From NCBI GenBank assembly GCA_017531385.1, contig JAFXLD010000082.1:1-43618 (forward strand): a DNA stretch of 43,618 nucleotides, read 5' to 3'. The first letter of the stretch is position 1; each line of letters begins with the position of its first letter. A model generated the notes under the pieces. It did no database searches, was not told the DNA's origin, and saw only the letters and a list, made by a program, of their open reading frames with translations. Source of the DNA: Clostridia bacterium (GTDB lineage Bacteria > Bacillota > Clostridia > Oscillospirales > Acutalibacteraceae). Made by a program: the position numbers and the translations under genes. Positions 1 through 43,618 of this stretch are shown one piece after another.

Positions 1-211
1 TAGCTGCAGATGTTATGGAAGACAAATGCAAGAATTTGGATGTTCCGGATTTCATACGCGCAGACAAATAGGCATTGGTAAAGGCAATGATTGTGCCAAT
101 AAAAGATGTGCAAAGTGCAATGATCATTGAGTTAACCAAATACTCACCTGCCCGTAGATTCATAGTTTTTTCTACATTCCGTAAAGTAACACTTAAATCC
201 CCTGGATAATC
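1..211 (-). pseudogene. ABC transporter permease fragment (iron/2-aminoethylphosphonate/polyamine-type), cut at both ends
   Basis: Reading the minus strand from about 211 down to 1 gives an open frame containing DYPGDLSVTLRNVEKTMN, then a hydrophobic stretch with MIIALCTSFIGTIIAFTNAY, then SARMKSGTSKFLHLSSITSA, running off the window. This matches the middle of BPD-type ABC permeases: a periplasmic loop, one membrane span, then the cytoplasmic loop before the EAA region. The reading beyond about 211 enters the antisense of the neighbouring cyclase, so the 5' part is missing; the 3' part lies outside the window. The Met near 163 is probably internal, since no ribosome binding site is visible before it. 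Identification rests on my reading of the translated fragment; the substrate cannot be told. Confidence 0.5.
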
Positions 212-227
212 CTGTCCCGGCGATCCG

Positions 228-767
228 ATGCCGGAAAAAAGAGAACTCAAGTCGATGGAAAAGGGCGAACTGTATAATTTGACGGTATTTAGTATGTGCG
301 CGCACAATGGCACGCATATAGATGCGCCGCGTCATTTTATTCAAGGCGGAAAAACCGTGGACGAGATTTCTATGGATGCATTTATCGGAATGGCTTATGT
401 AGCAGAGCATAGTGGGGTCGTTACCGATAATGACGCCACGGAAATAATCGCAAATGCCAAAAAGCAAAATATGGAAGCGGCAAAGAGAATTCTGATAAAA
501 GGAGAGGTCGAGGTATCATTGGAGGCTGCAAATGTATTTGCATCTTCAAATATCTTACTTCTCGGTAACGAACCTCAGTCGGTCGGACCGCAAGAAACAC
601 CAATGGCGGTGCATCTTGCATTATTGTCCGCTGATGTTATTTTGCTTGAGGGGATTCGTTTGTCCGCGGTGCCCGAAGGCGTATATTTCTTAAATGCGGC
701 TCCGCTGAATTTAGCGGGTACAGACGGTTCTCCGTGCAGAGCGGTGTTGATAGATATCGAGAGATAA
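228..767 (+). CDS. Cyclase family protein (kynurenine formamidase-like), 5'-truncated
   Basis: The product carries the metal-binding signature of the cyclase/kynurenine formamidase family, AHNGTHIDAPRHF at residues 25-37 (H26, H30, D32, H36). Members hydrolyse amide or lactone bonds using bound Zn or Mn. The C-terminus GTDGSPCRAVLIDIE is also typical. At 179 residues it is about 25-30 shorter than usual. The family's PGDP motif lies just upstream in frame (codons 216-227), but an in-frame TAA at 207-209 blocks extension, and no Shine-Dalgarno sequence precedes the ATG at 228. The start given is only the first ATG after that stop. The gene is probably a broken remnant joined to the permease fragment. 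Its use of GCG, CGC and ATA codons differs from the rest of the window. Function of the intact ancestor is fairly sure; activity of this copy is doubtful. Confidence 0.7.
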   Translation: MPEKRELKSMEKGELYNLTVFSMCAHNGTHIDAPRHFIQGGKTVDEISMDAFIGMAYVAEHSGVVTDNDATEIIANAKKQNMEAAKRILIKGEVEVSLEAANVFASSNILLLGNEPQSVGPQETPMAVHLALLSADVILLEGIRLSAVPEGVYFLNAAPLNLAGTDGSPCRAVLIDIER

Positions 768-850
768 ATTCCAATTTCTCGAACAGCGCAGTTACGCACC
801 TAATCGATTTTCTTACCCCACTTTACGCACCGTTATACTGCTCTTTCGCA

Positions 851-882
851 GAAAAACAGTACCGTCAGGTGCTGTTTTTTTA
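851..882 (+). terminator. Rho-independent terminator after the cyclase
   Basis: Stem AACAGTACC / GGTGCTGTT with loop GTCA, followed by a run of T. It would end transcription from the cyclase gene. Its stem-loop closely resembles the one at 1044-1076. Confidence 0.6.
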
Positions 883-1043
883 TTTCAAGGGATTCGAACC
901 CTGAGAGGGTGAGCCACGTGAAGAAAACAGTCCGGTGGACTGTTTTTAGTGGCGAAGCGTGAGGCGGGTACTGTTGCGAAGCAACGGTCGCCGAGGGTGG
1001 TGACTGCGAAGCAGGAACATCCCTTGCTTTCCGCCAGAAAAAT

Positions 1044-1076
1044 AACGGTACCGACAGGTGCCGTTGTTGTTTTTTT
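1044..1076 (+). terminator. Terminator-like hairpin with T-run
   Basis: Stem AACGGTACC / GGTGCCGTT, loop GACA, then a T-rich tail to 1076. It closes the repeat block and insulates the downstream surface-protein promoter. Confidence 0.5.
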
Positions 1077-1170
1077 ATGTAAGCTCAGAAAACAGTTCAT
1101 CTGCAACCACTTTTTTGAATGTAAATATCTGAGACTGATTGCTTTGTGCATATTGTCTGTTTTTTTTGTG

Positions 1171-1199
1171 TTGACTATTTTCTTTTTGTGTGATATTAT
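1171..1199 (+). promoter_or_regulatory. Sigma-A-type promoter for the surface protein gene
   Basis: TTGACT at 1171-1176 and TATTAT at 1194-1199 are separated by exactly 17 bp. A good ribosome binding site (AAGGAGAATCACC) follows directly before the ATG at 1243. Confidence 0.65.
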
Positions 1200-1242
1200 T
1201 ATATATGTAGAAATATGATATTTTATTTAAGGAGAATCACCA

Positions 1243-4200
1243 ATGCAAACTTCAGGATATAAAAAATATTTATCATTGTTGTTATCATTCATAATGATAT
1301 TCACAATGATTCCCACAACTGTTTTTTCCGTTGCAGCAGAGGATGTTTGCCCTGTCATGGAGGTATATAATGCAGCCTCATCAGGAGACTATCACAAATA
1401 CTATAACAAGGTGGTTTCCGTTACATTCCTTGATTCCATCGATTACGATGATGTCACCAATGCTCTTGAATCATGGGATGTATCTGAAAATGACGATGCA
1501 AGTGTTATGGCATGGATGAGCCTTAATGAGTTTGAAACACAGACTGCAGGTCAGGACAGATATGATGTTTTCATTGCAGGTGATGGTGGTGTAGGAGCAA
1601 ACCCCAATTCTTCTTATATTTTTTACAGTTTTTCTGTTTTAAAAGAAGTTAACGGTCTTGAAAACTTCAAAACTGATAATGTTACTACATTTTATCAGAT
1701 TTTCGGACTCTGCAGAGCTCTTGAACAGGTTGATTTGAGCTCTCTCAATACTTCAAATGTTGAGAATCTCAGTTGTATGTTCAATCAATGTGAAAAGCTT
1801 GAAAATGTAAATTTTTCCGGATGGGATACAAGCAATGTAACAGATATGAGCAATATGTTTTATAACTGCAAAAAAATTACCGTACTTAACCTCAGCAGTT
1901 TCGATACTTCAAAAGTCACAACAATGAGATTTATGTTCTATCATTGTGAACAGCTTTTACATATATATGTAGGAGACGGTTGGACAACAGAATCAGTTGC
2001 TAATCTTAACGACGGTATGTTTAACTGTTGTTATGCAATTGTCGGCGGTAAAGATGTATATGATGAAGAGTATAAGTATTTTGCACCCGGAGCAGAACTT
2101 GCAAAACCAAAGGAAGAAGGCGGTTTGCTTACATTCAAAGAGCCGGAAATACCTGTTAAGTATACGGTTACATACGGATTTGCCGGTGAAACTGTTCCTG
2201 GCGATGTGACTGTACCCGGAAGTGCAGAATATAATGCCGGAACTACCGTAAAAGTTGAAAAAGCACCTTCTGTCGACGGTTATATTTTCTCCGGTTGGAC
2301 AACAACTGATGCTGTTGTGACAGACGGTGAGTTTGCAATCAACAATAATGTACATTTTGTGGGCTCATGGAGCAAACTGTATAAAGTCAACTATAAGTAT
2401 ACTGACGGATATGAAGTTCCTGAAGATGCTCCCGTTCTTCCTGATTCCGTATCATATGAAGCTGGTAACACAGTAATTGTTAATGATATTCCTTTTGTTG
2501 ACGGTTATGTTTTTGTCGGCTGGAATACAGAAGACGTTACCGTGACTGACGAAAAATTCTCAATGCCTGAAAAAGATGTCACGCTTTACGGATATTTCAA
2601 AAAACCTGTTGAAAGTGTAGAAATCAACGGCGGAGATATTGTTCTGAATAAAGACGGCGAAACCGTTATTAATGTTGTTGTAAAGCCTGAAGATGCAACT
2701 GTTAAAGATATTACATATAAATCTTCCGATGAAAGTGTTGTAAAAGTTGATGAAAACGGAAAAGTTACCGCAGTCGGTGTCGGTACAGCAACAATAACCG
2801 TTTCCTCAAAAGATGATTCCACAAAGAGTGATACAATCAATGTTACTGTCAAGGTGCCTGTAACATCAATAACGGTTGATAAAACCGAAATTACTCTTAA
2901 TAAAGAAGATTCAGCAAAGCTTACAGTAACAGTAACCCCCGATGAAGCAACAAATAAAGAAGTAACATATAAGTCAGATAACGAAACTGTTGCAACGGTT
3001 GATGAATACGGTAATATTATTGCTGTAGGTGAAGGTGAAACAACAATCACCGTTACTTCAAAGGATGACCCGACGGTAAAGGAATATGTTTCCGTAACAG
3101 TCAAGATTCCCGTAACAGAGATTGTCGTAACAGAAAATATGTCTCTTAAGCTCGGAGAAGAGAAAAATCTTGAAGCAAAAGTAAATGATGACGCAACTGA
3201 TAAAAAACTTTATTATACAACAAGTAATCCCGGTGTTGTAAAAGTTGATTCAGACGGTAATGTTATTGCAGTCGGCAAGGGTGAAGCAACAATCACCGTA
3301 ACATCAAAAGACGATCCCACAAAAACAGAAACAGTTAAGGTTACAGTAACAGTACCAGTTGAAGATGTTGTTGCAGATAAAACAGACATTACTCTTGATA
3401 TCGGCAAAAAGGACAAGATTACGGTAACAGTAACTCCCGATGATGCAAGTGATAAGGGTGTTACATTCAAATCAAGCAATAACAGCGTTGTAACAGTTGA
3501 CGAAAACGGTAATATTACTGCTGTGGGCAAGGGTGAAGCAACAATCACCGTAACATCAAAGGACGATCCCATAAAAACAGAAACAGTTAAAGTTACGGTA
3601 ACAGTACCCGTTGAAGATGTTGTTGCAGATAAAAATGACATCACTCTTGATATTGGCAAAAAGGACAAGATTACGGTAACAGTAACTCCCGATGATGCAA
3701 GTGATAAGGGTGTTACATTCAAATCAAGCAATAACAGTGTTGTAACAGTTGACGAAAACGGAAACATTACTGCTGTGGGCAAGGGTGAAGCAACAATCAC
3801 AGTCACATCAAAGGATGACCCCACAAAAACAGAAACAGTTAAAGTTACGGTAACAGTACCCGTAGAACCGGAAGAACCTGAAAATCCCGAAAACCCGGAG
3901 AAACCGGAAAAGCCCGAAGAGCCTGAGAAACCCGAAACTCCCGAATACAGCATTGAAGTTCCCGATAGAGTGGAAATTTTCGTTGGTGAAATTAAAAATC
4001 TTGGTGTAAAGGTTACTCCTGCTGACGGAGGTCTGAAAGCAGACTATGATTCATCTGACGAGTCAATTGTTACTGTTGATGCAGAAGGTAACATTACCGG
4101 TATCAGCCGAGGCGAAACAACAATCATTATAGAGTTTGATAACGGTGAATTCAGAATTATTCATGTTGTCGTTGCTGCTGCACCTCCTCCTGTAATTCCT

Positions 4201-4566
4201 GTCATACATCATGTATGTTTCGGCAAAACCGATGGTATAGGCTGGTATGAGGTTTCCGTTAACGGCGGTGAGTTCTTCCCGCAAGGTCCCAACTCAACTC
4301 TTGAAGTTGAAAACGGCTCCGTTCTTGTTATCAGAGTTCAGGATATGTGGATTAATGATAAATTTGATTTTTATGTGAATGGTGACAGAATACCCGTTGG
4401 ACCTGATAATACAATCACGGTTGTTGTTGAAGGTTATATGCTTATAGGTGCTCTTTCAATGGATGTTGTGGTTCCAGATCCTGAAGAATCTCTTACACTC
4501 TTTGAAAGATTGATGAAAGCAATCAAAGAGTTCTTTGCAAAGATTTTCGAATGGTTCAGAATATAA
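1243..4566 (+). CDS. Large secreted multidomain surface protein (BspA-type LRR, InlB-type repeats, BIG2 repeats)
   Basis: The 1107-residue product begins with a signal peptide (hydrophobic residues about 11-31, then VAAED). Residues about 125-255 are BspA/DUF285-type leucine-rich repeats, with the recurring pattern LSS-DTSKVTTM-MF--C. Two InlB B-like repeats follow (about 296-375 and 385-455, each with VDGYxFxGW). From about 458 to 872 there are five bacterial Ig-like BIG2 domains marked by TAVGxGxATITVTSKDD, the last two nearly identical. A Pro/Glu linker (about 873-902) precedes another BIG2-like domain and a C-terminal beta region. The protein ends in an amphipathic aromatic helix (LFERLMKAIKEFFAKIF). 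There is no LPXTG motif or dockerin. Likely a cell-surface adhesin or binding protein; the ligand is unknown. It has its own promoter and terminator and so appears monocistronic. Confidence 0.85.
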   Translation: MQTSGYKKYLSLLLSFIMIFTMIPTTVFSVAAEDVCPVMEVYNAASSGDYHKYYNKVVSVTFLDSIDYDDVTNALESWDVSENDDASVMAWMSLNEFETQTAGQDRYDVFIAGDGGVGANPNSSYIFYSFSVLKEVNGLENFKTDNVTTFYQIFGLCRALEQVDLSSLNTSNVENLSCMFNQCEKLENVNFSGWDTSNVTDMSNMFYNCKKITVLNLSSFDTSKVTTMRFMFYHCEQLLHIYVGDGWTTESVANLNDGMFNCCYAIVGGKDVYDEEYKYFAPGAELAKPKEEGGLLTFKEPEIPVKYTVTYGFAGETVPGDVTVPGSAEYNAGTTVKVEKAPSVDGYIFSGWTTTDAVVTDGEFAINNNVHFVGSWSKLYKVNYKYTDGYEVPEDAPVLPDSVSYEAGNTVIVNDIPFVDGYVFVGWNTEDVTVTDEKFSMPEKDVTLYGYFKKPVESVEINGGDIVLNKDGETVINVVVKPEDATVKDITYKSSDESVVKVDENGKVTAVGVGTATITVSSKDDSTKSDTINVTVKVPVTSITVDKTEITLNKEDSAKLTVTVTPDEATNKEVTYKSDNETVATVDEYGNIIAVGEGETTITVTSKDDPTVKEYVSVTVKIPVTEIVVTENMSLKLGEEKNLEAKVNDDATDKKLYYTTSNPGVVKVDSDGNVIAVGKGEATITVTSKDDPTKTETVKVTVTVPVEDVVADKTDITLDIGKKDKITVTVTPDDASDKGVTFKSSNNSVVTVDENGNITAVGKGEATITVTSKDDPIKTETVKVTVTVPVEDVVADKNDITLDIGKKDKITVTVTPDDASDKGVTFKSSNNSVVTVDENGNITAVGKGEATITVTSKDDPTKTETVKVTVTVPVEPEEPENPENPEKPEKPEEPEKPETPEYSIEVPDRVEIFVGEIKNLGVKVTPADGGLKADYDSSDESIVTVDAEGNITGISRGETTIIIEFDNGEFRIIHVVVAAAPPPVIPVIHHVCFGKTDGIGWYEVSVNGGEFFPQGPNSTLEVENGSVLVIRVQDMWINDKFDFYVNGDRIPVGPDNTITVVVEGYMLIGALSMDVVVPDPEESLTLFERLMKAIKEFFAKIFEWFRI
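3355..3858 (+). repeat. Two tandem 252-bp BIG2 repeats inside the surface protein gene
   Basis: Units 3355-3606 and 3607-3858 are each 84 codons, start at PVEDVVADK, and encode nearly identical proteins (differences such as DKT/DKN and DPI/DPT). The nucleotide sequence is also nearly the same, pointing to recent duplication or gene conversion, while the preceding BIG2 domains are more diverged. Confidence 0.9.
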
Positions 4567-4593
4567 TCAATTCTGTGTAAATCAAAACAAACT

Positions 4594-4631
4594 AAAAAAG
4601 CGTTGCATATGAGTTTCTGCAACGCTTTTAT
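4594..4631. terminator. Bidirectional terminator
   Basis: Perfect 11-bp stem AAAGCGTTGCA / TGCAACGCTTT (4597-4607 with 4618-4628), with an A-run on the left and T-rich sequence on the right. It lies between two convergent genes and can serve both. Confidence 0.8.
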
Positions 4632-4642
4632 CTTTGAAACTT

Positions 4643-5866
4643 TTATGTATTGTGCTTTTTTCTTGTTGTGAGTACACCGGCAAAGCTTATAACGCAAGCC
4701 GCAACGGAGAAAATAAGTATGCACACAAATACTGCGTTCCAACCATTTGTATCGGCGATTTTTCCCAGCAAAGATGTGCTCATTGTACTGCCTACATAAC
4801 AGAATGTGTTAAGAAGTCCTGCAGACAGTCCCGAATCGATTTTATCCCTTGAATAAAGAGGAACAACACTTGTTATAACATTGTTTATTGCAGCCATAAT
4901 ACAAGCTGTACCGCCGAAAAGTGCAAGTGTAAGCGGTGCAGATTTAAGGTTTATTGTCAATATTATCAGTGCCGACAGAATAATTGCAGTAAAATAGAAA
5001 ATGCCGTTCAGTGTGTTTTCATTTTTCATCTTTTTGTGAAGAATTTTAACAAGTGAAGCACCGAAAATCGAAAGAACGGGCAGAAGAAGAGTAACAATAA
5101 TTGACAGCGATGCGGGTACGCCGAATTCTTCCTTGAGAATTGAGGGAACCCATGTTGTGATGCCGTCTTTTATAAAGCCGTTGGCAACTGCACAGATGAG
5201 AATAACGCAGACCGTAAATACAAATGCGGGTGTAAGCGTAAACTGTTTTTTCTCCTGATTTTCGGTTTTTGCAATTGCTTTTTTTTCTTTCTGAATACTG
5301 CCCATGCCGACAAACCAGACGACTGCAACAACTCCTGCCACTGCTGATGAAACATAGAAAATAGCAGTCCATCTGATACTGATTGCAGAGAAAAGTGCTG
5401 CAAGACCGTATGCCGCAAAAGTACCCGAAGCCACCGTTGTGCTCATTACCATAACAGCTCTCGACAGCTTATTGTCCGCAAGATTGTCGGAAAGTGTTTT
5501 TATGAGTGAACTCCAGAGAATTGACTGGAAAACACCATTGAAAAACCACAGATATTTCATTGCATCAATGCCGCTGCATAATGTCATTGAAAGGTTGATG
5601 ACGGAAGATGCGGCAAGAGCAATCATGACAGAATATTTTGTATTGTATCGCTTTGAAAGCAGACCGTTTACAAGCTGACCTGCACCGTATGCAAAGAAGA
5701 AAAACGAACTTACCGTGCCTGCTGCCTCTTTTGTTGTACCAAGCTGTGAGAGTATTTCAACCATTGATGCGTTGTAGTTGAGTCTTGCAACATAAGCTGA
5801 TGTGTACGCAAGCCAGCAGAGGAAAATTAAAAAATTGGATTTTTTATTGCTGAGTGAATTTGTCAC
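4643..5866 (-). CDS. MFS transporter, organophosphate:phosphate antiporter-like (GlpT/UhpT family)
   Basis: This 407-residue protein has about 12 hydrophobic spans and no signal peptide. The first span region, AYVARLNYNASMVEILSQLG, resembles the N-terminus of OPA-type major facilitator transporters, which exchange organic phosphates or acids across the inner membrane. The start is a GTG at 5866, supported by AGGAGG eleven bases upstream; the stop of the EamA gene is only 2 bases before it, so the two are co-transcribed and probably coupled. A basic linker (about residues 194-210) separates the two six-helix halves, as expected for MFS. The substrate cannot be deduced; the pairing with an EamA exporter hints at small-metabolite traffic. 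Confidence 0.8.
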   Translation of the reverse strand: MTNSLSNKKSNFLIFLCWLAYTSAYVARLNYNASMVEILSQLGTTKEAAGTVSSFFFFAYGAGQLVNGLLSKRYNTKYSVMIALAASSVINLSMTLCSGIDAMKYLWFFNGVFQSILWSSLIKTLSDNLADNKLSRAVMVMSTTVASGTFAAYGLAALFSAISIRWTAIFYVSSAVAGVVAVVWFVGMGSIQKEKKAIAKTENQEKKQFTLTPAFVFTVCVILICAVANGFIKDGITTWVPSILKEEFGVPASLSIIVTLLLPVLSIFGASLVKILHKKMKNENTLNGIFYFTAIILSALIILTINLKSAPLTLALFGGTACIMAAINNVITSVVPLYSRDKIDSGLSAGLLNTFCYVGSTMSTSLLGKIADTNGWNAVFVCILIFSVAACVISFAGVLTTRKKHNT

Positions 5867-5868
5867 AG

Positions 5869-6795
5869 TTATCTTTTCCTCCTTTTTGCTTTTTTCTTTT
5901 CAGAATGTGAGCTCTTTGTAACGGAAATCACAAGTCCCGCAATGATAAGAGCCGCACCGATGAAAAGCTGAGCTGTAAGTGTCTGAGATCTGAGGAAAAA
6001 ATAAGAGAAAACTATGGTGACAAGGGGTGTTCCGTATATGTATGTGGTAGCTTTTACGGGCCCTAATGTGTTTGTTGCTTTGCTCCATGTAAGGAAGCAT
6101 ACACCCGAAGCGCAAAGTGCCAGATACAGCATGTTAAAGAGCATTTCCATGTCAGCAAGAAGAGCAAAATGTTTTATGTCAACATCAAAAATGAAAACCG
6201 TAGGTATCATGAAAATCAGACCGTACATAAAAATTCTTCTCGTGGTCTGGATAACATTATGGCCGTAGGTACCGATTGTTTTTGTCAGCAGGGAATAAAG
6301 TCCCCATGAAACCGCAGATCCTATGGCAAAAAGAGCACCCTGCACATTAAGGTCAAATGTGAAACCTTCTTCAAAGGTAACAAGAATTATACCTGTTATC
6401 GCAAGTGCAAAGCCGATAAAAAAGTTGAGCTTCGGTTTGTCTGCTTTTTTTGAAAACAGTGAAAAAATTCCGCAGAAAAAGGGGGCTGTTGCGAAGATAA
6501 CGCTTGCATTTGCCGCTTTTGTGTATTGAAGTGCGACAATTTCAAGGAAAAAGTACAGTGTAACTCCAAGAAGTCCTGATACTGCATACATCATTTCCCG
6601 TTTTATCCCCTCAAATTTAAGTCTCGGAGGGTAGATAATATTCAGAAGAACAAACGCAAGCAAAAATCTGCAGATTATAACTTCGGCAGGTGAAAAACCG
6701 CCTGTGAGAAGTTTTGTTGATGAAATTAAAGTGGTGCCCCATACGATTATTGTGAAAAGTGCCGCAAGATGGCCCGTAAATGTTTTTGTCTTCAT
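5869..6795 (-). CDS. EamA/DMT-family transporter
   Basis: This is a ten-span drug/metabolite transporter with two EamA halves. The N-terminal motif GHLAALFTIIVWGTTLISS and the second-half AVSWGLYSLL are characteristic. The frame is open to 6861, but the ATG at 6795 (MKTKTFTGHL) is preferred: GGAGAAAC lies at proper spacing, the extra upstream residues are polar and unlike the family, and the resulting 308 residues is the usual length. Such proteins export or import amino acids, nucleosides or other small molecules; nothing here tells which. It is the first gene of a two-gene operon with the MFS transporter downstream. Its lysine-rich C-terminus is common in the family. Confidence 0.85.
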   Translation of the reverse strand: MKTKTFTGHLAALFTIIVWGTTLISSTKLLTGGFSPAEVIICRFLLAFVLLNIIYPPRLKFEGIKREMMYAVSGLLGVTLYFFLEIVALQYTKAANASVIFATAPFFCGIFSLFSKKADKPKLNFFIGFALAITGIILVTFEEGFTFDLNVQGALFAIGSAVSWGLYSLLTKTIGTYGHNVIQTTRRIFMYGLIFMIPTVFIFDVDIKHFALLADMEMLFNMLYLALCASGVCFLTWSKATNTLGPVKATTYIYGTPLVTIVFSYFFLRSQTLTAQLFIGAALIIAGLVISVTKSSHSEKKKAKRRKR

Positions 6796-6901
6796 TTTTT
6801 TGTTTCTCCGTTTTGAATTACAATAAAAAATTATATCACTCACGGCAGTGTTATGCAACATTATTTTTGTTAAATTATGTATAAAAATATAAGAAAACTT
6901 C

Positions 6902-6930
6902 TTGCAAAATTATCACAATTGTAGTATTAT
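6902..6930 (+). promoter_or_regulatory. Sigma-A-type promoter for the GH30-PHP operon
   Basis: TTGCAA at 6902-6907, a 17-bp spacer and TATTAT at 6925-6930, followed by a ribosome binding site GGGAGG at 6944-6949. Confidence 0.6.
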
Positions 6931-6956
6931 AAAATATATTATAGGGAGGTATGTCT

Positions 6957-8438
6957 ATGGCTATAATCCAGAAATTGATAAGCATTATCCTTTCGGTGCT
7001 TTATGTGTTTATCGTGCCGACCGGTGAAGGCTGTGGTTTTATTGCGAACAAAAGTCTTACAATAGAAATCGATGAATCGGCTGAATATCGCGAGTTCAAC
7101 GGTTTCGGAGCTTCTGCCTGTTGGTGGGCACAGAATGCAGGTGATTCGGTTTATGCCGATGACGTTGCAAAAGCTCTTTACAGCAAAGACGGTCTCGGTC
7201 TTAACATTTACCGTTACAACGTAGGCGGTGGTGAAGCAGATAACCCCGATAAGCGTGTATGGGGTTCAAGAGCAACAGAGAGCTTCTATTATTTCAATGA
7301 AGCAACAGGGGAGTATGAATACGACTTCACCCGTGATGCGGCAGCTCAGACAATGCTTGATAAGTGCCTTGCATACGGCTGTATTGATACAGTTGTTCTC
7401 TTTGCAAATTCACCTCATTATTCAATGACAGCATCAGGCTCTGCAGCAGGCAGTTACAGTGATAACACATCAAATCTTCCTGCAGAGAATTATGAAGCAT
7501 ATGCAGATTATTTCATTACAATCACGGAGTATTTCATTGAAAAAGGTGTACCCGTAAAATACATAAGCCCCGTTAATGAGCCTCAGTGGTCATGGGGCGG
7601 CGGTTGGGTAGGACAGGAAGGCTGTCACTACGAGCCTGAAGAAGTAATAGAGCTTTTCAGAGTCTTTGCAAGAAAACTCAAAGCAAGCGGTCTTGATGTT
7701 CAGCTTATGGGACCTGAAAGCGGAGAAATCGGTGAAATAACTGAGTGGTACTTCGATGCTCTTTACAATGATGAAGAGATAAGAGAAGTTCTCGGCTCAC
7801 TTGCATACCACAGTTACTGGAGTGACGGTAACAGATGGGGAAAAGAGAATTTTGGAACCGTTATCAATGAAAAATACACCGATATCAATGTTGATATGAC
7901 AGAGTGGTGCGAATTGCCCTGTTCACACGATATAAACGATTTCGGTAATGCTGTTCTTATGGCAAAGGTCATGGCAGAAGACCTCGGTCTTACACATCCG
8001 AATTCATGGTCTTCATGGGTAGGCGTAAACAACTACGGTATTGATGAAAACGGAAATATGATTTCAGACGGTCTTCTTGTTGCAGATGATAATTTTACCG
8101 AGCTTTACACGGCTGCAAGATATTATGCAGTTGCTCATTTTGCAAAATATATCACACCCGGAAGTGTGGGCATTTATTCAAATCACAGCAGACTTCTCGG
8201 AGCAAACATTAACCTCGGTGATGTTCAGACATGTGCATTCAAGACACCCGAAGGTAAAACTGTTCTTGTGATTGCAAACAGCGGTGATAACTACAATGTC
8301 GCAACCAATAAATTTTTCGGAAATATGGAAATTGTGACATCAACAGCAGATGCACAGCTTCAGACTGTTTACAGCGGAAATGCAAAACTTTTTGTTGAAA
8401 TTCCCGCAAACAGCATCACAACAATAATCTACGGTTAA
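6957..8438 (+). CDS. Glycoside hydrolase family 30 enzyme, exported
   Basis: The protein has the GH30 (beta/alpha)8-barrel layout: FNGFGASACWWA near residue 50, GLGLNIYRYNVGGGE near 80-95, the acid/base Glu in SPVNEPQWSW (E208), and the nucleophile Glu in VDMTEWCE (E316). The C-terminal part (about 395-493) forms the beta-sandwich side domain. GH30 enzymes cleave beta-linked glucans, galactans, xylans or glucosylceramides; the subfamily is not clear. The N-terminal hydrophobic stretch suggests export, though the cleavage site is unclear. The frame has an ATG at 6951, but GGGAGG at 6944-6949 leaves only one base before it, so the ATG at 6957 (MAIIQKLI) is preferred. It is co-transcribed with the PHP gene 19 bases downstream. 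Confidence 0.87.
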   Translation: MAIIQKLISIILSVLYVFIVPTGEGCGFIANKSLTIEIDESAEYREFNGFGASACWWAQNAGDSVYADDVAKALYSKDGLGLNIYRYNVGGGEADNPDKRVWGSRATESFYYFNEATGEYEYDFTRDAAAQTMLDKCLAYGCIDTVVLFANSPHYSMTASGSAAGSYSDNTSNLPAENYEAYADYFITITEYFIEKGVPVKYISPVNEPQWSWGGGWVGQEGCHYEPEEVIELFRVFARKLKASGLDVQLMGPESGEIGEITEWYFDALYNDEEIREVLGSLAYHSYWSDGNRWGKENFGTVINEKYTDINVDMTEWCELPCSHDINDFGNAVLMAKVMAEDLGLTHPNSWSSWVGVNNYGIDENGNMISDGLLVADDNFTELYTAARYYAVAHFAKYITPGSVGIYSNHSRLLGANINLGDVQTCAFKTPEGKTVLVIANSGDNYNVATNKFFGNMEIVTSTADAQLQTVYSGNAKLFVEIPANSITTIIYG

Positions 8439-8457
8439 TAAAAAGGAGCGAACGATA

Positions 8458-9957
8458 ATGAAAAAATTTATTGCAGTTTTTCTCAGTGTATTGATGGTCT
8501 GCACAATGGGTGTTACAGCCTTTGCAGCCGAAACCGATTATGACATTACAAACCCCTACGGCAATGTTGATTGGGCTACTTATAACACATATAAGGCTGA
8601 CCTTCATTCACACACAAACGCATCAGACGGTGACGACACTCTTAAAGAGATGGTCGAAAGACATTATGAACTCGGTTTTGATATCCATGCGCTTAGCGAC
8701 CACGGCACAGTAAACTATAGCTGGACAGAAAACAACAGCTATGATCCCACAATTAAACTTTTCATGATGATCAAAGAGGGTAAGTCAGCTCTTGAAATTC
8801 TTGAAGAAAACGGTACAGCTGCAAACGGAAATGCATACACTGTTGAAACCGTTAACGGTGATGATTACTATACTCAGGAAAACGGCAAGTCAATGCTTCG
8901 TGTTCCTTTCGCAAATGAGCAGAATCCCACATCTTTCAACAATGCTCATGTAAACACATGGTTTGTTGATTACGGTCACGGCAGACTCGGCGGTACAAGT
9001 GATTACGAATCAGTTATCAAGGCAGTTGATGAGCTTGGCGGTGTTTCTGTTATCAATCACCCCGGTGAATACACAAATGCAAGAGATGAACTTCTCACAG
9101 AAGATGCATATGACAAAGACGATTTCTTCTACGGCTACTATATCGACAAGTTTGAAAATCTTCTTATGAAGTATGATTCCTGTCTTGGTATCGACATCAA
9201 CTCAAAGGGCGACAGCAGAACAAGATTCGACAGAAAACTCTGGGATACTATGCTTACTGACCTTGCTCCTGCAGGCAGAAATGTTTATGCTATCGCTTCT
9301 ACAGATGCTCACAATCTTGGCATCGTTGACTCAGGTTATGTAATGGCAGTTATGCCCGAAAATACTTCAGCTGCACTTAAAGATTGTCTTCTTTCAGGTG
9401 AATTCTTTGCACAGAGCTGTTACATCGGCAATGTTGACGAGCTTCAGGCTTATTCTGCAGGTCTCCTTGCATCTGACAATGCGACAGCACAGGCAGTCGG
9501 TGCTCAGATGAAGGCAGCTGCCGATGAAATCGCTGCTCAGATTGCAGACGGTGACCAGGGTATGGAATTCAGATTTAATGAAGGTGCTTCCTGCGTTACA
9601 GTTAATGAAATCGCTGTTGACGATGCAGAAGATTCAATCTCAATCAATGCTGACGATGCACTTTACATCCGTTGGATTTCAGACGGTAAAGTAGTTGCAG
9701 AAGGCAATTCAATTGACATTGATGAGTGCGAAAATATCGGCAGTTATGTAAGAGCTGAAATCATCAGCGAAGGTGCTGTAACATATACTCAGGCATTCCT
9801 TCTTGAATATGACGGTATGCCCGAAGCAGACATCAACGAAAACTTTATTGACGTTGATGCAGGCTTCTTCGCAGCTATTGATAATATTATCAGAGCTCTC
9901 GGCAAAATGATCGCAGCTTTTGCTCAGCCCATTCTCAAAGCTCTCGGTGTTGTCTGA
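8458..9957 (+). CDS. Secreted PHP-domain metallo-phosphoesterase-like protein
   Basis: A clear signal peptide (MKKFIAVFLSVLMV, ending near AFA-AE at residue 23) precedes a PHP domain: DLHSHTNASD at 48-57, LSDHG at 79-83, a central NHPGEY motif and STDAHN near residue 280. These His/Asp clusters bind two or three metal ions and hydrolyse phosphoesters in known members. PHP proteins are mostly cytoplasmic, so an exported one is less usual. A beta-rich region follows at about 365-450, and the protein ends with an amphipathic helix rich in Phe, Ile and Leu, like the 1243-4566 protein. AAAAGGAGCG before the ATG is a good ribosome binding site. Second gene of the GH30 operon, so it may act on a phosphorylated or other substituent of the same polymer (inference). 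Confidence 0.8.
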   Translation: MKKFIAVFLSVLMVCTMGVTAFAAETDYDITNPYGNVDWATYNTYKADLHSHTNASDGDDTLKEMVERHYELGFDIHALSDHGTVNYSWTENNSYDPTIKLFMMIKEGKSALEILEENGTAANGNAYTVETVNGDDYYTQENGKSMLRVPFANEQNPTSFNNAHVNTWFVDYGHGRLGGTSDYESVIKAVDELGGVSVINHPGEYTNARDELLTEDAYDKDDFFYGYYIDKFENLLMKYDSCLGIDINSKGDSRTRFDRKLWDTMLTDLAPAGRNVYAIASTDAHNLGIVDSGYVMAVMPENTSAALKDCLLSGEFFAQSCYIGNVDELQAYSAGLLASDNATAQAVGAQMKAAADEIAAQIADGDQGMEFRFNEGASCVTVNEIAVDDAEDSISINADDALYIRWISDGKVVAEGNSIDIDECENIGSYVRAEIISEGAVTYTQAFLLEYDGMPEADINENFIDVDAGFFAAIDNIIRALGKMIAAFAQPILKALGVV

Positions 9958-10221
9958 TCATCTTCTTGAAGACATAGAAATTGTTTCATAAAGCATGGGG
10001 AGTACATAAACACTTCCCATGCATTCTTTTATACTGTAAAGAATATCCGTATACATCATTGTATGATAGTACGGATAATCGGAAATAACAGACTGTATAT
10101 AAAAGTAAATTGCACAGACAATAAGTGTGATAATCAGCACAGTACCATATTTAAAAGCACATTTTGAAACAATATTCATGCCGCTGTAGATTTCAGCAAA
10201 TGTTTTTATTGTATCTTTCAT
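9958..10221 (-). CDS. Small single-pass membrane protein, unknown function
   Basis: The 87-residue product has a soluble N-terminus (MKDTIKTFAEIYSGMN), one strong membrane span (residues about 27-45, GTVLIITLIVCAIYFYI) and a Tyr/Met-rich tail. I recognise no known family. It is considered real because GGGTGAT lies at the correct spacing before the ATG at 10221, the codon use fits the genome, and the frame ends exactly where the convergent PHP gene ends (9957/9958) without overlapping it. The ribosome binding site sits in one arm of a perfect 7-bp inverted repeat (see 10227-10253). Confidence 0.6.
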   Translation of the reverse strand: MKDTIKTFAEIYSGMNIVSKCAFKYGTVLIITLIVCAIYFYIQSVISDYPYYHTMMYTDILYSIKECMGSVYVLPMLYETISMSSRR

Positions 10222-10226
10222 AATAT

Positions 10227-10253
10227 CACCCGAGAATAATTGTACATCGGGTG
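10227..10253. promoter_or_regulatory. Inverted repeat covering the ribosome binding site of the small membrane protein
   Basis: CACCCGA (10227-10233) and TCGGGTG (10247-10253) are perfect complements separated by 13 bases. On the minus-strand transcript, the GGGTG of the ribosome binding site is paired in this stem. It could be an RNA element limiting translation or a DNA operator between two divergent genes. Confidence 0.4.
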
Positions 10254-10294
10254 TAATACTGTTTTCAATTAAAAAATATTGGCAGGAGAAGAAT

Positions 10295-11086
10295 ATGAAT
10301 ATAGAATTTGGAGTTTCCTCTGCTTGTTTCTATCCTGTGGAAACAGAAAAATCATTGGAGTTAACAGGAGAATACGGTTTCAGAAATGTTGAGTTGTTTC
10401 TGAATTCACAGTCGGAAATTGAAGATGAATTTGTAAACAAACTTATTTCCGTAAAAGAAAAATATGGATTAAACATTGTTTCCGTACATCCTTTTGCATC
10501 ATTTGCAGAGTCGTTTTATCTGTTCAGTAATTATGAGAGAAGATATACCGATATTCTTCCGCTGTACGACAGACTTTTTGAAGTAACGGCAATGCTCGGT
10601 GCTTCCTTTTTTGTTTTTCACGGAGCTAAAATTCCAGGTACAATAAGTGATGAAGAATACTGCAGAAGATTCAAAACTCTGATTGAAATGGGAAAGAAGT
10701 ACGGTATACAGGTTTGCCATGAAAATGTTGTGCATCACAGATGCGAAAGTCCCGATTATATGAAAATGATGCGGGATAACATTGGTGAAGATTTTAAAAT
10801 TGTGCTTGATATAAAACAGGCTCACAGAGCAGGTTTTTCACCTTATGATTTTATCGGAAAATTATCGGATGCAATTGTCCATATTCATATAAGTGACCGT
10901 AACAGCGAGAAAGATTGTATCACTCCGCTGAAAGGTGAATTTGATTTTTCTGCATTTTTTAAAACAATGAAAAAAACAGGATACACGGGAAAATACATCA
11001 TCGAGCTTTATGAATGGAGCTACGAAACCCGTGAAGAAATCTTTGATGCTTATAAAAAACTTCAGAATTTATCAGAAAGCTTATAA
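10295..11086 (+). CDS. Sugar phosphate isomerase/epimerase-like TIM barrel (AP endonuclease 2 superfamily)
   Basis: A 263-residue TIM-barrel protein of the xylose isomerase-like/AP-endonuclease-2 superfamily, probably cytoplasmic since there is no signal peptide. Metal-ligand motifs fall at the expected strands: VSVHPFASFAE, VCHENVVHHR, IVLDIKQAHRAG, VHIHISDR and the terminal YIIELYEWSY. Members isomerise or epimerise ketoses, keto-sugar acids, inositol derivatives or hydroxypyruvate; the substrate cannot be assigned. GGCAGGAG precedes the ATG. It stands alone between a divergent small gene and a convergent Gfo/Idh/MocA oxidoreductase. Sugar isomerases of this fold often work with such oxidoreductases on modified sugars, so a shared pathway is plausible. 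Confidence 0.8.
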   Translation: MNIEFGVSSACFYPVETEKSLELTGEYGFRNVELFLNSQSEIEDEFVNKLISVKEKYGLNIVSVHPFASFAESFYLFSNYERRYTDILPLYDRLFEVTAMLGASFFVFHGAKIPGTISDEEYCRRFKTLIEMGKKYGIQVCHENVVHHRCESPDYMKMMRDNIGEDFKIVLDIKQAHRAGFSPYDFIGKLSDAIVHIHISDRNSEKDCITPLKGEFDFSAFFKTMKKTGYTGKYIIELYEWSYETREEIFDAYKKLQNLSESL

Positions 11087-11088
11087 TA

Positions 11089-11124
11089 AAATCAGCCGAC
11101 GTTTCCGTCGGCTGAAATTTTTTT
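11089..11124. terminator. Bidirectional terminator
   Basis: Perfect 10-bp stem TCAGCCGACG / CGTCGGCTGA with loop TTTC (11092-11115), followed by seven or more T. Serves the isomerase gene and, less well, the convergent oxidoreductase gene. Confidence 0.85.
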
Positions 11125-11129
11125 GTGCA

Positions 11130-12194
11130 TTATAAACTGATTTCTTTTTTTATGTCTGCAGATTCATAAAGAGAATCGAGAAGCTTTGCACTTTCAAGAA
11201 TATTGTCTATATGGTTACGGTTTTTTTCGCCTGTTTCAACAGACTCAAGGAATGCTTTGTCTTCGCAGAGATACATATCGGGAATGTCATATTCGGGTTC
11301 GATTTTTTCAAGTGTTGCACCGTCATAAAGCTCGAATTTTCCGCAGTAAGCAAGTCTTGCACCGCATTTGTCACCGAGGAAATCGATAAACATTTCGTTT
11401 TTATCAATATTCTGTGCCCATGCACCGTTGAAAGAAATGCTTGCTTTGTCTGTACGCACATAACCTGAGATGAAGTCGTCAACGTCATTTGTGCCGTTTT
11501 CTGTGTCAGCAGTTTCTTCAGCCCACATGGATTCGTATTTGTAAGCCTTCATATCTTTAGCCATTTCGCTGTAAGCATCACAGGTTACATTTTTGAGCTT
11601 TGCACCGCCGAGTATGTAAAGAATAAGGTCAAGGAAGTGAATACCCCAGTCGATAAGAACACCGCCACCGGACTGTTCTTTTGTTGTAAAAGCACCACCG
11701 AGACCGGGAATTGAACGGAAATTACGGAAAGAGCAGTATACATGATAAATGTTTCCGAATTTGCCTTCACGGTTAAGCTGTTCAAGCATTTCAACAGACT
11801 TATGATAACGGTTGCATACACCGATATTGAGCATTTTGCCCTGTTTTTCAGCTTCTGCAGCCATTTCGCATGAAAGAGCATAATTTACCGTAATGGGTTT
11901 TTCGCAGAAAACGTGCTTACCTGCACGAAGTGCATCCATTGTAACGGTGTAATGTGCATAGTTGGGAGTCAGCACGAAAACAGCCTCAACTTCAGGGTCA
12001 GAGAGTGCAACCTTGTAATCTGTGATAACTTCTTCAACAAAATCGTATGTGTCTTTCATACGCTGAGCTTTTTCTTCAATCAGGTCACAGGCATATTTTA
12101 CACGGATATTATCCATCTTTGAAAATGCAGGGAAGTGTGCATTGTTTGCAATTCTACCGCAACCGATTACTGCTATAACTTTTTTTGTATCCAT
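11130..12194 (-). CDS. Gfo/Idh/MocA family NAD(P)-dependent oxidoreductase
   Basis: A 354-residue cytoplasmic oxidoreductase. The N-terminal Rossmann fold is marked by IAVIGCGRIANNAHFPAF (residues 8-25), and the catalytic-lysine motif GKHVFCEKPI lies near residue 92-101. The C-terminal half is the usual substrate-binding domain, with GGGVLIDWGIHFLDL near residue 175-189. Enzymes of the family oxidise or reduce hydroxyls on sugars, inositols and sugar acids. GGAGGTTTTAAA precedes the ATG at 12194, and a good promoter (TTTACA-17-TATAAT) lies upstream. It is divergent from the esterase-like gene at 12338, so the two may share control. Substrate unknown. Confidence 0.87.
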   Translation of the reverse strand: MDTKKVIAVIGCGRIANNAHFPAFSKMDNIRVKYACDLIEEKAQRMKDTYDFVEEVITDYKVALSDPEVEAVFVLTPNYAHYTVTMDALRAGKHVFCEKPITVNYALSCEMAAEAEKQGKMLNIGVCNRYHKSVEMLEQLNREGKFGNIYHVYCSFRNFRSIPGLGGAFTTKEQSGGGVLIDWGIHFLDLILYILGGAKLKNVTCDAYSEMAKDMKAYKYESMWAEETADTENGTNDVDDFISGYVRTDKASISFNGAWAQNIDKNEMFIDFLGDKCGARLAYCGKFELYDGATLEKIEPEYDIPDMYLCEDKAFLESVETGEKNRNHIDNILESAKLLDSLYESADIKKEISL

Positions 12195-12225
12195 TTTAAA
12201 ACCTCCGTAAGCCTTTAATGTAACT

Positions 12226-12254
12226 ATTATACAATCACTGAATGAAAATGTAAA
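12226..12254 (-). promoter_or_regulatory. Promoter of the Gfo/Idh/MocA gene
   Basis: On the minus strand, TTTACA (12249-12254), a 17-bp spacer, then TATAAT (12226-12231). Confidence 0.7.
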
Positions 12255-12272
12255 TATTTATTTTGACATAAG

Positions 12273-12301
12273 TTGAAATGATTTGCAGTTGATGTTATAA
12301 T
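12273..12301 (+). promoter_or_regulatory. Promoter of the esterase-like gene
   Basis: TTGAAA (12273-12278), a 17-bp spacer, then TATAAT (12296-12301). Divergent from the promoter at 12226-12254, with only 18 bp between the two -35 boxes. A TTGACA at 12263-12268 is too far from the -10 to be used. Confidence 0.7.
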
Positions 12302-12337
12302 TATTCCGTAAAAATAATATATAAGAGGTTTTTTTGT

Positions 12338-13171
12338 ATGAAGCATGAAAGACTTGAACTTAAAAATTATTTCGATTTTATAGGTACAAACGGAGAAAAT
12401 CCCACAGTTGATACCTATCTGCCATATAATATGGTTGAAATGAACCGTCAGAATCAGAAAAGACCTTGTATGGTTGTGTGTCCCGGTGGTGGATACGGAA
12501 TGTGCTCAGAAAGAGAGTCAGAGCCTATCGCACTGCATTTTCTGACAGAGGGTTTCAATGTTTTTGTTCTCAAATATTCGGTTGCACCTCACCGATTCCC
12601 GACACAGATCCGTGAAGTTGCGGCAGTTATGGAGCTTATTTATACAAATGCGGAAGAATGGAACTGCGATACCGGAAAAATTGCAATCATCGGTTTTTCA
12701 GCAGGAGGACACCTTGCCGCACATTATTCAACAATGTTTGACTGCAGAGAAGTAAGGGAAGTTTTTCCTGAAAGCAAATCAGTCAATGCAACTGTTCTTG
12801 CTTATCCCGTTATTGATGCAGATTTCAATAACACACATCAGGGAAGCTTTATGAATCTTCTGGGACATGCACCCGATAAGGAAGAGGAAGAGTATTTTTC
12901 ATGTAACCGTCATGTCAGACCCACAACACCTCCCGCATTTTTATGGCATACTGCAGAAGACGGTGCTGTACCCGTTGTCAACAGTATTTCATACGCAAAA
13001 GCTCTTGTGGAAAACAAAGTTCCCGTTGAACTGCATATTTATCCTTTCGGCGGTCACGGACTTTCAACAAGTGACAGACATACCGTTGACAATGTTACAA
13101 AAATCGTATCTTATAACAGTGTCTGGCTTGACAGTGTTAAAAAATGGCTTGAACTCATTTTTGATTTATAA
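12338..13171 (+). CDS. Alpha/beta hydrolase, acetyl-xylan-esterase-like
   Basis: A 277-residue alpha/beta hydrolase without signal peptide. The oxyanion-hole region is CPGGGYGMCSERE (residues 48-60), the nucleophile is Ser121 in GFSAGGH, and the catalytic His lies in FGGHGL near the C-terminus; the acid is probably in TAEDGAVP. This arrangement is typical of the BD-FAE/axe-like esterases often annotated as endo-1,4-beta-xylanase or acetyl esterase, which remove acyl groups from sugars. It is probably intracellular and would act on imported acetylated oligosaccharides. The ribosome binding site is AAGAGG. Monocistronic, between its own promoter and a strong hairpin. Confidence 0.8.
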   Translation: MKHERLELKNYFDFIGTNGENPTVDTYLPYNMVEMNRQNQKRPCMVVCPGGGYGMCSERESEPIALHFLTEGFNVFVLKYSVAPHRFPTQIREVAAVMELIYTNAEEWNCDTGKIAIIGFSAGGHLAAHYSTMFDCREVREVFPESKSVNATVLAYPVIDADFNNTHQGSFMNLLGHAPDKEEEEYFSCNRHVRPTTPPAFLWHTAEDGAVPVVNSISYAKALVENKVPVELHIYPFGGHGLSTSDRHTVDNVTKIVSYNSVWLDSVKKWLELIFDL

Positions 13172-13192
13172 ACAAGTGAATCACGCATAACC

Positions 13193-13221
13193 AAAACCCA
13201 CCGGTTTAACCGGTGGGTTGC
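13193..13221. terminator. Terminator hairpin between convergent genes
   Basis: AACCCACCGG / CCGGTGGGTT around TTTAA. T-rich sequence is better on the minus side, so it chiefly ends the eight-gene operon finishing with hpt. Confidence 0.75.
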
Positions 13222-13244
13222 TTATTGTTCGAAAATATTTCAGT

Positions 13245-13805
13245 TTATTCACTTTTTTCCTGATATTCTGCTATGTACGGAAGATTACGGTAATATTCTC
13301 CGCAATCAAGACCGTAACCGACTACAAAGTAATCAGGAATTGTGAACAAGGAAACATCTGCTTTGAAGTCAACAAGTCTTCTTGATGGCTTGTCCAGAAG
13401 TGTGATGACCTTTAATGATAAGGGAGTTCGTGATTTCAGGAGCTTCACAACATCATTAAGTGTTCTGCCTGTGTCAATGATATCTTCCACAATGATTACA
13501 TGATACTTGCTGATATCCTGTTCAAGATCCATTGTGATATTAACAACACCGGATGAAACTGTATCGTTGTAGTAACTTTTTGCACACATGAAACCGATTT
13601 CGCACGGGACAGTGACAGCACGGCACAGATCGGCCATAAAAACAAATGCACCTTTCAGAATGCTTACCAGCAAAATAGGTCTGCCGTCATATGCGTCGCT
13701 TATCTGTTTTCCTGCTTTTTTTATCGCATGATCAATTTCTTCTTTTGTAATTATTATGCGTTTGATCTTGTTGTCGAAATCCTTTATTGACTGATTTTCA
13801 GACAT
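13245..13805 (-). CDS. hpt: Hypoxanthine phosphoribosyltransferase
   Basis: A 186-residue purine salvage enzyme that joins hypoxanthine or guanine to PRPP to make IMP or GMP. The PRPP-binding motif VIIVEDIIDTGRTL, the upstream ILLVSILKGAFVFMADL segment and the LLDKPSRR region match bacterial Hpt, and the length is usual. AAAGTGGGGGTG precedes the ATG at 13805. It is the last gene of a long minus-strand run that otherwise handles carbohydrates; the 40-base gap to the preceding gene has no obvious terminator. Its place there is probably incidental. Confidence 0.93.
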   Translation of the reverse strand: MSENQSIKDFDNKIKRIIITKEEIDHAIKKAGKQISDAYDGRPILLVSILKGAFVFMADLCRAVTVPCEIGFMCAKSYYNDTVSSGVVNITMDLEQDISKYHVIIVEDIIDTGRTLNDVVKLLKSRTPLSLKVITLLDKPSRRLVDFKADVSLFTIPDYFVVGYGLDCGEYYRNLPYIAEYQEKSE

Positions 13806-13845
13806 TGATACACCCCCACTTTTTGTATTCTGTTAAAATGCAGAA

Positions 13846-14700
13846 TTATTTAACTATATATGTTCTTATGAATGTTGAAATGATCTTGTTGTAATCAGAG
13901 ATGTGAAGAGTGATTTTGCCGTCAGCATCTTTCTCGGCACAAAGGCCTTCAGCTTCTGTATCAAAACCTGTTGTGTTTCTGTCGCAGAGAAGCTTAACTT
14001 CACCTGTTGCAAGGTCAACTTCATAAACGGTCTTGTATTTTTCATGGGGGTCACAGTTGAGGTAAAGCTTACCGTCTGCAGCATCGCCTGCCTGAACTCT
14101 TTCAAGAGGTTCAGAAAGTTCAATTGTGTGTGAAAAGCTCATGTCGTCAATGTTGTATGCAATAATTCTTTCTGCATCATTGAACTGTGAAGCGTAAAGA
14201 TAATTTTCATCTGTTGCACACCAGGGGATACCGTCTTTGAGATATTCCCAATCAATTGCATAATATGTGCCTGTGTACTCAAGTGTTTCAGCATCATAAA
14301 GCAGAACAAGCGGATCTGTTTCGGGTTTGTTTTCAACAGGAGCATAGATTATACCGTTCTGAACTGAAATATCACCGATGTGGTCATAATCCTTGTCTTT
14401 GAATTCCTGAGGAAGTGCATCAAGGTTTTCCTTGATAATTTCACCTGTTGTTTTGTCGATAATTCCGAGACAGCAGAGCTGTATGCCTGCAAGAGAGCCT
14501 GATGAATAGAAATATTCATCTTCTGCATCAAGTCCCTGCCCTGTTACAAAAGCATCAACAAGAGCGTAACTGAATTCGTTTGTGATTTCTGCAGTTTCCG
14601 TAGATGCAGGTGTGGGGCAAATGAAAGCTGTAACAGTAATAATGATTGCTGTAAGGGGAGCGAGAACGGTTTTGAGTGTTGCAAATAAAGTTCCTAACAT
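13846..14700 (-). CDS. Exported beta-propeller-like protein, unknown function
   Basis: The 284-residue protein begins with a hydrophobic signal-like segment (residues about 7-28, TVLAPLTAIIITVTAFICP). The mature part is a series of short beta repeats of the form YLYASQFNDAERIIAYNID, DGKLYLNCDP and TVYEVDLATGEVKLL, suggesting a small beta-propeller similar to SMP-30/glutamine-cyclotransferase-type proteins. I cannot identify catalytic residues. A perfect AAGGAGAT precedes the ATG at 14700. Only 19 bases separate it from the upstream propeller/glycosidase fusion, so the two are expressed together; both contain propeller-like repeats. A role in sensing or binding a sugar polymer outside the cell is only a guess. 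Confidence 0.6.
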   Translation of the reverse strand: MLGTLFATLKTVLAPLTAIIITVTAFICPTPASTETAEITNEFSYALVDAFVTGQGLDAEDEYFYSSGSLAGIQLCCLGIIDKTTGEIIKENLDALPQEFKDKDYDHIGDISVQNGIIYAPVENKPETDPLVLLYDAETLEYTGTYYAIDWEYLKDGIPWCATDENYLYASQFNDAERIIAYNIDDMSFSHTIELSEPLERVQAGDAADGKLYLNCDPHEKYKTVYEVDLATGEVKLLCDRNTTGFDTEAEGLCAEKDADGKITLHISDYNKIISTFIRTYIVK

Positions 14701-14719
14701 AGTTTTTATCTCCTTAAAA

Positions 14720-16894
14720 TTAATCTGCTAAAAGTCCGTAATATCTGCCCATCCAGTACGGAAGAAGGTAGATATATGGCATCATTGCTTTTCTGCCGTT
14801 TGCACCTGTTGATGGAAGTGTTGATGTGCGGTTAACGGTCTTTATGTTGACATTTACAAATTCCTGACAGCCTGAGTCGCATACACACTGATTGCCGTCG
14901 TAGTGAACAAGAACTCTTGAGCCGTATTCAACGGGATACTTAAGCTGTGCGGGAGCACCCATTGCTTCCTGCTCGGTATCCCATACGATGTCTTTTCTGT
15001 AGCTGTTGAATACAGGCCAACGGATAAGGTCAAGGTTCATTTCCGAGAGTGATTTTGCGGCTTTTTCGATGTCGCAGGGGTTGTTTGTAAGTGCACCGTA
15101 AGTGATGTTGAACATGGGTGAACGCTCAATTCTTTCATAATCAAAATGATGTGTAAGACCCATTTTGTAAATTTCATTATGAGCTTCATTTTCTGTATAA
15201 ACGATAAGAGGATAGATGTTTGTGAAGTCGAGCTGATCGTCGATGTGGGCAAGGTGACCGTCTTCGCACTTGTACTGCATGCAGTTCATTGCGTAATGAT
15301 GCTTACTGATAAGCATATTATATACATCGTTGTATTTCTCTTCACCTGTAACATGGTATGTTGTCTTGAGGAATGACAGCATTTCAAGTGAGTTTGTTCC
15401 TCTTTCGTAATACCATCTGTCGTCGTTGTTGAGCAGGTCAGGCTCCCAGTTTGCCCATGTTGTGGGTACACCGTCAACATCGCAGAGGTGGAAGTTGTTT
15501 TCGAGAATGTGGTCTGTGATTGTCTTTACAACTTCTGCAATTCTCTTTTTCTCTTTTTTGTCTGCAACAAGGTCAAAGTAGATGCCGTATGCATAGTAGT
15601 GACCTGTCATTTCGTCACTTGATGTTTCGCCGAGCCATTCGCAGTCAGGATTGTCTTCGCAGATGTGCCATTCTTCACGGTTGCCTGTCATAAAGTTTTC
15701 TTCATGGGAATATCTTGTAGCTCTTGCGGTAAAGCCTTTTTTGCCTGTGATTTCAGTAAGCTTTATCATAGCTTCAACGGCTTTTTTAGCGTTTGCCTTT
15801 GCTTCTTCTGAGCCTGTAACAGCATAACGGAAGCACTGGCTTGCACAGTAAAGACCTGTGAAAAGACCGTCATTGTCTGAATTGGGAAGCCAGCCTGAGT
15901 CAAGGTCACCGTATTTACGAAGAGCTCTTGAAACCTGATAGCCTTCGTTTCTTGTGAAGTATTTTACTGCCATTGCATCGTAATGTGCAGCCTTTTCTTC
16001 AAGAGTCATAAATTTTGATGTTATAATGCTGATACCGCGGGGTGTTACAGCAGCAATTGTGCCCTTGTCTGATACGGTAATCTTTGTTACCGTGGGATGC
16101 ATAAGCCAGGGACCGAATGAATAATATGAAATCTTACCTTCGATAAGAGTGATGATACCTGTGTTTGTTGCAAAATATTTCTTGCCGTCCTTTGCAAAGA
16201 ACATATCATTGAAAGAACCGTCGGGTACTGAATAGAAATCATTTCCGTTGAACCAGAAATTTTTGCCGTCATAGATATTAAGACCTTCATCAGAACCTAC
16301 CCAGATATGACCGAGACTGTCAATAGCAACACAGTTGATGCTTCTTGAAAGAACGGGAGTCATTTCGGGGATAAGCTCTGCCCAGTGACGGCGCTTACCC
16401 TTCATTGACATGAAGCCTTCAACAGTTGAGCCGATATAAACAGTTTCGCAGTATTTTGATTTGTTGTCAAGTGCAGCAACGCAGACTGTTGATTCAGGCA
16501 GGTCAACTATTCTCTCGAAACCATCTTCTTTTTTAAGATAAAGATGAGTTTCTGTTATAAGCCAGAAAGAGCCGTCGAGTGCTACTGAAATATCTTTTAC
16601 GGGAGTATCAAATTCTGCAATTTTCTTAAGCTTACCTTTTTTGATTTCTGCAAGGCTATTGCCGATTGCTGCATAAAGCTTTCCGTCTGCTGAAAAAATC
16701 TTTGATGCGCAGATATTTGTCTTTTTCATTTTGCCGTCTGCATATTCAAAAACACCGTCGGGCTGAGCTATGTAAAGTGTTTCACCGTCAAAAGCAACCG
16801 ATGAAACATTTTCGCAGTCAATTCCGTTGTCTGCAGTCAGAAAAACTTTGTCAAGCTGTCTGAATTCACCGAAGTGGAGTGAAGGTTTTTTCAT
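14720..16894 (-). CDS. Cytoplasmic protein with N-terminal beta-propeller and C-terminal glycosidase-like alpha/alpha barrel
   Basis: The 724-residue product has no signal peptide. Residues about 15-300 form repeated propeller blades (FDGETLYIAQPDGVFEYADG; GHIWVGSDEGLNIYDGKNFW; KKYFATNTGIITLIEG), like the propeller repeats of hybrid two-component sensors. Residues about 315-724 look alpha-helical with motifs of six-hairpin glycosidases (SGWLPNSDNDGLFTGLY, ARATRYSHEE, ETSSDEMTGHYYAYGIY, WANWEPDLLNND, RGTNSLEMLSFLKT). I cannot name the substrate or catalytic residues. Its start overlaps the end of the upstream hydrolase gene by 4 bases, indicating translational coupling. The combination of a sensor-type propeller with a glycosidase-like barrel is unusual. 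Confidence 0.65.
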   Translation of the reverse strand: MKKPSLHFGEFRQLDKVFLTADNGIDCENVSSVAFDGETLYIAQPDGVFEYADGKMKKTNICASKIFSADGKLYAAIGNSLAEIKKGKLKKIAEFDTPVKDISVALDGSFWLITETHLYLKKEDGFERIVDLPESTVCVAALDNKSKYCETVYIGSTVEGFMSMKGKRRHWAELIPEMTPVLSRSINCVAIDSLGHIWVGSDEGLNIYDGKNFWFNGNDFYSVPDGSFNDMFFAKDGKKYFATNTGIITLIEGKISYYSFGPWLMHPTVTKITVSDKGTIAAVTPRGISIITSKFMTLEEKAAHYDAMAVKYFTRNEGYQVSRALRKYGDLDSGWLPNSDNDGLFTGLYCASQCFRYAVTGSEEAKANAKKAVEAMIKLTEITGKKGFTARATRYSHEENFMTGNREEWHICEDNPDCEWLGETSSDEMTGHYYAYGIYFDLVADKKEKKRIAEVVKTITDHILENNFHLCDVDGVPTTWANWEPDLLNNDDRWYYERGTNSLEMLSFLKTTYHVTGEEKYNDVYNMLISKHHYAMNCMQYKCEDGHLAHIDDQLDFTNIYPLIVYTENEAHNEIYKMGLTHHFDYERIERSPMFNITYGALTNNPCDIEKAAKSLSEMNLDLIRWPVFNSYRKDIVWDTEQEAMGAPAQLKYPVEYGSRVLVHYDGNQCVCDSGCQEFVNVNIKTVNRTSTLPSTGANGRKAMMPYIYLLPYWMGRYYGLLAD

Positions 16895-17832
16895 ATGTAA
16901 TCTCCTTTGAGTTTATTTGTTGTCCATTCGAGGATATCATCGTAAATGTGCTGATAATCATCCTCGTTAAGTATTTCATGACGAAGTCCGGGATAGAGCT
17001 TCATTTCTGTTTCAATTCCGTTTGCTTCAAGCTTGTCGCAAATGCTGATAACACCTCTGCCGAAAAGACCGATGGGGTCTTTGCCGCCTGAAATGAGCAT
17101 AACGGGAAGCATTGGTGGTATCATTTCGTAGCAAGCATCTTCTGAGGCTCTGAGAAGAATTTTTGCAACCATCATTGCACTTGAATTTGTTATGGGATAA
17201 TCAAAGAAAGGATCATTGTCGGCTTCTTCTCTGTTTTCACGACTTACGGAAAGCCATGCGTTATCGTCGTCTTCCTTGAAATATCTTGCTGTTATTTTGC
17301 CGAGAATATCAGCCCCTGCAGAAGAATATTTTTCACCGCCGAGCATTTCGCCGAACGGCAGTACATAGTCCTGCAAAGCTGACATTTTTCCGCCAATATG
17401 TGTTGAGCCGCAAAGAATCAATCCTGAAAGTTCATCACCGAAATGAGCCGCATAAATACGGGCAAGGAATGAACCCATTGAATGTCCCAACAGGAAATAG
17501 GGAAGTGACGGATATTTCTTTTTCATTATGATTGAAAGCTTGTTCATATCGTCAACCATGCGTACATCTGTATCCGGAGCACCGAAGTCGCCGAGCTTGC
17601 CGGCTTCTGCAGCAGCTTTTCCGTGACCTAAATGGTCATTACCGCATACAACGAATCCATTTTCTGCAAGAAAGAAAGCAAAACGGTCATAACGGTTGAT
17701 ATGCTCTGTAAGCCCGTGTGCTATCTGAAAAACACCTACGGGGTCTTTTTCATCGTTACGCCACAGTACGGCACGGATCATATCCTCACCATTGGTTGAA
17801 TGATAGTAAGCTTCTGTTCTGATTATAGACAT
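16891..17832 (-). CDS. Alpha/beta hydrolase, monoacylglycerol lipase/lysophospholipase-like
   Basis: A 313-residue serine hydrolase of the Hydrolase_4 type. The nucleophile Ser118 is in LLGHSMGSFLAR, the acid lies in ISGGKDPIG, and the His in YPGLRHEILNE near the C-terminus. The N-terminal VFQIAHGLTEHINRYDRFA and GNDHLGHGKA motifs are characteristic of monoacylglycerol lipase-like enzymes. No signal peptide, so probably cytoplasmic. It sits between the GH13 glucosidase (9-base gap) and the propeller/glycosidase gene (4-base overlap), so it may remove an ester substituent from the sugar the operon processes; that is inference. Confidence 0.85.
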   Translation of the reverse strand: MSIIRTEAYYHSTNGEDMIRAVLWRNDEKDPVGVFQIAHGLTEHINRYDRFAFFLAENGFVVCGNDHLGHGKAAAEAGKLGDFGAPDTDVRMVDDMNKLSIIMKKKYPSLPYFLLGHSMGSFLARIYAAHFGDELSGLILCGSTHIGGKMSALQDYVLPFGEMLGGEKYSSAGADILGKITARYFKEDDDNAWLSVSRENREEADNDPFFDYPITNSSAMMVAKILLRASEDACYEMIPPMLPVMLISGGKDPIGLFGRGVISICDKLEANGIETEMKLYPGLRHEILNEDDYQHIYDDILEWTTNKLKGDYI

Positions 17833-17841
17833 ATTATCACC

Positions 17842-19521
17842 TTACTTATAGAGGTATACTCTTGCTTCATAGGGTTTAAGTACACACATATTTCCGTTTG
17901 TTTTTGCGTCATTGTAAGTGCTGATTGCAAGTTCACCCTCTGCAAGATTAAAGCCATCGGGTGCTGTGAAAATCATTTCCTTGTCTGCAAATGAACAGAT
18001 AACAAGCATTCTCTGATCTTTGTAGTGTCTTGAATATACGAAAAGATCTTTTCTGTCATGGAAATGCTCTTTGAACTGACCGTAAATGACAATTTCATTT
18101 TCCTTACGGAATTTGAGGAGCTTTCTGTAATAATGAAGAATTGAATCGGGGTCCTTTTCAGCAGCTTCAACATTGATTTCTGTATAGTTGGGGTTGATGT
18201 GGAACCAGGGCTTGTCTGCAGTTGTGAAGCCTGCATTCTTTTCTGCTGACCACTGAACAGGAGTTCTTGCGTTGTCTCTTGAAGCATATCTTGCCATCTT
18301 CATTGTTGTATCTTTCGGCAGAATCTTGCTTACCATCTTGTAAACTGTAACTGTTGAAACATCTTCATACATATCAATTGTGGGAAGTGAGATGTTTGTC
18401 ATACCGATTTCCTGACCCTGATAAATAAACGGAGTACCGCAAAGGCACATATACATTGTTGCGAGCATCTTTCCGCTTTCCACACGGAATTTTTCGTTTC
18501 CGTAACGGCTGATAACTCTGGGCTGGTCGTGGTTTTCAAGGTAGTTTGCGTTCCATGCCTTGCCATAAAGCTCTGTCTGCCAGTTGTTATAAACAGTCTT
18601 GAGTTTCTTAAGATTAAAGGGAGTATGAAGCCAGCTGTTGAGGAAACAGTCTGCTTCCATGTGCTGAAAGCTGAACATCATATTGAGAACCTGATCGGGA
18701 CCTTCCGTGATGTGCTTGAGAGCTTTCTTTGTTGTCATCATGGGAGCTTCACCTATGGTTACGCTGTCATAGTTATCAAGAACATCTCTCTTGAATTCAG
18801 CAAGGTAGTCGTGGAGGTGAGGACCGTCCATATAATGCTCCATACCGCCGATGATTGGAATGGGTAAGCCGTCGGGCAGACCTGCATCCTTTGAAATATA
18901 AGTGATAACATCTTCACGGAAGCCGTCTACACCCATATCGAGCCAGAATTTCATGATATCCTTGACTTCTTCACGGACTTTAGGATTGTCGTGGTTGAGG
19001 TCGGGCTGTTCCTTAGCAAAAAGGTGAAGATACCATGCATCTGCCTCTTCATCAAATTCCCATGCACTGCCTGAGAAGTTTGACTGCCAGTCATTGGGAG
19101 GAAGCTTGTTACCGCATCTGCCTTTTCTCCAGAAATAATAATTTCTGTAAGGGCTGTCGGGATTCTTACTGAGTTTGAACCATTCGTGCTGGTCTGATGT
19201 ATGATTGATAACAAGGTCCATTATAACTTTCAGACCTCTTTCATGTGCACCGTCAAGAACTGCCTTGAAATCTTCATTTGTGCCGAAATATGATGCAATC
19301 TTTCTGTAATCAGATATATCATAACCGTGGTCCTTGCCGGGAGATTCGTAAAGGGGAGAGAACCAGATAGCATCAACGCCGAGGCTCTTTATGTAGTCGA
19401 GTTTTGACAGAATACCTTTAAGGTCGCCCACACCGTCACCGTTACCGTCACAGAATGAACGGGGCCAGATCTGATAAACCGCCATTTCCTTATACCAGCA
19501 TTTTTTGATGTTTTCACTCAT
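17842..19521 (-). CDS. GH13 alpha-glucosidase (oligo-1,6-glucosidase/trehalose-6-phosphate hydrolase type)
   Basis: The alpha-amylase-family motifs are all present: AVYQIWPRSFCDGNGDGVGD, DLVINHTSD, the nucleophile Asp in GFREDV (D204), the acid/base Glu in TIGEAPM (E258) and the transition-state Asp in LENHDQPR. Layout and 559-residue length fit GH13_31 enzymes that cut alpha-1,6 (or alpha-1,1/1,4) glucosidic bonds of short, sometimes phosphorylated, oligosaccharides in the cytoplasm. The frame could begin at a TTG at 19530, but AAAGGAA is correctly spaced for the ATG at 19521 (MSENIKK). It lies in the GNAT-to-hpt operon, 19 bases after the HAD phosphatase gene. Confidence 0.92.
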   Translation of the reverse strand: MSENIKKCWYKEMAVYQIWPRSFCDGNGDGVGDLKGILSKLDYIKSLGVDAIWFSPLYESPGKDHGYDISDYRKIASYFGTNEDFKAVLDGAHERGLKVIMDLVINHTSDQHEWFKLSKNPDSPYRNYYFWRKGRCGNKLPPNDWQSNFSGSAWEFDEEADAWYLHLFAKEQPDLNHDNPKVREEVKDIMKFWLDMGVDGFREDVITYISKDAGLPDGLPIPIIGGMEHYMDGPHLHDYLAEFKRDVLDNYDSVTIGEAPMMTTKKALKHITEGPDQVLNMMFSFQHMEADCFLNSWLHTPFNLKKLKTVYNNWQTELYGKAWNANYLENHDQPRVISRYGNEKFRVESGKMLATMYMCLCGTPFIYQGQEIGMTNISLPTIDMYEDVSTVTVYKMVSKILPKDTTMKMARYASRDNARTPVQWSAEKNAGFTTADKPWFHINPNYTEINVEAAEKDPDSILHYYRKLLKFRKENEIVIYGQFKEHFHDRKDLFVYSRHYKDQRMLVICSFADKEMIFTAPDGFNLAEGELAISTYNDAKTNGNMCVLKPYEARVYLYK

Positions 19522-19540
19522 TATAATCAATTCCTTTCCG

Positions 19541-20317
19541 TCAGATATATTCTTTAAGATATTTAAGGCTTTCTGCCGTGCAGGTTGCCTTTATATCAGA
19601 TTTTTCATACATTTCGGGAGTTGTTACACCTGAATAAACAAGCACACTCTTTGTTCCGTTTTTCATACCGATTGCAATGTCTGTTTCAAGTCTGTCACCT
19701 ATAAAACAGATTTCGTCTCTCCTGCATCCGAGTTTATTTGTAACGAAGTCTACGGTGTGTCCGTAGGGTTTGCCGATGATTATATCGGGATATCTGCCTG
19801 TTGATGCGGCAAAGAGTTCAATCATCGAGCCTGTGTCGGGCATGAAACCTACTGCAAGAGGACAGTTTTTGTCGGGATGAGTTGCGATGTATTCTGCACC
19901 GTTTGCAATAAAGTTTGCAGCTTTGTTGATTTTTTCGTATGTCAGAGTTGTGTCAAAACCGAGAAGCACGATATCGGGGTTTTCGTCAACAAGATTAAGT
20001 CCTGCTTTAATGCAATCTCTTGTAAAATTCTCATTGCCGAGAAGATAGATTCTTTTACCGTTTCTGTTTCTTTCTATAAAATCAATTGCAACGTGTGAAG
20101 AAATGATAATTTTATCCTCGGGCACGGGGTAGCCGATTTTTATGAGTTTGTGAAGACATTCTGCGGCATCGTGTGATGAATTGTTGGTGAAGAAATAGAA
20201 ATCCTTGCCTTTTTCGGGAAGTGCATCCGTAAATTCATTTGCACCTTCAATCATATTGTCACCGAGGTAGAATGTACCGTCCATGTCGATTATAAAGTAT
20301 TTTACGTCTTTAAGCAT
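19541..20317 (-). CDS. HAD-IIA family sugar phosphatase (NagD-like)
   Basis: A 258-residue phosphatase of the HAD-IIA subgroup. Motif I is FIIDMDGTFYLGD (nucleophile Asp11), motif II FFTNNSS, then IIGKPYG and motif IV CFIGDRLETDIAIGMKNG. These enzymes dephosphorylate nucleotides or sugar phosphates such as phosphoglycolate or p-nitrophenyl phosphate. TTTAGGAGAAC precedes the ATG. It is tightly packed between the unknown membrane protein (12-base gap) and the GH13 gene, so a role removing phosphate from an operon-specific sugar phosphate is plausible. Confidence 0.88.
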   Translation of the reverse strand: MLKDVKYFIIDMDGTFYLGDNMIEGANEFTDALPEKGKDFYFFTNNSSHDAAECLHKLIKIGYPVPEDKIIISSHVAIDFIERNRNGKRIYLLGNENFTRDCIKAGLNLVDENPDIVLLGFDTTLTYEKINKAANFIANGAEYIATHPDKNCPLAVGFMPDTGSMIELFAASTGRYPDIIIGKPYGHTVDFVTNKLGCRRDEICFIGDRLETDIAIGMKNGTKSVLVYSGVTTPEMYEKSDIKATCTAESLKYLKEYI

Positions 20318-20329
20318 TTTTTTGTTCTC

Positions 20330-21787
20330 CTAAATAAAAAATGTGAGAATATTTATTGTAGTACAGCAGGTTATAAAATATCCGTGTACTGTTTTTTCAC
20401 CGGCAGAAAGCCTGATGTCATCGTTTTCAAGAAGCTTGAGTATAAAGAAAACCATTTCATAGAAAAGCGTGTACATAAGCATTGTTATTGATGTTTCCAT
20501 CGCTTTTTTGCTTGTTGCTATGAGAATGAAAACAGCAACAGCGGGCAGAAAATACATTATTTTCCAGAAATAATTACCTTTGCCCATTTTGAAGCATTTT
20601 TCTGCAACTTCCTGACAAAGAACAAGCATCACCACGGGAAATGCAACTGCCGCTGCAACCATGTGACTGCCAATCATACAGAAAAGCAGAGGTATAATAC
20701 AGTAAATCGCAAATTCAGATTTTTCACAGAATTTTTTGTATAATACATAAACCTTGCTGTCTTCAGGATTTATGTCTATTGCATTTTCGTAAGCATCTTT
20801 TGTTATCAGCTTCATTTTAAGGAGCTTTTTATTGTATTTTTTGTTCTTTGTCGGGTACAGAAAATACTGCAAAGAATCAACAAGCAAAATCACACCGTAA
20901 AGTATAAAAAGTAAATATGTAACCTTTTCGGATATGAATGAATGAAATCCGTTTGCGTCAATCAACGTGAATTTTTCTGCAAAAAGAGGTTTTGAAAGTA
21001 AGAACGTAGCTGCTGTTCCGAGTCCACCGATTGCACCGAGAACACATTCCATCAGTTTCCATGCTTCAAGAGCATTTTTTCTGTGCAGATTTTCAAAAAG
21101 CCGTTTGCCGTTTTTGCCGGGGTGTCTGCCTCTTATCTGCATAATCTGTGCAATAACCCATCCCACAGCACCTGAAAGGAATGCACCGCCTGTCATTGCA
21201 AGGGCTGACCAATCTTTAAAAATAACAGAGAATGCAATAATTTCAATCAGAATTCCGAGAAGACCTCCCCATGATTCTTTTCGTTTTATTGAAAAATAAA
21301 TCTTTGGAAATTTATTTTCTGCGGGATTGTGAGGATGGTTGAATATAAAGTAAAATACAAAAGCAAAAAAGGGAAGTGCACCGAAGAAAACAAGGATCTG
21401 CCACAGTTCATAGAACCCTGCAAGTGCAGAAATGAACAATGAAACAAAACCACCGAACAATCCGAACCAGATTCCGCCTTTGACGAACAGAGCAATCAGC
21501 CCTTTTTTTAGGGTCGGAGAATTTTTTTCATGCATGGAAAGCTGCAGAGTTTCACCGTATGTCATGTTTCCTCCGCAGTACATACCGAGTGCTCCCACAC
21601 CTGCGAGAATCCACGGAGAAGAAGCAAGAACTTCTGATTCTGAAAATACAGCCATAAGAAATCCCATCAATGCACCGGGAAGCATAGCACCCTTTTCACC
21701 GCCGATTATTGTTCCTCTCATACCCCAACCGTAGGAAACGGCAATCAATGAGAAAACAATGAAGAAAAAAATATTTAATATGTCCAC
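20330..21787 (-). CDS. Polytopic membrane protein of unknown function
   Basis: A 485-residue integral membrane protein with about 11-13 hydrophobic segments and no recognisable transporter signature. The N-terminus shows a Gly-rich pattern SYGWGMRGTIIGGEKGAMLPGALMG and later GMYCGGNMTYGETLQLSMHE, which look like conserved functional motifs because polar and charged residues (R, E, K) sit among small residues in or beside membrane spans. A basic cytoplasmic loop (about 230-250, RGRHPGKNGKRLFENLHRKN) separates two halves. I do not recognise the family. In an operon with GH13, a HAD phosphatase and hydrolases, it could be a sugar or sugar-phosphate transporter, but that is only context. Confidence 0.7.
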   Translation of the reverse strand: MDILNIFFFIVFSLIAVSYGWGMRGTIIGGEKGAMLPGALMGFLMAVFSESEVLASSPWILAGVGALGMYCGGNMTYGETLQLSMHEKNSPTLKKGLIALFVKGGIWFGLFGGFVSLFISALAGFYELWQILVFFGALPFFAFVFYFIFNHPHNPAENKFPKIYFSIKRKESWGGLLGILIEIIAFSVIFKDWSALAMTGGAFLSGAVGWVIAQIMQIRGRHPGKNGKRLFENLHRKNALEAWKLMECVLGAIGGLGTAATFLLSKPLFAEKFTLIDANGFHSFISEKVTYLLFILYGVILLVDSLQYFLYPTKNKKYNKKLLKMKLITKDAYENAIDINPEDSKVYVLYKKFCEKSEFAIYCIIPLLFCMIGSHMVAAAVAFPVVMLVLCQEVAEKCFKMGKGNYFWKIMYFLPAVAVFILIATSKKAMETSITMLMYTLFYEMVFFILKLLENDDIRLSAGEKTVHGYFITCCTTINILTFFI

Positions 21788-21796
21788 CAGATCACC

Positions 21797-22348
21797 TCAG
21801 AAATCAAGAGTCATAAGTATTCCTTTTCCGAAATTGAGAAATGGTTTAAAACCGTTCTTTTTATAGAATTTAACTGCATTTTTATTATCTGCACCTACAA
21901 CAAGCATAACGGAATTTATGCCTTTTGAAGAAAGATTTTCTTTAAGAGTATTAATAAGCTGAGTGCCGTACCCTTTATGCTGATAATCGGGAAGAATATC
22001 TATGTGCATATGAGCTTTGCACTTTTTTGATGCAGGCAAGTGTGCGATTATTTCACCCCATGAATAAAGATACTGAAAAAATCCGAGCTTTTTTATTGAT
22101 GCTCTGTAGGGTTTCATTGCTTTTATATATCTTTTCATGTTTTCACTGCAAAGAATATATCCCACAGCTTCATCGTTATCATCAGCAAGAGCAAAACAAT
22201 TCTGCGGCTCCTGCTCAATGTAATAGTCGCAATAAAGTTTAGTAATGAAAATCTGTTCCTTTTCAGGTTTGTCCGATGCACTTGCTGTTTCAATACAGAT
22301 TCGTCTGAAATTGTTTTTGTCAGTTTCTTTATATGGCCTGATCTGCAT
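21797..22348 (-). CDS. GNAT family N-acetyltransferase
   Basis: A 183-residue GNAT enzyme that transfers an acetyl group from acetyl-CoA. The acetyl-CoA pyrophosphate-binding motif is HIDILPDYQHKGYGTQLIN, and the later VVGADNKNAVKFYKKNGFKP is the typical motif B region. The start at 22348 has AAAGGTGTGG upstream. It is the first gene of the minus-strand operon, 9 bases before the unknown membrane protein, with a good promoter (TAGACA-17-TATAAT) upstream. The acceptor (sugar amine, polyamine or protein) is unknown. Confidence 0.85.
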   Translation of the reverse strand: MQIRPYKETDKNNFRRICIETASASDKPEKEQIFITKLYCDYYIEQEPQNCFALADDNDEAVGYILCSENMKRYIKAMKPYRASIKKLGFFQYLYSWGEIIAHLPASKKCKAHMHIDILPDYQHKGYGTQLINTLKENLSSKGINSVMLVVGADNKNAVKFYKKNGFKPFLNFGKGILMTLDF

Positions 22349-22374
22349 TTTTTTACCACACCTTTACAAGTGTA

Positions 22375-22403
22375 ATTATATATAAAAACTTTATATATGT
22401 CTA
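22375..22403 (-). promoter_or_regulatory. Promoter of the GNAT-to-hpt operon
   Basis: On the minus strand TAGACA (22398-22403), a 17-bp spacer, then TATAAT (22375-22380), in an AT-rich divergent region. Confidence 0.6.
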
Positions 22404-22473
22404 CTCTTTTTATAAAAAAAGTATTTAAAAAATAAATATATTATGTTATATTATACAAGAATGGAGTGGTTTT

Positions 22474-23445
22474 ATGAATGTTGCAACAATCGGAACATCA
22501 TGGATTACCGAAAGTTTTATTACTTCTTCAGAATATGCTGACGATATAAACATCTGTGCTGTATATTCAAGAAGTGAAGAAAAAGCAAAAGCCTTTGCAG
22601 AAAAGAACAATGTCAGGAAATATTACTTCTCTCTTGAAGAAATGCTAAGGGATGAAAACATTGATGCAGTCTATATTGCAAGTCCTAATTCAAAACACTT
22701 TGAACAGGCAAAAATGTGTCTTCTTCACGGAAAACACGTTATCTGCGAAAAACCTGCTGTTGTCACAAGTGATGAATTGAAGGAAATCTATGAAATCGCT
22801 GACAGCAGAAATCTCATTTTCCTTGAAGCAATGAAGTCAATGCACTCTGACGGACTTGATATAATAAAAAATTCCCTTGCTGACCTTGGTGAAATCAGAA
22901 CGGCAAGTATTGATTTTTCTCAGCATTCATCAAAGTACGGAGCATATAAGAGGGGAGAGAATCCCAATATTTTCAATCCTGAGTTCTGTACGGGTGCTCT
23001 TATGGATCTGGGTGTTTACTGTGTTTACTTTGCACTTGAATTATTCGGTGGGCCCGTGAACGTGATCTCACATTCTGATTTTCTGGAATCTGGTGCAGAC
23101 TGTACTGGCACACTAATATTTGTTTATGATGACAAAACTGTCACGATTACATATTCAAAAACGGCTAACGGATTTTTGGGAAGCAGAATCCTCGGTGAAA
23201 ACGGAGCAATTACCGTAAAATCCGTTTCAAAGCTTACAGGGATAGACAGATATTACAATGACGGCAGAACAGAAGAACTTTATCCCGTTATTGATGAAAA
23301 CATAGTCATGTCAAAGGAAATTGAAGCTTTCAGAGATTTCATAAACGGCAGAAACAAAGAATATTACGATTATTGTAAGCAGATGGCGTTTGCGTCATGC
23401 AGAATAATCGAAAATATAAGAAAAGAAAATAACTTCGGATTTTAA
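22474..23445 (+). CDS. Gfo/Idh/MocA family oxidoreductase
   Basis: A 323-residue NAD(P)-dependent sugar or inositol oxidoreductase. The Rossmann N-terminus is VATIGTSWITESFI, with Thr/Ser replacing part of the usual GxGxxG pattern. The lysine motif is GKHVICEKPAVV, and FLEAMKSMHSDGL and GALMDLGVYCVYFALELFG mark the substrate domain. Smaller than the copy at 11130 and clearly a separate lineage. GGAGTGG precedes the ATG. It ends 12 bases before a large GH106-like glycosidase, whose ribosome binding site overlaps its stop, so the two form an operon. It may process the sugar that glycosidase releases. Confidence 0.87.
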   Translation: MNVATIGTSWITESFITSSEYADDINICAVYSRSEEKAKAFAEKNNVRKYYFSLEEMLRDENIDAVYIASPNSKHFEQAKMCLLHGKHVICEKPAVVTSDELKEIYEIADSRNLIFLEAMKSMHSDGLDIIKNSLADLGEIRTASIDFSQHSSKYGAYKRGENPNIFNPEFCTGALMDLGVYCVYFALELFGGPVNVISHSDFLESGADCTGTLIFVYDDKTVTITYSKTANGFLGSRILGENGAITVKSVSKLTGIDRYYNDGRTEELYPVIDENIVMSKEIEAFRDFINGRNKEYYDYCKQMAFASCRIIENIRKENNFGF

Positions 23446-23457
23446 GGAGGTTAATTT

Positions 23458-26400
23458 ATGATTTATAAGAAAAACAGTGAAAAAACTCTGTCAACGGAGC
23501 TTTTCAGGAATCCCACAAGTGAGTACAGAGGAACGCCTTTCTGGGCATGGAACTGTAAACTTGACAAAGAAGAGCTGAAATGGCAGATAGAAGTATTCAA
23601 GGAAATGGGTCTTGGTGGTTTTCACATGCATGTAAGAACAGGTATGGCAACACCATATCTTTCCGATGAATATATGGATATTGTCAAAGCTTGTGTTGAA
23701 AAGGCTAAAGATGAAAAAATGCTTGCCTGGCTTTATGATGAGGATAGATGGCCATCAGGTGCTGCAGGTGGTCTTGTGACAAAAGATAAGAAATACCGTG
23801 CAAGATATCTGCTTTTCACTCCCAGGTCATATGAAGAATGTGCAGATAATCTTCAGGTCAATGATTCAAGAAGTGAAGGCGGAAGAAACGGCGAAGGTGA
23901 TTTTCTTGCGGCTTATGATGTCATACTTGATAATGACGGTTATCTTGAATCTTATAAAAGAATCGGCAAGGATGAAGAGCCACAGGGCTCAAAATGGTAT
24001 GCCTATATGGAAATCTGTTCATCATCGAGCTGGTATAACAATCAGGCTTATCTTGATACTCTCAGTAAGGATGCCGTAAAACGCTTTGTTGAGGTTACTC
24101 ACGAAAGATACAAAGAAACAGTAGGTGAGGACTTTGGCGATGCAGTACCTGCAATCTTTACCGATGAACCTCAGTTCTGCAGAAAGCAGACACTCAACAA
24201 TTCAACCGACAAGCACGACATCAATCTGCCATGGACAGATGATATTCCCGAAACATACAAAAAGGCTTACGGTGATGATATTCTCGATTTTCTTCCCGAA
24301 CTTTTCTGGGACAAGAAAAATGAAGTAAGTCTTGCACGTTACCGTTATCATGACCATATTTCAGAGCGTTTTTCAGAGGCTTTTGCTGATGTCTGCGGTT
24401 CATGGTGCCGTGAAAACGGACTGTATCTCACAGGTCATATGATGGAAGAACCCTCACTTCACAGCCAGACTGCAGCTCTGGGCGAGGCAATGCGTTCTTA
24501 CCGTGGCTTTGACCTTCCCGGTATCGATATGCTCTGTAACAGCTTTGAGTTCACAACTGCAAAACAGGCTCAGTCAGCCTGTCATCAGTTCGGCAGAGAA
24601 GGTGTTCTTTCCGAGCTTTACGGTGTAACAGGCTGGGATTTCGATTTCCGAGGTCATAAACTTCAGGGCGACTGGCAGGCTGCACTCGGTGTAACTGTCA
24701 GAGTTCCGCATCTTTCGTGGGTTTCAATGGCAGGTGAAGCAAAGCGTGACTATCCTGCATCAATTCATTATCAGTCACCCTGGTGGAAAGAATATTCTTA
24801 TGTTGAAGACCATTTTGCAAGAGTTTACTCTGCAATGACACGTGGTAAGCCCGTTGTAAAAGTCGGTGTTATTCATCCCGTTGAGTCATTCTGGCTTCAT
24901 TGGGGCCCCAACGATAAATCAGAGCTTGCCCGTGATGCTCTTGATGAAAAATTCTTCAATGTCACAGACTGGCTTCTCAAAGGCAGTATAGACTTCAACT
25001 TCATCAGCGAATCACTTTTCCCGACTCTCTGCGAAAAGGGCACAAATCCCATTAAAGTCGGTGAAATGGAATACGATGCTATTGTTGTGCCTGATTGCGA
25101 AACACTTCGTTCTTCAACTCTTGAAAGACTTGAAGGGTTTGCGAAAAACGGCGGTAAACTCATATTTATGGGTTCTGCTCCCGTTTATGAAAATGCAGTG
25201 CCGAGTGAAAGAGGCAAAGCACTTTATGAAAACAGCACAGTGATTTCATTTGACCGTGAAAAACTTCTTTCAGCACTTGAAGAAAACAGAACTGTCACAA
25301 TCCGTTATAAAAACGGCTCACTCGCAGACAATCTTATTTATCAGATGCGTAAAGATAACGATTGCGAGTGGCTTTTTGTGGCTCATGCACGCAATCCTTA
25401 CAACAAGGATGTTTTCTCAAGCAGGGATGTAAGAATTTATCTTGACGGTGACAGAAAGGTTACTGTTTATGACACAATTTCGGGTGATATTTATCCTGCT
25501 GATGTTGATTATGCAAACGGCAAGACTGTTATAAAACAGGAAATGTATGACTATGATTCATTGCTTGTAAAAATCGAAGACGGCAGAAATGATGAGAACT
25601 GTGCTAAGAATGAAATCAAAGCCTGTGAAGATGTGAAAGTTCCTGTTTTTGTTGACTATACACTCGATGAAGAAAATGTTCTTCTTCTTGATATGTGCCG
25701 TTTTAAGACAGACGACGGTGATTGGCACGAAAAAGAAGAAATTCTTCTTGCTGACAATATCGCCAGAGCAGAAGCGGGTCTTGACGAAAGAGGCGGCTCT
25801 GTTCCTCAGCCCTGGGTTATTCCCGAAGAAGAAATAAAGCATTCAATCACACTCGAATTCACTATTGATTCCGAGATTGATGTTAAAAATCCCGTACTTG
25901 CACTTGAAGATGCTGAACTTGCAGAAATTACAATGAACGGTCAGAAAGTTGCTAATGAAATTCTCGGCTGGTATGTTGATAAATCAATAAAGAGAGTTGC
26001 TCTTCCCGACCTTAAGACAGGTGCAAACATCCTCACCGTAAAACTTCCTCTCGGCAACCGAACAAACACAGAGTGGTGCTATCTTCTTGGTGATTTCGGT
26101 GTCAGGGTTATCGGTTCAACATCTACAATCTGCAAAAAGGCAGAAAAGCTTGCTTTCGGTGATATTGTTCCGCAGGGACTTCCTTTCTACGGCGGAAACA
26201 TCACATACCACCTTGAAGCAGAAACAGACAAGGGCGAACTTCTCATAACAGTACCCCGTTACAGAGGCGGTCTTGTTAAGGTTATCGTTGACGGCGAAGA
26301 CAAGGGGAACATTGTTTATTCACCCAATGAACTTCTTGTTACAGGACTTTCAGACGGTAAACACAAGGTTGACATAAAACTCTTCACACATCGCTTCAAT

Positions 26401-26541
26401 TCATTCGGCGCTGTTCATCTTACAGATGTCAGCCATTCATGGCATGGACCCGGAGCATGGCGTGAAGAAGATGAGAAATGGAGTTATGAATATAACCTTA
26501 AAACAGTCGGCATTCTCACAACTCCGTGGATTAAGAAGTAA
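23458..26541 (+). CDS. Large glycosidase, GH106 (alpha-L-rhamnosidase)-like
   Basis: The 1027-residue, signal-less protein starts with PTSEYRGTPFWAWNCKLDKE, then MGLGGFHMHVRTGM and WLYDEDRWPSGAAGG. This resembles the TIM-barrel start of GH106-type alpha-L-rhamnosidases and relatives (the family's WAWN and MGxGG patterns). FTDEPQFC near residue 238 and TGHMMEEPSLHSQ near residue 330 hold candidate catalytic carboxylates. A Rossmann-like trimerisation domain follows (DAIVVPDCETLRSSTL; NGGKLIFMGS), and residues about 790-1025 contain beta-sandwich domains like the sugar-binding domain of GH2 (ITMNGQKV; GANILTVKLPLGNRT). The length fits GH106. The exact family is uncertain. Probably intracellular, in an operon with an oxidoreductase; GGAGG precedes the ATG. 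Confidence 0.7.
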   Translation: MIYKKNSEKTLSTELFRNPTSEYRGTPFWAWNCKLDKEELKWQIEVFKEMGLGGFHMHVRTGMATPYLSDEYMDIVKACVEKAKDEKMLAWLYDEDRWPSGAAGGLVTKDKKYRARYLLFTPRSYEECADNLQVNDSRSEGGRNGEGDFLAAYDVILDNDGYLESYKRIGKDEEPQGSKWYAYMEICSSSSWYNNQAYLDTLSKDAVKRFVEVTHERYKETVGEDFGDAVPAIFTDEPQFCRKQTLNNSTDKHDINLPWTDDIPETYKKAYGDDILDFLPELFWDKKNEVSLARYRYHDHISERFSEAFADVCGSWCRENGLYLTGHMMEEPSLHSQTAALGEAMRSYRGFDLPGIDMLCNSFEFTTAKQAQSACHQFGREGVLSELYGVTGWDFDFRGHKLQGDWQAALGVTVRVPHLSWVSMAGEAKRDYPASIHYQSPWWKEYSYVEDHFARVYSAMTRGKPVVKVGVIHPVESFWLHWGPNDKSELARDALDEKFFNVTDWLLKGSIDFNFISESLFPTLCEKGTNPIKVGEMEYDAIVVPDCETLRSSTLERLEGFAKNGGKLIFMGSAPVYENAVPSERGKALYENSTVISFDREKLLSALEENRTVTIRYKNGSLADNLIYQMRKDNDCEWLFVAHARNPYNKDVFSSRDVRIYLDGDRKVTVYDTISGDIYPADVDYANGKTVIKQEMYDYDSLLVKIEDGRNDENCAKNEIKACEDVKVPVFVDYTLDEENVLLLDMCRFKTDDGDWHEKEEILLADNIARAEAGLDERGGSVPQPWVIPEEEIKHSITLEFTIDSEIDVKNPVLALEDAELAEITMNGQKVANEILGWYVDKSIKRVALPDLKTGANILTVKLPLGNRTNTEWCYLLGDFGVRVIGSTSTICKKAEKLAFGDIVPQGLPFYGGNITYHLEAETDKGELLITVPRYRGGLVKVIVDGEDKGNIVYSPNELLVTGLSDGKHKVDIKLFTHRFNSFGAVHLTDVSHSWHGPGAWREEDEKWSYEYNLKTVGILTTPWIKK

Positions 26542-26545
26542 AAAA

Positions 26546-26586
26546 AATAAGAGCTGATGACTTCAAAAATCATCAGCTCATTTTTA
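26546..26586. terminator. Bidirectional terminator
   Basis: Perfect 10-bp stem GAGCTGATGA / TCATCAGCTC (26551-26579) with an A-run on the left and T-run on the right. It separates the convergent GH106-like gene and the sugar operon ending in manA. Confidence 0.85.
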
Positions 26587-26589
26587 TGT

Positions 26590-27606
26590 TTATATTATAG
26601 GAAAATCGCACTGGATAATCTGCATATCACCCTCGGCAAAGAGTCTGCCGTCGATAACAGCAGGTGCGAAGAAGTAATCGCCTTTTTTAACATCTCTCAC
26701 GAAGTCATCACAGATAATTTTACCATTTCCGTCTGTCACAACATAAACACTCGGACAGGGAAGTGAAACGGATTCACCTTTTACATTGTATCTGTTTACT
26801 GCAAAACAGGGTGTTTTTTCGTGAGTGATAAGTCTTTCGATGTTGCCCTCTTTCACAGGCTCGCATTTTGCGGCTTTCAGAGTTTTTTCAAGAGAATCAA
26901 GCTCCATGTCGAAACAGTCAAAAGCAATATCAGGGTCAAGACCTAAATATTTTTCGTTATCGCTTAAAACATAGTCACCGCACTTATTTTCGGGCTGAAT
27001 GGTGAAGTCTGTCGGCTCCTGAACTTCAAGAAGAAGACAGTTTTTGCCTATGGCGTGAATTGCCTTGCCGGGGATAAGAAAAACATCACCCACATTAACG
27101 GGGATTTTGTTCAGCATTGAAACGAGAACACTTTCATCCTTGTCAAAAGCGGCTCTGAATTCCTCTTTTGTGTATCTCTTGTTGAAACCGAAATAAATGC
27201 AGGCATCTTCACCCGTTCCGAGGATAATCCAGCTTTCTGTTTTGCCGTATTCGCTGTTGAAGTGCTTTCTTGAAAATTCTTTATCGGGATGACACTGAAC
27301 GGGAAGTCTTATTGATGAATCAAGAATTTTAGTGAGGATTCCGAGTTCAGTTCTGCCTTTACCGAGCATTTCTTCGGTGTAATTTTTAAGAAGTTCGTCG
27401 AATTTTTCACCGTCTTCCGTAATGGAAATACCTTCATCGGGAATGTTACTGCCCTCATTGAGTGCTTTTACATAAGAACAGACCCATTCTTCGGGATAAA
27501 ATCCCTCTGTACTGTCGTCACCGAAAAATGATGCAAACTGACTGCCGCCTGTGTATATTCTTCTTACTCTGTTTTTCTTGAAAAATAATGGTTTGTTAAG
27601 GTTCAT
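26590..27606 (-). CDS. manA: Mannose-6-phosphate isomerase, class I
   Basis: A 338-residue cupin-type, zinc-dependent isomerase interconverting mannose 6-phosphate and fructose 6-phosphate. Zinc-site motifs are LPVQCHPDKEFS (about residues 136-147), a downstream Glu-containing segment KTESWIILG, and IPGKAIHAIGKNCLLLE with its His. The length is typical of the short Firmicute type. GAGGTGAC precedes the ATG at 27606, only 9 bases from the end of the kinase gene, so it is the last gene of the glycyl-radical-enzyme operon. It could return a product of that pathway to glycolysis, or simply process mannose; a related ketose or aldose phosphate substrate is possible. Confidence 0.87.
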   Translation of the reverse strand: MNLNKPLFFKKNRVRRIYTGGSQFASFFGDDSTEGFYPEEWVCSYVKALNEGSNIPDEGISITEDGEKFDELLKNYTEEMLGKGRTELGILTKILDSSIRLPVQCHPDKEFSRKHFNSEYGKTESWIILGTGEDACIYFGFNKRYTKEEFRAAFDKDESVLVSMLNKIPVNVGDVFLIPGKAIHAIGKNCLLLEVQEPTDFTIQPENKCGDYVLSDNEKYLGLDPDIAFDCFDMELDSLEKTLKAAKCEPVKEGNIERLITHEKTPCFAVNRYNVKGESVSLPCPSVYVVTDGNGKIICDDFVRDVKKGDYFFAPAVIDGRLFAEGDMQIIQCDFPII

Positions 27607-27615
27607 TGTGTCACC

Positions 27616-28947
27616 TCATTGATAGTGTATCATCTTTTTTGCCGCGTCGAAGGTGTCTTTATAAATTCCGGATGCAACACTTGCAAAAATTGCGGCGCCG
27701 AAAGATGCTTCTTCCGTATGTGCAGGCACGTGAAGCTTCATGCCGAAAAGATTTTCGAGATAGTGTCTTAAAACACTGCTTTTTCTGACTGCATTACCCG
27801 AAGATACAAGCATATTACCTTTGTTATTGAAGCTGTTATAAAGAGTGTAAAGCTCATTTGCCATACCGTATAAAAATCCTCTTGTAAGCTCAGCAGGATT
27901 GAAATTGCTTTCTGTGATACCTGAAATGTTCCCCTTTATATCGGGATTTTTTCTTGTTCCGCAGAAACGTGTATCAACGGTGAGTGAATGTTCATCGGGA
28001 TTGATTTCTGCAATTTTATCCATATTTTTATAGATATCATCTTTGTTTCCGCCGAAAATTTCCGCACATTCAGTGAAGAATTTATGAAGCAGAGCAAAAC
28101 TTCTGCCACCGCAAAGTGGAGCACCCACAAGAATGAATTTTTTATTGTTCAGAGGTCTTGCTTCACCGTCTGAAAGTGCTTTCGGTGAGTCTGTAATAAC
28201 CGAAACCTGACTGCCTGTGCCGATGTTTACGAGAATGCTGTTTTCGTCTGAAACAGAGCCTAAAACGGATGCCTGGTTATCACCGATTGCAACAGAAACG
28301 GGTACGCCGTTTTCGTCTTTACCGACAATAGTACAATCACTGCACACTTCAGGAAGAAAACTTCTGTCTATGGCGATTTTTCTGAGTGCATCATCGTCAA
28401 AATCAGCTTTTGCAAGGTCAAAACAGCCCAGACTTGCAGCATCACTCGAATGCATAAGGGGAGTTTTTCTGCCTGTCAGCTTCATTACAAGATAATCGTG
28501 AATTGTGCAGAGCGTAACGGCATTTTCGGGAACATTGTTTTCCCGGATATTCACAAAATGAGTAACAAGACCGAAGCCTGATGCCATAGTGTGACCTGTT
28601 ATTTTTGTCAGATATGAAGCAAATGTTTCGCCATTAAAAGGCTTGTTACCGCTTTCATCCTGCCATGTGTAAAGAGGGCTTACAGCTTCACCGTCTTTGT
28701 CAAGATAAAGTATGCCGTGCATCTGTCCAGTTACACCGATTGCAGTCAGAGGTGAGTGCTTTTCAGCAAGTTCATCTTTGATTTTCAGCACCGTGTTAAT
28801 TATAACTTCGGGCTTCTGAAGTTTTGTGCCGTCAATAACAGAATCGTTTTTAACTGTTCTGCTGTCGAGGATTTTTCCCGTTTCTGCATCAGCCACAACA
28901 GCACTGATGGTTGTTGTGCCGATGTCAAGTCCTAATATCTTTAACAT
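27616..28947 (-). CDS. FGGY-family carbohydrate kinase, sedoheptulokinase-like
   Basis: The 443-residue kinase has the phosphate-1 motif GLDIGTTTISAVV at the N-terminus, GVTGQMHGILYLD, LYTWQDESG, GFGLVTHF, IHDYLVMKLTG and the adenosine-binding GNMLVSSGNAVRKSS. Within the FGGY family the GQMHG, TWQD and SGFG patterns are most like sedoheptulokinase (SHPK), which phosphorylates sedoheptulose at O-7, but relatives act on other ketoses. The start overlaps the end of the glycyl radical enzyme gene by 7 bases, so the two proteins are made together. AGGTGG precedes the ATG. I judge kinase function certain, substrate tentative. Confidence 0.82.
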   Translation of the reverse strand: MLKILGLDIGTTTISAVVADAETGKILDSRTVKNDSVIDGTKLQKPEVIINTVLKIKDELAEKHSPLTAIGVTGQMHGILYLDKDGEAVSPLYTWQDESGNKPFNGETFASYLTKITGHTMASGFGLVTHFVNIRENNVPENAVTLCTIHDYLVMKLTGRKTPLMHSSDAASLGCFDLAKADFDDDALRKIAIDRSFLPEVCSDCTIVGKDENGVPVSVAIGDNQASVLGSVSDENSILVNIGTGSQVSVITDSPKALSDGEARPLNNKKFILVGAPLCGGRSFALLHKFFTECAEIFGGNKDDIYKNMDKIAEINPDEHSLTVDTRFCGTRKNPDIKGNISGITESNFNPAELTRGFLYGMANELYTLYNSFNNKGNMLVSSGNAVRKSSVLRHYLENLFGMKLHVPAHTEEASFGAAIFASVASGIYKDTFDAAKKMIHYQ

Positions 28948-31304
28948 TCTATTCCACCTGTTGAGTCCGGGTCAAGTCTTGTTATGATGTCCTGCTGAAT
29001 AGCAGGTGAAAGATCAAGGAAATTAACGAATGTTCCGTGAATTCTCATGATGTAAACACCGCTCGGAGCATACTTCTTTGGATTGTCGAGAACTTTACGA
29101 AGCATTTCAGGCGTTGTGATGTTGAGATACATATAGAACGGAGCAATGCCCTGCTGTAAGGGATTGAAAAACAGGGGAGCGACAATTTTTGTTCTGAATT
29201 CAAGTCCCTTTGCTTCGTATGTTTCGCCCTTGAAGTATTTGGGGTCAACACCTAAGTGTGATGCACAGCCGCCGCACATTTTGTCGTAGGGAAGTTTCAT
29301 CTGTGAAAGTGTACGGAAACCGAGTCCCTGATTTGCATCGCCGTGAAGAGGGTCAATGCCGTAGTTGAGCATTTCTCTTGACTTTCTGCCGTCGGGAAGT
29401 GCACCGACCCAGTAACCGTAAAGAAGGTGTGTTGAGGGTGTGCTGAAATCAGGACGGAAAGCATTGCCCAGATAGTTTTTCTTTGAAGCAACGATATCAG
29501 CAATTTTTGAAGTGACTTCAACTGCCTCTTTGTCTGCGATGTCATTATTGTTGCCGAATTTGGGGCAGGAGAGAAGATAATCGCGAAGTTCTTCGTAGCC
29601 TTCAAAGTTATTCTTTATTGCATCAATAAGCTTGTCTGCATCTTCGGGACGGTCTTTAAGAAGACAGTCAATTGCAACAAAGCTGTCTGCAACAACAGAA
29701 GTCCCGTGGATAAGACAACCGCTTCCGTTGTAGGGTGTGCCTTGGTTAACAATATCTCTTGCATCATAGCCTGATTCAATACCGCCCATAACAGCAGAGA
29801 GGAAAGGCACGGGAAGAAGTGAAAGCGCTTTTGATGCACCGTTTGCCGCATCAGTCATAAGAGTTGCATAAGTTTCTGCATTTGCATAGAACTTTTCTCT
29901 GATATTCTGAAGCTTTTCGATAGCTGATGAGTCATCGGTCTTGCCGATTTTCTTGCCTGTAATTTCAGAGTAACCGCCTGTGAGAGTAAGTTCGAGAATC
30001 TTTCCGAGATTGAACCAGCTGTTTGTTGTGTTGCCTGAATCCTTGCCCATGATAAGAGGTTCCTGACAACCTGCGATTGAGTAATCGGCAAGATGCTCTG
30101 TCTTTACACCGTGAGTTGAAAGCACTTCAAACATTGCATCGTCGTTGAAAAGTGACGGAGTAAGACAGCCGGGTGTGAAGAAGAATTTACCCATGGCTTC
30201 ATAAACACTGTCTGGAGTATTCTTGTGAAGTTTAACTGAGAGAATTGGCTGAGGCATATTCATGTCATAATAAGCATCGAAAAGGGCAAATGATGTTTCG
30301 TTTGTCAGGTCATTTCCGTTTTCGTCCTTACCGCCGATGATAAGATTCTGTGATATTGCCCAGCTTCTGTCTGCAACATTATAGAAAACGAGAAGATGTT
30401 TAAGAAGTGCTGCTGTGTCTTCTCTTGAAAGGTTTTCCATTTTTCTGTAAGGCTCAAAAATTCTGTCTGCATTGCCAACTGAGAATGCAAAGGGGTTGGG
30501 AGCCTGTTCAAGGCACATAATCTGCCACAGGAGTATAAAACTCTGGATAGCTTCAAAGAGTGTTTCTGCTCCGTTTGCAGGGACTTTTTCGAGAGCTTCT
30601 GCAATGTTCAGCAGTCTGCATTTTTCGTCTGCATCATCTGTTTTTTCAGCATTTTCGAGAGCAAGATTTCTGTACCTTTCAGAAAGAATAAGAACTGCTT
30701 CAAGGGCATATCTCATACCCTTGCGATGTGAATTCTGCTTGTCATTGCCTTCTTTTTTGTCAAGTTCTCTGATAAGGTGCTTTACGCCATATTTTATTGC
30801 AGGACGCATATCGGGAATAACATGTCCCGTTACCTGCTCAATGAAGAATGCAACTTCGTCTGTATATTCGCTGTATTTGTCATAAACCTTTGAAAGCTCC
30901 TTGACAAATGGCGTTTCTTTATCGTATGCACGCATTTTTTCGATGCGTTCTTTTGTGAATTCATCGTCAACATCAATATCGTCATAGACTGCTGTGGGGT
31001 CACAGTAGCCGGAGAATGTTTCAACCCTGAATGCAGGATTGATGAGCGCATAGCTTCTTGCAAAAGCATCTCTCTGAGTGCCTGCAAAAACTGCGAACTT
31101 GCTGATTGAAATAGGCAGTCTTTCTGCAATGATTTTTAGCTGTTGACCGGCTTTTTCTACAGGAGGAAGGTCTTTGAACTGCTCGTCAGTTTCACGTCTG
31201 TATTCTTTGATTCTGAACCAGCCGTCAAGTTTTTTAAGTGAGCGTTCTTCCTTGAAAAGCTCCTTTGCAAGATAAGTGAGATGTTCGTGATTGCCTATGT
31301 TCAT
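28941..31304 (-). CDS. Glycyl radical enzyme of the non-PFL (GCxE) type, unknown substrate
   Basis: A 787-residue glycyl radical enzyme. The thiyl-radical Cys413 is in DYSIAGCQEPLIMG with Glu415 two residues on, the Cys-x-Glu pattern of GRE dehydratases and lyases; pyruvate formate-lyase has adjacent Cys-Cys instead. The C-terminal radical site is Gly757 in MRIHGTFVNFLDLSP, where Thr follows the Gly in place of the common Tyr or Phe. Other family hallmarks: GCLTPSLFNDD (379-389), GTPYNGSGC (522-530) and GALPDGRKSREMLNYGIDP (634-652). AAGGAGAGG precedes the ATG. The activase gene ends 12 bases upstream and the kinase gene overlaps its 3' end. GREs work only without oxygen. Variation around both radical sites suggests a substrate other than glycerol, choline, hydroxyproline or isethionate, but that needs comparison with known families. 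Confidence 0.87.
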   Translation of the reverse strand: MNIGNHEHLTYLAKELFKEERSLKKLDGWFRIKEYRRETDEQFKDLPPVEKAGQQLKIIAERLPISISKFAVFAGTQRDAFARSYALINPAFRVETFSGYCDPTAVYDDIDVDDEFTKERIEKMRAYDKETPFVKELSKVYDKYSEYTDEVAFFIEQVTGHVIPDMRPAIKYGVKHLIRELDKKEGNDKQNSHRKGMRYALEAVLILSERYRNLALENAEKTDDADEKCRLLNIAEALEKVPANGAETLFEAIQSFILLWQIMCLEQAPNPFAFSVGNADRIFEPYRKMENLSREDTAALLKHLLVFYNVADRSWAISQNLIIGGKDENGNDLTNETSFALFDAYYDMNMPQPILSVKLHKNTPDSVYEAMGKFFFTPGCLTPSLFNDDAMFEVLSTHGVKTEHLADYSIAGCQEPLIMGKDSGNTTNSWFNLGKILELTLTGGYSEITGKKIGKTDDSSAIEKLQNIREKFYANAETYATLMTDAANGASKALSLLPVPFLSAVMGGIESGYDARDIVNQGTPYNGSGCLIHGTSVVADSFVAIDCLLKDRPEDADKLIDAIKNNFEGYEELRDYLLSCPKFGNNNDIADKEAVEVTSKIADIVASKKNYLGNAFRPDFSTPSTHLLYGYWVGALPDGRKSREMLNYGIDPLHGDANQGLGFRTLSQMKLPYDKMCGGCASHLGVDPKYFKGETYEAKGLEFRTKIVAPLFFNPLQQGIAPFYMYLNITTPEMLRKVLDNPKKYAPSGVYIMRIHGTFVNFLDLSPAIQQDIITRLDPDSTGGIEC

Positions 31305-31316
31305 GCTATCCTCTCC

Positions 31317-32024
31317 TTATGTTTTAATAACTTTAATTGAGTTTAATCTGAATTTATCAACAAATTTTTTTATTGTTTCTTTATTTACATAACCGTCATT
31401 AACGGTATATTCTTTGCCGAGTTTCAGCCATTTTTCCCTGCCGTATTCATGGTAGGGAAGTATTTCAACATCGAAATTGCCATTGAGACTGTTAAAAAAT
31501 TCAGTGAATCCCTCAAGTGATTCGTCATCATCATTGAATGAGTGAATAAGCGGAATTCTTATGTGGATATGTTTAATTTTTTCAATTTGTCTCAGATTAT
31601 TTTCAATTGTTGCGAGATTTCCGCCTGTGACAAGCTTCAATCTGTCCTGTATCGGTGATTTATAATCAACAATAACAGTATCACATTTTTCTGCAACATA
31701 TAAAAAATCAGGCGTATCTGCATTTGACTCAATGCAGAAAGAAATATCATTAAGAGAGTTTATTATTTCGCATATTGCCTCTGATTGAAGAGTGCATTCA
31801 CCGCCTGTGAAAGTGACACCTCCGCCGTCAAAAAACATCGGTGCCGATGACTTTATTTCACGTATAATTTCATCGGTTTCATACTCTTTGCCGTTTTTAT
31901 TCATTCCCTCGGGATTTGAACACCACGGACAGACCATATTACAGCCTGAAAGATGATAAACAAGTCTGTTCCCCGGACCGTCCTGAGAATAGTTGAATCC
32001 TTTTTCAAAAATATTTATCTTCAT
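31317..32024 (-). CDS. Glycyl radical enzyme activase (radical SAM)
   Basis: A 235-residue radical-SAM enzyme that installs the glycyl radical on the neighbouring enzyme. The [4Fe-4S] cluster ligands are Cys28, Cys32 and Cys35 in SGCNMVCPWCSNPEG; GVTFTGGECTLQ is the SAM-binding GGE region. The start FEKGFNYSQDGPGNRLV is typical of activases. Its length equals the minimal pyruvate formate-lyase activase type: the ferredoxin-like insert with two extra clusters, found in most activases of GRE dehydratases, is absent. The gene starts inside the end of the EamA transporter gene (4-base overlap) and stops 12 bases before the GRE, its evident partner. Confidence 0.92.
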   Translation of the reverse strand: MKINIFEKGFNYSQDGPGNRLVYHLSGCNMVCPWCSNPEGMNKNGKEYETDEIIREIKSSAPMFFDGGGVTFTGGECTLQSEAICEIINSLNDISFCIESNADTPDFLYVAEKCDTVIVDYKSPIQDRLKLVTGGNLATIENNLRQIEKIKHIHIRIPLIHSFNDDDESLEGFTEFFNSLNGNFDVEILPYHEYGREKWLKLGKEYTVNDGYVNKETIKKFVDKFRLNSIKVIKT

Positions 32025-32977
32025 TTCTTTGCTTTTTTACCGATTTTTAAATCGGGGAGCTGAGCCATAATAATTGCAACAAACATAACTGCAAAGCCGA
32101 TAAATTCTCTCTGAGTGGGGAGATTACCACGGATCACCCAGTCTGCAAGACCTGAGAAAACCGATTCAAGGCTCATGAGAAGGGGAGCGAGAATATGGTT
32201 GCAATGCTTCTGACCGATAATCTGAAGTGTGAAAGCAGCACCGCCTGAAAGAACACCTGAGTAGAGAAGAGGAATTGCATTTGCCTTGATGATCTCCATA
32301 TCAGGCTTTTCAAAAATAAGCATAAAAATTGTTGCAATAACTGCTGTTATACCGAACTGTATACATGAAAGTTTTACGCCGTCAACTTTATCTGAAACTG
32401 AATCAACTGTGATTATCTGAGCACCGTAACCGACTGCACAGGCAATAAGCATTATGTCTGCTGTTGAAATTGTAAAACCTGCACCGGGAGTGATTGAAAT
32501 AAAGTAAAGACCGACAGTACCGACGGCAACACTCAGCCATGCCATAAGTCCGACTTTCTTTTTGAAGAAAATGCCGAAAACAGGTACGAAAATTATGTAA
32601 AGAGCTGTAAGGAATGCGGCTCTGCCTGTTGAAACATCCTTACCCTGCATATCAATGCCGAACTGCTGGAAAATACATCCTGCCGCAAGTGTGATACCGC
32701 AGATAAGACCTGCACGGGTAAGAATTTTATTTTCATCAAACCAGTGCTTTAAGTTTTTGTATTTTTTCTTATTGAGCTTTGCCTTGCCTGTGTTATTCTG
32801 AACGAGAACAACCGCAAGAATTGAAAGGAATGCAAGAGTGCATCTGATACTCTGGAATGTAAAAGAGCCCACATCTCCGCCTTCGCTCTGTGCTACGAAT
32901 GAAATACCCCATATGAGTGCCGCAAGCACGATAAGCAGGGGACTGATGATTTTTTGTGCCTTTAATTTTCTGTCCAT
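32021..32977 (-). CDS. EamA/DMT-family transporter
   Basis: A 318-residue, ten-span transporter with two EamA repeats: LLIVLAALIWGISFVAQ at the N-terminus and the second-half region DIMLIACAVGYGAQII. The mid-protein GKDVSTGRAAFLTALYIIFVP is typical of the YdcZ/RhaT-like branch of DMT. It overlaps the activase gene by 4 bases and follows alr by 4 bases, so it belongs to the glycyl-radical operon and could carry a substrate or product of that pathway. CTGAGGT precedes the ATG. It is a different subgroup from the EamA protein at 5869-6795. Confidence 0.87.
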   Translation of the reverse strand: MDRKLKAQKIISPLLIVLAALIWGISFVAQSEGGDVGSFTFQSIRCTLAFLSILAVVLVQNNTGKAKLNKKKYKNLKHWFDENKILTRAGLICGITLAAGCIFQQFGIDMQGKDVSTGRAAFLTALYIIFVPVFGIFFKKKVGLMAWLSVAVGTVGLYFISITPGAGFTISTADIMLIACAVGYGAQIITVDSVSDKVDGVKLSCIQFGITAVIATIFMLIFEKPDMEIIKANAIPLLYSGVLSGGAAFTLQIIGQKHCNHILAPLLMSLESVFSGLADWVIRGNLPTQREFIGFAVMFVAIIMAQLPDLKIGKKAKK

Positions 32978-32981
32978 TTTT

Positions 32982-34136
32982 TTACCTCAGATAATTAACA
33001 GTTTTTATGATTTTTCCGTCTTTTTTGTAGACTCTCGGTATTCTTCTTGAAACACCGCAGATAACTTCATAATTGAAGCTCATTGATTTGTCGCCGATTT
33101 CCTCCGCAGAAACGGTGAGATTGCCGTCTGAGCCGAAAAGTATGACTTCATCGGTCACTTCACAATCAATTTCAGTAACATCAATCATAAACATATCCAT
33201 GCACACTCTGCCGACGATAGGCGCATATTTGCCATTTACGATAACTCTGCCACAGCCCGATAAAGCTCTCGGATAGCCGTCTGCATAGCCTGCGGAAACA
33301 GTTGCAATGCGTCGTTTTTCTTTTGTTTTATATGTGTGACCGTAGCTTATGCCAACATTCTCGTCTACATCTTTGATGCTGATGATATGACTCTTGAAAG
33401 TCAGTGCAGGAATAAGATTGATTTTTGATTGGTCAATTTCATCTGACGGATATAATCCGTATAGAGAAATACCCATTCTGACCATATCAAAGTGTTCATT
33501 GAACTCCGAAATACCTGCCGAGTTACACATATGCTGAATTTTGAATGTTACACCTGAATCAGCACATTTATTTACAAAATCCTTGTAAAGTGCTGTCTGA
33601 TTATGAGAAACAGCTTTGTCTGTCATATCAGCACAGGCATAATGTGAGAAAATACCTTCAAGCTCAATATTTCTGAGATTGTTTATTTCACATACTGCTT
33701 TTACTGCTTCATCATCGGGAAAGAAACCGATTCGTGTCATTCCTGTGTCAACTGCAATATGCACTTTTGCGGTTTTGCCGAGCTTTTTTGCCGCTTCATT
33801 AACTTTTTTTGCTCTCTCTTTATTGTACACAGTCAGCCTGACATCATTTGAAATGAGTTCTTCATAATCATCGGAATGAGTGTACGAGAGAACAAGTATA
33901 TTATTTTCAATTCCTGAACGACGAAGTTCCATTGCTTCGTCTGCCGATGCGACCGCAAAGAAATCAACCTTGTCTGAAAGTAATTCTGCAATCGTCACAG
34001 CACCGTGACCGTAGGCATCTGCCTTGACAACGGCACATTTCAGCGTGTCTTCTGATATGCAGTTTTTCAGTTCATTGAGATTTTGTTCAATTGCATCAAC
34101 ATCAATTTCAGCAAATGTTCTCAGATATCTGCTCAA
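32982..34136 (-). CDS. alr: Alanine racemase
   Basis: A 384-residue PLP-dependent enzyme converting L- to D-alanine for peptidoglycan. The PLP lysine is in AVVKADAYGHGA, the catalytic Tyr side is in GISYGHTYKTKEKR, and DTGMTRIGF, HMCNSAG and VGRVCMDMFMIDVT are standard motifs. The frame is open to 34202, but the extra N-terminus (RYLKYLKEIFYF) is foreign to the family. A TTG at 34136 follows AAGGTGAT at 34141-34148 and gives the usual start LSRYLRTFAEID, so I prefer this TTG. It heads the EamA-activase-GRE-kinase-manA operon. D-alanine is not an obvious partner for sugar metabolism, so it may be the ancestral first gene of the transcript. Confidence 0.93.
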   Translation of the reverse strand: MSRYLRTFAEIDVDAIEQNLNELKNCISEDTLKCAVVKADAYGHGAVTIAELLSDKVDFFAVASADEAMELRRSGIENNILVLSYTHSDDYEELISNDVRLTVYNKERAKKVNEAAKKLGKTAKVHIAVDTGMTRIGFFPDDEAVKAVCEINNLRNIELEGIFSHYACADMTDKAVSHNQTALYKDFVNKCADSGVTFKIQHMCNSAGISEFNEHFDMVRMGISLYGLYPSDEIDQSKINLIPALTFKSHIISIKDVDENVGISYGHTYKTKEKRRIATVSAGYADGYPRALSGCGRVIVNGKYAPIVGRVCMDMFMIDVTEIDCEVTDEVILFGSDGNLTVSAEEIGDKSMSFNYEVICGVSRRIPRVYKKDGKIIKTVNYLR

Positions 34137-34163
34137 ATTTATCACCTTAATTATAAAATAAAA

Positions 34164-34200
34164 GATTTCCTTTAAATATTTTAAATATCTAAAAGAAATC
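34164..34200. promoter_or_regulatory. AT-rich dyad between the ABC importer and alr
   Basis: GATTTC and GAAATC close an 18-base imperfect inverted repeat around an AT-rich centre (ATATTTAAAATATTT on the minus strand). T-rich sequence follows on the minus side, so it could be an AT-rich terminator for the ABC operon. TTGCAA-17-TATGAT lies just before it on the minus strand, so it could instead lie in the alr leader or act as an operator. Confidence 0.4.
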
Positions 34201-34232
34201 ATAATATATTTTTATTATTTTTGCAATAGAAA

Positions 34233-34877
34233 TTATGCTAAAAGATGAGTTTTTATTTCATCAGCAGACTTAAAAATTGAAGTATCAACAGTTTCTGTTT
34301 CGCAAACGGGCATATTTTTAAGAAAAATTATTTTATCGCTGAGATAAAAAGCCTCATCCGGACTGTGGGTGATGATAATTGCCGTTTTGTTTTTTACCGT
34401 ATTTTTTATCAGTTCAAGTATGCCCTGAGATGTTTTAACATCAAGTCCGTAAAGCGGTTCATCTATAAAAAATATGTCACCGTCAAAAGCAGTAGCTCGT
34501 GCGATTGCAACTCGTCTTGCCATACCTCCGCTGAGTTCATCAATCATTTTGTTTTTTTCAGACAAAAGCGAAGTGTCCTGCAATGCATTTGTTATTTTTT
34601 CTTCATCAGCTGTCACAAATTTTATGTTTTCATAAACACTGAGTCCGGGAAGAAGTCTGTTTTCCTGAAAAATAAATGATTTTTTAAGTTTTTCCGTGCC
34701 GAGGATTTCTCCTTTTTCCGGTTTCAGAAGTCCTGCAATCAGTTTCATAAGCGTAGTTTTGCCTACACCTGATTTTCCCATGATGCAGTATGTTTTTCCT
34801 TCTTCAATTTCAAGGTTTAAATCTGAAATGATTTTGTCTTTACCGAATGAGAAAGATATATTTTTGATTTCAATCAT
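34233..34877 (-). CDS. ABC transporter ATP-binding protein (nitrate/sulfonate/taurine-type importer)
   Basis: A 214-residue ABC ATPase with Walker A GKSGVGKTT (residues 34-42), Q-loop FIFQENRLLPGLSVYEN, signature DELSGGMARRVAIARA, Walker B DIFFIDEP and the switch His in IIITHSPDEA. The short length and the sequence place it with SsuB/TauB/ThiZ-like ATPases. It overlaps the permease gene by 8 bases and completes a three-gene importer. GAGGTAAG precedes the ATG. It energises import of the substrate held by the upstream lipoprotein. Confidence 0.92.
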   Translation of the reverse strand: MIEIKNISFSFGKDKIISDLNLEIEEGKTYCIMGKSGVGKTTLMKLIAGLLKPEKGEILGTEKLKKSFIFQENRLLPGLSVYENIKFVTADEEKITNALQDTSLLSEKNKMIDELSGGMARRVAIARATAFDGDIFFIDEPLYGLDVKTSQGILELIKNTVKNKTAIIITHSPDEAFYLSDKIIFLKNMPVCETETVDTSIFKSADEIKTHLLA

Positions 34878-35622
34878 TTTTCTTACCTCTTTTCAGCAAA
34901 AGAATCATGATTTTTTCGAGAATTATACTGAGAATTACAACAACTGCAGTCCATGCAAACATTGCAGGCGGCTCGAAATAGACTTTTGATTCATAAATTC
35001 CGTTGCCGATTGATATTGTTGGATTACATATGACTTCTGCCGCAATTCCTGCTTTCCATGCGAGTCCCATTGCGGTAGTTGATGCTGAAATGAAGTACGG
35101 TTTTACAGACGGAATATAGAGTTTCAACAGCTTCTTTCCGAATGAAACACCGAAGGCATCAGACATTTCAATGAGATTTTTGTCCGTTTCGTCAAAGCCT
35201 GTTTTTATGTTTGAATAAACAAACGGGAAGACGATCAGTGCTGTCGCAAATGACGGAATATTGCCTGTTTTAAGCCATATTACGGCAAGAATTATGAATG
35301 ATGCAACGGGCGTTGCTTTTATTATACTGACAGCAGGGGACAGGAACTCTGAAAAACCTTTGAAAAATGATGAAACAGCACCTGTCAGCACTCCGGCAAG
35401 AGTACCTGTAATAAAACCGACCGAGATTCTGATTACAGAAAACAAAACAGAAAGCCAGAATTCTCCCGTAACTGCAAGATTTTTAAGTTCTGTAAGAGTA
35501 TCAGACGGTGACGGGAAAAGGACTGAAAGCCCGATAATGGCAGACAGAGCCTGCCATATACCGAGCCAGATAAGAATAATGATTAGCTTTTTACCGATTT
35601 TTTTAAGCGTTTGTGTCAACAT
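34870..35622 (-). CDS. ABC transporter permease (SsuC/TauC/ThiX-like)
   Basis: An approximately 250-residue permease with six membrane spans and a BPD_transp_1 domain; the EAA-like loop is NLIEMSDAFGVSFGKKLLKLYIP. The N-terminal LIWLGIWQALSAIIG and the LFPSPSDTLTEL segment are typical of sulfonate/nitrate/thiamine-precursor permeases. The frame opens at 35634; the ATG at 35622 (MLTQTLKK) is the best start, although no strong ribosome binding site is visible. It begins within the 3' end of the substrate-binding protein gene (20-base overlap), so translation is probably coupled. Confidence 0.88.
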   Translation of the reverse strand: MLTQTLKKIGKKLIIILIWLGIWQALSAIIGLSVLFPSPSDTLTELKNLAVTGEFWLSVLFSVIRISVGFITGTLAGVLTGAVSSFFKGFSEFLSPAVSIIKATPVASFIILAVIWLKTGNIPSFATALIVFPFVYSNIKTGFDETDKNLIEMSDAFGVSFGKKLLKLYIPSVKPYFISASTTAMGLAWKAGIAAEVICNPTISIGNGIYESKVYFEPPAMFAWTAVVVILSIILEKIMILLLKRGKKND

Positions 35623-36643
35623 AGAAATCATCATCGGGCATCTGTCCGCCGATTATTTTTGCGTTCTGTTCAAAAAGAACCTTGTAACAGCTTGAAAGAG
35701 CTGTTTTCATTTCTTCGCCTGTGTAGCAAACGATATTTGCGTTAGGGATAGCTTTTTTTGCTACTGCTGCAGGCATAATATCATGTGATTCAATAAGTGT
35801 AGCGGCATCTTCAATATTTGCGTTTACATAGCTTACAGACTCGCTGTAATCTGCAAGGAATTTTTTAACAGCATCTTTGTTCTCTTCATAAAACTTTGAA
35901 TTTACGGCAATACAGCCCATTGTAAGAGTGCATTCACCTGTCTTTTCCCATTCTTCTGTAATATTGATTCCGACAGAGAATGAGGGGTCTTTTGTGCTGA
36001 TCTGTGAAACAAAAGGCTCGGGAAGAAGGATTGCATCATAACCGCCTGCAAGAGCCTTTGTAACTGATTCAGCGTGTTCTGTTGCAAATTCAATTGTTAC
36101 ATCTTCGCCGATAACAAGATTGTTTGATTCAAGAACATAATTCAGAGCATATTCTGCAATCGTGCCCTGACCTGATGCAAGGATTGTTTTTCCTTTTAGA
36201 TCGTCAACAGAATCAACAGCACCGTCTTTTGTAACGATATAAAGAACACCGAGAGTGTTTACTGCAATAACTTTTACTTTACCCTGTGATTTCTGATAGA
36301 GAGATGCAGCAAGATTTGTGGGAATAGCGGCAATGTCGTATTCGCCCTGCATGAGCTTGGGACCTACCACTGTTGCATCAGTATCAAGAGAAATGTTGTA
36401 TTTGTTTGCAGTTTCACCCTTGTAAGATTTTGTCCACATATAAGCACCGCCCATACCTGTAGGTCCTTTTAGAAGAGCAACATTGACAGCATCTGTAACA
36501 GGTGCATTGTTTTCTGCTTCATCAGTCACGATTTCTGCATCTGTTGTAGGTTCTTCATTTGTTTTTGTGTCTGCACATGCTGTAAATGCAACGAGAATCA
36601 TCATAACAGCCATAATGAGTGCAAGAATTTTTGTTTTTTTCAT
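35603..36643 (-). CDS. Substrate-binding lipoprotein of an ABC importer (TauA/NMT1-like)
   Basis: A 346-residue binding protein. The signal peptide MKKTKILALIMAVMMILVAF ends in a lipobox with Cys23 (AFTAC), so the mature protein is probably lipid-anchored. A Glu/Thr/Asp-rich spacer precedes a periplasmic-binding fold with VNVALLKGPTGMGGAYMW, MQGEYDIAAIPTNLAASLY and a domain-closing ILASGQGTIAEYAL. This is the layout of the nitrate/sulfonate/thiamine-precursor cluster. The ligand cannot be told. AGGAGTG precedes the ATG. It follows the Crp/Fnr gene by 22 bases and precedes the permease, so regulator and importer form one operon. Confidence 0.9.
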   Translation of the reverse strand: MKKTKILALIMAVMMILVAFTACADTKTNEEPTTDAEIVTDEAENNAPVTDAVNVALLKGPTGMGGAYMWTKSYKGETANKYNISLDTDATVVGPKLMQGEYDIAAIPTNLAASLYQKSQGKVKVIAVNTLGVLYIVTKDGAVDSVDDLKGKTILASGQGTIAEYALNYVLESNNLVIGEDVTIEFATEHAESVTKALAGGYDAILLPEPFVSQISTKDPSFSVGINITEEWEKTGECTLTMGCIAVNSKFYEENKDAVKKFLADYSESVSYVNANIEDAATLIESHDIMPAAVAKKAIPNANIVCYTGEEMKTALSSCYKVLFEQNAKIIGGQMPDDDFYVDTNA

Positions 36644-36665
36644 GATTGTTCACTCCTGTGTTTTT

Positions 36666-37331
36666 TTATATATTTTCGAGAGCAGTCAAATCAAGAATTT
36701 TAATTTTTTTGCCCTCTCTTTTTATAACCGAATCATTTTCAAGTGTGTCAAAAGCTCTGTAAACCGACGCTCTGCCTACATTCAATGCATCGGCAATGCT
36801 TGTTATGCTGTACGGTAAATCGGATACGGTTTTGTCCTCATTTACATATTGCAGAATAAATGATGCGACTTTCTGCAATGTTTCAGCTTTTGTATAAGTG
36901 CTGATTTTTTTATTCAGAAAATGAATTTTTTCGGAAAGAATCGTGATGTAATTTTCAGAAACGGCAGGGTAGAGAGAAAAAATCTTTTTCACATTTTCTT
37001 TAGAGAATACAGCCAATGTTACTTTTTCAAGAGCTGTTATCTGTGTAAGATAATTTTCTTCTTCATAGAACAGGGTAGCCATTCCGAAAATATCGCCTTT
37101 TTTCAGAATGTTCATCAGAATTTTTGAATTACCGCTTTGCTTGGTTACGGATGCAGAGCCTTTTATAATTATAACCAGACTTCTTGTATAATTGTTTTCC
37201 GAAAAAATAACTTCATTCTTTTCATAAACGGAAAAAGTTGCATATTCTTCGGCAATTGTACAAAGATCATTTTCTGGTATGTTCTTAAAAACAGGACATA
37301 CAGAAAGTGAATCGAAAACAGATTTTTTCAT
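36666..37331 (-). CDS. Crp/Fnr family transcriptional regulator
   Basis: A 221-residue regulator with an N-terminal cyclic-nucleotide-type beta-roll (KGSASVTKQSGNSKILMNILKKGDIFGMATLFYEEE), a long dimerisation helix, and a C-terminal winged helix-turn-helix (SITSIADALNVGRASVYRAFDTLE). It lacks the four-Cys set of oxygen-sensing Fnr and has no clear cAMP-binding arginine/serine pair, so the effector is unknown. The frame is open to 37364, but the ATG at 37331 (MKKSVFDSL) follows a good GGAGTG and is preferred. A consensus promoter and a perfect dyad lie directly upstream, so it probably regulates itself and the following ABC importer. Confidence 0.88.
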   Translation of the reverse strand: MKKSVFDSLSVCPVFKNIPENDLCTIAEEYATFSVYEKNEVIFSENNYTRSLVIIIKGSASVTKQSGNSKILMNILKKGDIFGMATLFYEEENYLTQITALEKVTLAVFSKENVKKIFSLYPAVSENYITILSEKIHFLNKKISTYTKAETLQKVASFILQYVNEDKTVSDLPYSITSIADALNVGRASVYRAFDTLENDSVIKREGKKIKILDLTALENI

Positions 37332-37347
37332 AAAAACACTCCAAATT

Positions 37348-37363
37348 TGTATCACATGATACA
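37348..37363. promoter_or_regulatory. Perfect 16-bp palindrome, candidate Crp/Fnr operator
   Basis: TGTATCA-CA-TGATACA. Its last A overlaps the -10 box of the regulator's promoter, so a bound dimer would cover the transcription start. The symmetry and spacing fit Crp/Fnr half-sites of the TGT-type. Confidence 0.65.
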
Positions 37364-37391
37364 TTATACTGTATTTTTTTCAAATTGTCAA
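37363..37391 (-). promoter_or_regulatory. Consensus promoter of the Crp/Fnr-ABC operon
   Basis: On the minus strand TTGACA (37386-37391), a 17-bp spacer, then TATAAT (37363-37368): a perfect sigma-A consensus at both boxes. Confidence 0.85.
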
Positions 37392-37393
37392 GC

Positions 37394-37427
37394 AAAAAAA
37401 CAGTTGCCGTACAAGACGACAACTGTT
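37394..37427 (-). terminator. Terminator of the double metallophosphoesterase gene
   Basis: A 12-bp stem with one G-U pair, AACAGTTGTCGT on the minus strand, followed by a run of seven T. It stands directly upstream of the -35 box of the Crp/Fnr promoter. Confidence 0.85.
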
Positions 37428-37440
37428 GATGTAATACTGA

Positions 37441-40400
37441 TTATAATTCAAACATATTGTGAAGATTTATAAAGAATGTGATAAGCTTTTTAAAGAAATC
37501 AATGAGCTTTTTAAAGAAACTGTTTTCATTTGCATTGTTCTTTTCATCTGCAGAAACATCTTCACAGTCACCTGCATATTCACCCTCGGAAGTATCTTTC
37601 TGAATTGCAAATGAGTCAACATTTACAGCATTGTCGCTGTCTACGGTGTAAGCATCGAAGTACAGTACACCACCGTCAATTTCAATTGCAGAGAACATCG
37701 AAGCATCAACATCGATTATTTTCTCAGCTCTGGGGAACAGCTCATCTGTAAGAGATGCATCTTTCTGGTTATAAACCTTGACACCGGATGTGCCGCAGAT
37801 AACATATGATGTACCTGTGGGCTGAACATCGGTTACATAATTTTTACCGTTGTGTGAAAGCAGAACTCTTTCCGTGTCGGTTACAAGATTGCTGTCAAGA
37901 GCATAAGTTCTCATGTAAACATGGTCATGGCCCTGGAAAACAAGGTCAATGTCAAGCTGCGGCATAAGAACGGAAAGTTGTTCTCTTATTGCAATTACAT
38001 CATCATCGTCATAGTGTGAACCGTTTGAATATACTGCCTTATGAATTGCGACGATTTTCCACTGTGCGTCACTTGCAGCAGCGTCAGCCTTGAGCCATTC
38101 AATCTGCGCATCTGAAAGACCTTCGTTTTCATTCAGACTGTTGGAGTTCAGAACCATGAAATGTGCATTGTTGTAATCGAATGAGTAGTAAACACCTGTT
38201 GAAGTATCCTGTTCGGGGTAATCTGAAATTGTAAATTTGCTGAGTGTTGCGTATTCTTCGAAATTCTCGTGATTACCTGTTACAGGCATGAGATATGTAT
38301 TCATTATCTGTTCGCTTGCAGTGTTCAGAAGCCACTGATACTGATTTACATTTTTGGGATTATCAACCATATCACCCGTATGAAGAACAAGCTTTGTTTC
38401 AGGATAAAGCTCAAATGCCTTATCCATTACATTCTGCCAGCCACGTTCAAACTGAGAGAGTGTCTGTGACTGAGAATCTGTAACATTGATAAATGTGAAG
38501 TTATCGCCGTTATCCTGTGTTGTGATTGAGCCTGTTTCACTCCACCAGCCTCTTTGTGCATCACCGACCCTGTAGTAATATGTGCTGTCTGCTTCAAGTC
38601 CTGTGATAGTAGCTGTGTGTCTGTTAAGCTCAAAATCATAATAGAAGAAACCTATGATTCCAAGGTCAATACCGGGATAGCTGACAGTCACTTTTTCACT
38701 TGCTACACTGAAAGAGAAATCAACATCCTCTGCATCGGTGGGAACACCTGTGAATGCAGTAAATTCATCAGCTTTGTAAATTTCAATATCGGAGCCTGCA
38801 ACAGATTCTTTTGTGAACCAATTGATGTTTGCACTTGTGCTGTCAGCACCGAGAGTAACATTTATCATTGCAGGAAGTCTGTAATTTTCAGCGGAAACTT
38901 CCGGCTCAACCTTGTGTGAAGAATATGTAACATTGTTATCACCGAGATGCTTGGGATTTGTGTCTGTCACAAAGTCTGAAATACAGTAAGCAAACTGATG
39001 ACCGATAGATTCAAGCTGACTTTGAGTGATATATTCATCCATAAGGGAATTGATAATGTCATCAATGCTTGAATACGGAAGAATACCCAGTGAGAATACG
39101 GTGTTGATAAGATTCAGGTAAGAAATGTCACCTTTGAGAAGTGTGCTTACAAGATAGTTTATATTTAATCCGAGTAAAGATGCTGTCGGGAAATCAGGGT
39201 CGATAAGCTTTTCGAGTCTGATTTCAAGCTTTGAAAGGATTGAATCGTAGAGCAGATCGTTAAGAATAATATCTATGAGTGTGTTTACGATTTTTTCTGC
39301 AAGATCACCGTTTTCGAATTCATTGATTACATCAAGCACAAAAGCATCGTCAGAGCAATCCTCGTTACCTGTGTACCAGTAAACCATTGCACTCAGTATG
39401 AAATCACCGAGTGTACCGTTTTTTGAAGCATCACCGAAATGGTATGTGTCAATGAACTTTGTACAGGGAACGGAAGATACTTCAAAATCAATAACCTTGC
39501 TGACAATTGATTCAAGAAGGTTTATAAGATTTTCAGGATCATTTATATAAAGCTCTTCAATCTGTCCCATAAGGTCGTTGATAAACCACATGATATTGTC
39601 AACAGATAAAATGCTTGTATCGCCTAATTTTATACCGTCACCGATATATGGAGAAAGAAAACCGTCAAGAAGCTGTGCAAGGTCGAGATTCATTGTTTTA
39701 AGAAACTCATTAATTCCGCCTGCAGCATTTATATCATCCACATATGGCAGCAGATAATTCTTGATGATTCCCATAAAGAAAGCTTTAGCATCTGCATAGC
39801 CGTCTTCAGTGTATTTACCGCCGAAGTTAATTGCAAATGACGCTTCACTGAAAGGCTTTTCATAAGTTTTTCCGTTTACGGTTACTTCATTTGCAAAGTC
39901 AACATCATATGTGCTGTAAGTCATTTCACTTTCACCGTCACCGTATGTGGTGATAGTGCATTCTCTTATGAAATTGGGGAAACCTGTGAGTGCACCGACT
40001 TCGCAGTCATATATAACATTGCCGTTGTCGGAAGTCACACTTGAAATATCATTTGTGTGCTGATGACCTGTAAACGCAAAATGAATGCCTGCATCTGCAA
40101 AGGATTCTGCAACCCATGTGTAGTTATCAACACAGAATGCATATGTAACGGAAGGCTCTAATTTCATGTGAGGAGCAATGCTGTGATGCATCATCATGAT
40201 GGGAGTTTTTCCATCTTTCCGGGCATCTTCAGACATTTCTTTTACCCATTCCATTGTGTTTTCGGAAACCATACCGTCTGTCTGTTGTTTTGCGGGAACA
40301 TCAGCAGTGTATTTGTTTGAATCAACAACAATAAGTCTGTAATTATCATCAAGGTCAGCAACATATGAAAGTCCGCCCTGATGAGAACCGTCAGGAGCTG

Positions 40401-40950
40401 TGTATTCACTAATTGCGTGGTCATAACCGAGATTCTTGTAAATTTCTCTGAATTCAGCGGGAGTTGTGGCTTTAGCAAATTCCATTGAACCGTTTTCAAA
40501 AGTACAGGAATCGATAACATTTATATCATGGTTGCCGTTTATAACGAAAACTTCAATACCTGTGTCCTTTTCAAACTGTTCAAGAGTTGCTGCGAGCTGA
40601 ACATGACCTTCGTATTCGCTGTCTTTTGTAAGATCACCGGGAATAAGAAGATATTTATAGCCCGTTTCTTCAGCTTTAAGAGCAATTGAATCAAGTGCTG
40701 CATGTACAAGAGCATCAGATTCCTCATATTCCTTTGCTTCGGTTGATGAAAACTCCTGCCATGCATCGCAGTTATTGCCTGTGTATGATGGCGGATAATA
40801 GTGAATGTCCGAAATTGCGGCAAAGGGGAGTGTTCCAACAATTTCTTCCGGATTCCCCGTCACAACAGCACCGCTGATAGCGGGACTGAACAGTGTCAAC
40901 AGCATTATAACTGAAAGAATTACCGATAGAATTTTTTTTGTAAGTTTCAT
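37441..40950 (-). CDS. Secreted tandem metallophosphoesterase
   Basis: After a signal peptide (LTKKILSVILSVIMLLTLF), the 1169-residue protein has two calcineurin-like phosphoesterase domains. The first (about residues 45-380) shows AAISDIHYYPP, LIPGDLTKDSEYEG, VINGNHDIN, MMMHHSIAPH and FAFTGHQHTND. A long alpha-helical linker follows (about 380-690). Then comes a fibronectin III-like purple-acid-phosphatase N-domain (about 700-830) and the second phosphoesterase domain (about 835-1090) with LVLHTGDMVDNPKN, PVTGNHENF, IAIHKAVYS and LVFQGHDHVYMRTY. The protein ends in an amphipathic Phe-rich helix (FFKKLIDFFKKLITFF). The frame is open to 40983, but AAAGGATGAT is placed for the ATG at 40950. It may release phosphate from phosphorylated polymers or nucleotides outside the cell. 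Promoter and terminator indicate a single-gene unit. Confidence 0.87.
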   Translation of the reverse strand: MKLTKKILSVILSVIMLLTLFSPAISGAVVTGNPEEIVGTLPFAAISDIHYYPPSYTGNNCDAWQEFSSTEAKEYEESDALVHAALDSIALKAEETGYKYLLIPGDLTKDSEYEGHVQLAATLEQFEKDTGIEVFVINGNHDINVIDSCTFENGSMEFAKATTPAEFREIYKNLGYDHAISEYTAPDGSHQGGLSYVADLDDNYRLIVVDSNKYTADVPAKQQTDGMVSENTMEWVKEMSEDARKDGKTPIMMMHHSIAPHMKLEPSVTYAFCVDNYTWVAESFADAGIHFAFTGHQHTNDISSVTSDNGNVIYDCEVGALTGFPNFIRECTITTYGDGESEMTYSTYDVDFANEVTVNGKTYEKPFSEASFAINFGGKYTEDGYADAKAFFMGIIKNYLLPYVDDINAAGGINEFLKTMNLDLAQLLDGFLSPYIGDGIKLGDTSILSVDNIMWFINDLMGQIEELYINDPENLINLLESIVSKVIDFEVSSVPCTKFIDTYHFGDASKNGTLGDFILSAMVYWYTGNEDCSDDAFVLDVINEFENGDLAEKIVNTLIDIILNDLLYDSILSKLEIRLEKLIDPDFPTASLLGLNINYLVSTLLKGDISYLNLINTVFSLGILPYSSIDDIINSLMDEYITQSQLESIGHQFAYCISDFVTDTNPKHLGDNNVTYSSHKVEPEVSAENYRLPAMINVTLGADSTSANINWFTKESVAGSDIEIYKADEFTAFTGVPTDAEDVDFSFSVASEKVTVSYPGIDLGIIGFFYYDFELNRHTATITGLEADSTYYYRVGDAQRGWWSETGSITTQDNGDNFTFINVTDSQSQTLSQFERGWQNVMDKAFELYPETKLVLHTGDMVDNPKNVNQYQWLLNTASEQIMNTYLMPVTGNHENFEEYATLSKFTISDYPEQDTSTGVYYSFDYNNAHFMVLNSNSLNENEGLSDAQIEWLKADAAASDAQWKIVAIHKAVYSNGSHYDDDDVIAIREQLSVLMPQLDIDLVFQGHDHVYMRTYALDSNLVTDTERVLLSHNGKNYVTDVQPTGTSYVICGTSGVKVYNQKDASLTDELFPRAEKIIDVDASMFSAIEIDGGVLYFDAYTVDSDNAVNVDSFAIQKDTSEGEYAGDCEDVSADEKNNANENSFFKKLIDFFKKLITFFINLHNMFEL

Positions 40951-40981
40951 GTTATCATCCTTTCGGAAATTTGTTACAATC

Positions 40982-41010
40982 ATTATAAAACATTATAAAG
41001 AAAATGTAAA
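40982..41010 (-). promoter_or_regulatory. Promoter of the double metallophosphoesterase gene
   Basis: On the minus strand TTTACA (41005-41010), a 17-bp spacer, then TATAAT (40982-40987). A second TATAAT at 40992-40997 lies in the spacer. Confidence 0.65.
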
Positions 41011-41021
41011 TAAATTCCGAT

Positions 41022-41051
41022 AAAAAAAGTTGCCGCAAATTATGCAGCAAC
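41022..41051 (-). terminator. Terminator of the GH25 lysozyme gene
   Basis: Minus-strand stem GTTGCTGC / GCGGCAAC followed by seven T. Confidence 0.8.
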
Positions 41052-41060
41052 CTGATAGTA

Positions 41061-42662
41061 TTATTCCAATTTAGCGGAAATTCTTAAAATTTTTCTTGCG
41101 TCAGAAGCTGTGACTTTGCCGTCTGAATCCATATCAGCCTTCTTGGTTTCTTTTTCTGTAAGGGTATGCAATTTTGCGGCAGTACGTAAAGCAATTCTTG
41201 CATCAGATGCTGTTACAAGCCCGTCGTTGTTGATGTCACCGGGGATAATCTTGGTGTTTTCATCAGGGATTTTGTTGTAGCCCTGATCAGCAATCAGTTT
41301 CGGATAATTTATGTAACACAAGTTCAGGTCAGTATAATTCGCATCAATACCGCTGACACTTCCGCGATCGGTATATTGCCACATACCGTAATCGCCTTCA
41401 TAACCGCATTTGTCGTGCCAATCGGCAATCCAGAGTGAGTGACCGCTGAAGAGTGCGGGAGTATAATAATCCTGTGCCCATGTTGTGCTGCAATAAACAC
41501 CTGTGTAGATGTTTTCTTCTTTCATGACATCAAGAAAAGCTTTTGTGGAATTAAAAATCTGTGTTCTGCCTGTTCTTCTGACAACTTCATCTTCCATATC
41601 CATATAAACAGGCATATCGAATTTCAGATTGTGTTTTCTTATCATGTCAACAACATAGTTTGCCTCTTCTCTGGCTTCTTCGTTGGTTGTTGCTGCCGAA
41701 TAGAAATAACAGCCTACATGCAGTCCCGCATTGATTGCACCCTTGTAATATTCAAAGAATTTTTCATCGGTGAGAAGTTCCTTTGTCGCAGTACCGCGAA
41801 GACCGATACGGATAATTACACCGTTGATATTTGTTTCTGCTATTTTATCCCAATTGATGTTTCCCTGCCATTTTGAAATATCAATAACATTCCAGAGTAC
41901 GCTGTATTCGGAAGTGTCGATGTGGGAATCATCATATGGAACAACATACTGTAAATTGATCCAGCCTTCAGTACCGTTGTATGTGATTTTACCCCATTCA
42001 CCGTTTATACTTGTGATGGTTACGATTGTACCCAGAGGAATTGTGCATATTACAGAGGATGATGTTGTGGGCTCAGGTCTGAAGTTCAGTGCCGATGCAG
42101 TTGTCATGTGTTTGCCGGGTTTGTGGTCTGAATCCACATTATAGTCAGGAGTTGCATATGCGTAAATCTTGCTCAGAGTAACGGAATACATTTTTTTGTA
42201 CACGGCATTATTTTCACCGCCGACAATGACTGTAATGTATTCATTATCTGAATCTGTAACAAATCCGCAAAGGTTTATCTTCCCGTTTTTTGAAAGAAAT
42301 ACAAGATCGCCTTCACCGGGAAAATGTTCATCGGGATTATATATTTTTCCGTCACTTTCATAAAACTCATAAAGCTTATTTATATCAGCAGTTCTGGGAA
42401 TTACAGCTTCGGGTGCAGTTGCTTCGTTTGCACACCAACCGATAAATGCACCACTCCAGTTTTCGTATGTACCTGAAACGGCGCTGTCGTATTTTGAACC
42501 TGAATCATCGGATGTGTATCCGATCTGCGTGCCTGCAATCGCAAGAATATCCTGCTTTAAATCACCGGTATTTTTATGAGTATTTTCATAATCAGCGAAA
42601 GCTGTTACATATGCTGATGCAAATATCAGAATTGAGGTAACAATCGAAATAATTTTTTTCAT
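41061..42662 (-). CDS. Secreted GH25 lysozyme with degenerate CHAP domain, SH3 domain and dockerin
   Basis: The 533-residue protein has a signal peptide (to about AFA-DY, residue 23), a CHAP/NlpC-like region (about 30-170), a bacterial SH3 domain (about 185-242, SALNFRPEP, GEWGKITYNGTEGWI), a GH25 muramidase domain (about 256-460) and a dockerin (474-533). GH25 residues Asp261 (VIDISKWQG) and Asp355/Glu357 (YMDMEDE) are intact, so it should cleave the glycan strand of peptidoglycan. The CHAP part looks inactive: the catalytic Cys is Ser70 (NWSGAF) and the His position is Leu131 (NLCGFV). The dockerin has two calcium loops, GDINNDGLVTASDAR and ADMDSDGKVTASDAR. Ribosome binding site AAAGGATAA. 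Likely anchored through cohesin-type partners; none is in the window. Confidence 0.9.
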   Translation of the reverse strand: MKKIISIVTSILIFASAYVTAFADYENTHKNTGDLKQDILAIAGTQIGYTSDDSGSKYDSAVSGTYENWSGAFIGWCANEATAPEAVIPRTADINKLYEFYESDGKIYNPDEHFPGEGDLVFLSKNGKINLCGFVTDSDNEYITVIVGGENNAVYKKMYSVTLSKIYAYATPDYNVDSDHKPGKHMTTASALNFRPEPTTSSSVICTIPLGTIVTITSINGEWGKITYNGTEGWINLQYVVPYDDSHIDTSEYSVLWNVIDISKWQGNINWDKIAETNINGVIIRIGLRGTATKELLTDEKFFEYYKGAINAGLHVGCYFYSAATTNEEAREEANYVVDMIRKHNLKFDMPVYMDMEDEVVRRTGRTQIFNSTKAFLDVMKEENIYTGVYCSTTWAQDYYTPALFSGHSLWIADWHDKCGYEGDYGMWQYTDRGSVSGIDANYTDLNLCYINYPKLIADQGYNKIPDENTKIIPGDINNDGLVTASDARIALRTAAKLHTLTEKETKKADMDSDGKVTASDARKILRISAKLE

Positions 42663-42745
42663 GTTTTTTTTATCCTTTTGCTTTGTATACTGTATTTATT
42701 ATGCAGTTTTGTAAATGAGATTACAAGACTGATTTTTTTGGAAAA

Positions 42746-43450
42746 TCAGAAGAAAAATTTTCTGGAGAGCCATGCTCTGAGCTTATAATTTTTTTCAACA
42801 ACGATGAAAAAAAGCAGTAAAATCAGGCATGAGATGCCGAAAATCATTGTAATATAAGTCACAATAACAGACGCAGCATAAAGATTTACTATAAGACATA
42901 CGTAAATGTTTATTGCCGTAAGTGCGGAAAAAACTGCGATAAGGCTTTTTGTAAGAGTCCGCTTTTTTGAAAAATATGCTGTCAGAATGGCGATACAGAC
43001 AAAAACTCCCACATCAAGAGGAACAGCAATATTCCAGAACCAGCCTGTCCGGGCTGAATTATAATAATAAAAAATGAATATATAGACTGCTGTGGCAATT
43101 GCATCAATGGTAATGGTCAGATATTTTCTCTTGCTTTTCATAAAAAACGGGAATATGAAAAGAAACCAGAACATTGCAGATGATGATACAACATAAATAC
43201 TCCAGAGTATATCAGGAGTAAAAAGAAGATTGGTAATAATACAGACTATATTTGGAATCAATATCAGAAGCGATACGATAATCGCACTGAATTTGTTCTT
43301 TGTAGTTTTAGGTATTACGATTCTCTCAGGAAATGCAGGGGGTGTATTTCCCGCATTGACTATATTCGGATTGATAACAGGTGTGTCACAAAGGGGACAT
43401 TTTTTTGAGCTTTCAACAAGCTCAACACCACAGTTTACACAGTAGGACAT
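42746..43450 (-). CDS. Zinc-ribbon membrane protein (DUF6320-like)
   Basis: The 234-residue protein begins with a zinc ribbon, SYCVNCGVELVESSKKCPLCDTPV (Cys4, Cys7, Cys18, Cys21), followed after a Pro-rich spacer by six or seven hydrophobic spans from about residue 53 to 220. This layout is common in Firmicutes membrane proteins of unknown function. AAAAAGGAGAAA precedes the ATG. A weak CTGATTTT/AAAATCAG hairpin lies just beyond its stop. It is the first gene in from the right edge; it is not clearly linked to the GH25 gene downstream, because the gap has a weak promoter-like sequence. Confidence 0.8.
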   Translation of the reverse strand: MSYCVNCGVELVESSKKCPLCDTPVINPNIVNAGNTPPAFPERIVIPKTTKNKFSAIIVSLLILIPNIVCIITNLLFTPDILWSIYVVSSSAMFWFLFIFPFFMKSKRKYLTITIDAIATAVYIFIFYYYNSARTGWFWNIAVPLDVGVFVCIAILTAYFSKKRTLTKSLIAVFSALTAINIYVCLIVNLYAASVIVTYITMIFGISCLILLLFFIVVEKNYKLRAWLSRKFFF

Positions 43451-43482
43451 ATATTTTCTCCTTTTTGGGTGAGGATGATAAA

Positions 43483-43618
43483 CAATAATTTAGCGGAGCT
43501 AAATTATTGTAAGTGAGGAGTTAGGAGTTAGAAGTTAGGAGTGTCGGAAGTGCTACGCACTTGTTCCGCTACGCTCTGAAATAAATTCAAATTTCAGCCA
43601 TATACTGCCATTTGCGAA
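43483..43618. repeat. Repeat-rich intergenic element at the right edge
   Basis: It begins with a perfect 12-bp inverted repeat (CAATAATTTAGC, loop GGA, GCTAAATTATTG at 43483-43509). Next is a degenerate short tandem repeat based on GGAGTTA (about 43517-43541), then AAGTGC-TAC-GCACTT (43548-43562) and CTGAAAT/ATTTCAG (43576-43597). No coding potential. It looks like an interspersed repeat of the genome, cut by the window end. Confidence 0.55.

Follow-up and report, generated by a model that had tools for sequence, protein, structure and literature searches.

What does a glycyl radical enzyme (GRE) do between a sugar kinase and its own activase? For many of the GREs that are abundant in the gut no function is known, according to the review PMC11574389. 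In the window (the whole stretch of DNA analysed, 43,618 nucleotides from a Clostridia bacterium of the Acutalibacteraceae) six genes coding for an alanine racemase, an EamA transporter, a radical-SAM activase, the GRE, an FGGY kinase and a ManA-like isomerase all lie on the minus strand, packed or overlapping. The gaps are 4 nt (alr-EamA), 12 nt (activase-GRE) and 9 nt (FGGY-ManA-like), and the overlaps 4 nt (EamA-activase) and 7 nt (GRE-FGGY), as tight as described in the original prediction.

The locus and its conserved unit

The features of the region are as follows.

26551..26579, minus strand: intrinsic-terminator-like hairpin directly after manA (13 pairs and a T run; consensus match only)
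26590..27606, minus strand: ManA-like isomerase, type I phosphomannose-isomerase family (Q104, H106, E124 and H184 kept; Gln204)
27616..28947, minus strand: FGGY carbohydrate kinase, XylB-like, 443 aa, putative ketohexose (fructose) kinase from the context of relatives (GQMHG motif)
28941..31304, minus strand: GRE of the Cys-x-Glu eliminase type, 787 aa (Cys413, Glu415, Gly757, loop RIHGTF)
31317..32024, minus strand: radical-SAM GRE-activating enzyme, 235 aa (short, with CxxxCxxC and without a visible ferredoxin insert)
32021..32977, minus strand: EamA/DMT transporter, accessory (Pfam EamA; window's genus and genus g180 only)
32982..34202, minus strand: alanine racemase alr (alr model 360.7 bits, above the cut-off of 168; close relatives only)
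37363..37391, minus strand: sigma-70 promoter-like site TTGACA-17-TATAAT, 12/12 (consensus match only)

Pfam scores were 367 bits for PFL-like, 100 for FGGY_N, 39 for FGGY_C, 54 for Radical_SAM, 93 for EamA and 234 and 155 for Ala_racemase. The start originally given for alr, a TTG at 34136 preceded by an AAGGTG-like ribosome site, is likely the right one. The hairpin is the probable 3' end of the operon, and the promoter-like site may possibly be the start of a unit of ~10.8 kb; such sites are not enriched in the region (27 found vs 27.4 expected from shuffles). This longer unit would include an ABC transporter ahead of alr, with its substrate-binding protein recognized by Pfam, and, in our reading, a Crp/Fnr-like regulator.

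Comparison of 64 GRE contexts found the activase in 61, the FGGY kinase in 58, the ManA-like gene in 39, EamA in seven and alr in four; in the three contexts lacking the activase, 30 bases of sequence or fewer were available upstream of the GRE. The conserved unit is activase-GRE-FGGY, often with the ManA-like gene, so that the predicted six-gene operon stands as to this core and not as to alr and EamA. Apart from the window, just three close relatives have the racemase near the GRE, and EamA was found in those same four loci plus three loci of one other genus (g180). Both were rejected as pathway members, and alr is probably unrelated to the pathway. The GRE is present in 29 of the 200 genomes of the window's family and in 14 of 391 genomes of its class. 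Within the family, the kinase occurs in 28 of the 29 genomes with the GRE vs three of the 171 without it. The conserved GRE-kinase neighbourhood on which the original prediction depended is thus real, and the gene set goes beyond chance, since its core recurs in most relatives and co-occurs across genomes. Two counts weigh against our main reading. Near 25 of the 64 GREs, some of which lie at the end of a contig, no ManA-like gene was found, and 11 of the 29 GRE genomes lack a close homologue (E<=1e-75). The other ManA-like homologues of GRE genomes (~40% identity) sit in other contexts, e.g. an inositol-like cluster (L137, L138), and therefore do not cleanly fill this gap.

Placement of the glycyl radical enzyme

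The protein has the PFL-like domain, the thiyl Cys, the C-terminal glycyl loop, the GRE fold and the adjoining radical-SAM activase of its superfamily. The motif GCQEP, in which the eliminase Glu stands two residues past the catalytic Cys, was found in all 63 cluster members, and RIHGTF in 62, the sequence of the remaining one (L121) ending before the motif. An aminoacyl radical enzyme, a class in which Ala, Ser or Thr replaces the Gly (PMC11528403), was rejected because the radical Gly is kept in 62 of 63 and the 63rd is cut off before it. Clade members were 59-95% identical to the window's GRE and the next loci found reached at most 28%, a gap seen with genome searches at E cut-offs that let a 40% match pass and with a locus search limited to exact matches of a peptide pattern.

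All nine NCBIfam models matched by the GRE were far below their cut-offs, including the HypD model NF043068 (208 bits, cut-off 1100), the PflD model PRK09983 (184.9 bits, cut-off 1109) and pyr_form_ly_1 (67.8 bits, cut-off 994); no NCBIfam YbiW model was among the matches. Pyruvate formate-lyase has a Cys-Cys pair, and the single Cys in AGCQE together with this last score led us to reject that identity. In a tree of 22 of the 60 clade members and 22 other rows, with the genome's own PFL-like protein and four characterised types (HypD, PflD, YbiW and glycerol dehydratase) as references (CutC, IslA, HpsG, the decarboxylases and BssA were not included), the clade was separate with 100/100 support and a stem of 2.46, outside HypD, PflD, YbiW and glycerol dehydratase. 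Its junction with the other families is unsure because the PFL row is very long, which does not affect the unity of the clade. This agrees with the original prediction, which a GRE inside a characterised clade with a known substrate would have refuted, as far as the NCBIfam models and these four references go.

Among the closest known systems are the B12-independent glycerol dehydratase and 1,2-propanediol dehydratase (1r8w is the best phmmer match, and they head the structural rows), which share the Cys-x-Glu. Identity is only 24% (structure) to 27% (sequence), and no conserved alcohol-dehydrogenase or microcompartment genes were seen beside the GRE. From the positions that we take to form the glycerol pocket of 1r8w (N156, H164, H281, S282, Y339, D447 and Y640) only H164 is kept and the other six are replaced. 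In these seven columns the GRE coincides with YbiW at three (H161, T427 and S621), with PflD at H161 only, and F153 is common to the GRE and HypD. The active-site loops 413-415 and 755-758 of the predicted GRE model have low pLDDT, so that the pocket cannot be read from it. NCBIfam scores, tree placement and pocket columns all argue against the known GRE families covered by these comparisons.

The kinase and the ManA-like isomerase

The kinase had been described as sedoheptulokinase-like, which neither models nor gene context support. Its best NCBIfam model is XylB TIGR01312, with 148 bits against a cut-off of 380 that it does not reach; it resembles the xylulokinase family in both FGGY domains and in GQMHG, and differs in that score and in a context pointing to fructose. 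Among 17 FGGY loci in genomes without a detected GRE, GH32 adjoins the kinase in four (fused to it in one) and DUF2961 in three, and for this reason the kinase is probably a fructokinase. Neither gene was found beside it in the other ten, which we count against our reading. Some of these genomes are incomplete drafts (G270 75%, G420 77%, G049 87% and G433 88% complete), so that the GRE may be absent from the assembly only. At the level of titles, we found no literature on a bacterial FGGY fructokinase.

The isomerase, originally called manA, is of the same family and is a divergent relative by its sequence. It scores 70.8 bits with NCBIfam manA (TIGR00218), below the cut-off of 116.2, and 21.8 bits with PMI_typeI_cat, slightly below the cut-off of 22. 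The four positions Q104, H106, E124 and H184, which we take to align with the metal ligands of ManA, are kept in all 37 GRE-neighbour proteins, and in the same 37 Gln204 takes the place of an Arg, presumably catalytic, that B. subtilis ManA has in its TYR segment. Probably this is an isomerase of free sugars.

The proposed pathway and its alternatives

The sequences themselves show which genes make up the set, that it is conserved and co-occurs across genomes, which catalytic residues are present, that the GRE is distinct and that the kinase has a fructan-gene context; the chemical steps, their order (the GRE before the kinase) and the substrate we infer. Our main reading, to which we give about an even chance, is a compact anaerobic catabolic cassette in which the GRE makes a ketose from a free hexose-type compound and the FGGY kinase phosphorylates it. 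GRE activases generate the glycyl radical, and the short radical-SAM activase would install it on Gly757. Using Cys413-x-Glu415, the eliminase would remove hydrogen from a carbon that bears a hydroxyl group, in a hexose-derived compound that is not phosphorylated, and the adjacent C-O (or other) leaving group would be expelled. The product would be a ketohexose or deoxyketohexose, to be used by the putative fructokinase. The ManA-like protein may bring a mannose-type aldose to the same kinase, either as another way into the pathway or as a subsequent step, and the sugar phosphate would enter central metabolism, in most genomes without an aldolase of the transaldolase/FSA family. This layout keeps the originally proposed flow from GRE through kinase to central metabolism, with alr and EamA removed and the kinase renamed. 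To our knowledge, GRE chemistry would give plain fructose only where C1 bears both OH and a leaving group or where the hexose itself departs as that group, so fructose as the product is chemically awkward, a point against the main reading. If one substrate had to be named, we would tentatively choose a 1,5-anhydrohexitol such as 1,5-anhydromannitol (1-deoxymannose to 1-deoxyfructose).

A close precedent is E. coli anhydroglycolysis, in which, as reportedly found by Ma et al., YbiW and PflD open the rings of AG6P and AM6P. The E. coli route starts from 6-phosphates and an FSA-type aldolase yields hydroxyacetone and glyceraldehyde 3-phosphate. In the version that would apply here, which we regard as possible but doubtful, free 1,5-anhydromannitol or 1,5-anhydroglucitol would be opened by the GRE to 1-deoxyfructose, phosphorylated by the FGGY kinase to 1-deoxyfructose 6-phosphate and split by the aldolase, with no PTS. 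In both systems an eliminase-type GRE with a dedicated activase belongs to sugar-like metabolism; ybiW-ybiY adjoin fsaA in E. coli, and in two relatives (L048 and L117) a TIGR00875 FSA/TalC gene (317 and 297 bits, cut-off 246) lies between GRE and kinase, that is, in 2 of 122 operon-chain genes vs none of 421 others (p 0.05). The step from 1-deoxymannose to 1-deoxyfructose, a deoxy analogue of mannose to fructose, would also account for the mannose/fructose partners, and the three pocket columns shared with YbiW fit, in contrast to the single one shared with PflD. However, TIGR00875 (E<=1e-60) was found in 3 of the 29 genomes with the GRE vs 11 of the 171 without it (p 0.43), any PF00923 protein (E<=1e-8) in just five of the 29, and none in the window's genome (83% complete) or in G190. 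Since the FSA/transaldolase expected was not found in 24 of the 29, a plain copy of the E. coli route is unlikely as the general one. Moreover, the GRE is outside both branches (22% identity to YbiW and 26% to PflD by sequence alignment), and an ATP-dependent FGGY kinase takes the place of the PTS. The described action of YbiW/PflD on 6-phosphates by ring opening (PMC12441222), with which the PDB titles 8id0 and 8id7 agree, would also favour phosphorylation before the GRE step; this order is quite improbable, as the same type of kinase adjoins GH32 or DUF2961 without a detected GRE and its substrate is probably free fructose.

Another alternative, which we consider unlikely, makes the hexose the leaving group: the GRE would cleave a hexose conjugate (e.g. 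a polyol or hydroxy-acid glycoside), freeing mannose or fructose and a small carbonyl compound. Kinase and isomerase would then act on ordinary hexoses with no special aldolase required, and GH38 is in the GRE gene chain of L042, L086, L091, L115 and L118, between kinase and manA in L057, while GH92 is downstream in L046. But ordinary glycosidases cleave glycosides without a radical, no conserved gene for the second product was seen beside the GRE, and the association with GH38 falls short of significance (5 of 122 operon-chain genes vs 7 of 421 others, p 0.15; the ORF caller sometimes chose antisense ORFs, and the L057 gene was hence counted outside). Neither were GH32, GH92, DUF2961 or PfkB significantly enriched near the cassette (p >= 0.22). 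Finally, a dehydratase of the ordinary kind, acting on glycerol/1,2-propanediol or hydroxyproline and lying near sugar genes by coincidence, is hardly credible. HypD is likewise an eliminase-type GRE. The HypD score, the six replaced pocket positions (one His is kept) and the separate clade speak against this reading, and the link to kinase and isomerase would be left unexplained.

Returning to the cassette that makes and phosphorylates a ketose, the gene set of these gut Clostridia points to an undescribed anaerobic use of a sugar-like compound, and at the level of titles and abstract openings we found no work tying a GRE to a sugar kinase and ManA. We lean slightly towards a new GRE reaction on a free hexose-derived compound that delivers a ketose to an FGGY-type fructokinase, as a new anaerobic sugar pathway in several families of gut Clostridia. 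The compact, recurrent set of partners narrows the chemistry of this GRE to hexose-like substrates. Should this be confirmed, the radical sugar chemistry of animal guts would gain a new substrate, and perhaps a new bond type as well, and a subfamily of fructokinases would be named inside FGGY.

Gene order and surroundings of the cassette

The window is contig 46 of a 2.47 Mb draft genome that is 83% complete. The tight six-gene run of the original prediction was confirmed, with six minus-strand genes in 34202-26590 that overlap or are spaced by 4-12 nt.

First in cassette order (-): alr
Second, after alr (-): EamA transporter gene
Third (-): radical-SAM activase, 235 aa
Fourth (-): glycyl radical enzyme (GRE), 787 aa
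Fifth (-): FGGY kinase, 443 aa
Last (-): ManA-like protein, 338 aa
Directly 3' of manA: terminator-like hairpin, consensus match only
37391-37363 (-), far upstream: promoter-like site, 12/12, consensus match only
Between 37391-37363 and the cassette (-): Crp/Fnr-like regulator (our identification)
Same interval (-): ABC transporter

When this genome was searched for PF02901, two proteins matched, the cassette GRE and a PFL-like one. Convergent to the cassette, 22474-26541 (+) holds an oxidoreductase gene of the Gfo/Idh/MocA type and a gene distantly resembling GH106; of the compared loci, only L032-L034, which are close relatives, have both with high identity. An 1180-aa protein encoded at 37441-40983 (-), immediately upstream of the operon's putative promoter, combines a purple acid phosphatase N-domain with two metallophosphoesterase stretches. 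The product of 41061-42662 (-) is a GH25 muramidase that also has SH3 and, at its C-terminus, a type I dockerin.

Conservation and distribution

We compared 64 GRE contexts (the window and relatives' loci L032-L058, L072-L094 and L110-L122; L055 and L119 are one contig), taking as neighbours the same-strand genes up to 8.5 kb from the GRE. The activase was found in 61, the FGGY kinase in 58 and the ManA-like protein in 39, the last two in reversed order at some loci, while EamA (7/64) and alr (4/64) were rare. Six contexts lack FGGY. In three of them the sequence ends no more than 250 bases downstream, L050 (assigned to genome G198) and L093 (G048) have the kinase on a different contig, and L047 has none near the GRE despite enough sequence downstream.

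In the family, 29 of the 200 genomes carry the GRE, and in the class 14 of 391 do, the latter spread over eight families (f1, f13, f14, f22, f23, f25, f43, f66). Titles of named loci mention gut samples of water buffalo, yak, roe deer, water deer, cattle, goat and sheep. Another of the loci belongs to Candidatus Pullichristensenella avicola, and several titles give no host. In the family, FGGY (E<=1e-60) accompanies the GRE in 28/29 genomes versus 3/171 without it, and the ManA-like protein (E<=1e-75) in 18/29 versus 2/171. In the class, all 14 GRE genomes have FGGY, as do 14 others with no GRE match, and of the ten that have ManA-like, nine also carry the GRE. The tenth, G443, comes from genus g180, in which three genomes carry the GRE, and is 78% complete; an EamA gene comes after its ManA-like gene, as elsewhere in g180.

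Families resembling AraC regulators (divergent and upstream in 15 contexts; Pfam backs this identity only in the L158 relative) and ROK repressors (nearby in 12) were also found. Within or beside the cassette there are GH38 (L042, L057, L086, L091, L115, L118; by cluster membership only for L086 and L091), GH92 (L046), GH32 (L049, L050), DUF2961 (L055/L119), FSA/TalC (L048, L117), PfkB (L049, L120) and a D-lyxose-isomerase family gene (L120). Comparing gene-chain genes with the remaining genes of the same loci, none of these was significantly enriched (GH38, 5/122 versus 7/421, p 0.15) except, at the borderline, FSA (2/122 versus 0/421, p 0.05). At L115:6334-9732 (+), adjoining the GRE-FGGY genes, a GH38 ORF has a C-terminal aldo/keto reductase match, for which fusion or an assembly effect are both conceivable.

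Five of 58 activases (L039, L043, L045, L073, L089; not the window's) have at least 6 Cys in the 80 residues past CxxxCxxC, a ferredoxin-like insert by a rough measure in which PflC scores just 4. Genomes G242 and G252 gave 14 and 12 HypD-model matches, every one under the cut-off. Many of these matches lie in open frames of ~660-780 aa, and they make up a pool of GREs without assignment.

Kinase, isomerase and the putative pathway

The kinase had been predicted as sedoheptulokinase-like, a reading that we replace. In 17 FGGY loci (L157-L159, L201-L214) from genomes with no detected GRE, GH32 adjoins FGGY in four (L158, L159, L206, L208), and L208:3363-6479 (+) is a single 1038-aa ORF with GH32 and FGGY domains. 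It is preceded by another GH32 gene, which carries a GDSL domain. DUF2961, whose members act on fructofuranosides or arabinofuranosides, adjoins FGGY in three species of one genus (L210 by Pfam; L211 and L213 by resemblance). Ten loci, several on short contigs, have neither at FGGY. In the FastTree phylogeny these kinases from genomes with no detected GRE form no branch of their own, that of L158 falling inside a GRE-linked group. Because of these contexts and the lack of a separate branch, fructokinase is the best reading of the FGGY kinase.

In all 37 ManA-like GRE neighbours the four metal-ligand positions are kept, and Gln replaces the Arg found in the TYR segment of B. subtilis ManA. The protein is likely a free-sugar (mannose-type) isomerase, since it is paired with a PfkB kinase in two GRE-less genomes and a lyxose/mannose-isomerase family gene follows GRE-FGGY at L120. 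Relatives at L137 and L138 (39% to the window's) lie in an iolG-iolD-iolE-like cluster (names read from sequence) that also has a PHP-like gene but in which no iolB is apparent; there they might substitute for IolB as a deoxy-aldose isomerase.

The known parallel for the GRE is E. coli YbiW/PflD, which, according to PMC12441222, opens 1,5-anhydroglucitol or 1,5-anhydromannitol 6-phosphate to 1-deoxyfructose 6-phosphate. In E. coli ybiW adjoins fsaA, and the FSA genes of two cassettes suggest like chemistry. A TIGR00875 protein (E<=1e-60) occurs in 3/29 genomes with the GRE versus 11/171 without, and any PF00923 protein (E<=1e-8) in just 5/29 of the former. Given this scarcity, either the product is an ordinary ketohexose, or another enzyme splits 1-deoxyfructose 6-phosphate, or the substrate is different. 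We favour, at even odds, a scheme in which the GRE would act as an eliminase on a free hexose-type compound, followed by the FGGY fructokinase, with the ManA-like protein as a second entry. The best single guess for the substrate is a 1,5-anhydrohexitol, with low confidence.

No description of a GRE-sugar-kinase cassette was found in the literature searched (full text, judged by titles and abstract starts). The undescribed anaerobic sugar pathway originally predicted stands in part: the kinase type is corrected, and the GRE represents a new family, in a conserved sugar-kinase cassette, with a putative pathway role.
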